A program made the translations under genes and the position numbers. 64,000 nt of DNA. It comes from Astropecten irregularis (Eukaryota > Echinodermata > Asteroidea > Paxillosida > Astropectinidae). Shown piece after piece: positions 1 to 64,000 of this stretch (the stretch's first letter is position 1; each line of letters begins with the position of its first letter). Below the pieces are notes generated by a model that did no database searches, was not told where the DNA came from, and was given only the letters and a program-made list of their open reading frames with translations. Location of the stretch: NCBI GenBank assembly GCA_963971285.1, contig OZ020244.1, positions 4,154,001 through 4,218,000 on the forward strand, given 5' to 3'.

Positions 1-654
1 AAGATGCGCTACCGGTACCGTTCGCGCATACTTGCGCATTGCATATAGAGTACACTCTTCGAATGGCATTCCAGTCAAAGTGTTCTTGTTCCACAGACAC
101 GCACATAAATTCAAAATGACAGCGCCAGGACGGCTTCAAAACGTCTACGCGCGGAGAATGCAGACCTAGCGCTCTAGCAATTTTAATATAGCTCTATGGC
201 ATGCATTCAAATTTGACCTGACATCCTGTGCTATACGCACACATGCGATGAACTGAATCGATATGGTACAGTTTACACTCAACATGCTGTGAAAGGAACT
301 TCGTATAGCATACACCTTGCATGATGGGATATAAAAGACGGGGTTTTTTCGCGAACAAATAATCAGCAAATAATCATAACTATCTACAAAAAGAATTGTT
401 ATTAGAATCGCTCCTTATAGGCCTAATCCCGACTATTTTGTCCACACTCAAAAAGACTTTTTTCGAATCATGATTCACATTATGTGTGTGAACAGGCCTT
501 CCATGAAAAATACCTTATGTGTATCTTTCAAATATCAATCGCAATTAATTGAATAAACAAATAAACAAACAAGTAAACACACAAACAAGCAAAACCAAAG
601 GACGGCAAGTCCAGCTTGTTTAATATTTACCCAAAATGAACGATCAAAGTGCGT
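1..654. other. No recognisable gene
   Basis: AT-rich sequence with a GCGCATACTTGCGCAT palindromic stretch near position 30 and an (AAAC)-rich run near 555-600. I see no coding or RNA signal. Confidence 0.4.
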
Positions 655-846
655 TAAAATGACATTGAAAGGTAAACAAAGAAAAATTGATTGGAGCAGG
701 ATTCGAACCGGCGACTTTCTGAATACTGCATCGGCGCTCTACCAACTGCACTATCCAGCCCTATGTTGATGGTGTCCCCAATAGTCAATTATCTTTCTTC
801 GTTTGGCAGTCAGAAAGCCATGAAGCCACTCACATACCGCTATATC
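655..846 (-). mobile_element. tRNA-like SINE, full-length type
   Basis: Reading the - strand: ACCACTCACA-side leader, TGACTGCCAAACGAAGAAAG, TAGTTGACTATTGGGGACACC-type link, then a tRNA-like body with box A (TAGTGCAGTTGGTAGAGCGC-like) and box B (GGTTCGAATCC), acceptor end TCCAATCA, and the tail AATTTTTCTTTGTTTACC. The same tail follows all copies in the window. Mutated D-arm (GCAC for GCTC). Confidence 0.75.
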
Positions 847-1700
847 ACAACAGGGCTCGAATTTCGTGAAAAAGGGCACTGGACAGCAGGTCTAGTTATT
901 GAAGCATTTTACTAGACCTGAACATTTTTCCCTAGACTTGAGACATTCATGTACATAGGAAAACAGTAATTGTATGCAATATTATGTCAAAAATCATCAA
1001 TTTAGCCTGGGCACCATGGATTTTAATTGTACGAGAAAAACAAAATCATTAGACAGTTGGACTATTGCAGTACACACTTTACTAGACCGACACTGAAATC
1101 ACTAGACTCGGTCCACGGTCTAGTGGATATTTCGAGCCCTGCACAAGGATCATTTTATCGATACTTGCAGCAATGCTGCAACCTGGGAAACAGTACATGG
1201 GGGATCACTCAAAGAGGATACTCAAAAAGGAATGTGTTTGAATACACTTTCAAGTGTTTATTTCTAAAGTTTATGACATTGTATTAAGTCTTATTCCTTT
1301 TTTTTTTTTACATTTTACATTTTTACATTGCTTTAATAGTTCGTGTTACTTTTTGAATCAGAAAAAATGAAACTTGACTGAAGTTTCCTTGTAAACTCTA
1401 TGGCCTTAAGAATGAGTGATATAAAAGGAAATCCTTAACTTTATTTACTCAACAGTCCCGTTCAAACTTCCTCAAATGAATATTTGGTTTATCAGTTAAT
1501 CTTAACCAAATATCCATGGGCAATCTAGCCATAGGCCTATGGTATGTTCGTTTTCATGCCAAAACCGGGAACGTCTGGGGTTTTCCCCTGTTTCTATGGA
1601 AATATCACCCGATATAGAAAATAGCTTAGAGTTCAGGTTTAGCAAATATTAAGTGTCATTGCGATCGTGATCATGCGGTTTGTCAATTAATGTTTGTACA
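847..1700. other. No recognisable gene
   Basis: Contains repeats of the phrase ACTAGAC (about 900-1140) that I cannot assign, and a T-rich run at 1291-1330. No coding signal. Confidence 0.35.
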
Positions 1701-2100
1701 GAGCCCAATTTCATAGAGCTGCTTAGCACAAAATTTGCTTAAAGGTTGTATCAAATTTTGGTAAGAGACCAAAACAGAAACGTTCACAGATTTACATATA
1801 ACTTTCAGGGTATGAAGATGATGCTAGTAGAAACGTACCATTAAAACTGTTCCGCCTGAAATGATGTATTTATCCAGAAATTAATAAAACAACAACCGGA
1901 AATCTTTTTTGATCTTTTAAAAGGCAGTTTTTCACTGTTTCTCAAAAAGTTTGCACCGTATGGGACTGAAATTTTCACAGATGACTGTTACTGTATATTC
2001 CTTGATATTTTTGCCCATGAATCTGTATTTCTTTGACAAAAACCAAAGTATGATACTACCTTTATTAGCATGAAAAGTCTTCCACAAGTTTGCTGACACC
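1701..2100. mobile_element. MITE B split by an inserted MITE F
   Basis: The left arm of B (CCCAATTTCATAGAGCTGCT) at 1705-1740 is followed by a complete F copy (1741-2072, ending AAAGTATGATACTACCTTT). After it comes the right part of B (GCATGAAAAGTCTTCC). F is therefore the younger insertion here. Confidence 0.65.
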
Positions 2101-2115
2101 ATTTGGGGGCCTTTT

Positions 2116-2332
2116 TCAAAACTCGGATCTAGCTCTGGCTTTATTTCGTGAATCCATTTTTAAATAAGAGGTATTAAAATAGGGGATTTTGGCTGTGGTT
2201 TCAAAGTAGATTCTCTGGTTTGAAAAGGAAAACATAGCTTCAGCTTCAATGAAAAACCACAACCTAGATTTTCAGCATGGATGACGGATCTGGAGCCTGA
2301 GTCAGAGCCGAGGCTTGGAAAGGGCCCAACAT
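2116..2332 (+). mobile_element. MITE E
   Basis: Ends GGGCCTTTTTCAAAACTCGG and GCTTGGAAAGGGCCC are imperfect inverted repeats. The interior has the family phrases ATTTCGTGAATCCATTTT, AGTAGATTCTCTGGTTTGAA and CTTCAGCTTCAATGAAAAAC. Few hexamers in this copy. Confidence 0.75.
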
Positions 2333-2457
2333 TGTACACGAATAGCTCCCTCTTTTGACAGGCATGGCACATGCCATATTAAAAATTATGCTTGTCAGAA
2401 AAGTTTTTTATGCTTGACTTTTGCATGACAGAATTCCAGTTAATACAATGCAATTGC

Positions 2458-2836
2458 TTAATGGTACATAATATCACACTTTGGTTTTTGTCAAATAAAT
2501 GCAGATCCATCTGCAAAAATATTGAGGAAGATACAGTAACAGTCATCTGTGAAAATTCAGTCCCATACGGTGCCCACTTTTTGAGAAAACGGTGAAAAAC
2601 GGCCACTGTATTTCTTAAGTCCTTTCTCTTTTATTTTTTATCTTTAAAAGATTAAAAATAATTTTGGTCACTGGTTTTACTCTTTTCTGGATAAATACAG
2701 CATTTTAGGCAGAAAAATTGTAACGGTATGTTTCTACCATCACCATCTTTATACCCTGTAGGCCTGTAAGTTATAGGTAAATCTGTGAAGATGTCTGTTT
2801 CGGTATGCTACCAAAGTATGATACTACCTTTAAATG
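2458..2836 (-). mobile_element. MITE F
   Basis: Inverted ends (TTAATGGTACATAATATCAC / AAAGTATGATACTACCTTTA). The interior carries ACAGTAACAGTCATCTGTGA, GGATAAATACAGCATTTTAG and TTTCTACCATCACCATCTTT in the - orientation. Confidence 0.8.
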
Positions 2837-2934
2837 ACATACAGTGCAAATCCTAAATTGCAATTATGAACAAATATACATTGTATAATCTCCAACATGT
2901 ACACAGTGATCATGGATATGAATGGCATCTACAC

Positions 2935-2975
2935 ATATGCAGGAGGTTGTTGGTTCGAATCCCACCTGAGCCAGC
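2935..2975 (+). repeat. tRNA T-arm-like fragment
   Basis: AGGAGGTTGTTGGTTCGAAT then CCCACCTGAGCC: a box B (GGTTCGAATCCC) with a T-stem but no D-arm, so a SINE fragment and not a tRNA gene. Confidence 0.4.
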
Positions 2976-3047
2976 GCATGATTTTTTTCATGTGTACTCA
3001 ACAAGCTATGAGTATAGTGCTCATCTATGTCAGTGAAGGGCAAGCCT

Positions 3048-3186
3048 AATAGCGCTGCGCACTTGCGATAAAAATAGCACCGAACCTCAGACAAACATTG
3101 CAACGTGGCCATGCAAATGTGTGGTGAGTGGAAGTATTTATGCGCGTCGCGCGTGGTGTGACGTCATTAGTGCGGAAGGCTATTTA
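3048..3186. mobile_element. MITE J with TGACGTCA
   Basis: TIR-like ends AATAGCGCTGCGCACTTGCG and GTCATTAGTGCGGAAGGCTA. Shares CTCAGACAAACATTGCAA with three other copies. A perfect CRE octamer lies at 3159-3166. Confidence 0.7.
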
Positions 3187-3457
3187 CATACTGTAATTAA
3201 TATACACAGTACTACAATTTAAAAGCAATGTGGTGTGCATGTGTAAAAAAAAAAGATAGGTCGCCTATCCATTCCCATGGCAACATTTTCCATGGCAACA
3301 TTCCCATGGCAACATAAGTTTTATGCTGCACATAATGAAAATGAATGAAGTTGATTAACTTAAGATTCTCAGCTTTAAGTCACATGAGTATATGAGTATA
3401 TCGATCTTCATGTATAATGTATTTGTGTTTATTAACGTTAATATACACATTGTACTT

Positions 3458-3968
3458 AAGGAGAGAAACGTTAATAACAGGTTAGGTCCAGCCACTGAAA
3501 AGCCTGTCCAGGCCCGGGCTTTGCCTGGGCTCTTGGGCTTCTAATATCCCTAGCCTTGAACTATCAACTTCAAGCCCCTGCTGTGTCATGGATCATAGTT
3601 GGTACTAACCTGGAGCCAATTTCATAGAGATGCTTAAGCACCAAAATTTGCTTAAGCAGCAAAAACCTTAATAAATTAAATCAGTATGCCAGCCAAAACC
3701 TCTTGTGAATGTTATGCTTAGCAAACAAAGGCCGATTAAAAAACTTTGTGCTTAAGCAGCTCTATGAAATTGGTCCCAGATTGACAGATCGAGTCCACTT
3801 TGATCATGGCCAGTATTCAGAAGCCAAGCTTGATTGTTTTTAAGCAGCTCTGTGACTGTTGTAGTGAGGTTCAGGGCTGACAAGAGGAGGATTTCAGGTC
3901 TGAAGGCCAGGCCTAGGCAGGCTTTTCTGTGGCTGGGACCGAACTGTATTTAAGTTTCTCTCCCTTAA
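3458..3968. mobile_element. MITE G containing a nested MITE B
   Basis: G ends: GGAGAGAAACGTTAATAA at left and TTAAGTTTCTCTCCC at right, followed inward by CAGCCACTGAAAAGCCTG. A MITE B (3612-3780, GCCAATTTCATAGAG..CTCTATGAAATTGG) interrupts it. The B copy is shortened to ~170 bp. Confidence 0.75.
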
Positions 3969-4375
3969 TTCAAGCTAAAATTCATGACTTTCATGGAAAT
4001 TATCTGCATGGTTTACTGATCTGCATGTTTGCATGATTGCATGTTTTGAAAACTAAAAAATAGACACTGCATGACTTAAAGTGAAATGTATCTGGAATGT
4101 TGCTTTTACACAATGGACTAATCTGGCTTTAATCTTAAGCCGCCCGCCGCCCATGTGTTTGTTTTACATACTGCCTGTGACCGAGTTTGACCCAGGCTTT
4201 CAGGGTCATCTGATTAAAAGGCATCCTCCAATTGGTCAATGCACACAGTTTGATTGGCAGGCCAGAAGGGTCATTCTGTAAGAAACCAAAGTTTCTTTGG
4301 CTTAGATTAATTTCATCACGAAAAACCTAAAATTGAGTACCATTACTTTATTCTCACTGTTCAATGCTTATTTGA
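3969..4375. other. Flank upstream of FGD exon 1a
   Basis: No repeat recognised. Possible promoter, 5' UTR or 3' end of an intron leading into 4383. Pyrimidine-rich TTTATTCTCACTGTTCAATG precedes the ATG/acceptor region. Confidence 0.35.
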
Positions 4376-6014
4376 ATGTCAGAGCTCTCTCAGTCAGCAA
4401 ATTCAAGCTCCCGGCTTCCCAGGAATCACAAAGGCAGCGGCGTTGGAAAGGTCAAAGACCAAGAGACTTTGCCGCAACTCTCTAAGAAGACCAGCACTGA
4501 GAATGGAAAGAAACCTCTGCCCGAGGCTAAGCCAACACCGGCGCCCTCGGGCCTTCAGAGGGTCATCCCAAAATGGTTAAGAAAGAACAGAATGTGGTTC
4601 TCACGAATGACCGGCGGTGGTCGTACCAAGGATCCGCAGCCTGTCGCGTCATCATCTTTGGATGCCTCATCTCTGACAGGGTCATCGGAGGAGGTGAAGC
4701 TTCACCCCGATGCCACCCTGACAATCTCCAAGCCTCTTCCCGCCATCCCAAAGAGTGCTACAGTGTCAGGGTGTCAAGTATCAGAGCAGCATGATGCTGA
4801 AGAAGCTCTCCACTTCACAGTGGATGGATCCTCACAGGAGAATCCTGGAGGTTCATCAGCGATGGCAGATGGTTCAAATCAAAATCCTGGGTCATCGGGC
4901 TCTCTGATGCTACCTCCACTTGGCAGGCCAGCCAAAGCCATCTCTCGATCACCAAACTCTTGGTGCTTGCCGCGCCACCCGAATGAGGAAAGGCCCCTGC
5001 AGGTTTCCTTACCTAAATCTAAGACAGATATGAAATCTGGACTCTCTGGTACCCCACAGGATAAATCAACAGATAAAAAGGGAAACACAAAGAAAGCTCT
5101 TGCGGATATTCATGTGGTAGTGCCCTCTCTCCATGGTCCTGGGGATGAGAAGCCAGCGATAAAGCTTCCACACTCCATACAGGGGAAGGAAAGACTCCCT
5201 AAGCTCGTACCTGATGTGTCTTCTGAAGAGGCTCCTGTGTCTTACAGAGCGGCAGAGACTGATGTTGCTTGCCAGGTAAGAAATAAACCCACATGTGGGC
5301 CGATGATTCAAAAACCAAAGAAGCCTCCTCCTAAGCCTCCTTCAAGAGGTTTGCCATCATCAACTCCTCCTTCAAGAGGAGAGGAATCTACATCCAACGA
5401 GCAAAAAGTATCTTTTGCTACACAGGTTGAATACCGCTCCTTGGAAGCCCGGGACTCCAAGATGGAGAAAGATTGCACTGCAGTGTCTGAGCCGATTGAT
5501 GTTGAGAACCTTTCTCCAACAAAGATTCCAAAGTTGCCAGCGACTCTCTCAAAAGATCCTCAAGGGGTTGAAGGCAGCCTAGTAGCACTAAGAGAGGAGA
5601 CACGCTTCCCAGACGCAAAGGAGCACAGTCCAGACCTCAAAAAGCCTATCCCCGATGTTCCACAATCCCCGGAGTGCACACAGGTCCAGAAATCATTGAA
5701 GCCTGTGCCAGTTGCTCGCCAACGGGTAAAACAGCAAGTCGCTGCCCATGTTGATGGTAATGGCTTCAAGCAGCTTCCAAACATCCTTGAGGAGTCACCA
5801 CCAGACGTCCCGAAGCCAATGCCACGAGCTTCCAGGCCGTGGAAGCAGAATTTGGAATCCTCCGGAGAGAGTCACTGTCAGGCCTCTCCATCAACGCACC
5901 TGCTAGAAGAGACAACTCCGCTAGAAATCCAGGATGTGCGGAAGGAAGATACGTCAGTTCCTAAGACGGCTCTCACCAAAGATGCGCACCTCTCCAAAGA
6001 ATCAGGCGTACCAG
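4376..6014 (+). CDS. Alternative 5' coding exon 1a of the FGD gene (long, proline/serine-rich N-terminus)
   Basis: A 546-codon open frame from ATG 4376 to a donor CCAG|GTTTGT at 6014/6015, ending in phase 1 and so in frame with 24212 (joining GCA, Ala). The frame continues to a stop at 6044-6046 if unspliced. It is low-complexity, Ser/Pro/Lys-rich, with an SH3-ligand-like [11 protein letters not shown] near residue 315. No globular domain is visible. The start is uncertain: the ATG context is poor, and a pyrimidine-rich stretch ending in TCAG at 4379-4382 could instead be a splice acceptor (exon from 4383, phase 1) fed by an unseen upstream exon. A stronger-looking donor, CAG|GTAAGA at 5275/5276, ends in phase 0 and would shift frame into 24212. 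Confidence 0.7.
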
Positions 6015-9000
6015 GTTTGTCTGGTATTAAGTTCACCCTTCCTTGAGCATCCCAGAGTTGTCAAAAGAGCACATCATCTTTTATTTTATGCTGCTTGTTG
6101 ATTTCTGTTGTAGAGGGGGAAGCCTCTGGCCTTTCTCAAAGCTCAGCTCCGGCTCAGACTCCGGCTCCGGCTCCGGCTCCATTTCGTGAATCCGTTTTTA
6201 AATTACGGGTATCAATTTAGAGACTTTTGACTGCGGTTCGGAAGTAGGTTCTCTGGTTTGAAAAAGAAAACAGAGCTTCAGCTTCAATGAAAAACCACAA
6301 CGTATATTTTCAGCATATGGATTACAGAGACGAAGCCGGAGCCTGAGCCGGAGCCGAGCTTTGAGGAAGGCCCTTAGAGTGAAAAGTTTGTAGCTTTAGG
6401 GTACCTTGTGTGCAATATTTTCTTTGGAAAAATTTCCTTATTTCAAAAACGTTTATTTTAAGAGAAAGCATTTATTTCTTTCAGACAAATCGCCATATGA
6501 TTTTCTAACACTCAAAAGAGCCGTTTATGCAAAATTTCAAAAGGAATGCCTGTTACGTTGATCTTATTTGAGTTTTATATCCCCAACTGGTTGAGTTTGT
6601 GCGGGTAATACCAGAATATTTTTTGTTGACAATTGCCAAACCTTCACAAGCTCACAAGGACTCTGTCATAAAACATGCCTCAATTCGTTGGAATGACCCA
6701 TCTGCATCAAATACCTAATCCACATACATCAACACAATGATTTGGATCTACCACAACTTTATGCGATACCACACTTTGAGGATTGTGTCCTTTTCTGCAG
6801 ACGAACACAAAGATGTTAGCGTTGATAAAATAAGCAGTGCAACAATATTCCTGTACGTCATTTCACATTGTTAACCAGACAATGGGCAACCGCTGGCATA
6901 AACTCGAGGGTCGTGTGCTGTATTTTGTGCATACACTTCCTCATACTTGTGTCAAAATGCAAGCCAAAAGTTCACTCAGCAGAAAGCATTGTCTAGCCTT
7001 CTATAAAGCCCTTAAAGGGATGGTACAGAACTGATTTTTGCGACAAACCCGTTGCTGACAGTGAAAGCACATTATGTAATCCATCATATACCTTAACTGA
7101 CAAACCTGTAGAAGTTTGAGGTCAATCAGCCATCTGGGTCACGAGAAAATAGTGAAAACCCGTGTACTGAGAACTGTACACATTTCAACGGATGAATAAA
7201 ACGCTTCGAAGCGATTTATTCCAATCGGAAAATAGTTTCATTTATTTCTCAACGAATATGGCATTTCAGACAAAAAAATTTCATGGGATGTTTTTCCTAT
7301 CATCACCATTATACTGTGTAAGTTTTATGTGAATCTGTGATCATGAAGTGTATTTTGTCTTACCAATTCTGTACCCTCCCTTTAATAAAACTCAAGGAAG
7401 AATGTATTACTAAAAAATTTCATTAATGCATGTGCACAATCACATCAAAATTTGTATCCATGTGGAGACATGGGTTTGGTCTCGTGTACTAATGAACACT
7501 CTCCAAAGAGCAGAATTGAAATCACTCCCATTTGAACCAGAATCACTTTCCTGGGTTGAAATTTCTAGGGAATGTCCCTTATATAAGATATTTCTCTTTG
7601 TGGAGCACACAAAGCACAAAAATAAGCCGGAACAAATTAAATTCCATGAATTTGGGCCCTGGGTTATCCAACTTCAAAGACAACCATGAAACTAAACACA
7701 GAAGGCACAAACAGTTCTAAAAGCACAGAAACCTTTGTAATGTTTGTGGTCGGGAGACTGTGTGCTCCCAGGGGTCGATTTCACGAAGCCCTGCGATTTA
7801 TCGCAACTCGAGTTACGAAGGATAACCCATCATATCCTACGTAGGGCTGCAATGCATCATAAGACCTACGATTGATAGTAAGTTACAATGAGTTTGGTGA
7901 AATCGACCCCTGGATTGGGTTCACATCCCACTCAAGGACACACTCCAGAAACAAATGATTACAGGTTCGATTCTTCACTCATTCGCTTTCAGTAACGAGA
8001 TACACCATTAATCAATCAATCAATCAGTGGGAGCATGCGCCATGGCAGCACGTTGCCACATCTACCTTCGAGCGATACTCCTTTGGTCTTCTGATGGCCA
8101 TCCCCCAGGCAGCCACGCAACCCATCCCCATCCCAGCAAAATAATTATCCATCTGATTCAACCAGGTGTCATGCGGACGCCTATATTTTGGGCAAGTCCT
8201 ACCGTACCAGTAGGTTTTCAAAAGCCCTGTCCGCACTGGACTTTTTTGGGGCAAAGTAACCGAGACACTGGGTACTTTACCCATTTTAAGTCCAGTGTGG
8301 ACGTCTCAGGAAGTCTACCTCTCAGATACTTTGCCCGAGCCGCGCAGATATTTCTACCGGCCAACTTCTGCCCGGGTAGAATACCCGAGACACTTTACCT
8401 GAGACGAAAAGTCCAGTGCGGACAGTGCGAGTCGGGTACCCTCATGAGCCTAGTATTGACAGCTCGGTAATTCTTCCGTGCGTGCATGGTTAAGTTAACC
8501 GAGTCAAAAGTCCAAGTGCGGACACTGGTAATATTTGTCAATTTTTCATTTACCCATCGGCTCGGTTAAAACCCCGGGGAAAAAAATCCAGTACGGACAG
8601 GGCTTTTAAGAGAGAATCCGCCTGGCAGGATCACTCGCAGGGAATCTAGCCACATGACCTGGCACCATCATAGTTACAATATTTCAGCTGTAGCCATAAA
8701 TATCCAGTTCACAAGATAACACAAAGTACTTTCACCACAAATTATTACTAATATTTTCATTAATACCGGACACAGTGTTTATTTATATTTTGTTCATGTT
8801 GTTAGTACATTGTATCGTTGCCCAAAGTTTTATATTTTTCTGGGCAATTTTATGGTAACGTAAGTTACCTGTTAAGTGACTTTGACATATTTCTTGATCA
8901 ATCATTCTTGAAAGACTCCAATTTAGAGTTTTTTAATTGGAATCAGCAAGTATACCACTTATGATTCCTTGAAATGCATTCAAATATGCAAAAAAGAGAT

Positions 9001-12000
9001 AACTTACATTATAATAATAATAATAATTTTTATTAATAGAGCGCAGAAAATTCCACTTAATACAAAGTGATCAAAGGCGGTACAAATAATGTCCCCAAAC
9101 CGTGGAAAATGCCCTTTTTCTTTTTCATTCTGTTCATTTATTTCAAATGAAGATTAGTTTTAGTCAAAGTTTCAAATATGCGTTTAATTCTGTCAGAGCA
9201 AGAATTATTATTTTGACCTATTGAAAGGTCTTTTGTTTCAAGCCGTATTTGTTTGTTTTTTTGTTCTTTACAGTTGTTTAAATAATGGAGTTATTTTGAA
9301 TTGCAGGACTAACCAAACCTATTATAGAAGATTCATTTTAAGTCATTGAAAATGAACAATGAAAAATTGATTGGAGCAGGATTTGAACTTGTGACCCCTG
9401 TAATATCTTACTGTTCAAATAACCACAAGGGAAACTGACTGAACTAATTTGAAGTCATTGAAAAGTGAAAAAAAAATTGACTGGAGCGGGATTCGAACTT
9501 GCTTCCCCTGGAACTGTATGGTGTATGGGGATTACAGGTTCGAATCCTGCTCCAGTCATTTTTTCTTTGTTCACTTTTCAGTGACGTAAAATTAATCCAG
9601 TAAGTTTCCCCTGTGGTTATTTGATGATTATTTTTGAACTCTGAGCATTTCACTCAGTGTGTCCCCAAAAAACCGATACCCATTTTCAAAAATTTTTGAA
9701 AAGAAAATGTATGTTTTCAGCTACTTGATTTTTAGTCTATTGCATTTAATATCTCCCAGGCCATGTTCTGACGAAATTTCAATGCAATCCATTCATGCAT
9801 CACCGAGCAATTACTGATTGTCTTGAAAAATCCATTTTGCAGCTATTTCAAATGAGTGACAGTTGTGGTCATCTTAGTGGTGATCTGCATGTAGTGAATG
9901 TGGGCGTCCACATCGAGGGGAGATTTACACATCACAACTCAGAATGTTTAGATGACCACCATTGTCACTCAGTGGGAGACTTTGGAGAATCGGTCTTGAG
10001 TCAACAGCGCACATGCAAACCATGCTTGCGCAATTGTGCGCGCGTTTTGCGCATGCGTGCGCTTGCGTGCGCGTGCGTGCGCTGTTGTCTTGAAGACCGG
10101 TTCTCCAAAGTCTCCCATTGTAAGGCTTAAAAAAAATTTGTTGTGTTGCCCTCAGCGACCAACCGTAAAATGCCAAAACTTTAGGTCGGGATTTTTTTTT
10201 CTTTTCTTTTTTTCTTTGAGTCCTAAAGTATAAAAACTCACCATTTTTGACAGAAAATGTAAGATTTAGCAGTAAAAAAGCGTGTCTCCTCAAAACGACC
10301 CGACCCAAGACCGTTGATTTATAAGCCCTGGTGACCATACATCCTGTATTTATTCTTAAATGTTTGAAAGTCTGCCAAAAAAAAAATTCCAAAAAAAAAA
10401 AATTGACCGACCGACCCAAAATGTTTTCCACTTGAGGGCAACACAACAATTTTTTTTAGGCTTATGGCAGGAAAATGGACTTTTCCAGACAATCAGTAAA
10501 ATTGAAGTGAAAGTAAAAACAAATTGTAGGTAGACCTATGATATTATATGTAACATTGCCTGCATAGTGTACCGAGATATAGATTTTGTGATATGGATAC
10601 ATTCTACATGTATGTAGTCGGCAGAAATCTGACATGTACGTGCCATATTGTTTCCGCTTATATCCTGGTTCCCCCCCCCCCATGCACCAGAAAGTTGTTT
10701 TGATTTGTCGATCGAATCCCAGCTCTTTTCCTTTCCGAGTTATCATTGCAAAGATGCACACTGACAGTAAACCACTGCAGTTCATTTTGAAGCTTTCCAG
10801 TTGAGTCGAAAGTTGTATGTGATGTCCTATTTGCCTAGACCCTCACGCTAACTCTGTATTCTCGATTTTCTTTTTACATCTACCATGGCTTACCGGTACT
10901 TATTAGAGTCAGACTCGGATAATGCTTCCACGCTCGAAAGGAAAGTCATCCCGCTTCGACAGATCAAGCTTCTTGAGGATGAGTTTGCGAGTAAGCTCGC
11001 TGCCAGGTCACAACGGACTAGCTCTCTTGAGGACCTATCATCGCCGGCTGTGTTGACGGTAGCTTTCAGCAATGCGAGAGGCTTGTTCCAACGTGCCCAG
11101 TTGATGAAGTCATGCGAATCGCTAAACACACGTAAGTTGACATTCTAGGATCAGTAATTAGGCTAATAAGTCTTTATAAGGCTGCTTGGTGGGTGGAATT
11201 TTGATGAAAGTCTGGTATATCAAACCTGAATTTGAAGTTGGGTTCAAGAGGTATAATACATGATTGGTAAAGGTCACAGAGCAGCACTCACACTTTATCT
11301 GATCCAGCATGTACATGAATTAATAAACCTCTGAAAATTTGAGCTTAATCGGACATCTGAGTCACGAGAAAATAGCGAAAACCCGACTCAATTCTCTTGT
11401 AAAACATAAGGATAGGTTTTTCTCTTACACAAGAACAAAACTGTTTTTGGTCTTTGTTTGACTAATTTCTGGATAAATACATCATTTCAGGTGGAAATAT
11501 TTTAACGATAAGTTTCTACCAGCACCATCTTCATACCCTGAAAGTTATACATAAATTTGTGAACATTTCTGTTTGGGTATGTTATCAATCCTGTACTCAA
11601 ATCACCAGTTGAAACAAAATTGAAAAATGTTTTGGCCAAATGAAGTTGGATTACTAGAAAAAATTTGTTTCTTACCAAAGGCTTAATGAAGTCATATTTG
11701 ACCTGCTCTGTGAAAATGAGTCACATATCCCACAACGTGTTAACATATTACACTGCTTGTAATTAAACATGTAGTAAAAGGAACAACTTAGGTCTAGTTT
11801 GATATAAAATACAGATTTCTGGAAAATATGCCAGCTTCCCAAAAGGAAGTATCTAGCAGAAAATTCTGGGTTCAAAGAGGAACTCATAAACATCAAATAA
11901 TAAACGTCTAGACAGAAACCAGACATTTATGATTTTAAGTGATCTTTACCAGTCTTGTGGTCGATTTCACAAAGCCCTACGACCAATCGTAACTCAAGTT

Positions 12001-15000
12001 ACAACGGATAACCCATCATATCCTACGTAGGGCTGCAATGCATCATAAGTCTGATTGATTGGTAGTAAAAAGTTACGATGAGTTTGGTGAAATCGACTAG
12101 TGATATGCACTATACTTTTTATAAGCTCATATAACCAATATCGAGTGTAGTCCTACATGTATAACCACCTGTGGTAGACTGTTGCTACTGACGTTGTCTG
12201 AAACGCTCGATCGTGGCCCGAACCTATCGAGAGATAGGTGCTGAAAGGTAGTATCATACTTTGATAAGAAACCAAAACAGAAATGTTCACAGATTTACAG
12301 GGTATGAATATGGTGGTGGTAGAAACATACCGTTAAAATTGTTTTGCCTGAAATTGTATATTTATCTAGAAATTAGTAAAACAACGACCAGAAATCTTTT
12401 TGATCTCTTAAAGAGAAAAGACTTCAGAAATACTGTGGCTGTTTTTCACTGTTTTCTCAAAAAGTGTGCACTGTATGGGACTGAAATTTTCACAGATGAC
12501 TGTTACTGTATCTGTCTTGATATTTTTGCCCATGAATCTGTATTTCTTTGACAAAAACCAAAGTATGATATTACCTTTAAAGTTCCACTTGTGCAACATG
12601 AGATGTCTCCTTCGATGGTGACACTTTGGTAAGTCATATCTGACATCCCAAATCCGTTTGCAGTCAGTGGTTGTTAGACCATAAATGCTTTGTTGCTATG
12701 CAGTGAGAACATTTGCCAAATCGGGGCAACAGTGTTTCTTTTCATCACCCCTATACAAATACAGATGTGGGTACTACATGTTATGTAATGCGTATTTAAG
12801 TCCGAAGTCCATGTAAAACTATAAAACACGGAAGATACCTGTAAAATTACATAGGCCATCAATTTATGCATCTAGTAGCATAGACTGTTTCAACTGTCAA
12901 TTGTAAGTTAAATTGTTGAATTGTACTCGGAAATACTCAGAACTTGGCTTGTTTTAAACTTTGTGCTTGAAATGTACTATGGTGGGTCTATCACCTTCAA
13001 ACGGTTCCCTGTTCAAGTGTCTTTTGTCTGGAATGTAATGTAACCGGTACCCCTGCCCTAAAGGTGTATGTTGGTAATGGATTACAAGCACTTTATGCAG
13101 TGAACGAAGTAATTCTAGTTCTGTCAGTTTGAAATGGAGTCGTGTTTGGGTAAGTTTTGGCCACGTCCGAGGCATTTATTTATATGTCCACTGGTAGACA
13201 AGTGGTTGCTTACTGTTCAAAGGCAGCGTACAGTATTTGCAAGGCCTCCAACAAAAAATTATTGAGTTTGAGACAGAAAATGGACTCAACAGTTCGTAAA
13301 CAGTGCAAACAGTCACCATGGGAAATCTTGGTTCATCAAATGCTGGGTTTTTCAAGAAAATCAAGATTTAGTGTCTTTTAAAAAGATCGTTCGTCCGAAC
13401 GATCTTTTTAGCATTTCGAAAGCATGGTGTAACCGTGAAGGATTCGGAGGGGGGCAAGATTATTTCGGCCATATTTCTGCTATCCAGATGAACAAAGAGT
13501 AAAAAGGTACATGAAACAACGTCTGTAAGGAAGTTGAAGACCTTCACTTCTGTTTAAGTACCAAATTCAGCCAAAACGCACATCTTTGCAAATCCTATAT
13601 GCTCCCTTTAAAGGTACTACATGTATCATACTTGGTAGGAAACCAACACAGAAATCTTCACAGATTTACCTATAAACTTACAAGTTATGAAGATGGTGGT
13701 GGTAGAAACATACTGTTACAATTTTTCCACTTGAAATGCTGTATTTATTCAGAAATGAGTTAAACACTAAAAGACCGAAAACAGTTTTGATCTCCGAGAT
13801 CAAATCCTCACAATTATAATTACCTTACAATTTTGCATAACTTGCGACGGTTTTTTGCTGTTTTCTACTGTTTCCAATAATCAATTGAGCTAAAAATTTC
13901 ACAGGTTTGTTTTTATTTCATGACAAATCCAATTATGAACACTACCGCAGCTGTTCTATCGACTTTACTAAAGTATGGTACTACTTTTAACGATAACAAG
14001 GGCTTAATTAACTAATTATAAATTGTCATTAATTCTAACATGATGAAACCAGAGTACCTGGTTTTCATCAGTTCATTTCCTTGTGTACTCTGCACAATGC
14101 AAATATGAGCTGTTTTCTGACATTGCCAAGAACCAACATGTCAGTTTATTTGTTTAAAGAATTGAAAATTGGCCAAATTTAATCAAGCCTGGCAATAAAA
14201 TGGATCTAAAAATTGCACTGTTTATTTTACAAAAGGGGGAAATGTTGAAAGGTTTCGTTTGAAACCTCAACCCAAATTTGTATCAAGTATTAATGTACGA
14301 ATAATAAAATTAATGAAATTCTGGCCCAGAACTTTGATCATACTTCGGTTTTTGCCAAAGAAAATGCAGATTCATGGGCAATAATATCTAGGAAGATACA
14401 GTAACAATCATCTGTGAAATTTCCAGTCCCATACAGTACACTCTTTTTTAGTAAACAGCGGAAAACGCTCACGGTCTTTTCAAATCTATTCACAGGAGTT
14501 TTGATCTCACTTCGAGATCAAAAGTTTTTGTCTTTTGTTTTACTCTTTCTGGATAAATACAGCATTTCAGGCTGGAAAAAGTATAATGGTATACATTTCT
14601 ACCATCACCATCTTTATACCCTGTAAGTTAAATGTAAATCTGTGAAGATTTCTGTTTTTAGTTTGCTACCAAAGTATGATGTTACTTTTAATCAGGCAAT
14701 GATATTAAAGTCTGTTTTATATTTAATTCAAGTGCAGTATCAACATGTTTTGTTCCTGACTTACAAAGTCTATAGATTTCTCTGCACAAACACTTGACTT
14801 CATTTTGAATTTGTCTACTTTCAATACAGAAAATCAATTTTTAAAAATCTTGTTGTTCAAACACAAACACAAACAGTTAATCTTTAGGTAGTATCATACT
14901 TTGGTAGCATACCGAAACAGAAATCTTCACAGATTTACATGTATCTATTACTTACAGGGTATGAAGATGGTGGTTGTAGAAACATACTTGTTAAACCTTC

Positions 15001-18000
15001 CTGCCTGGAATGCTATATATATTCAGAAAAAGAGCAAAACCAATGACCAAAAACAATTTTGATCTTTAAAAGATCAAAAATAACGGTGTATTCGTGAAAT
15101 AACCACAAGGGAAACTGACTGAGTTGTTTTAAGTCATTGAAAAGTGAACAAAGAAAAATTCTACTGGCTGGATGGCTCAGTTGGTAGAGCGCCTGTACGG
15201 TATTCAGGAGGTCGCCGGTTCGAATCCCGCTCCAGTAAAAAATAACGGTGAATAGATTTTTTAAATACTATGGCCGTTTTTCACTATTTTCTCAAAAAGT
15301 GGGCACCGTATGGGACTTGGAATTTTGCAGATGGCTGCTACTGTATCTTTCTTGATATTTTTGCTCATGAATCTGCATTTCTTTGACAACCAAAGTATGA
15401 TGTGACCTTTAATTGACCATTGAAGTTTATTATGATTCAGCTTGTTTGGCAATTCCTAGCTTTTATACTGTCAGCAGTAGTTAAAGGTCATATCATACTT
15501 TGGTTTTTGTCAAAGAAATACAGATTCATGGGCAAAAATATCAAGGAAGATACAGTAACAGTCATCTGTGAACATTTCAATCCCGTACAATGGCCACTTT
15601 TTGAGAAAACAGTGAAAAATGGCCACAGTATTTCTTAAATCTTTTCACTGTTATTTTTTATCTTCCAAAGATCAAAATAATCTTTTACCCTTTTCTGGAT
15701 ATATACAGCATTTCAGGCAAAAAGATTTTAACGGTATGTTTCTACCATCACCATCTTTATACCCTGTAATATGTTATAGGTAAATCTGTGCAGATTTCTG
15801 TTTCGGTATGCTACCAAAGTATGATACTACCTTTAATGTACAACTATGTCAACATATTTCTAATAGGCATATCTCCAATACTATTTCATGTCTCATTTCC
15901 TTGTTGATAGTCTGTGCGCACGACTGTCAAACCTTAGAACGAGTTTATAGACAGCACGTAGTACGAGCAATCTGTCATTGCAGCATTGTTGATATCCGGA
16001 TACAGTTGCCAGGATGTAAAAGCGGCCGTCTGTTGTAACAAGGAGTGATTCGTTGCTTTTAACAGTTCCTTATTGAACTGGGGTTGGTTTCACTAGTCCT
16101 ATCTCGAGTTAAGACGAGTAACTCTTCCTATAACTTTAGGACTAGACCCAAGTTTTGAAAGATCATTTTCACAAAACTTTAGGGGCCAATTTCACGGCGC
16201 TGCTAAGCACAAATATTTTCTTAGCACAAAAATGTCTTGCCCAATAAAACAAATCACTGTTAAAAATTTCATGTGATGTTCATGGTCAGCCAACAACAGC
16301 CAAAGAACAATCACAAGCGATACGTATTATAGATATTTGGTTGTTAACCCTGTTGTCCCCCCTCCAAATCCTTCACGGTTACACCATGCACGCATTTGAA
16401 ACGCTAAAAAGATCGTTCAGATGAGCGATCTTTTTAAAAGACACTAAATCATGATTTCCTTGAAAAACCCAGCATCTGCTGAACCAAGATGGTGACTGTT
16501 TGCACTGTTTAATACGAACTGTTGAATCCATTTTCTGTCTCAAACTCAACAAATTTTTTGGAGGCCTTGAAAACCCTGTACGCTGCATTTAAAGTATAAT
16601 TTAAAGTCTAAATTGCACTGCATGAAACCAAATGGGGGTAATTTACGACTGTTCTCTTTATATCAAGAGCTGCCAAATTTCGCCCCCACCTTACCCCCCT
16701 CCCTCCCCAGCAAAGCCCTTCCATTGTTGATGACCCCCCTGAATTGAATTTGTCCACGGCTGTCGCGTTAAGAGACTTTTATTAGGGTGTGGAGGATGTG
16801 CTGTGGTTTCTTACTAAGAGTCTGAGGATTACTACGTAGCTTTATGAGTAATACAGATAGTAGACTATCCTTGTTCGTATATAACCAGCCTCCGCGCATA
16901 ATAGCTCTGTCAGCGACTCTGAATCATAGCATAAGGCCTACAGTCGGCCATTTATTAAACTACAACAGCATTCAGGCTTCGAGCGGTCCACAGTTCATGT
17001 ACATGCATCAAGTATTATCAACTTCATGACCAGTGTAGTGTCTTCGCCTCCTTGCGGCAACCGCCCGTGACTCGAAGTGGAATATATTACTGGATTTTGA
17101 TCATATTTTCTCCACCATGGCCCAGCTTAAAATGCGGTACCCGGCAAGTAAGTAACCACTTCATTGAGAGGGTTTAGGGATGGTACTTCTTTGCGAAGTT
17201 GGTTGGGTGGTTGTGTTAAAACTTGGCAAAGGGATGAATGCTATTCTAAGTCTAACTGGATGTTGAGTCACCGCGTGTAAATCTTGCCGTCGCTTTTTTC
17301 ATTCAGAATTGGCCTAGAATCTTAAACGGCCCAAATCATTGCGGCCATGTTGGATCCTTACAGTACATGTACATTAGATTTAATTTCAACGTGATTCAAA
17401 AAGGAGTTGACCAGGATTGGTGATGTTTTTTGAAAACATCCAAATGAAATTAAAAAGTTCAGTAAAGCATATATTTAACAAGCACTCTCTCCTGCTTATT
17501 AGAAAAAAGAATGAAAAAAATTTGATCATTCTTAAGGGGAGTTATGTCTATTTTTATGAAGGTACTCTTTTTTGCAAGCTGTCCATGGAATACTTGACAA
17601 AACAAATGTAATGTATGCATTCTGTGTACGTTCCTTTTACGTATCTTTCTCAAAGGCTAATGGTCAGAGTTAGGAGGGCCTGACATTTCAATCCTAGCAG
17701 GATCTTTCTCAAAGGTTAAATGGTCAGAGTTAGGAGGGTATGATGTTTCGATCCTAGCAGGATCTTTCTCAAAGGCTAATTGGTCAGAGTTAGGAGGGCC
17801 TGACATTTCAATCCTAGCAGGATCTTTCTCAAAGGTTAAATGGTCAGAGTTAGGAGGGTATGATGTTTCGATCCTAGCAGGATCTTTCTCAAAGGCTAAA
17901 TGGTCAGAGTTAGGAGGGCCTGACGTTTCGATCCTTGCAGGATCTTTCTCAAAGGCTGAATGGTCAGAGTTAGGAGGGCCTGACGTTTCAATCCTAGCAG

Positions 18001-21000
18001 GATCTTTCTCAAAGGCTAAATGGTCAGAGCGAGGAGGGCCTGATGTTTCGATCCTAGCATGATCTTTCTCAAAAGCTAAATGGTCAGAGTGAGGAGGGCC
18101 TGATGTTTGAATCCTAGCAGGATCTTTCTCAAAGGCTAAAACTGTTAGAGTTAGGAGGACCTGACGTTTCGATCCTAGCAGGATCTTTCTCAAAGGCTAA
18201 ACTGTAAGAGTTAGGAGGACCTGACGTTTCGATCCTAGCAGGATCTTTCTAATAACCTTTGAGAAAGATCCTGCAAAGATCGAAACGTCAGGCCCTCCTT
18301 ACTTTAAGCATTTACCACCCTTTGCTGCTTACTCAGATGTTAATATTCAGTCAAGCATTAACATTCTATGGACAGCTTGCAAAATGAGTACCTTTATTAA
18401 AATAGACATAGGCCTAACTCCTCTTAGGAATTTTTTTTCATTTTTTTTCTAATAAGCAGGAGAATGCTTGTTAAATATTTGCTTTACTGAACTTTTGAGT
18501 GTCATTTGTTTTGAAAAACATCACCAATCCCGGTCAAGTTCTTTTTGACTCGCCCTGTGTTTGTACATGACGAATTCAACAAAAGGTCGTGTCCTAAATC
18601 TCTGGCTGTGGTGGCAAATAATGCACAAGTCTATGGAAATGGCTGCAGTCACTGGCTTGTGGCTGGAATCGGATGATAGAGGGCGTTTATGATATAGTTT
18701 TGTCGAATTCATAGATCCGTTGCAACAGTGCCGGTAAATAGCGCTCCGCACTTGCGCTAAAAATAGTACCGGATCTCAGACAAACATTGCAACCATGCAC
18801 ACGTGCGTGGGTGTGCGCGTGCTTGTACATAACGTGTGTGAGTCAATGTTTGTCTGACATCCGGGGATTTTGTGACGTCATTAGTGCGGATTGCTATTGC
18901 CTTGTGTGGCCTATATGACTTGTAGTTTGGTCTGCCAGTGAAAATGGAACGTGGAAATATCTTTTTGAATCAAGTCAATGACCTGGTGCTGGGCACCAAG
19001 GTCATTGAACTTAGGCCACTTAGTCAGGGCACCAAGGAAATGGCTAGGGACCGTCTAAATCAGTGACCAGGGACACTAAGGCTGCGTTCGAGCGGTTACT
19101 CCCGGTAACACGAGTGTGATGCGCGCGCAATACTCTCCGGTGCAGGAGTATACTCCCCAACGCTGGAGAGTATACTCTTGCTGACCCGAGTGTGGTACTC
19201 CGGCCGTTCGAGCGCTCAGGAGTATACTCGTGTTAACACGAGTACCTCGCTCGAACGCAGCCTAAGGCAATGACCAGGGGCAACAAGGCAATGCCTATAG
19301 GTACCAAGGCAATGACCAGGGTACCAAGGTAATGACCAGGGGCCAATTTCACTAAGCACTTATTAGTCTTAAGTGTTAACTAATCTTAATTGCTAAGCAA
19401 AGTGTGATGACACAATACAAATCACCATGGAGATACTGACAACTCATCTTAAAAGATTAATCTAGGTAGGCCTATTTGTTGAAATCCGGCCCAGGGGCCT
19501 CTAGACAATAACCAGGGGCACCAAGGCAATAACCAGGGGCACCAAGGCATATGCCCAAATAGCGCTCCGCACTTGCGCTAAAAATAGTTCCGGATCTCAG
19601 ACAAACATTGCAACCACAAATGTGTGTGCGCGTGCATGTACATTACACTACGTGTGTGTGTCAATGTTTGTCTGACATCCGGGATTTTGTGACGTCATTA
19701 TAGTGCGGAGCGTATTGCCTTTCCGAAGTTGAAGTCTTACATGAACACAGTCAGTCCATGCTGATTTTGAAGAAAAATACAGAAGCCACAAACAAATCTT
19801 GGAGGAGTTTTTTATTTTACAGCAGTTTTTTGACAAGATTTGATTTTGGTTTGTGACTGCAATCCCCGTCTTTCTAAAACTATGCAAATAATAAACTACT
19901 GCAAACTGCTCATCAACCAAAATGCCTTTGAGAAAGATCCTGCTATGATCGAAACGTCGGGCCTCCTAACTCTGACCATTCAGCCTTTGAGAAAGATCCT
20001 GCTATGATCGAAACGTCAGGCCTCCTAACTCTGACCATTTAGCCTTTGAGAAAGGTCCTGCTAGGATCGAAACATAAGGCCCTCCTAACTCAGACCATTT
20101 AGCCTTTGAGAAAGATCCTGCAAGGATTGAAACATCGGGCCCTCCTAACTCTGACCATTTAGCCTTTGAGAAAGATCCTGCTAGGATTGAAACATCAGGC
20201 CCTCCCAACTCCAAACACCCAAAAACTACCGAATAAAACTCACACAGCCTCCTTCCGAAGAATCTCTTTAACGACAGGTTCCTTGCTGATAAATCTGATC
20301 ACACAAACCTTTGTCAACTCGTGACATTTCACAAAGTTTATTTTTATATTCCCTGATTTCTCCATGGCGATGTCGGTGCTATTTTTAACTTCTGCTTTCG
20401 TCATTCATTAAAATAGCCGGTAGCCTTTATTGGCTAGGCTTGTTCATCAAGAGTCTCCCCTGTGTGTGTGTCATAGGTGGTCTGTTTCGTCGTTGATTGA
20501 ATTTGCCGTTGAATGTCAGTAAATTTGCACCTTACCTTGAAGAGGATTTGCAGCATGCATCCTGATATGCTTGCGTTAGAAAGTCCGAGCAGACCCGCCC
20601 CCAGACCCGCCCCCTGTTAATACTAACAGGATTAAAGCTGGCTTCCGTTGAAGTAATAAGTCAGAACCCTTAGGCCAATTTCACAGCTTTGCTAAACGGC
20701 CGTTTTTTTTTTCTTTTGGCTAATTGTGCGATTTCCTTTTTTCCCCACAAATTGTAAGCACTTTGCAGTGTAAGCTCTAAAGCTGTTTAAGGGCATATAC
20801 AAATGTGTAACAAACAAAAATGGTAAAGGTAATACCATACTTTGGCTGTTCATGGGCATAAATATCAAGAAAGATACAGTAACAGTCATCTGTGAAATTC
20901 ACAGTCCCACTCAGTGCCTTTTTTTTGAGAAAACAGTGAAAAACGCTTACGGTTTTTTTATCTTCTGTAGATCAAAGACGTTTTGGTCATTGGTTTTACT

Positions 21001-24000
21001 CTTTTCTGGATAAATACAGCATTTCAGGCAGAAAATTTTTAACGGTATGTTTCTAATACATCTCCATCTTTATAACCTGTAAGTTATAGGTACATCTGTA
21101 AAGATTTCTGTTTAGGTATGCTACCAAAATATGATAGTACCGTTAAGTTTGTGGGCAGGATTGAAGAGACGCAACGCTCACACAACGTTTTTGGTGAACT
21201 GGCTCATACGACACAGGTCATGGTGAAAAATGCAGGTTGGCTCAGGGTTGAAAATGTCCAAGAATGAAAAGGGTTTACAAAAATCAATCCAGTTACAACT
21301 CAGAGATTTTGGACAGTGTGAAATGCCCTAGATAGAGGTCGTGCAGTCACGTGATCAGCTGTAACCAGGATGCCATTTTGGACGGCAACACTGTACACAT
21401 CTATAATGCACGTACGTACAGTGAACATATAACCCACATGCGTTCGCGTAGCTTGCTACATTACAAATCAACCGGATGCAGAAGTGTGTGCATATCAAAG
21501 ATCCTATCATCTTTGGTGTATATGATGCTGTCTGGTACCAGCCGTCCAAAATGGCCGATAAGCTGTCAGGTGACGTCGCGTGCACGCTCTCTATAGTGTG
21601 GTTTCGTACCCAGGGTGAGATGTGGTGGTCGCCATGACACATGACATTTATTCATAATGTGTAATTAAAACCATGCATATCATGCGCAAGACGGCAAAGA
21701 ATGTTGGCGCAGGAGGGTCACCGCACATCACAAATATCTGGACACATACTTGAGAAGTTTGACCTATCGTACATCATTAATTTAAAAAATCTGCGCATAT
21801 TTTGTGATGTACAATGTTTGCAAATGTTTGCACATATCTGTGCTCATAATAATGTGCGATACATCGTACATCACAAATCTGCACACAATTTCTTTGTGTG
21901 TGTTTTTATTATGTGGTATGATTTTTCGGAATAATCTTTGTTTGCATAGTAAGAACAAAAAGTTATCATAACAACGGCCAACTACCACGACATGCGCAAT
22001 AACGGGGTGCAGTTTATAGTGGTTGTGATTTGCCCATAATTAATGTCATATGTTTTGACGGCTACAAAAATGCGTGATGACACTATTGATGTGACCATGG
22101 GTGGATTTTACCCAGTTACGAAGGATAACCCAGCGTAGCGGGCCTATCCCACGTAGGGCTTCAATGCATCATAAGTCCTATGATTGGTTACGAAGAGTTT
22201 GGTGAAATTGACTCCCTGTTACATTGTAATGTATCTCTTTGGTGCACATCACACCATAGACACAGCATAGCTTTAAAGCCACTCAACCTTGAAAGTCTAC
22301 AGTATCAGTCTGATACTCAGAGGAAGATATGGAAATTGGAGGTCGTCTGGGGATCTTAAATACCCTCCGATCCTCCCCAAGGAAATGATATCACCAAATT
22401 GATAGACCTCAACTTGGGCCCAGGACAACGAGCATCGAATCAGCGTGATTCACTGAAGGACAGTCATTGCAATTACTCATGGCATTTTATCCAAAAATAC
22501 AAACTAGATTGATTTTAAGAACTATTTCTGACAATTCTGACTATCAATTCTAACTAGATTGCATTTTGAGTCATTGAAAAAGTGAATAAAGAAAAATTTA
22601 TTTGAGCGGGATTCGAACTAGCGACCAACGGAATACTGTACTGACGCTCTTATCAACTGAGCTGTCCAGCCCTATGTTGGCAGTGTCCCTTATAGTCAAT
22701 TATCTATGTCTGTTTGGCAGTCAGAAGCATATATACATACATAGGATTGGATAGCTCAGTTGGTAGGCATTCTGGGGGTCACTGGTTCGAATCCTGCTCC
22801 AGTCATTTTGTCTTTGTTCACTTTTTCAATGACTTAAAATGAAATCTTGTCATAATCAGGACTGAGAAGGGTATGTGATCGTGAATAGTTTCAAGATATT
22901 CTAAAAAGTCAAGAAATTATACAGCTTCTGTGAAATTATCAGTCTCGTACGGTGCCCACCTTTTGAGAAAACAGTGAAAAACGGCCACTGTATTTTAAAT
23001 CTTTCACACAATTTTCCGAAGATCAAAATTGTTTTTGGTCAATTGGTTTTTACTCTTTTCTTGATAGATATCGGGGTAGGCCTTTAGCATTTCAGGCAGA
23101 AAAAATTTAACGGTCTGTTTCTACATGTATCATTAAACAAGGTTCCTGTTAAATTGTTGTTAGTTCATTATTATTATGGTATAATACACTTTTTGGTTCT
23201 TAGGTTTATGTAAAAAAATCCTATATTTTCTGAACTGTTTCACAAGTTGCAGAATTGTTAATGCTGCGCTTATCTTAAATGATCCTTAAATCTTAAATGT
23301 GAGTGGTTTCATGGCTTCTGACTGCCAAACGAACAAAGATAATTGACTTTTAGGGACACCACTCACATAGGGCTGGATAGCTCAGTTGGTAGAGCGCCTG
23401 TACAGTATTCAGGAGATCGTTGGTTCGAATCCCGCTCCAGTCAATTTTCTTTGTTCACTTTTCAATGAGTTAAATGATCCTTGGTATATAGCAGTATGTG
23501 AGTGGGTTCATGTCAAACGAACAATTTAAAGATAATATGAGGTGTGTTTGTTAAGCTTCCACGGGGCAGCACTGACCTGGGAATGGTCATGGATATTGCG
23601 CAAAACAAGCGAAAGGTGGGGAAGAGGTTGACTGGTGTCGAATCGTGGAAGCGAAACGAACACACCCTGAGTATTAGGGACACTGCCAACATATGGATAG
23701 TGACTCAGTTGGTAGAGTGCCGGGTTGGTATTCCAGGGGTCGATGGTTCGAATCCTGCTCCAGTCAATTTTTCTTTGTTCACTTTGTAATCACATAAAGG
23801 CATAGCGCAGGATTTGTGAAGGTGACAGAACAGCAGCTGCGGTCTGCACATAATTTGATTTGTCATGGAATAAAAACAATCGTGTGAAATTTTCAGCTCA
23901 AATTATAATCGAAAACTGAAGAAAACAGTAAAAAAATTCTCACAGTATTTTAAAATCTATTCACAGGACTTTTGATCTCACCCTGAGATCAAAACCGTTT

Positions 24001-27000
24001 TTGGTCTTTGTTTTCTTTAATTTCTGGAAAAATTCAGCATTTCAGGCGGAAAAAATGTTAACGGTATGTTACCAGCACCGTCTTCATACCCTGAAAGTTA
24101 CACATTTCTGTGTGGGTAATACCAATCCTGTACTGTACCTTTAAAATTAATTCAGTCAGTTTCTCATGTGGTTATATGATGATTGTGTTTTTCTTCTGTT
24201 TATTTATGCAGCAAAGCCTCCGATTGCCCAAAAGCCTCAACTTTTCAAGAAACCTTCTCCAAGCGACATTCCAGGAGGTGCCAGTAGCCCCTCTAAAAAA
24301 TTCCCGATCGTTTCGTCGTCACCTCCAAGAACGAGACCCAAGCCCCGAACAGTCAATCTGAAATCCACCAAAAGCCCATCCATGGATAACATCTATGATG
24401 AGGTGTATTCCGAGCAGACGGGATTACCGTCGGACTCTGTTGCTTCCATCGATCGGGAAAGGTCCCACTCCAAGAAACTGGAGAAGATCTTGGGGCCCGG
24501 CTGCCCATCCGGGGACCAGGCCACCCCAGATGCCGCCACCCAATCCACAAAATCAGTAAAGGAAAAAGCGATCAAGTTTTCCACGCCGGCAAAGTCCGCT
24601 AGCGACAGGGAAGGACCTTACGCCGTCATACCCCTCCCAGATGCCGACAAGACCGCCACCAAGAAGACCAAGAATCCAGCTGAGCAGAAAACCAGGAAGA
24701 TATCCGACGGAAACGGCAACTCTGTTGTCCTGAGAAACTCGGGCGGTATGTCCAGCGGCGATTCGGGCATCGGAAACGCCGTCATCGACAAAGTAGGAAT
24801 TAGTCGGAAAGAGCGACGTATGTCTCGAAGGATGCTCCGAGAAAAAATGAGATCCATCGATTCAGACTTCACTGAGGACTCAGATGATGAGCCGATTGGC
24901 GCTGAGTCCGATTTTGACTCGGACACATCCGTGGAAGAGCCGACTATATTTTTGGATGAGAGTCACAAGAAAGCTTACGAGGTCCTTACAACGGAGCGGA
25001 AGTACGTGGAAACCCTGTACCTCATAAACCAAGTAAGTTCAGGGGCCAATTTCTTAGAGCTGCTTTGCACAAAAAAATGCTTAGCACAAAAATGGCCTGC
25101 CCAATAAAACAAAACACCATTGAAAATTCGATTTGATATTCGTGGTCAGCAAACAACAGCCAAAGAACAATTGCAAGTGATACACAACACATGGAAATTT
25201 GGTTGTTTATTCTGTTTTTAAAGACAGAAATGTTGTGCTTAGCGGATTTTTGTGCTAAGCAGCTCTATGAAATTGGCCCCAGGTTGTTCCTGATTGTGGA
25301 TGAAGAAACTTTATATCCTTCCTTAGCCCCGTCCACACGATTTCACGAAGCCCGGCGATTGATCGTAACTTGATTTGCGAAGGATAACCCATTGTAGGAG
25401 GTCCATCCCATGTACCTCCTCAATGCATCAAAAGCCCAACGATTGATAGTAAATTACGAAGAGTTTGGTGAAATCGACCCTTGGACTTTTTTTCCGGGAG
25501 TTTCACTGAGCTGATGGGTAAATGAAAAATAGGCAAATATTACTGGTGTCCGCACTTCGACTTTCGATTCTGGTAATTTAACCGTGCACGTGCGGAAGAA
25601 TAACCGAGCTGTCAATACTAGGCTCATGAGGGTACCTGACTCACACTGGACTTTTCGTCTTGGGTAAATTGTCTCGGGAATTCTTCCTGGGCTGAAGTTG
25701 GCTGGTAGAAATACCCGCGCGGGTCGGGAAAAGTAACTGAGAGGAAGACTTCCTGAGACGTCCGCACTGGACTTAAAATGGGTTAAGTACCCAGCGTCTC
25801 AGTAACTTTGCCCTAAATAAGTCCAGTGCGGACAGGGCTTTTGGCTTTAATCAGCACATGAGGGTCACAAAACAAGCCAGAAAACTTTGCCATAACCTAG
25901 TCGTCGGGGGGACAATTTTTGTTAAGCACAAAACAAATTAGTATGTGGATCGGTTTGCAGAATCAGAATGTAAGAATCGTTTGTACTTTCGCACTTCTAT
26001 TTTGTTCGCACTTCTCGTTAGGTCTTAACATTTCGACTAGCCTGAACTAGTCCTCATCAGAACATGACTAGAGCAGGATAGTCGAAACATTGAGACCTTA
26101 CGAGAAGCGCGAACGAAATACAAGTGCTTAAGTACGAATGAATATTACATGGTTTTTCCGCAAACCGATCCACATACCAATTGTCACCATGCAAAGCCTC
26201 AAATCTTTCTGCTACAGAGCCCAAATTCATGGAATCCGTTATGGCCTATTTTTGTTCTTATGTGCATTGCTTTGTGTGAAATCTATTTCATGGAATCCGT
26301 AAGCAAGACTTTTGGCACTAAATCGGTTAGCGAAGAATTTCTAGGCTAACCTTGAGCAAAAAAAAAAGTCTGCTACCATAAGCAAAGAATTTTTGCTTAC
26401 GGTAACGGATTCCATGAAATTTTCCCATTTGTAGCAGTTTATTATCAAAACTGGTGCATTACCATTTAGAGTGTTGAGCTAAATAAACAGTCTCACTTTT
26501 TACATATTCCAATGTTATGATGAAAAATTATGATGAAACTTTGCTTAACTCCCAGGCTACCAGCTTACCACAATTTTCTTTTCCTGACCAGATATTCTTA
26601 GCCCAGATCCAAGCTGAGAACCAGAAGCAACATTGGTTTCCTCAGACGGCACTCAACGAAATCTTCTCCAACGTCACGTCAATCTACCAACTCCACTCAG
26701 CGGTATTGCTACCAGAGTTAGAAAAACGATTAAAAGAATGGTAAGTAAATGCAGGTTCAGCCATTTTGCATTCTCATATTGTCATCTTTCACGCTAGCAT
26801 CTTAAAAAAGCTAAATCTTCTGATATTTTAATGATATTCACTGTAAATATTATTCACTATTCACTGTGGGGGTGTTTTGGCCTAGTGGTCAGGGCCAATT
26901 TCATAGAGCTGCTTAAGCACCAAAATTTGCTTAAGCATCAAAAACCTTGATAAATAGAATCAGTATGCCAGACAAAACTCCTTGTAAATGTTATGCTCAG

Positions 27001-30000
27001 CAAACAATGGCCGAATACAAGTCAAAAGCTGTAGGCCTCACACATGTCACATGAATATTTGGTTGGCAATCCTGTTTGATCAAGGAAGACTTTTCATGCT
27101 TAAGCAAATTTTTGTGCTTAAGCAGCTCTATGAAATTGGCCACAGACGTTTTATACAGCTAGCAAGCCTAAACAGAGTCCACAGAATACTTTAATAACTT
27201 GTAAAGTCTTTTTAAAAGTGAAACAAAAATAATGAAATAAACTGAGGTGGGATTTAAACCCATTATCTCAAGTTTACAGCACTGATAATTTTAGCTAGCT
27301 CAAATTGATCTTGACAAGACATAAATATTTGGTTGTTAATCCTGTTTTTATTCAGACAGAAATTGCATGGTTAGCAAATTTTTTGTGCTAAGCAGGGCTT
27401 TGAAATTGGCTCCAGGATTCGAACCTGGGCCACTAGAGGTGAAAAGTGTGGAAAGATTGCTGAAAGAACCGCAATGTCAACCAGTGTTGGAGTATTTATC
27501 GTACTCGAACTCCAGTACAACTCGAGTACCAATAAGTACTTGGCCAGTACTCGATCATACGTACTCAAAATAACAAGCACTCGGACTCGTCCCGAACTCA
27601 ACAAATTATACTCGAAGAACTTGATCCCAGTTGCAAGTACTCGAAAGAAAATTCTGATTTTTTATATTGATTTTTCGATACTAAACTTATAAAAATAATA
27701 ACACTACAAAAATACCAGCGAAATAAATTGCAACCTTCTTTCCATGGGCTGCATTTGCATTCATCACACACGGCATTTTCTAACTAACAAGTTGAGGAAA
27801 GATCGTATATGTTGCGGAGAGATATTGTACATAACTGTACACAAACACGTCACATTCTGGGTGCATGGCGTAATGTTCTAGTTTTAAAATGTACTTGGGA
27901 TGTACTCGATGTCTCTGTACTCAAACTTGGCCCGTACTCAGACTCTGAAAAACTCAAACTCGTTTTTTTTTTTGCCCATGACTCGATTCAAAAGTAGTCG
28001 GATTCGGCCCGTACTCGGCACTGTGTGTACTCGGTACTCAAATTTTGGTACTCAACTACAACACTGACGTCAACCTGACTCCACCATTGGTTACTTAAAC
28101 ATGTCTTTATTTTTTATTTTTGAATTAACAAGGCATGTGAACCCTAGACTCGGAGAGGCGCTGAAGAAAGTAGCCCCATTCTTGAAGCTGTACTCAGACT
28201 ACGTCAGTAACTTTGACCACGCTATGAAGCAGTTGAATCTATGGTCGTCCAAGGTGCCTAAATTCACTGCAGCTCTCGCTGAAATGCAGGTAAGATCCTT
28301 TGACTTATTGCCCCTTTAGCGCTAGACTGCTGTACTCATATAGCATCTATAGACATCTTGTCCAGTTGACATGAGTGGGTAACATACTAATACATGTCTT
28401 AGGCGGTTGTCTTCGCATACTTCTCTGAAGAATGGACCTTCTTCAGCACAGCATTTTGTTTAGTTTGTTTTTATTTGTGGCAATTTGAATTTTCGGGGGC
28501 ATTTCGTTGAATCGGGGACAATTTTTCATCGGGGATGGCACTGTCAAATCGGGGACTGTCCCCGGAAATCGGGGACGTCTGGTCACCTTAGACTAAAAGA
28601 AGATAGGTTTGCGGTGATACCATGTAATCTCTTCTGTGAGAGTGTTTATTTCTCAGAAGAACCGTTGATATTATCTCAACATTCCAAACAGTGTGCCCTG
28701 TTCATCCTCGGAGAGTGACTGGCTGACTGGCTTTAAGGAGTCACTCTCCCCTGAGGACGAACAGAGCACACTGTTCGGAACTTCGAGATAATCCCAACGT
28801 TGTTCTTTGTGATTGCAAAACATGTATAATGTTCAGTTCTTTTCATCTGCATATTGTTATGAAAACAAATACCTCAATATTATTATAAATACAAGTACTA
28901 CATATTGCCAGTGTATTTTGTTGGAAGTACAAGAGTGACATTTACTGTGTTATTGTTAAAAATACTGCATATTATTGTGAATACATTTTTACAAGTAAAG
29001 TTGCTTTGTTACCAGAACAGGAACTTAGTTATGAATACAAAGTGTTCTATTTTGAAAATAAGTACTTTGTTTAATAATAACACTCTATATTTTGTCATAA
29101 ATTCAAGTGTTTGTTGATATCTTGTACAAAGTATAGGCTTTTAAAATGGTCTGTTGAACAAGCCATATGTGCAAATTTAAGCCGAATAATATCTGGTACA
29201 CAGACTTCTTTCATTGCAAATAAACACCTCAGTTTGAATTTCCCAGACTAAAGATTATGTTGCTATATCATATGATTCGGAGTATAAAGCTTTTGCATAG
29301 CGATACCCATCTCTGGAATGGACTGGTTCCTTTGTGCCATTCTTATCCATTATGAACAGCGCATTGGTGCAAGACGTCTGTTATGTAACTAAGCAAAAGC
29401 TTGCCCCGAATCATGTGATATAGCAACAGTGTCTTTAGTCTGGAGAATTCAGGTTTTGATGTTAAGTTCAGTGAAATAATTCAGTGTACTAGATATTGTT
29501 CAATTTTAACTCGCGAAATGCTTTATATTGAATTTGGTTTAAAGTTCGACCAATGGTCAGAGTCGCTTGTTTCCATGACAACGTAATAGTGCAGTTAAGA
29601 GGAATTGGGCTATTTTTTCTTGATTCTCAGATTCTCATTTCCAATGTCACAGATGGTGCCATTTGGATTAAGTTTCCAGTGGTCAATTTCATGGAGCTGT
29701 TAAGCACCACAAATATTGCTTACCACAAAATGTCTTTCTCAATATTAAAACAAACCAAATTCCATTTGAAATTCATGGTCAGCGAACAACAGCCAAAGAA
29801 CAATCACAAGTGATACACAACACATGGAAATTTGGTTGTTAATCCTGTTTTTATTAAAACAGACATTTTATGGTTAGCAATTTTTTTGTGCTAAGCAGGG
29901 CCGTGAAATTGGCCCCTGTTCCCTTGTTCATACATTCTTTGATGTTTTCTTCCAACAATAACAAAAATTGAAGTTTCTTCCGTGTGTTCTCTCCAAGTGT

Positions 30001-33000
30001 TATTGGCTTCAATCCTTGACTTGCAGCCAAAATTAAATATCGGACAGCAATAACTTTTAAAGGGAGAGAATCTTTAATACTGGTCGGGCCCAGCCACTGA
30101 AAAGCCTGGCCAGGCCTGGGCTTTGCTCAGGCTCTGCAGCTTCTGTAATACAACTTTGGTCATGGACAGTACACTGTATCCATTTGAAGCTGAACAATAG
30201 CCACATCTCAGACTTGATGTGGGCAGGACTTCAGTCTGGGCAAGCCATCCAGTGGCCTGGCTGTATTGATTCAAAGCAGCTCTGTTGTATTGAAGTTCAG
30301 AGCTAGTAAAAGGAGGATTTCAGGCTTGAAGGCCCAGGCCTGGCCAGGCTTTTCAATGGCTAGGCCCAGGCAGTTCAGAGCTAGAAAAAAGAGGATTTCA
30401 GGCCTGAAGGCCTAGTCAAGCTTTTTAACGGCTGAATAGACCACAAGCTTGTATCACAGTCACTTGATAACTATTTCTTCATAACCTTTTTTTCAGAAAC
30501 ATCCACTTTGTGGCAACCTCACTCTTCAGCATCACATGCTCACGCCGATACAACGGATACCCAGATACGAACTTCTTCTAAAAGGTCAGTAACGATAACA
30601 TTAATACTCATAGAAAGGAAAGGGTTATTCATCGCGGTAGTTCAAACCGGGGGGAAAAGATGATCAAAGTCACGCGATATTGTGTAGCTGTTAGCGACGT
30701 TTTTGTTGCTAGGGACCTTTCTTAAAGCTCAGCTTCAGGCTCAGGTTCTGTCAGACTTGAGCTCCATTTTGTTAATCTGTTGTAAAATAACAGGTATCAA
30801 AATAGACACTTTTGGCTGTGGTCAGAAGTAGATTCTCTGGTTTGAAAAGGAAAACAGAGCTTCAGCTTCAATGAAAAACCACAACCTTTATTTTCAGCAT
30901 ATGGATGACAGAGACAAAGCCAGAGCCAAAGATCCTGCTAGGGTCGAAACGTCAGGCCCTCCTAACTCTGACCAGCCTTTGAGAAATATCCTGCTAGGAT
31001 CAAAACGTCAGGCCCTCCTAACTCTGACCAGCCTTTGAGAAATATCCTGCTAGGGTCGAAACGTCAGGCCCTCCTAACTCTGACCAGCCTTTGAGAAATA
31101 TCCTGCTAGGATCAAAACGTCAGGCCCTCCTAACTCTGACCATTTAGCCTTTGAGAAAGATCCTGCTAGGATTGAAACGTCAGGCTCTCCTAACTCTGAC
31201 CATTTAGCCTTTGAGAAAGATCCTGCTAGGATTGAAACATCAGGCCCTCCTAACTCTGACCATTTAGCCTTTGAGAAGGATCCTGCTAGGATCCAAACGT
31301 CAAGCCCTTCTAACTCCAAGCATGTGAACAAATTACAAAAAAACACAACGAATCTCTCTGTTCGAAATGAATGAGTTACCTACATGGGCGTTTCCTCCTC
31401 AACCACTCTGCCTGTCATTGGAGGGAGTTGTTGTCATGGCGTTGGGCTGTCATATCAAGTTTCCTATTTGATATTTGAAGTGCAGTGAAGATGACCTGAC
31501 TGTAAGCCAGCTGAGCTCACTCACTCTGCATTCAGACTAGGTCCTGGGGCAGTTTGGAGGTGGATTATCTCTTTTGCAGCCGACCGTTCACACTGTGTAC
31601 GAATGCCCCCGCTTTCCGGGGACAATTCACGGTGGTTTCAGCTGTGTTGTGGGTAAGGTCACTGAGCATAGACTGTAGCGGGTGTGCACTTATGATGAAA
31701 ACAGCTGCGCGATATCAATTATGAGCCTCAAAATTTTCCGTATCCAAGGAACTGTCTAGGTAGCTTACTGCGACCAACGAAGAAGTCCTTCATATCCCTG
31801 TGTATTCAGGGGTCAATTTCACGAAGCCCTACGATTGATCGTAAGTTGAGTTACAAAGGATAACCCATCGTATCCTACGTCAAACATATTACAAGAACCA
31901 ATGCTAAAGAAATCTGAAGCTAAATTGCAAGGACTTATTATCGTAGGACTTGCATTGTAGCCCTACGTTATACAATGGGTTATCTTTTGTAACTCGAGTT
32001 ATTATCGATCGTAAGGCTTCGTGAAATCGACCTTCTGCTTCCAAGGATATCAGAATGAGATGGGTTTTGAATTGTTGTTGAATTATAATAATTTCATTTA
32101 TTTGACGTTTGTGTGTGTTTTTCCTTTTCAGAGTACTTAAGAAAATTACCAGCTGACTCTGATGATAGAGCTGATGCAGACAGTAAGATTTTGCTCTCAT
32201 TTATTTCACAATTTGTTCTCATTTTGACAGAGTAGTATATTAGAATATCAGTTTCTTATCTTCTTTAAGTCATTGAATTATTTAAAGGGTGTGTACAACA
32301 TTGTTAAAGGTGACAGAACAGCACTCACACTTTGTCTGATCCAGCATGTACATGAAATAATAAACCTGTGAAAATTTTAGCTCCATCGGACATCTGAGTC
32401 CCGAGAAAATAGGGAAAACACGACTCAATTTTTCTTATAAAACATCAAGAAGGCTTTTTCATCTTGCCAAGGTCAAAAATGTTTTAGGTGTTTGGTTTTA
32501 CTCTTTCTGGATAAATACACCATTTCAGACGGAAATATTTAAACAGTATGTTTCTACCAGCACCATTAAATTAATACCCTGAAAATTATACGTAAATCTG
32601 TGAACATTTCTGTTTTGGTTAATTGTTACCAATGTTGTACATGCCCTTTATTAAAAACCACATCTTTAAATTATGGACGCCAATCTTCAGAAACTCTGGT
32701 TTAAGTCCCAGTTCTGTCAAACTTCTGTTGCTTGATCACCCAACAAATATAAAGACATTGAAAAGTGAACAGAGAAAAGTTGACTGGAGTAGGATTCGAG
32801 CCAGCGACCTCCGAAATACCGTACCGGCACTCTTACCAACTGAGCTATCCAGCCTTATGTTGGTGGTGTCCCTAATAGTCAATTATCTTTGTTCATTTGG
32901 CCATGGGGTGTGTGTGTGGTTTCATGGCTTCTGACTGCCAAACGAACAAAGATAATTAACTATTGGGGGTCACCGTAGGGCTGGTTGGCTCTGTTGGTAG

Positions 33001-36000
33001 TGTTCCAGAGGTAGTTGGTAATTGGTTCGAATCCCGCTCCAGTCAATTTTTCTGTATTCACTTTTCAATAACTTAAAATTAATCCAGTCACTTTCCCTTG
33101 TGGTTATTTTATAATAAAATATAAAAACACATATACATTCTTAATATTTAAAATGCACAAATACAGATTCATTATTTTGCTGCATTTTTCTTATTGGTAA
33201 CTTTGTTTAAATCATTGGTCTGTTTCATTATTTTCACTTACAGAAGCCTTGATCATTATATCTGGGGCTGCACAACATTCCAATGACATGATGAAAAGCA
33301 TGGTAAGTGGGACCAGAAGTAATATTTCTTTATGCATGTAAAACATATTGTACTTTCATGGATTGTGAACTCAACAGACCATAGACAATACGGGTGCACC
33401 CAAGTAAGTAGTCCCGAAATCCGTCCACCGAGCTCATTCATAAAAGTTAAGCACTCAATATATTATAACTGAGAGAGACCTGAAATTGAGGGATTGAAGA
33501 AATATGGCACTGGACCTCCTGCCTGGACTCTGGGCTTCCATTTGTGACTATTTTTGATGCAATTGGGTGAGAAAGTGGGTCTATTTCAGCCGCTTTGCAA
33601 AGGGATGTTTTTTTTAAATGGCTTCTTTGACTGGAGTGATCCGTACCTTGTTTTAGGGGTGGTCAGCTGAGAATGAGTATAACTCAAAAATTAAATTAAT
33701 GGTCAACCCACCATAAAATGAAAAGAAAATGAAAGGTGACATGTTCATCATCATTTTTCTGTGCAACTTGAACACATGTGACACTTCTGAGTATTTTAAA
33801 ATGATTTTTGAAGTATTAGGATTTATCACTGTTGTCTATGGGAGTTTATTTACTTGGGTGCAGCCATAGCCGGCCTGTGGGATTATGTGTATACAACTTT
33901 TAGCGCAAAACTGTGCCACGATGCACTTTTCATATACCTTCACTACACACTGACTTGGGCCAATTTCACAGTGCTGCTTAGCACAAAAATTTGATATATA
34001 TATATATATATATTGGTTGAGCCCAGCCACTGAAAAGCCTGGCCTGACCTGGGCTTTGCTCAGGCTCTGCGACTTCTGTAATCCAACTTTGGTCATGGGC
34101 AGTACACTGTATCCATTTGAAGCTGAACAATAGCCACATCTCAGACTTGATGTGGGCAGGACTTCAGTCTGGGCAAGCCATCCAGTGGCCTGGCTGTATT
34201 GATTCTAAGCAGCTCTGTTGTATTGAAGTTCAGAGCTAGTAAAGGAGGATTTCAGGCCTGAATGCCCAGGCCTGGCCAGGCTTTTCAACGGCTAGGCCCG
34301 GACATTATTAAAGTTTCTTTACATCAAAACGATTTAGGAATGCTGTGCCTCGCGGACTTGACAGGAGGACTTTCACCTGTTTATGGTGAAGTTTGTCTGT
34401 CGGCTAGTAGGCTGTGGGGTTCCGTGACTCACAAACATTTCCTTATGCATCTCGGCGCAGACGGCGCATGACGAGAGATAGAAACTTCCCTCTGGCGTAG
34501 ACGCAGGGCCAGTCCGGCTCCTGTGGCTGCTAAAGTAAAGATCAACTCTCAAATAGCAATCGTTTTCTAGTGATAGGTCCAACCAATCACAAGCCCTCAT
34601 TGATAGGCCAACCAATCACAAGCCCTCATTGATAGGCCAACCAATCACAAGCCCTTTGCATTGACAGGCCAACCAATCACAAGCTCTCTGCATTGATAGG
34701 CCAACCAATCACAAGCCCTTTGCCTTGATAAGTCCAACCAATCACAAGCCATCATTGATAGGTCCAACCAATCACAAGCCCTCATTGATAGGTCCAACCA
34801 ATCACAAGCCATGTGCATTGATAGGTCCAACCAATCACAAGCCATGTGCATTGATAAGTCCAACCAATCACAAGCCATCATTGATAGGTCCAACCAATCA
34901 CAAGCCATGTGCATTGATAGGTCCAACCAATCACAAGCCATGTGCATTGATAAGTCCAACCAATCACAAGCCATCATTGATAGGTCCAACCAATCACAAG
35001 CCATGTGCATTGATAGGTCCAACCAATCACAAGCCATGTGCATTGATAGGTCCAACCAATCATAAGCCCTCATTGATAGGTCCAACCAATCACAAGCCCT
35101 TTGCATAGATAGATCCAACCAATCACAAGCCCTTTGCATAGATAGATCCAACCAATCACAAGCCCTCTGCATTGATAGGTTCAACCAATCACAGGCCCTT
35201 TCCATTGATAGATCCAACCAATCACAAACCCTGTGCATTGATAGGTCCAACCAATCACAGGCCCTCTGCATATGAAATTTAACCATCGTCTCGAACACGA
35301 CGGCTTAAAAATCTGCACTCACAAAAAAAGATAACACAGGGTATGTCTGCCTCTCAATATGTACTGTTAATTAAGAACACTTCCTGCCAAAAAAAGTTTG
35401 TTGACCTTGTGCAATGACCTATATATTCATTTTGCAGTTCTTGGGCGGATCCAGGGGGCGTGGCATGGGGCATACGCCCCCTTTTTCCTTCAGCAAATAA
35501 AACAAACAAAAAACCAACACATAGAAAGGGAGAAAGACTCAAAAAGAGAAGGAAAAAGAGGGCGAGACGAAATTAATTGACAGTTCATGTCCGGCCCACC
35601 GTAACCTCTTAGCTTTAATCACCCCGAAATGCATCCATCACTATTGAATCGGTGCATTATTTCTACGCCCACCTTTTGGAAAATCTAGGATCCGCCCCTG
35701 ATATTTCAAATGTCATCTAAGCTGCAGAAACAATCTAAAATTCAAATTACTCACACTCCCGATCGCCTTTTGCCACAAATTCGTTTTCCTGACCCATCCC
35801 CGACCTTCAACCACAATATTATGTATGACGTATTTGTTTTGACTTATCACAAAATTCACCAAACTGTGACCCCTGGGGCCTTTTCCAAACCTCGGCTCAG
35901 GCTCTGGTTCCGGCTCCGGCTCTGGCTCCGGCTCTGGCTCCGGCTTCGGCTCCAGCTCCGGCTCCATTTCGTGCATCCATTCTAAAATAACGTATCAAAA

Positions 36001-39000
36001 TAGAGGCTTTTGGCTGCGGTTCGGAAGTAGATTCTCTGGTTTAAAAAGGAAAACAAGAGCTTCGGCTTCAATGAAAAACCACAACCTATATTTTCAGCAT
36101 ATGGATGACAGAGCCGGAGCCTGAGCCGGAGCCGGAGCCAAGGTTTGGAAAAGGCCCCTCATATCATCAATACAGGGTGAGTCAAAAAGAAGTTGACCGG
36201 GATTGGTGATTTTTTTCAAAACAAACAAATGACATTCAAAAGTTCAGTAAAGCATTTATTGAACGAGGATTCTCTCCTGCTTATTAGAAAAAAAAAGAAT
36301 GGAACAAATTGATCATTCCTAAGAGGAGTTATGTCTATTTTAATAAAGGTAGTCATTTTGCAAGCTGTCCATGGAGACTGAATGTTAATGCTTGACTGAA
36401 TCAAGCATCAGAAATGGCATAAAGAGTCATTTTAACTACAGTTAAAATGCATACATTGGTTTTGTCAAGTATTCCATGGACAGCTTGCAATATGAGTACC
36501 TTTATTAAAATAGACATAACTCCTCTTAGGAATGATCAATTTGTTTCATTCTTTTCTCTAATAAGCAGGAGAGAATGCTTGTTAAATATTTGCTTTACTG
36601 AACTTTTGACGGTCATTCGTTTCTTTTTGAAAAAACATCACCAATCCCGGTCAACTTCTTTATGACTCATCCTGTATATGCTGTCAGGCTAGCAGCGTAA
36701 GCATTTACGTCATAAATATCAACTAGTCATGGATCATTCTGGTCAAAGTCTGCGCGTAATAACGCACTGACAATGTATTTGGGGCGTGTACGGTTAGCGA
36801 GGGCAGTGTTATCTTTGCGTGTTTAATTCATAGTATCATCTTCACTTCCCATAGGACTTTTCCAGACAATTCAATTTCCTAAATGTTTGCGGCAAACTCA
36901 ACCGCCATTTGCAATCTGTTCTTATTATAGGTCAGTGAGTCATGTAGCCTTTCTATCCAATGGTTATTTATGGAGGCTTTGACTACTTACAGAACAACTC
37001 CATATTTGGATGCTCCAAGTTCGAAGTGCATCTCACAGTTAATGTTCATGTTGTTACTGTGGATAAATGTGGAACTTTTACAGAATGCTTGAAGTTAGGA
37101 GGGCCTGATGCATTTTGATCCGAGCAGGATCTTTCTCGAAGTGGTCAGAGTTAGGAGGGCCTGATGTTTTGATCCTAGCAGGATCTTTCTCAAAGGCTAA
37201 ATGGTCAGAGTGAGGATGGCCTGACGTTTCCATCCTAGCAGGATCTTTATTAAAAGCCTAAATGGTCTGAGCTAGGAGGGTCTGATGTTTTGATCCTAGC
37301 AGGATCTTTCTCAAAGGCTAGATGGTCAGAGTTAGGAGGGCCTGATGCATTTTGATCCTAGCAGGATCTTTCTCAAAGGCTAAATGGTCAGAGTTAGGAG
37401 AGCTTGACATTTTGATCCTAGCAAGATCTTTCTTAAAGGCAAAATGGTCAGAGTTAGGAGGGCCTGATGTTTCGATCCTAGCAGGATCTTTCTCAAAGGC
37501 TCATCAATGGTCAGAGCTAGGAGGGCCGACATTTTGATAGTAGCAGGATCTTTCGTAAAGGCTAACTGTTAAGAGTAAGGAGGGCCTGACGTTTCCATCC
37601 TAGCAGGATCTTTATCAAAGAATAAATGGTCAGAGTTAGGAGGGCCTGACGTTTCCATCCTAGCAGGATCATTCTCAAAGGCTAAATGGTCAGAGTTAGG
37701 AGGGCCTGATGTTTCAATCCTAGCAGGATCTTTCTCAAAGGCTAAATGGTCAGAGTTAGGAGGGCCTGATGTTTCAATCCTAGCAGGATCTTTTTCAAAG
37801 GCTAAATGGTCAGAGTTAGGAGGGCCTGACGTTTCAATCATAGCAGGATCTTTCTCAAATGCTTAATGGTTACAGTTGGGAGGGCCTGACGTTTTGATCT
37901 CGGGGATCAAAACTGTTAAGTCTTTAATTTTACTCATTTCTGGATAAAAACAGCATTTCATGCAGAAATATCTAAACGGTATGTTTGTACCAGGTCCATC
38001 TTTACAAGTTTACACCCTATAAGTTAAATCTGTGAACATTTCTGTTTTGGTGTCCTGTGAAAGTACCTTTAATGTCATAGCTCTGCTTTAATGCTGTACA
38101 CTGTAACTGGTGCTCAGCATATTTCACCGGTAGTCAAGACATATCCCATGAGTAAAGATTCCTGCTTTCATACACTTGCTTTTAGCACAACTGTGAATTA
38201 AAATGAGCCCCGAAGAGAGGCTACGAGTCCCCAGCGCGACCGGTATCCGTGAACACGCCACATGTTGGGAAGACAGGAAAAGGGGAATTTCCTTGACAAA
38301 TTATTACCTTCCTGACATCGTAGTGTAAACTTTTGACATTCGGGTTGCACCAGGGAGGACTTTGCAGCTAAATCTAGCTTGCAGGGTATTTCTACCTGGA
38401 CAGTAAACTGGGAATTGCTTCAAGTGTAGTATCAGTATTTCCTCCTGTTGTTTGACATTGGGGGCGTTCAGACACAGTACTAAAAGTGGTCTATCTTTGG
38501 TTTAAACCGAAAAGGGTCTACCTACTTGTGTCTGAACAGTCTAAGATAGACTGTTTTGGGTATTAAAAACTGTGAAAACTTAGACTGTCAAGGAGGGATG
38601 GTCTAGACTACGTAGACCGGTCTACAAATGGGCCTTAAAGGTAGTATCATACTCAGGGTTCTAGCCAGACCAATTTTAGTGGTGGGCTCTAGAAATGAAG
38701 TTGAGCCGTGGTGAGAAAAATGCAGCGCAACATGATCAAGGTCCAGGGCCAACATTTTCACGGTTCCGACGGCAGCACCATTTAATGGTATAAAGCTACA
38801 TTTTAAGGACTGATATTCAATGAATTTCAGGTGTATAACAGAAAAGAGTGAACTTTTATTCAGGAATGTGATCAAAATTCACAATATTGGCAATACTTTT
38901 ATTCACTCTGCAGAAATTCGTGCTGGGCGGCAGAGTTTATTTTAGACCTAAGTTCCGGGCGCAAATTTCCAGTGCCGGGCTGGCCCGCCCAGCGCCGCCC

Positions 39001-42000
39001 ACCGTGGCTAGAACCCTGGTCATACTTCAGTAAGAGACCAAAACAAAAATGTTCACAGATTTACCTATAATTTTCAGGGTATGAAGAATGCTAGTAGAAA
39101 CCTACCGTTAACATTTATCCAGAAATTGGTGAAACAACGACCGAAAATCTTTTTGATCTTTTAAAAGATCAAAAATAAAAGACTTAAGAAATACTGTAGC
39201 TGTTTTTCACTGTTTTCTCAAAAAGTGGGTACCGTATGGGACTGAAATTTTCACAGATGACTGTTGCTGTATCTGTCTTGATATTTATGCCCATGAATCT
39301 GTATTTCTTTGATAAAAACCAAAGTATGATACTACCTTTCAGACATCTGAACAGTCTATCTCAACCACATCCGGTTTAGCTTGACCGCGAGCAGTTGCAT
39401 AAGTCACCGGTGATTTATGTCACTACTTGTGAATTAACGGAAGTTTGATTTCGGATTTTATGCAACACGAGTAACCTCTAAACACCAGAGATAGACTGTT
39501 TTCAGTTTAACCCTGCGTAGTATGGACACAAGGGGTTTAGGATGAAATGTTTACCCCCTGTTTACGCGTTGTGACTGCAAAGGGAAGACCTTTTTCGGTC
39601 TCCGGAGTACTGTGTCTGAACAAAGCCATTGAGCTGCACATCTACCACTTTCTTCGCAGGAAACACCAGACTCTATTGTCACTAAGTGTACTTTTAGACA
39701 GCATTTTATTAAAATCCAATTGAGTTAAACCGCTCGGCAACCGTGGGGGGTAAGTCTGTATTAAAAAGTTAAAATTCTGTTGCATCCATACAGCATTTCA
39801 CTGTTTGCAGTTAAAACAGATCGGTTTTATTTTTGGTTTTAAGAGGTCATGCACTGTGCCTTGACCCCGTACGGGCTTCCAGTTATAAAATAAAGTTCGC
39901 AGATTTATCTGTGTGTTGAATATAAACAAGCACGCCACAACAGGTGTTATGTAACCAGCTGCCAGGCTTCTCTGCACTGAAACAGGATGTCGGAAAGTTA
40001 TTCTGTCCCGACAGCGTTTTAGCAGTAAACTCGATCGGTTTTAAGCGCTAAACCCTCCTTCCGAGCAGTTTTAACTTTGGCGTTTTAGCGGCGGATAAAA
40101 GTGTTTAGTGAGTATTTTAGATATAAAACTGTTTTAGAGCATCCAGACACATATAACACGCTGTCTGAACGTATCGATCCAAAGTACAAAAAGTTGGCCT
40201 TTAGATATTTCAGGAAAGTATAAACTATCGGCTAGACTTGCTTGGGACACAGGCTGTGGAGGTTTCCGTTCAGAAAGTTGAAGTTCAGTAGGTTTTAAGT
40301 TCATCGTGTTGCACATTTTTGCTTATGAATGTCAGGGTTGCATTTGACGTTCCTATCAGTGTCATCTATATTGGAATTTCTCTCTTATATCAAAGCCAAA
40401 TGTTGTTGTGCGTTAGTGCCTTTTTATACATGTGTACATGCGTATTGCATGACTTTTCCATTGTGACATCATCGTACCCTTAAAGGTATATGTACTATCG
40501 TACTTCGGTAGGAAACCAAAACAGACATGTTCACAGATTTACGTATAACTTACAGGGTATAAGGATAGACCTGGTACATTCATACCGTTAAAATTGTTCT
40601 GCCTGAAATGCTGCAATTTTCCAGAAATGAGTAAAACAAAATGTCGAAAACAGTTTTCTTTGAGATCAAAACCTCACAATTTCAATAACCTCACAATTGC
40701 GCGTAATAACGCTTTTCGCTGTTTTCTGCTGTTTGACCAATGATCAATTGAGCTGAAAATTTCACAGGTCTGTTTTTATTTCAAGACCAATCAAGGTAAT
40801 AGTTACAGAACAGCTCTCACACTTTGTCTGATCCAATATGTGCATAAAATATAAATAAACCTGTGAAAATCTGAGCTCAATTGGACATCTTTATAGTCAC
40901 GAGAAAAAAGCGAAAACCCGACTCATTTTTTCTTATAAAACATAAAGAATGATTTTGATCTTACCTGAGATCAAAACTGGTTTCGGTCTTTGTTTGACTT
41001 ATTTCTTGATAAATATACCATTTCAGCTGGAAATATTTGAACGGTATGTTTCTACCAGCACCATCTTCATATCCTGAAAGTTATACGTAAATCTGTGAAC
41101 ATTTCTGTTTGGGTATTTGTTACCAATCCTGTACTGTACCTTTAAGGCATTGATGTCACCGCAAACATTTTGTGTATTGTCATGGCGACCTGGTTGTCTC
41201 TGAACCAAATGATTTGATGGGCCTAGTTGTTTTGTTTAAAAACAAGAGGAAACGTTTTCATCATCTGTCATTGGCTAGGTTATCCTATATTATCATAAAT
41301 GAATTTAAAACACTTCTTAAAACTTACCTATTCCCTTCATATTTCTTTTGTTATTTCCTGTGAAGCGCATCGAGACTATGGTATGATGGGCTATATAAAA
41401 ACTGTCATTGAAAAGTGAACAAAGAAAGAATGGGATTTGAACCAGCGACCTCCAGAAAACCGGACCGGTGCTCTTACAAATTGAGCTACCCAGCCCTACG
41501 TTGGTGGTGTCCCTAATAGTCAATTATCTTTGATCGTTTGGCAGTCAGAAGCCATGAAATCACGCACGTGGGATGTGCCAATCAATTTTTTTGATCAATG
41601 GACCCTTCCGGCCTGTCAATCAAACTGTGCGCTTTGACCAATTGGAGAACGGCTTTTAATCAGGTGACCATGAATGCCTCAGTCAAACTTGGTCGCATGC
41701 AATAATGTAAAAACATGTGGGCGGGGCTTAAGAGCAAAGCCGGAACGGTCCATTGTTACTCAGCTTGAAAAAAGATTTGAGGCTTTGCATGGTGACAATT
41801 GGTATGTGGATCGGTTTGTGGAAACACCATGTAAAAATCGTTTGCACTTTCGCACTTCTATTCTGTTCATACTTCTCATAAGGTCTCGTTTCGACTAACC
41901 TGCTCTAGTCATCATCAGGTTACTCAGCTTGTCTACTTTTGGTTTTTGTTCTCAACCAGGACCAGTTTGAGAAGCTCTTAAAGATCAACGAGAAGATCGA

Positions 42001-44075
42001 CGGAGAGAACATCATCGACCCTACCAGGCATCTACTGAAAGAAGGCAAACTCACCAAGATCGGGAACAAGAACAAAGAGCCACAGGACAGATACATCTTC
42101 CTGGTAAGGACTAACGTTTGGATCCTAGAAGGATCTTTCTCAAAGGCTAGATGGTCAGAGTTAGGAGGGCCTGACGTTTCCATCCTAGCAGGATCTTTCT
42201 CAAAGGCTAAATGGACAGAGTTAGGAGGGCCTGACGTTACAATCCTCGCAGGATCTTTCTCAAAGGCTAATTGGTCAGAGTTAGGAGGGCCTGACGTTTT
42301 GATCCTAGCAGGATCTTTCTCAAAAGCTAGATGGTCAGAGTTAGGAGGGCCTGATGTTTTGATCCTAGCAGGATCTTTCTCAAAGGCTAAATGGTCAGAG
42401 TTAGGAGGGCCTGATGTTTCAATCCTAGCAGGATCTTTCTCAAAACGTTTCAACTAGCCTGCTCTAGTCATCATCAGGAGACGATTGAAATTTCATTTTT
42501 GCTGTTCATTGCATCTTTTCGTTGGTAATCATTTTTTTCATTTTTTTACGTGTAGTTCAACGACATTTTGCTGTGCTGTGAGAAGAAGCGTTTACTAACC
42601 TACGCCAACTACAAGGTGAAATTGAGGATGGACGTTGATGGCATGATGGTGAGTGTGAGTAAAAACTCTCGTACATTTTTTAACCCCAAGCTAATAAAAG
42701 TGGGCAGATTTGGGTATTCGGGTCCCTGGGGCCGATTTCACGAAACTCTTCTTATGTTAGGATCGATCTCAGGACTTAGGACGAGTCCTAGCTGTAAGAT
42801 CGATCTTAGCTATGACGCGTCCTAGGATCAATTTCACCAAACGCGTCTTAGCCAAGATCAGTCTGCCATGCTGATAAATAAATTGTAATTATTGGACGAG
42901 GATGGCCTTTCCAAATACAACGGCTGCACCATGTTTACTTGATTCAATTGGAAAGAATGGGTGCAACAGCCGTTGTTTTATGCTTGTGGTGTGCGCGCGC
43001 AGCATGAATGAAATACGTAAACTCAAGGTGGCTGATTGGTTGCTGTTCTGGCGAAAAGTTTTTATCTGCTGAAATAAAATATCTGCTAACTCGTAACGTA
43101 CTCACATGGGTGACAAGCTCAAATCCATATGCCAATCTCGAAATAATCCCTGTCAAACAATAGACCATCCGCTATGTTTCCCTTGTCATTTTAATCTATC
43201 GAGTGCATTTCTAGTCCAGTCATGGAATATTAACTCGCCTAGCCTATAGGCCTACCTCCTACCTATGGTTGAGAGTTTTTTTTAGCGTGGTGTGAAAGGG
43301 CCTTTACTCTGGTCTACGATTGTGAAACTTGAACTTTGACTGGGGAGTGGGTAGGCGACTCAATGTCTTCGGTACTGGGTCTCTGAGGAGGATCCTTGGG
43401 TACTGCTGGTCGGACCGTGCGTCTAACGAGAGGTTACTCAGGGAGAGTCAGATGAGACCTATTACCTGCATGATATGTGAGCACCACTGCACCAGATACG
43501 ACTGTGTCTTTAGTCTGGGAAATTCAAACTGGGGTATTTATATGCAATGAAAGAAGTCTGTGTACCAGATACTATTCAGATTGAACTCACAAATGGTTCA
43601 AGTCCTCACCTTAATACCATTCATCAAACATGCACTGCACAGTTTTATATAAATGTGAAGAAAGCATTGGGATTGTTCAACTTTGGAGGCATTTTACACG
43701 GCAGGCTTCCATTAAACTTTGGTATTCTTGTTTTTGTTTTTGCTTTGGTTTCCCATTAGGTCTTGGACAGCAATGGTTGTAGGTTCATCATAGAGAGCAA
43801 GGGTAAAAGCATCGAGTTCCAGGCCAACTCTGAAGAGGACCGCGAAGACTGGATGAGGGTGAGTCCATATCTCTCTTTACAAACGGAGGCTTAGGCTCGG
43901 GCTCAGGCTCAGGCTCAGACTTCATTTTGTGAATCCATTCTAAAATAACTGGTATCAAAACAGAGGCTTTTGGCTGCATTTCAGAAGTAGATTCTCTGGT
44001 TTGAAAAGGAAAACAGAGCTTCAGCTTCAATGAAAAACCACAACCTATATTTTCAGCATATGGATGACAGAGCTG

Positions 44076-44171
<96 letters not shown>

Positions 44172-47100
44172 CCGTTTTGGAAAGGCCCTGTGATCCTGTC
44201 CTGTGTTTCTTAAGCTACTCAGCTAGAGTCCTTTTTAAAAAACTAGAGTTTGCACTCTGCGCATAATACATTCGTTCATGGCGTAATTAATTGTCTAAGA
44301 GGGAAACATAAAGAGTTACATCAAGAAAACAAAATAAAACCTGAATTTAGAACCACAAAGGCTAATTTCATGGCCCTGCTTAGCACAAAAATATGCTTAC
44401 CATGAAATTTCTGTCTTAATAGAAACAAGATTAACAACCAAATTTCCATGCATTGTGTATCACTTGTGATTGTTCTTTGGCTGTTGATCACTGACCATGA
44501 ATATCAAACGGAATTTGTAATGGTGTTTTGTTTTATTGAGCAAGACATTTTGTGCTTAGCAAATTGTTTTGGGCTTAACAGCTCCATGAAATTGGCCCCG
44601 GGTCAAATTCAAATGACTGCACTTTGAAAAGGTAAATTATGCGAACCTGTTTCTTTCTCAAATACTAATAGGAAATGATCTTAGCCGTAAATGAGATGAC
44701 TCGAAAGAAAGAGAGTTTCAAGATGAACGACGCTGTGGCAGACAGACAAAATGGAGTTGGCTATGAAAGCAAGGTATTGACTGGATATATCCCCTCATGC
44801 TTTCCCTGTTTCCCTGGTCACTCTGTCCCCCTTTGTTCTGATCCTCTCGTCCATTTATGTGTATCTTTACTTGCATGTTCTTATCCTCTTGTCACTTAGC
44901 CTTTGAGAAAGATCCTGCTAGCATCGAAACGTCAGCCCTCCTATTAAACTCTGACCATTTAGCCTTTGAGAAATATCCTGTTAGGATACAACATGTCAGG
45001 CCCTCCTAACTCTGAAAATCTAGCCTTTGAGAAAGATCCTGCTAGGATGGAAATGTCAGGCCCTCCTAACTCTGACCATTTAGCCTTTAAGAAAGATCCT
45101 GCTAGGGTCGAAAAGTCAGGCCCTCCTAACTCTGACCATTTAGCCTTTGAGAAAGATCCTGCTAGGACCGAAACATCAGGCCCTCCTAACTCTAAGCATT
45201 TAAAGGTAGTATCATACAGAAATGTTCACAGATTTACGTATAATTTACAGGGTATGAAGATGGTGGTGGTAGAAACATATCGTTCACTTGTTTTCTGCCT
45301 GAAATGGTGAATTTATCCAGAAATAAGTAAAACAACGACCTGAAATCTTTTTGATCTTTTAAAAGATCAAAAATAAAAGAGAAAAGACTTAAGAAATACT
45401 GAGGCTGTTTTTCACTGTTTTCTCAAAAATTGGGTATGGGACTGAAATATTCACAGATGACTGTTACTGTATCTTCCTTGATATTTTGGCCCATGAATCT
45501 GTATTTCTTTGACAAAAACCAAAGTATGATACTACCTTCAACACATCCACTATGAGGTTCTTGGCTATTATAGTTTTTGCTTAGATACAAGTCAGAGTGT
45601 ACCACTCATGATCAGGGGTCAATTTCATAGAGCTGCTTAAGCAAAAAAAGTGCTTAAGCATGAAATGTCTTCCTTGATCAAACAGGATTACCAACCAAAT
45701 TTTCATGTGATGTTTACTGCTTTTGACTTTTATTCAGCTATTGTTTGCTGAGCATAACATTCACAAGGAGTTTTGGCCGCACACTGATTTTATTGAGTTT
45801 TTTGGTGCTTAAGCAAATTTTGGTGCTTAAGCAGCTCTATGAAATTGGCCCCAGGTATACAATTTGGGTTATAGACACAGATGTTTAAAATGCAGTGTTT
45901 CTTTTTGATATGGCTTCTTTGTTTCTTCATACAGAACCAGGTAATTCCCGGAAAGGTTGAGCCAAGATGGATCCGAGATGATGAGACCACAATGTGCATG
46001 CGATGCGGTACGGACTTCAAGCTGACTAAACGGCGGCATCACTGCAGGGCCTGTGGAGCTGTGAGTACCTAATTACCTAGATATCAAATAAATAAGAGCA
46101 AAGAACATTGACTGCAGCAGGATTTGAACCTATATTCATCGAAATACCATGCCTGTGCTCTACAAACTGAGCTATCCCGCTTCTGACACCATGTAATAGT
46201 TGTGGGTCTTAGACTTTCACAAACAGAGACACTAGAGACAGATTTCAACTCAATGTTCTACTGCAGGGCCTGTGGAAGTGTGAGTACCTGATACTTAAGG
46301 GGCCCGTATCTCACTGGGCTTGAAACTAGTTCGCAACTACTTTGCGACTCCAGATTTTACTAGTTGCAAAGACGTCTCCGTGACATCACAAGTCGTAAGA
46401 AATTTAAATTTGATTTTTGGAAGACTTTTTCCAGTCTCTGCGTCATTTCAGAGACGCCTCCATCACTAAGCAATGTCGCAGAGAGTAATGATATCCGTGA
46501 CTGCTGAGATGTCTCATGGATGTCTTGGCGATGCCATGGAGACCTGTTGGAGACCAGAAAGACTGATGACATGTTGTGGTGACGTCCCCACGACTCTACT
46601 TGACGATGTTTGAACCACTTTAAGGCCATATATATCTCACCAACTGGAGAAGTCTCTGTGACATATCCAGACCAAGTGACAAACACTTTGCCCAACAGTC
46701 TCAGAAACGTTGCTGCAAAGTCTCCCAGTAGTTGCATAGACGTCTCTGCAACGTCTCATCAGTTTTTCTGGTCTCCGGAAGGTCTCGGCAGCGTCTCAGA
46801 GACATTGCGGAGACGTCTCAGCAGTCGCAGATATCATTAGTCTCTGTGACGTCTCTAAAAGTCAAACATGTTTAAACTTCTTGCAACTCCTCAGAGACTC
46901 CTTTATTTTCAGGACACATCTCGCAGACATCACAGAGACGTCTCTGCAACACGTAAAATCAGGAGTCGCAAAACAATGAGATACCTCCTTTTGAAACCAT
47001 GTGACTGAACGCGTGCTGACAGATCACACTGTTTGGAACGTTGAGTGTTCACCATCGGTTCTTCTCAGAACCACACACTTATAGAAGAGGTTTTGTACAT

Positions 47101-47803
47101 GGTGTTACCTCATTAAGTACTTCCACCTTTCATAGCTTTGGAAACTGTAATGACAAATCCAAAAAAAGGCGAGCTTTGAAGTTTGAAAATCCGCTTTGTC
47201 TCCTCTGCAGGTTGTGTGCAGCAAGTGTTCCAGCTTTGAGGCCCCTTTAGAGTACGACGACAACAAAACAAACAGAGTGTGTGTCAAGTGTTACTCACTA
47301 ATCACAGGGGATGACGAGGAGATTAAGAAATTGGCAAGAAGGGTAGGTCATTTTGAAGAGAACCTTTAATATTGGTCAGGCCCAGCCTCTGGAAAGCCCG
47401 GCCAGGCCTGGGCTTTCAGGCCTGAAACCCTCCATTTGCTAGCTCTGAACTTCAATACAACAGGGGTCGATTTCACTAACGCTTTGCGATCATCGTAAAG
47501 CCCAAATCCATCGCTAAACGGAAAATTGCTATGCAAAATAGCGATCGATTTTCTGTTTAGCGATGGATTTTGGCTTTACGATGATCGCAAAGCGTTAGTG
47601 AAATCGGCCCCAGAGCTGCTTAGAATCAATACAGCCAGGCCAATGGATGGCTTACCCAGACTGAAGTCCTGCCCACATCAAGTCTGAGATGTGACCATTG
47701 TTCAGCTTCAAATGGATACAGTGTACTGCCCATGACCAAACTTAAATATAGGTCAAGCCCAGCCATTTACAGGCTGGCCAGACCTTGGGCCTTTCTCAAA
47801 CCT

Positions 47804-47840
<37 letters not shown>

Positions 47841-50639: not shown

Positions 50640-50793
50640 CAGCGGGCATCACCCATCTTGCTCTATCTACTTAACGTCATAGTGGATGATGTGCAATCGG
50701 ACTGAAGCTGGCATCAGCTGGATGCACATCGCTAAGAAGCTGCTGAACAAGCTGATGCTTCCTGTGACGTCCTAGCTTTTAACAGACCTGTGG

Positions 50794-51246
50794 ATGATTT
50801 CACGAAGCCTTACGATTGATCGTAACTTGAGCATAGGTGGCTGGTGCTTAGGCACTCGCCTCTCACCAATGTGGCCCGGATTCGATCCCAGCTTGAGTCA
50901 TATGTGAGTAAAGTTCTGCGTTGATTTTCTCCTACACTACAAGGGTTTTCTCCAGGTTCTCCGGTTTTCCTCCCTCCACAAACATCAAACACTTTCGATC
51001 TCAGGCTGTTCTCCGTGATCATATATGGGTTGATGTGGCTGGCAGCCAAGGGCGCCAATGTCAACTCGATCACGTTGTAGCTGCATCCTTCGCAATTCAG
51101 CACGTCAGCTGCCAGTACGGATGATTAGCCTCCCGAATTATTATGAGTTACGAAGGATAACCCATCGTATCCTACGCAGGGCTGCCATGCATCAAGTCCT
51201 ACGATTGATATTAAGTTACGATGAGTTTGGTGAAATGGACCCCTGT
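50794..51246. mobile_element. MITE C split by a SINE, in the FGD 3' UTR
   Basis: GATTTCACGAAGCCTTACGA .. TGAG | insert | TGAGTTACGAAGGATAACCC .. GTTTGGTGAAATGGACCCC. Confidence 0.85.
50832..51147 (+). mobile_element. tRNA-derived SINE of a second family
   Basis: Box B-like GGATTCGATCCC at about 50878. Then TTTTCTCCAGGTTCTCCGGT and TTTTCCTCCCTCCACAAACA, a phrase I recall in many marine-invertebrate SINEs. Flanked by TGAG (50828-50831, 51144-51147). Confidence 0.7.
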
Positions 51247-52187
51247 ACTAAACACCCAACCGTACAAACCCAGGGATCTTGCTTGATGTTGAGGAACTAC
51301 ACCTAGGTGAATGCATCGTAGAGATTCACATCAAGATGCAGTCCTGCATTCCTACACTCAAAGCAGTGCACTCAAACCGACTCTTGGATTCAAAATAGTC
51401 TGGTACCCATTTTCTTTTTAGAATTGGTGTTATCTTTTCCAACGGGTATACAAGGAAGGTGACAAGATGGATGCGCTGTGAAAAAGGCATAAGCGCAAAC
51501 GCCGCTAATGTGAAATCCCTTATAACTACAGGGTTACATCGTATATGATCACTAGTACAAAATAAACCACGCCTTTTTTATCAGTTCTAGAGACCCCGCC
51601 CACTTACTCTGATTGCTCCTGATTTAAAAAATATATATAGGCCTACATGTTTATTGCAGCACTCAAAATCTTCGTTTTATCTTCTTACTCTTTTAGCTAG
51701 ATGCTAAAATCCAATTTTACGCATTTGTGAATAATATAAACACATTTTACTTGTGTTTTTTTACCCCACCAAACCTCTTTCAAAAGGTTAAATTGTCTTG
51801 AATATTTGATATTTGCTATTTTAAGCCTGACTTCCACGCTATCCTGTTGTAAATAGTAGTATCCTGCAACTCGACCAGACTATGTGTATTTATATAAAAG
51901 GAAATATTTTATGTACAGATATTTTATATCTATATATTTGTGTATCCCTAAAGGAATTGATTGTGTTTTCATTTTTAATACTAAACTATGCAGATAGACA
52001 TTGTACATGATGCGAATGTAGATGGAAAGTTATTTATCGATTATTTAATTGTTATCAGTCTGTGATTTGCGGTATTTTGATATTCACAGATATTTCCTAA
52101 GAATGGTTGGTTTAACAACACATTTTTTAGATTGAAATCCCGTGCTTGACACATTTGTAGCTAAAAGTTTGTCTGACAAGGTGTCTA

Positions 52188-52437
52188 ATTCCTATCTGGA
52201 TATTATTTGCTATCTAGATATTCTTTGGTTTAGATATTTCTGCTTTCTAGATATTCTTTGCTTTCTAGATTTTCTTTGCTATCTAGGTATTCTTTGCTTT
52301 CTAGATATTTTTGCTTTCTAGATATTTTTGCTTTCTAGATATTTTTGCTTTCTAGATATTTTTGCTTTCTAGATATTCTTTGCTTTCTAGATATTCTTTC
52401 CTATCTAGATATTCTATGCTATCTAATTATTCTTTCA
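52188..52437 (+). repeat. ~19-bp minisatellite TTTCTAGATATTCTTTGCT
   Basis: About 13 units with lengths 17-20, each containing CTAGATATT or CTAGGTATT. No coding. Confidence 0.9.
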
Positions 52438-52467
52438 GCATGCACAGAATTTTCAGCTAGATCAATG

Positions 52468-52732
52468 TGCGGTATTTTTGAACGCTTGAGGGCGCTTCGA
52501 ATTACTTCCGGGGGTCATTTGACAATGCCTTGTTCTTGTGTACCGCTGTGTCAGAATACAACTCGTACATGTCGTAGTAAAAATATACACCTCTATCGTA
52601 TCCCAAAAGACAAAATTTACCGTAAATGACCTCTGCTCAATTGACAATTAACCAGACCGTACCCCCGGAAGTAAATAAAGTTGTACACCTAACAGCGCCC
52701 TCATGCGTTCAAAAATACCGCGTATTGCTCGT
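52468..52732 (+). mobile_element. TIR element with a THAP-like N-terminal fragment
   Basis: Arms GCGGTATTTTTGAACGCTTG and ATGCGTTCAAAAATACCGC with GAGGGCGCT inside. Between them an ORF at 52525-52629 reads MPCSCVPLCQNTTRTCRSKN then IHLYRIPKDKIYRK and stop, like the start of a THAP zinc finger (MPxxC..C....FxxFPKD). THAP domains occur in P-element-type transposases. Only the first part is present, and GTAAAT after TACC might be a splice donor. Confidence 0.5.
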
Positions 52733-52784
52733 CAATGCTTTAAACAAGATGTGTGAGCTTCGCCCTGGTCTGAAGTTTGAAATA

Positions 52785-52946
52785 GTGCGCCACACTTGCG
52801 CTAAAAATAGCACCGGATCTCAGACAAACTTTGCAACCATGCAAACGTGTGTGGGTGTGCGCGTGCATGTACACTACTATTGTGAGACAATGTTTGTCTG
52901 ACATCTGGGGATTTTGTGACGTCATTAGTGCGGAGCGCTATTAGGC
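52785..52946. mobile_element. MITE J with TGACGTCA
   Basis: AATAGTGCGCCACACTTGCG ... TCATTAGTGCGGAGCGCTAT, CRE octamer 52917-52924. Confidence 0.85.
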
Positions 52947-53131
52947 TGAGGGTTTGGTCTTACTTGCCAAGTGCATTTCAACTCATTTATTTATCATCAA
53001 ATAGGAAAGAGAAGGACCTATTTTGTAGTTTTTCTCTGAAAATGTACCATTTCATTAGTACTTGATGTATAACTGTCAGGATGTGTACACAGTAGACTCC
53101 ATGAAGCCTTTTGCAAGTTTGGAAAATGCTT

Positions 53132-53378
53132 GGGGCTAATTTCATAGAGCTGCTTAAGCACCAAAATTTGCTTAAGCACCAAAATCCTTGGTAAATAAAA
53201 TCAGTATGACGGCCAAAACTCCTTGTGAATGTTATGCTCAGCAAAACAATGGCTGAATACAAGTCAAAAGCAGTAAACTTCACATGAAATTTTGGTTGGT
53301 AATCCTGTTTGATCAAGGAAGACATTTCATGCTTAAGCAAATTGTGTGCTTAAGCAGCTCTATGAAATTGGCCCCTGG
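53132..53378. mobile_element. MITE B, CTTAAGCA subtype
   Basis: GGGGCTAATTTCATAGAGCT ... GCAGCTCTATGAAATTGGCC. Confidence 0.9.
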
Positions 53379-53484
53379 TGTTTATTAAAACAACAAATAA
53401 CAAACAAACATCAATGTGAAATTGCTCATTTCACAAAAAAGGAAAAGTTATGCTTTTATGAGATACCATTACAAAACAAATGGA

Positions 53485-53853
53485 ATTAAAGGTACACTCA
53501 TACTTTGGTAGCATACCGAAACTGCACTCTTCACAGATTAACCTATAACTTACAGGGTATAAAGATGGCGATGGTACAGACAACTCATTTAACTTTTTCT
53601 GTCTGCAATGCTGTATTTATCCAGGAAAAAAGCATAACCAATAACCAAAATCAACTTTGATCTTTTAAAGATTTGAAACAACGGTGAAAAGATTTTAAAA
53701 ATACTGTAGGCGTTTTTCACTGTTTTCTCAAAAAATGGGCACCGTATGGGACTGAAATTATCACAGATGACTGTCGCTGTATCTGTCTTGATATTTCTGT
53801 ACATGAATCTGCATTTCTTTGATAAAAACCAAAGTTTGAAGCTATCTTTAAAT
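53485..53853 (+). mobile_element. MITE F
   Basis: TTAAAGGTACACTCATACTT ... AAAGTTTGAAGCTATCTTTA. Confidence 0.85.
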
Positions 53854-54212
53854 CAAATAAAAACAATAAATAAAACTTCATCAAAGAACAATTTGTACTG
53901 TTGTATCATAGGAAGATCATAGATGGATTTTATTGATGTATAAATCTTGGAATGAAAAAAAGGTTGTCACAGCCTTTTATTTATTTTTTTTTATCATGAC
54001 TTAATTGCCATAAATCCTTTATGGATATTCTCGGCCAAATTACAACTTATCCTCGTTTGACCTAAGCATTTGAGATTTTAAACATATTGTCAATTATTCC
54101 TGCATCTGCAATACAATTGTAGTTTTTAAATTTTATTGGTTTGTTTTAGGTTTTTTTTTTGCAATTACCAAATGCAATAAGCCATTTGTGAGTTAAATCT
54201 GAATAGTATCTG
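53854..54212. other. AT-rich intergenic sequence
   Basis: Several AATAAA words at 53855-53880 and poly-T. No gene seen. Confidence 0.35.
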
Positions 54213-54358
54213 GGGCCTATTTCGCTATGCGATCATCGCTTAAGCCCAAATCCATCGCTAAACAGGAAATCGTTCGCTACTTTGCATAGTAATTTTCCGT
54301 TTAGCGATGGATTTGGGCTTAAGCGATGATCGCAAAGGTTAGTGAAATCGGCCCCTGG
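54213..54358. mobile_element. Hairpin MITE D
   Basis: GGGGCCTATTTCGCTATGCG ... GTTAGTGAAATCGGCCCC. Arms GCCCAAATCCATCGCTAAAC / GTTTAGCGATGGATTTGGGC. Confidence 0.9.
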
Positions 54359-54377
54359 TACACATATACATAATATA

Positions 54378-54612
54378 CACCCCAGTTTGAATTTCCCAGA
54401 CTAAAGACTCTGTTGCTATATCACATAATTCGGGACAAGCTTTTGCATAGCGGTACCCATCTCTTGAATGGACTGGTTCCTTTGTGCCATTCTTATCCAT
54501 TATAAACAGTGCATTGGTGCAAGACATCTGTAATGTAACCAGCAAAAGCTTGCCCCGAATCATGTGATATAGCAACAGAGAATCTGGAGAACTCAGGTTT
54601 TGATGTTTACTT
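54378..54612. mobile_element. Repeat K, copy 2
   Basis: CCCCAGTTTGAATTTCCCAG, GGTACCCATCTCTTGAATGG, GCCCCGAATCATGTGATATA. Confidence 0.75.
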
Positions 54613-55433
54613 ACAGTGAAAGAATGTAGTGTACTAGACATTGTTTAACACTAATTGCCAGGGCTCATTACAACTCCACGTTCATGAAATTGTGATTTGA
54701 AATTGAAATTGTGATTATTTGAAGAGCTGACAAAAATACAACAGTCTTTTATTATCATGCCTTAATTAAAATGCAACATTTCTTTTTGAATGTATGCCCT
54801 AGTACATGCCACATTATTTTAATGAACTTTTTATAGCCTAATTTCAATTAAGTTAATTTTTCCAAATTCGTTTTTGAAAACTGCTTTTCCTTTTACACAA
54901 GAAATCTTTATTATTTTACAATTTAACATTGTAATCAGACAGCTTAAGTTTTTTATTGTACAGTGTATATTCGATATAATTATTTTTGTAAAATGAAAAA
55001 TAATACTCTGTGTACAGTTGTTGTATGCAGAATGAAGAAGTCAAACTTAACAAGATTTAATAGTCCCTTGGCTTGACTTAAGTCATTTTGTACCAAATCA
55101 TGTCATTTTTTGCCGAATCATGTCATTTTTTGCCAAATAATGTCATTTTTTGCCCGTGAAATGTATAGTTGTACAGGTTTTGCAGGTATAACATGTAGAC
55201 ATTTAAAAGTACAGCACATTCATCATTATTCTTTATAAATGGCTGGTATACTATTTTGGGGGTGGGGCTAATAGGACACACCCCAAATAAGGAAATGGGC
55301 AACTGAAACATTTGAACCCCATCAATATCTGATTGTTTGGACCCTGTAGAACCCAGAACTGCAAGCAAATGAATTTTAGCTCGAAAATCCTACGGGAGCT
55401 GTTTAATTGTCAAACCATACCACACTATTGGTG
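54613..55433. other. AT-rich intergenic sequence with a short tandem repeat
   Basis: About 55080-55160 holds four units of TCATGTCATTTTTTGCC(G/A)AA (~20 bp). Otherwise nothing recognised. Confidence 0.5.
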
Positions 55434-55806
55434 TAAAGGTACAGTACAGGATTGGTAACACACCCAAACAGAAATGCTCACAGATTTACGTATAACTTTC
55501 AGGGTATGAAGATGGTGCTGGTAGAAACATACTGTTTTAAGTATTTCTGCCTGAAATGGTGAATTTATCGAGAAAAAAAGGGTAAAACCAATGGCCAAAA
55601 ACAATTTTAATCTTTTAAAGATAAAAAATAAAGGTGTAAAGACTTAAGAAATACAGACTGTGGCCGTTTTTCACTGTTTTCTCAGAAAGTGGGCACCGTA
55701 TGGGCCTGAAAAATTCACAGATGACTGTTACTGTATCTTCCTTGATATTTGTGCTAATGAATCTGCATTTCTTTGGCCAAAACCAACGTATGATATTACC
55801 TTTAAA
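55434..55806 (+). mobile_element. MITE F/F2 mosaic
   Basis: Left end is F2-like (AAAGGTACAGTACAGGATTG), right end F-like (CAACGTATGATATTACCTTT). Confidence 0.75.
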
Positions 55807-56196
55807 GAATCACTATAAATTCCCTGGAAGCAGCCATAGGTGGGGGCCATCCCATGCTAACCTCTAGCTTATGGTTATGAAAATTTTTATTAATTTTTCT
55901 GTGGCCATCGTTATTCTCTGCCATTATAAAGCATTACTTCAACTCTGATGCATGTAATGTCATTGCACATGATTTCCATAATGTTATACACAGTGAAAAC
56001 TGTTTGCAAAATTATTGAGAAAATTGTACTGTAGACCAACTTATATTGCATTTCTGTGGTTTTAACAAAAGGCATTTCCAAAATAATTGGAAACTATAAG
56101 GAAAATAAAACAAATCATCCGTAATGTTAATGCCTGTATGTGATTTGTCTATTTATACTTGCCTTATTCAGAAAAGTAATACCTATTAGTTTCTGT
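55807..56196. other. AT-rich intergenic sequence
   Basis: No repeat family or coding signal recognised. Confidence 0.35.
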
Positions 56197-56705
56197 ACAT
56201 GGTGAGTCAAAAAGAACTTGACCGGGATTGATGATGTTTTTTCAAAAGAAACAAATGACCCTCAAAAGTTCAGTAAAGCATATATTTAACAAGCATTCTC
56301 TCCTGCTTATTGGAAAAAAAAAAAGCAAAAATTTTGATCATTCCTAAGAGGAGTTATGTCTATTTTAATAAAGGTACTCATTTTGCAAGCTGTCCATAGA
56401 ATATTAATGCTTGGCTGATTTTTAACATCTGAAAGGGTATTAGAAAGTCATTTTATCTACGTACACAGCTAAAATGAGTAGGACTACTTTATATTGGTTT
56501 TCTCAAGTATTCCATGGACAGTTTGCAAAGTACATGTAGTACCTTTATTAAAATAGACATAACTCCTCTTAGGAATGATAAATTTGTTTCATTCTTTTTT
56601 TTCTAATAAGCATGAGAGAATGCTTGTTCAATTATATGCTTTACTGAACTTTTGAGTGTCATTGGTTTTGAAAAACACTTTTAATCCCAGTCAATTGTTG
56701 ACTAT
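56197..56705. mobile_element. Mariner-type foldback element I
   Basis: GGTGAGTCAAAAAGAACTTG ... ATCCCAGTCAATTGTTGACT. Arms of about 200 bp. Confidence 0.8.
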
Positions 56706-56895
56706 ATCTGCCCTTTTTGATGCAGAAAGATTTGAAGTTGTTTTTTTTGTTAATGTGCCCGCCTTTGATATCTAAAGAATGTTATTCTTCACTGATGATC
56801 TCAAATACTTGGGCGTAGTATATTCTTGAAAGCAATTGGTTGCTTTCTAAGCCTAGTTTGATGTGTTATTCACAAAAACTTTCCACAGGTTTAGG

Positions 56896-56962
56896 GTAAA
56901 ACTTGAATACAGTTCGGGCTCAGCCACTTAAAATGCCTCTGAAGCCAGGCCTGGGCTGAATA
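56896..56962. mobile_element. MITE G fragment
   Basis: GTTCGGGCTCAGCCACTTAA and GAAGCCAGGCCTGGGC. Confidence 0.5.
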
Positions 56963-57496
56963 AGCCTACTTTGTACATCTTATTTGACACCAACATCGTT
57001 CCAGTACCAAGAATGTCATTTTCAGGAAGCAACCTAACAAAATGTTGTTGTCCTAACCCACCGTCGTTGTCTTTTTGTTTATCGATTTATTGTTCTCATT
57101 TTTATTTAAAACTTAGATCTTCTCATACAGCGCTTTATAAATACCTCTTATTACTATTATAGAATTATTATTATAGAATTACCAAGGATGGGTATTTATT
57201 TAGGGAGATATTTCCATATAGGGTCGTTCACAAAATTAGCTTACCCATTTCTAAAATCCTCCAAACCAATGAACTTGAAATTAAAACATGTTCATATTGA
57301 GAGCATTCTCTGTCTTCTATTAAAATATGGACAATAAAAATGTCTCTAAAAGGTAGCTGGTACCTTAGGGAGACCTGAAGTCTCCCAAATGTTCACTTTC
57401 GGACGCTAATGTGTCTCCCTAATATCCTATTTGTAAAACTGATTCAACATTAGGAGCTTTTGAAGAAGGGTATGGAATTTTTTATCATTAAACTTG

Positions 57497-57743
57497 GGGC
57501 TAATTTCATGGAGATGCTAAGCACAACAATTTGCTTAGCACAAAAATGTCTTGCCCAATAAAACAATTAACCACCTTTAACAATTTCATTTGATATTCAT
57601 GGTCAGTGAACACCAGCCAAAGAACAATCACAAGTGATGTACAACACATGGACATTTGGTTGTTGATCCTGTTTTTATTAAGACAGAAATGTCATGCTTA
57701 GTAAATGTTTGTGCTTAGCAACACGCTGTGAAATTGGCCCCTG
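57497..57743. mobile_element. MITE B
   Basis: GGGGCTAATTTCATGGAGAT ... CACGCTGTGAAATTGGCCCC. A further fragment (57826-57900) follows. Confidence 0.85.
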
Positions 57744-58191
57744 GAATACCTAGCTCCACAGTGCAGTGATGTTGCTGATTTCCCAACATGGGTCATTTTA
57801 GCATTATTTACTCTATTCGACCAGGGGCCAATTTTATAGGGCTCCAAACAAATAAATATTATTTTAATTTGCTTTTATAAGCATGAAAAGTCTTCCTTGA
57901 TCAACAAGAATTTTCACTTCAATTGTGAGTGCTACAAGACTTTTTTTTTTATCAAATTGAAATAAAAACACTCGACCTTTTTTGCAAACAAAAAATAGTA
58001 TTTGCGAACCAAAAATGCGGGAGGCATATAACGGATCTGAATTCAGGGTTGTCATCGAGTTTTTTGTTTTGCTAAAACAAAAATTCGATGACAACCGTAA
58101 ACTTCAACCATCTAAATCTTTAAGACCATGCGCGTGTCAAAGTAACTTTATTTTAAATAGCGCCCCCTATCGGCCCAATCGGCCTTTAAAA

Positions 58192-58208
58192 ATGGCGCCC
58201 GAATATGA
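58192..58208 (+). other. Candidate first exon/promoter of the second gene
   Basis: ATG in AAAATGG context coding MAPEY plus two bases, then TATGA|GTGAGT. Phase 2 matches exon 60618. Upstream are GCGCCCCCTATCGG and a CCAAT box at about 58175, which suggest a promoter. Very short, so weak on its own. Confidence 0.25.
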
Positions 58209-58539
58209 GTGAGTACACATTTTGAAACTTTCGAAGAAAATATGCAATATTTGACAATTGAGCGAAGTAAGAACTGTTATAAAGCCATATCCTGTATGTT
58301 TTAAGACTCAAGATGATTTAGGTTATATCATAGTAGTTAGGAATGACGTGTAAGGCCTACTTTGAAAGAAATACTTAGGTCACGTTGCCTTCAATTTTCA
58401 AAGTCAAACATGACGCATGACAAATGAATGCCATAGCTTTAGGTCATAGTCATACACGTACACGGTATGATACATCGTGCCATTACTGCGCTTACACTAG
58501 ACCACTAGGCCTACTTGTTTAGGCCCTATGTTATACCCT

Positions 58540-60000
58540 GCCAAAGGGGGGGTTAGTGTCTTTTACGCCACCCATATTATTTTCAATATTTATTAAGCTT
58601 CTTCTGTGCCAAAATGAGATTTGTTACTTAAAGGCATTGCATACGTTTGGTAATGACTCTGAAAATTTATGGCAATAAAAACTTACGGGGTTAGTGTAGT
58701 TTACACCACTCGTATTATTTTCAGTATTTATTTAGCTTCTACAGTTCCAAAATGAGATTTGTTACTTAAAGCAAATATTCATGGGTCCTGTAAACCCTAA
58801 AATGAACATATTTCGGCAATATTCCAGTGAAAAAAGAAGGTTTCCTTACCCACTTATTGCGAAGTTGAACACAGCTTTTCAGTCGCGTTTACGCCATTTT
58901 GACACGAACTACCTGTGCAAAATAATAATCTTACTCCCTCTGGTAAAGTCTATGACACTCTCGACCAATCACAAAGCGGGATTTACCAGGCAACTTTTTC
59001 AGCAGCCAATCACCGATGATCTGGTCCAGTTAGTCTGGTACCAGACCCAACACATCAAGGATCATTGAAATAAGGGCGGAAACCAGACTTTCTACAGCTA
59101 AGCTAAGCATTTCGTCTGCAAAATATGTCGCATCGCCTTTATACCGTTTTACCCCATAATTTCCCTCAAAAATCAAAGCCCTGCCCTCTTTCCACAAATT
59201 TAAGCTTGCAGACATTGAAGAGGACACCACAAGTAACGTATTCAGGTGAGTTAGTTTATGGTAGAAGCTAAATAAATACTGAAAATAATACGAGTGGTGT
59301 AAACTACACTAACCCCAAACTTACTTGGTGAGAAGTACAGCTGCTTTGGATAGTATAATGCATATTGAGAAACGTTCAATTCGAAGTACCGCGGTTATGG
59401 AAAAATATGTCACTTTTTATCTCCAAAAATTATGAATCTGAGAAGCGTTATGGCCATAACGCTTCTCAGCTATTGACTAACTGTTCTCTGGCGTGAAATA
59501 ACCGCTCTAGTTTGTCGCCAAAATCTCAAAAACGCTACCACCTTTTGAATTGAAACTTTCACAGGTTAGTTTTATGGTATATATAAACAATTATATTGGT
59601 TTGAAACAAACATTAGGCTCAAATTACCAAACGTATGCAATCCCTTTAAAGCAAATTTATTCATGGGTCCTGTAAAAAACCTTAAAATGAACATCTAGGC
59701 CTATTTCGGCAAAATTTTAGTGAAAAAAAAACCAGTTTCTTACCCAAATAAATACTCAAAATGATATATGGCTGGCGTAAAAGACACTATTACGCCACCA
59801 TATTATTTTCAATATTTAATTAGCTTCTTCTGTTCCAAAATGAGATTTGTTACTTAAAGCAAATTTATTCATGGGTCCTGTAAACCCTAAAATGAACATA
59901 TTTCTGCAAAATTTCAGTGAAAAAAAACCAGTTTCTTACCCAAATAAATACTCAAAATGATATGGGTGGCGTAAAAGACACTAATACCTTTAAAGGGAAT
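58540..60000. repeat. Repeat L cluster: direct and inverted copies
   Basis: ATTATTTTCAATATTTATTA and CAAAATGAGATTTGTTACTT recur at 58578, 58712 and 59808. The inverted form occurs at 59265-59312. An outer pair GGCATTGCATACGTTTGGTA (58632) / ACCAAACGTATGCAATCCCT (59624) encloses ~1 kb. Confidence 0.7.
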
Positions 60001-60215
60001 AAAAATAACTTTTTGTAAAGAGACTTAGGGGTGGTGTCTTCTGCAAGGTTAAATTTGTGGAAAGAGGGCAAGGCTTTGTTTTTTTTTGGGAAATTATGGG
60101 GTAAAAACGGTACAACGAAGATGCAAGGAATGGCTGCAGATGAGAAAATAGTTTCTGTTCTCATTGTGTTTGTGTGGACTTTGATACGTTGGTTGTAGGT
60201 ACCAGACTAAACTAG
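59030..60215. repeat. Inverted repeat of ~200 bp
   Basis: 59150-59240 (CCCCATAATTTCCCTCAAAA, GCCCTGCCCTCTTTCCACAA) is mirrored at 60005-60125 (TTGTGGAAAGAGGGCAAGGC, GGGAAATTATGGGGTAAAAA). TGGTACCAGAC occurs near 59036 and GTACCAGACT at 60199. Confidence 0.7.
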
Positions 60216-60234
60216 ACTAGCCAGACCAGACAAA

Positions 60235-60275
60235 ATGAATGGCAGACGGGCTGTTTTCAAGTTCGCAACAAGCGC
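60235..60275 (+). other. Alternative candidate first exon of the second gene
   Basis: ATG codes MNGRRAVFKFATS plus two bases, donor AGCGC|GTAAGA, phase 2 matching exon 60618. It lies at the edge of an inverted repeat (60000-60215 against 59030-59240), so it may be repeat sequence. Confidence 0.25.
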
Positions 60276-60617
60276 GTAAGAAAATTGTACTTTTTACTCC
60301 GAAATGTTGCACAAAATTCTTCTATCTGGGGTTTTAAGGACTCAGGAACATTTTCTGAAAGTCAAAAATATCATTTTGGAGTAGTAGAAGCTATGAAGAT
60401 GTTTTCCTTTTCTTACAGTTTTGGGAGCCCAATATATCCACATCACAATCCCCGAGTTATTAATTAACGGAAAGCGTTCCATACAAATAACACTAGACTT
60501 CCAATGCACAAACCCTTTGGTGACTGAACTGAACAATTTCATGGATATTTGGAAACTGCTGCACTACATGTATGAATAATCAATGATTAAATTAGTGATG
60601 GTTTCTATTTATTACAG

Positions 60618-60743
60618 CTATGCCGGGACAGCACCTTCCACTCCTAAACTCCAACATGTGTCTGATGAAAACCAGATGAATGATGGACCTTCTTTCACTG
60701 CTGAGATAATTCTCTATTTACTCAAGATGATCCACAGTATCAG
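60618..60743 (+). other. Candidate upstream exon of the second gene (5' UTR or alternative coding)
   Basis: Flanked by acceptor TTTATTACAG and donor TATCAG|GTATGT. One frame is open throughout (YAGTAPSTPKLQHVSDENQM, then NDGPSFTAEIILYLLKMIHS) with phase 2 at both ends. Two possible first exons upstream also end in phase 2: 58192-58208 (ATGGCGCCC.., donor GTGAGT) and 60235-60275 (ATGAATGGC.., donor GTAAGA). Joined to 62111 the frame ends quickly at TGA 62133, so this may be a 5' UTR exon with a small upstream ORF of about 63 codons. Confidence 0.4.
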
Positions 60744-60764
60744 GTATGTATCTATAGATACTGT

Positions 60765-60945
60765 ACTATAGGGAGAGAAACTTTGGGGTGTTCAGACACT
60801 ACTAACAGTTTTAAACCAAAAAGGGTCTACTACTTATGTCTGAACGGTCTACAATAGACTCTTTTTGGTGCCATGTGTCATGCATGGGCCTCTAGGGTTG
60901 AAATCCTCCTCTTGTCAGCCCTGAACTTCAATACAATATAGACAT
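60765..60945. mobile_element. MITE G and P fragments
   Basis: ATAGGGAGAGAAACTTTGG (G end), then GGTGTTCAGACACTACTAAC (P-like), then AAATCCTCCTCTTGTCAGCC (G interior). Confidence 0.55.
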
Positions 60946-61042
60946 TAAATTTTGTTGGTAAACCTTGTGCATTTGCATTGTGTTCTTTTGTGGAGTACTT
61001 GCTCCTCTGTCCGTGCAAAAGAAACATTTGGAGTTTAATTTG

Positions 61043-61110
61043 AAATCATTTATAAAGAAACATTGACTGGATCGGGATTCGAACCAGCGACCTCCTGAAT
61101 ACCATACTGG
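61043..61110 (-). mobile_element. tRNA-like SINE fragment
   Basis: ATTGACTGGATCGGGATTCG, AACCAGCGACCTCCTGAATA. Confidence 0.65.
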
Positions 61111-61513
61111 AGTGGTGCAGATTTCAATTTTGTTAGTACATGTACAGCTTGTACATTTGCATTGTGGACTTTCATTTGACCATATAGGAAAGGGTTATTC
61201 ATCGCGATGGATACAGATAATAAGGAAAGAGGTGATCAAAGTCATGTTGCTGGTAGCGTCGCTCACGACATTGTGTGATTTTGACCACCTTTTTCCTTTC
61301 ATTAAATAACACACTTACTCCTTTGTCCGTGGAGAATAAATGTTTGGAGGTCATTTTTGTCAGTGCAGCACTGCAGCTTTTAGTACATTTTACACTTCAG
61401 ACATTAGTCCGACTTCTCTCTCGTCTATCCGTGGAATGGAAACATTTGGAGGTCGCATCTTGAACATTTGCATTGTGGACTCGTCAGAGAACTTGATCTC
61501 TATCCATTCAAAT

Positions 61514-61632
61514 AAAATATTAGTTGCGATGATCATGACCCTAGGTCTGACATGGGGACAGGGACCTATGATCGTATAAGGTCCCTGTCCCCATGTCAAA
61601 CCTAGGGTTACGATCATTGCAACTAATATTTT
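61514..61632. repeat. 119-bp near-perfect palindrome
   Basis: Arms of about 53 bp (AAAATATTAGTTGC ... GGGGACAGGGACCT and the mirror AGGTCCCTGTCCCC ... GCAACTAATATTTT) around a short ATGATCGTATA centre. Confidence 0.85.
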
Positions 61633-61645
61633 GTCACCCCAAATT

Positions 61646-61850
61646 TTAAGTCATTGAAAAGTGAAAAAAACCAAAAAACTGGAGGGGGATACGAACTGGC
61701 GACCTTCGGAATACCGTACTGGCACTCTTTACTAAACTGAGCTACTCATCCAGAGCTCCTCTTGATGTTCCTAATAGTCAATTATCTTTGTTCGTTTGGC
61801 AGTCTGAAGCCATGAAACCACTCACATACTGCTATATCCCAAGGATCATT
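61646..61850 (-). mobile_element. tRNA-like SINE, full-length
   Basis: TTAAGTCATTGAAAAGTGAA, GATACGAACTGGCGACCTTC, TTTGGCAGTCTGAAGCCATG. Confidence 0.8.
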
Positions 61851-62121
61851 TAGGCTTTAGATGTAACATTAGCAATGCTGCAACCTGAGAAATAGAACAT
61901 AGGGGATCACTCAAAGAGGATGATGCACCTCTATTTGTTATGGATTTTGCTTTGAGCTATTTTGTTAGTATAATGTTTTAAAAGCAAATAGTGTAATTTT
62001 GTTAGTTTACAGAATGTGATTGTTTTCTGTTATTGCCAGTTGTTGACATTTGGTTGTTGAATTTGTTATTTAACCTTGTGTGCTCTTTTCTTGTTCTTGT
62101 TCTTATACAGTGTGTTTGTGA

Positions 62122-63211
62122 ATGGACTACCATGACACATATCAACGGCAGCTTCTTGATACAGGTCTTCTGAATCGGTAGGTTGATTTTGTTTACATTT
62201 CCTCCTCTTCCCTCTAGGGTTTATGAAACGGGGGCTCAGGCTCAGGCTCTGACATCCATATGCTGAAAATACAGGTTGTGGTTTTTTATTGAAGCTGAAG
62301 CTCTGTTTTCATTTTCAAACCAGAGAATCTACTTTCGAACCGCTTCCAGAAGTATCTATTCTAATATACCCGTTACTTTAGAATGGATTCACGAAATGGA
62401 GCTGGAACCAGAGCCGGAGCCCGAGCTTCCATTTCAAAAAGGCCCTTAGGTTTTGTCCTTCTCTCAGTCTTCAAGTTTTTCCTCTATCTATGGAAAAGTT
62501 CAATTTTGTCAGCTTAGCTTTGTCACATCCCCTCTTTTGGTCCAACCCAAATGATAGACCTTCTCTGGTCAAACCGATTATTAGAACACAGAAGGAAATA
62601 AGATACTCAATCCAAATACCGGTAGTCCTTAGTTCACAGCTGTGACTCGGGCCAATTTGATGGAGCTGTTAAGCACAAAAAAGATGCTTGATAGCACAAA
62701 ATGTCTTGTTCAACCACCATGAAAAATTTCATTTTTTATTCATGGTCAGTGAACAACAGCCAAACAACAATCACAAGTGATACACAACACATGGAAATGT
62801 GGTTGTTAATCCTGTTTTTATTATAAGACAGAAATTGCATGGTTGGCAAATGTTTGTGCTAAGCAGGCAATGAAATTGGCCCCTGGTCAGCAGATGTTAT
62901 CATCTCCCAACTTTAAAAGCTATGAATTTGGATACTCCTAGCTTGTCCGATAGGGTACCGGTATCTGCGAATTTGCCCTCAAATGGCTCACTTCAAAGTT
63001 AGGTCTACCTAAGGCTAGCTGTGACCTTTCCTTAATAGATAACTTAGTAACTTTTCTCGAATTTTGACTCGGCTGGTCATCATGGCTGGTCTCAATCCTC
63101 TCCACAGAATCTCATCTCTATGTTCTCCACCACACCCCAAGAGAATCTTAGCAATGGCCCATACTCAGATCCAAGGATCCAGTTTGCATCCAGATTGCCG
63201 TTTTCAGCGAG
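62122..63211 (+). CDS. Start of a second, unrecognised + strand gene (two coding exons, continues beyond window)
   Basis: The exon 62111-62177 has acceptor TTGTTCTTATACAG and donor AATCG|GTAGGT. Inside it a TGA is directly followed by ATG at 62122, opening MDYHDTYQRQLLDTGLLN. Phase 2 joins exon 63108-63211 (acceptor CTCTCCACAG, donor AGCGAG|GTATGT), which is open in this frame: RISSLCSPPHPKRILAMAHT then QIQGSSLHPDCRFQR, ending phase 1. I do not recognise the protein and see no domain. The fit of splice sites and frame over two exons is the evidence. No later exon was found before 64000. Confidence 0.45.
62213..62453 (-). mobile_element. MITE E
   Basis: ACGGGGGCTCAGGCTCAGGC at left, CCAGAGCCGGAGCCCGAGCT at right. 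Interior reversed (CATATGCTGAAAATACAGG, ATTCACGAAATGGAGC). Confidence 0.85.
62651..62886. mobile_element. MITE B
   Basis: GGGCCAATTTGATGGAGCTG ... AGGCAATGAAATTGGCCCCT. Confidence 0.85.
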
Positions 63212-63235
63212 GTATGTATCAAACTACTTCCTAGT

Positions 63236-63828
63236 ATGCTTGGAGTTAGGAGGGCCTGACGCGTTTTGATCCTAGCAGGATCTTTATCGAATCAGGCCCA
63301 CCCCTTCAATAAAGATCCTGCTAGGATCAAAATGTGCCAGCCCTCCTAAGGGGCCGTCCATAAAGTACGTACGCACGAAATGCCGACTTTTTTGACCCCC
63401 CCTCCCCCTCTGTACGCATGGCGTACGCAGTGGTCCCAACCCCCCCTCCCCCCTGTACGCATACGCATTCCACATTAGGTTTTTCACTTCTCATGGTACC
63501 TTGCTTTAGCATCATTAAAAATGTCACCGGAATCCGGGCCTGTACAGCTATTGGGACGTCACTTTCAAATTCTGTAATGAATGACTAAAGTTTAACCGGT
63601 TTTTATACATTTACAGATGGAATTTACTATTTTTTATGTTGAATAAGAAAAAAACAAGGAAAAATCAAAACAGTCCCGGTGCTTTTTTCACGTTTTTTTA
63701 CCTCTCTTTTCGCGCGATAATGCTATGCAAAATTTTCGTTTGCGTACGGTACGCATTGGCCTTAACCCCCCCTCCCCCCCTTCGTGCGTACATACTTTAT
63801 GCACGGCCCCTAACTCCAAGCATTTTAT
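63236..63828. mobile_element. Solo inverted pair of 60-bp satellite units, interrupted by a Harbinger-like MITE
   Basis: ATGCTTGGAGTTAGGAGGGC ... GATCCTAGCAGGATCTTTAT, short spacer, ATAAAGATCCTGCTAGGATC ... GCCCTCCTAA | insert | TAACTCCAAGCAT. Without the insert it is a palindrome of about 130 bp. Confidence 0.8.
63350..63810. mobile_element. 461-bp PIF/Harbinger-like MITE with TAA duplication
   Basis: GGGGCCGTCCATAAAGTACG at left, ATACTTTATGCACGGCCCC at right, TAA on both sides (63347-63349, 63811-63813). Subterminal C-runs CCCCCCTCCCCC in the same order on both halves. TAA/TWA duplications are typical of Harbinger. Confidence 0.8.
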
Positions 63829-63881
63829 ATTTCAGGTCATTATTTTGGTTGATGAGCAGTTTGGAGCAGTTTATTACTTGT

Positions 63882-64000
63882 ACAGTCGAACCTCATTAAT
63901 ATGAGCTCTCTTAAGAGGAGATCCCTGTTAAGACGAGCATATCACGCCGGTCCCGACCGAGTTGTACACTTTTCTATGGGGAACTATTGCTTAATACGAG
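63882..64000. mobile_element. Left end of a pogo/Tigger-like element, cut by the window edge
   Basis: TACAGTCGAACCTCATTAAT followed by ATGAGCTCTCTTAAGAGG and TTAATACGAG. CAGT(C)GAACCTC next to TA is the usual start of pogo-group elements. Confidence 0.55.

Follow-up and report, generated by a model that had tools for sequence, protein, structure and literature searches.

A 60-bp repeat of Astropecten irregularis is probably a hammerhead-like module of GIY-YIG Penelope-like elements

Minimal hammerheads reportedly occur in tandem in the pseudo-LTRs (pLTRs) of Penelope-like elements (PLEs), in work credited to Cervera and de la Pena in 2014 and to Lunse et al. in 2017. A hammerhead within the pLTR of a PLE is described in the portion of PMC11167929 on PAc (Poseidon, Anolis carolinensis), where cleavage is regained in part by the C3G/G8C double change and requires the PLE protein. 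PLE anatomy, as set out in excerpts of PMC3846280, comprises pLTRs, an inverted pLTR, a tail and palindromes; the word 'hammerhead' is absent from that paper, which treats the Penelope families of Adineta vaga. Section 8 of PMC3088659 gives U3-A8 as a natural substitute for C3-G8 that is active in vitro, and an extract of PMC2837043 names position 7 as the sole core position that may vary.

The 60-bp repeat analyzed here resembles the minimal PLE hammerheads (Cervera and de la Pena 2014; Lunse et al. 2017) in its site in a PLE pLTR, its tandem copies, its near-absent stem III and a palindrome that permits dimers, and differs from them in a core that reads UUGAGAA, not CUGAUGA, in the 60-bp length of its unit and in going unrecognised by Rfam. 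With PAc, as presented in that portion of PMC11167929, it has in common a pLTR with a hammerhead-type motif, RT and GIY-YIG domains and a tail; PAc has C3 and G8, whereas the unit here has U3 and A8. The natural hammerheads in section 8 of PMC3088659 likewise carry U3 and A8 in place of C3 and G8, and that section is silent on the G7 and the base before stem II that are found here. The EN+ Penelope families of Adineta vaga, in the excerpts of PMC3846280, share pLTRs, an adjacent head-to-head inverted pLTR, an optional tail and palindromes, but their tail is 31 bp as compared to ∼62 bp here.

The window, a stretch of 64,000 nucleotides from contig OZ020244.1, holds seven arrays of the 60-bp unit, the array at 17643-18250 and six more. 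That array has a period of 60, 10.1 copies and 90% matches (Tandem Repeats Finder), with the sense on the minus strand. The repeat reported at 17646-18300 by an earlier note on this DNA is real, with ∼10 units at 17643-18250 and one inverted unit alongside; its coordinates mark a true array and cover one of the seven. The features of the window are as follows.

17643..18250, minus strand: 60-bp unit array, ∼10 units, the array of the earlier note
18253..18303, plus strand: one inverted unit, head-to-head with that array at the array's sense 5' end
19885..19923, minus strand: PLE tail fragment, inverted, abutting the next array
19924..20211, plus strand: 60-bp unit array
26015..26103, unstranded: head-to-head hammerhead relics of the family at 41876..41930 (model R1, 29.3 and 15.0 bits)
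30928..31316, plus strand: 60-bp unit array that includes units of 56-57 bp
37085..37899, minus strand: 60-bp unit array, ∼13 units, terminal form at 37085-37141
41876..41930, minus strand: hammerhead relic of another family, CTGATGA (model R1, 30.5 bits, E 1.3e-7)
42108..42444, minus strand: 60-bp unit array with a CTGATGA hammerhead relic on either side
42432..42489, minus strand: CTGATGA hammerhead relic joined to the array inside GAAACGT (model R1, 28.5 bits, E 5.8e-7)
44829..44879, plus strand: pLTR upstream segment just 5' of an array, 77% to the L093 pLTR
44896..45202, plus strand: 60-bp unit array
48717..48801, plus strand: pLTR upstream segment before an array (local-alignment bounds)
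48921..49466, plus strand: 60-bp unit array, ∼9 units
63236..63349, unstranded: two single terminal units placed head-to-head, a palindromic solo form
63808..63882, plus strand: 5'-truncated copy, the end of the terminal unit plus tail

The upstream flank matches the pLTR in two of the seven arrays (alignment score reached by 0 of 300 shuffles in each case), and alignment to the pLTR detects no such flank in the other five. Pieces of the PLE tail lie within the window at 19885 and 63823. The mitochondrial COX1 of this genome (L095) stays open over 517 codons whether read with table 5, 9 or 13; table 9 alone gives Asn and Ile at positions where they are conserved, which points to an echinoderm, a table also used by flatworms.

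The sense consensus of the unit is AGCCTTTGAGAAAGATCCTGCTAGGATCGAAACGTCAGGCCCTCCTAACTCTGACCATTT. As the earlier note had read it, the unit contains UUGAGAA, a single A, stem II of 6 bp (GAUCCU/AGGAUC, loop GCU) and GAAAC. The cleavage triplet, which the note found not obvious, is a GUC immediately 3' of GAAAC, and a stem I of 4 bp is possible between AGGC after GUC and GCCU just 5' of the core; what had been called half of a hammerhead has the hammerhead layout and, with triplet and stem I present, is therefore more than half. Against the consensus C3 U4 G5 A6 N7 G8 A9, the unit has U4, G5, A6 and A9, position 7 is G, and the proposed replacement of C3-G8 by U3-A8 is seen both in the unit consensus and in the PLE locus L093. 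GAAAC followed by GUC supplies G12 A13 A14, A15.1-U16.1 and H17, the pLTR copy reading GAAACGCGUC. Stems I (4 bp) and II (6 bp) flank the core, the latter after one extra base. Stem III is possible only between two units, as ACGU/ACGU or, in the pLTR copy, ACGCGU/ACGCGU, a palindrome found in L093, L088 and L089; the GUCAG...CUGAC pairing suggested earlier is not needed, and ACGU of successive units can pair instead. A hand-written hammerhead descriptor matched the sense unit once, the antisense unit not at all and 0 of 60,000 dinucleotide shuffles; it was composed after the unit had been seen and therefore measures rarity, with no unbiased p-value.

The link to PLEs that had been raised was borne out: the unit lies in the pLTR of GIY-YIG PLEs. 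In L093, an open stretch of 921 codons (stop to stop) encodes both RT (RVT_1, 28.7 bits, E 1.4e-6, just under the cut-off of 29.6) and GIY-YIG (26.5 bits, above the cut-off of 22.6). The single ORF with both domains is surrounded by direct pseudo-LTRs, the arrangement expected of EN+ PLEs, and these repeats are 100% identical over at least 452 bp, a lower bound since the 5' repeat reaches the limit of the fetched sequence. Each repeat contains one unit (core UUGAGAA) and then a tail of ∼62 bp. Six of the ten GIY-YIG loci fetched contain the 60-bp unit, two of these six with the tail too, and it is missing from the other four. We conclude that the 60-bp repeat is very probably the multiplied hammerhead-like module of a GIY-YIG (EN+) PLE pLTR, a statement on origin and relationship and not on catalysis.

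Across the genome the terminal form of the unit, which differs from the internal units, occurs at 6,931 places with at most one mismatch (reversed pattern, 0). Among 30 loci fetched for this form the tail follows the terminal unit in 21, and tails share a common end in an alignment of 22 rows, one of which is without a tail. In the loci that were read, copies stop at a sharp 3' end, are ragged at the 5' end and include head-to-head inversions, all of which is described for PLEs; the head-to-head inverted pLTR part with an optional tail, known from EN+ PLEs, was found as well. Inspection of a few copies by eye gave no clear target-site duplications. The inverted terminal units, the tails at both ends of L072 and the position of the array at 17643 between inverted matching arms (17393-17718 and 18253-18551) could also suggest a foldback element or non-autonomous DNA transposon that has long inverted repeats and encloses a minisatellite. 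We judge this highly improbable, however: in the 30 terminal-form loci the tail is never present at both ends (downstream in 21, inverted and upstream in 4), the 5' ends are ragged, unit and tail belong to the repeat around a coding PLE, and the same inverted arrangement is described for PLEs in the excerpts of PMC3846280. Returning to the PLE module, the arrays look like fossil tandem expansions of it, the unit having probably been spread and multiplied by template jumps during PLE reverse transcription.

Relatives with an intact core are present in the same genome. Motifs of the form CTGATGA...CGAAACGTC from other families number 344, against 3 for the reversed pattern, and one unit (C27:9575759) combines an exact CTGATGA with the stem II of the 60-bp unit, for which a chance double change is possible. 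The CTGATGA families, among them one of 54 bp, share the spacer and GAAACGTC with the 60-bp unit. They also share the extra base before stem II (a stem of at least 3 bp in 15 of 21 with this base and in 0 without it), so that this base, correctly noticed before, is weakened as a reason for doubt. Three of five measures of covariation in these families lie above all 500 shuffles, and the other two were reached by 167 and 138 of 500. In 38 YTGATRA units the 3-8 pair is U-A in 36, U-G in one and C-G in one, a sample too small for more.

Rfam hammerhead models gave nothing on the array up to E 10. The higher-scoring Rfam rows on the array, for the most part miRNA precursors aligned to the inverted junction and CRISPR repeats aligned to one stem plus GAAAC, were taken as chance. 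Among 18 loci, most with CTGATGA motifs, Rfam named L009 alone, at 28 bits and below the gathering threshold of 48.5. For comparison, a covariance model was built from CTGATGA motifs of this genome only. In its ranking two window units come directly below four relics of the CTGATGA families, with weak scores of 13.5 bits (E 0.054) and 12.9 bits (E 0.083); one further unit scores 10.1 bits (E 0.69). At E 10 it found no unit in the five PLE-type loci L093, L047, L084, L088 and L089, where GAAACGCGTC or GAAACACGTC is two bases longer than the model's GAAACGTC. The covariance-model check proposed in the earlier note thus gave no Rfam support and weak scores with the genome's own model, and its interpretation of the unit as hammerhead-like is partly supported.

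The empty Rfam search, together with weak scores on window units and none on the PLE copies, would fit a hammerhead likeness that arose by chance in an ordinary PLE or minisatellite. Such a coincidence is very unlikely given the location in the pLTR of a PLE, a place in which hammerheads are to be expected, the 0 of 60,000 shuffles for a descriptor written after the fact, and the presence in this genome of CTGATGA families that have this spacer and GAAACGTC as well. A metazoan retrozyme, moving as a small circular RNA, might also come to mind, since the genome has PLEs and the hammerhead layout recurs in each of the tandem units. The published metazoan repeats, in an extract of PMC7229834, are tandem units of 150-450 bp with canonical type I hammerheads, whereas the unit here is 60 bp with the non-canonical core UUGAGAA and its 3' terminus is unlike the internal units; we give a retrozyme hardly any weight.

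The arrays themselves look to be under no constraint. Across 180 distinct units divergence was 90/1,953 at core sites and 299/6,494 at others, CpG and subfamily sites being left out of the count, and these 60-bp units had no compensatory excess in stems I or II or at pair 3-8. Folding of array RNA was ordinary (z -0.28), and the fold of an array stretch did not show a stem III between units. Exact matches fall from 2,173 to 2,023 at the predicted cut base. Of 15 copies sampled from the 150 without the pre-cut base, 13 continue upstream by way of a substitution or small rearrangement and two are true starts; at a control position three of ten sites were non-continuous (sampled from 163, the window's own copy left out). 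In this small sample, insertions thus showed no preference for starting at the predicted cut (2/15 vs 3/10).

With the same PLE origin, the module may be a hammerhead that has lost cleavage; any conservation of the unit would then reflect a role as RNA structure or as a site of PLE-protein binding or priming beside the tail. We favor this slightly. It agrees with the non-canonical core, with the lack of Rfam support, with the PLE copies missed by the CTGATGA-family model and with 5' ends that show no excess at the predicted cut. Between L047 and L093, unit and tail are identical at 117/120 positions and are better conserved than the upstream pLTR (83% over 321 columns; Fisher 7e-6), and anole PLE ribozyme mutants still insert, according to that portion of PMC11167929. 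On the other side, the changes fall at the 3-8 pair and at position 7, the only variable core position in the extract of PMC2837043, and the sequence retains GAAA, GUC, stem I and a palindrome for stem III, the last as ACGCGU in L093, L088 and L089.

If the motif is active, its core would be UUGAGAA, stem II, GAAAC and GUC, in which U3 pairs with A8 and position 7 is G. GCCU/AGGC would make stem I. Stem III would need two units, paired through the palindrome ACGU, which is ACGCGU in the pLTR copy, and the predicted cleavage, on the 3' side of GUC, is therefore that of a dimer. Judged from its sequence, catalysis by the motif of the young, L093-type element is possible and on balance unlikely. 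Our estimate for catalysis stood a little higher, still below even, before the misses of the CTGATGA-family model in PLE loci were weighed. Marginally less probable again is the full scenario, in which a recently mobile PLE lineage would cut as a dimer, possibly aided by its own protein, using U3-A8, G7, a base inserted ahead of stem II and a stem III that two units form through a palindrome. Thousands of minisatellites in genomes of this sort would then be multiplied modules of PLE hammerheads, and such hammerheads would be undercounted because Rfam misses this variant.

An anonymous 60-bp minisatellite, whose terminal form occurs at thousands of places in the genome, is thus linked to one particular module of a defined retroelement. 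The young copy, with identical pLTRs and a core rejected by standard models, is a natural experiment on which positions of the hammerhead core are required by a PLE. If the motif cuts, searches that demand CUGAUGA overlook a whole lineage; if it does not cut, PLEs can lose cleavage, stay mobile and keep the motif.

We identified seven arrays of the 60-bp hammerhead-like unit in the window, with both strands represented. The satellite that the earlier note had placed at 17646-18300 is one of them, extending from 17643 to 18250 with a period of 60 and 10.1 copies. Single units also occur, as do relics of another hammerhead family with the canonical core CTGATGA:

Units and hammerhead relics in the window
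63236-63349, head-to-head pair of single units
63808-63882, 5'-truncated copy (end of the terminal unit plus tail)
26015-26103, CTGATGA hammerhead relics, head-to-head pair, family of the 54-bp tandem repeat L009
41876-41930, CTGATGA hammerhead relic, family of the 54-bp tandem repeat L009
42432-42489, CTGATGA hammerhead relic, family of the 54-bp tandem repeat L009

The array at 42108-42444 is fused within GAAACGT to a CTGATGA relic. As read by eye, it ends near (42100-42120) the apparent splice donor, CTTCCTG/GTAAGG, of an exon-like stretch at ~41954-42105. The 17643 array is flanked on both sides by the arms (approximately 17391-17600 and 18350-18560) of a ~500-bp inverted-repeat element, as if nested in it; this element is also found at 36169-36675 and 56197-56694. 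Other repeats nearby include a 33-bp tandem repeat dissimilar to the 60-bp unit (34571-35271, ~22 copies), an 18-bp tandem repeat TCTAGATATTCTTTGCTT (52195-52462, ~14 copies) and GAGCCT / CGGCTC hexamer arrays (44076-44171, 43887-43918, 47804-47840 and 35893-35965), one of them perfect for 96 bp. A histone 3' UTR stem-loop match at 47052-47096 (Rfam, 34.2 bits versus a cut-off of 34) recurs in loci L019 and L050 and so may be a repeat.

The mitochondrial COX1 of the genome carries AAA and ATA codons at sites of conserved Asn and Ile, consistent with genetic code table 9, and the animal is probably an echinoderm. Allowing no more than one mismatch, the terminal form of the unit, GCCCTCCTAACTCCAAGCAT, has 6,931 matches throughout the 475.7 Mb of genome searched, against 0 for its reversed pattern. 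Thirty loci were fetched for this form (L031/L032 and L057/L058 are each a pair at one place); in 21 of them a ~62-bp tail follows the terminal unit. The tail copies share one end, ...TTTATTACTTGTA. The 5' side of the copies is variable, with differing truncation points, up to ~18 internal units, or an inverted terminal unit at the start. Published accounts of Penelope-like elements (PLEs) with a GIY-YIG endonuclease (PMC3846280, PMC11167929) already include head-to-head inverted pseudo-LTRs (pLTRs), palindromes and, as an optional part, a tail.

There are 60 GIY-YIG matches in the genome. Among ten loci fetched, six contain the terminal unit (L084, L085, L086, L088, L089 and L090), two of them, L084 and L088, with the tail; the unit was not found in the other four, including L081, which we take to resemble bacterial UvrC. 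A GIY-YIG match resembling UvrC at G000:C94:10867-11082 and a second COX1 at G000:C131:32162-33484 (open frame of 552 codons, standard code) lie on what are perhaps bacterial contigs in the assembly. The PLE copy L093, picked for a frame open over 921 codons that matches both the reverse transcriptase domain RVT_1 and GIY-YIG, has two direct repeats with zero differences across 452 bp, the 5' repeat starting at the very limit of the sequence retrieved. Each repeat contains one unit, AGCCTTTGAGAAAGATCCTGCTAGGATCGAAACGCGTCAGGCCCTCCTAACTTTAAGCAT, followed by the tail. Because this unit sits in the L093 repeats and also in L088 and L089 (that of L084 is altered in the core), UUGAGAA is the form of a recent element and not a product of decay in the arrays. 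The segment of the pLTR that precedes the unit aligns with the upstream flanks of the arrays at 44896 and 48921 (0/300 shuffles each) and not with those of the other five window arrays. The suggested link to Penelope-like elements is borne out by the unit's presence in GIY-YIG loci and in the L093 direct repeats; the 60-bp minisatellites are very probably a multiplied module of the PLE pLTR. In the matched part, the proteins of two more PLEs of the genome, L082 and L087, are 66% and 54% identical to that of L093, and the 60-bp unit was not found in the 3.2-kb loci of these two elements.

Read in tandem, the unit has the order GUC, stem I (AGGC...GCCU), core UUGAGAA, one base, stem II, GAAAC and the next GUC. 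Stem III would form between the ACGU sequences of two consecutive units; the pLTR copy would use ACGCGU, which is likewise palindromic. A descriptor composed for this arrangement after the unit was known matched the unit once and 0/60,000 shuffles. The core is TTGAGAA in 106 of 180 distinct units and TTGATAA in 13. The latter accounts for 36 of 38 exact YTGATRA matches and departs from CTGATGA solely at positions 3 and 8, the two positions at which the earlier note read U and A in place of C3 and G8. Natural U3-A8 hammerheads, with such cores active in vitro, and partial rescue by a paired change in a PLE hammerhead are reported in PMC3088659 and PMC11167929, respectively. Judged by its sequence, the multiplied pLTR module bears a variant hammerhead core. 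PMC7761336 and PMC7229834 already document minimal hammerheads in tandem within the pLTRs of PLEs, so this is a variant of something known; a literature search, with most subscription papers outside its reach, found no report of an echinoderm PLE hammerhead. Locus L092 (C19:8162000-8165000) is a long homogeneous array of a 50-bp version of the unit with core CTGAGAA (C3, A8).

The intact core that the earlier note wanted looked for elsewhere is present in other families of the same genome, where CTGATGA...CGAAACGTC motifs number 344 versus 3 for the reversed pattern. Rfam named a hammerhead in one of 18 loci, the 54-bp tandem repeat L009, whose adjacent units are spanned by the type III model (E 0.0012 in 901 bases; the 28 bits are under the gathering cut-off). 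With a one-base spacer before it, stem II reaches at least 3 bp in 15 of 21 CTGATGA motifs; without the spacer it does so in 0, so the extra base before stem II, correctly noticed in the unit, is general in this genome. Three of five measures show covariation in the CTGATGA-family stems (14 cells with changes on both sides against a shuffled mean of 5.1, 0/500); the two counting pairs and types do not.

A covariance model built from 21 CTGATGA motifs, with no 60-bp unit included, ranked the four CTGATGA relics (26015-26103, 41876, 42432) first in the window, then two 60-bp units (E 0.054 and 0.083) and, after one unrelated place, a third (E 0.69). Its recovery of loci picked for CTGATGA likeness, at up to 32 bits, is partly circular. 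In the PLE-type loci L093, L047, L084, L088 and L089, where the GAAAC-GUC distance is two bases longer, the model found nothing.

Several results tell against the motif being functional. Constraint on the core was not seen across the 180 distinct units (90/1,953 core versus 299/6,494 other sites vary, CpG and subfamily sites excluded), and compensation beyond shuffles was absent in every stem pair and in the 3-8 pair. Folding of an array stretch was no better than for shuffles. In a small sample, 5' ends were not concentrated at the predicted cut: 2 of 15 sites lacking the base before it were true starts, and 3 of 10 at a control position were non-continuous. Between L047 and L093, one pair of copies, 3 of 120 columns differ in the unit and tail versus ~56 of 321 in the upstream pLTR (p 7e-6), L047 having an insert between the two parts. 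This better conservation points to some role for the unit and tail end of the element, possibly in priming.
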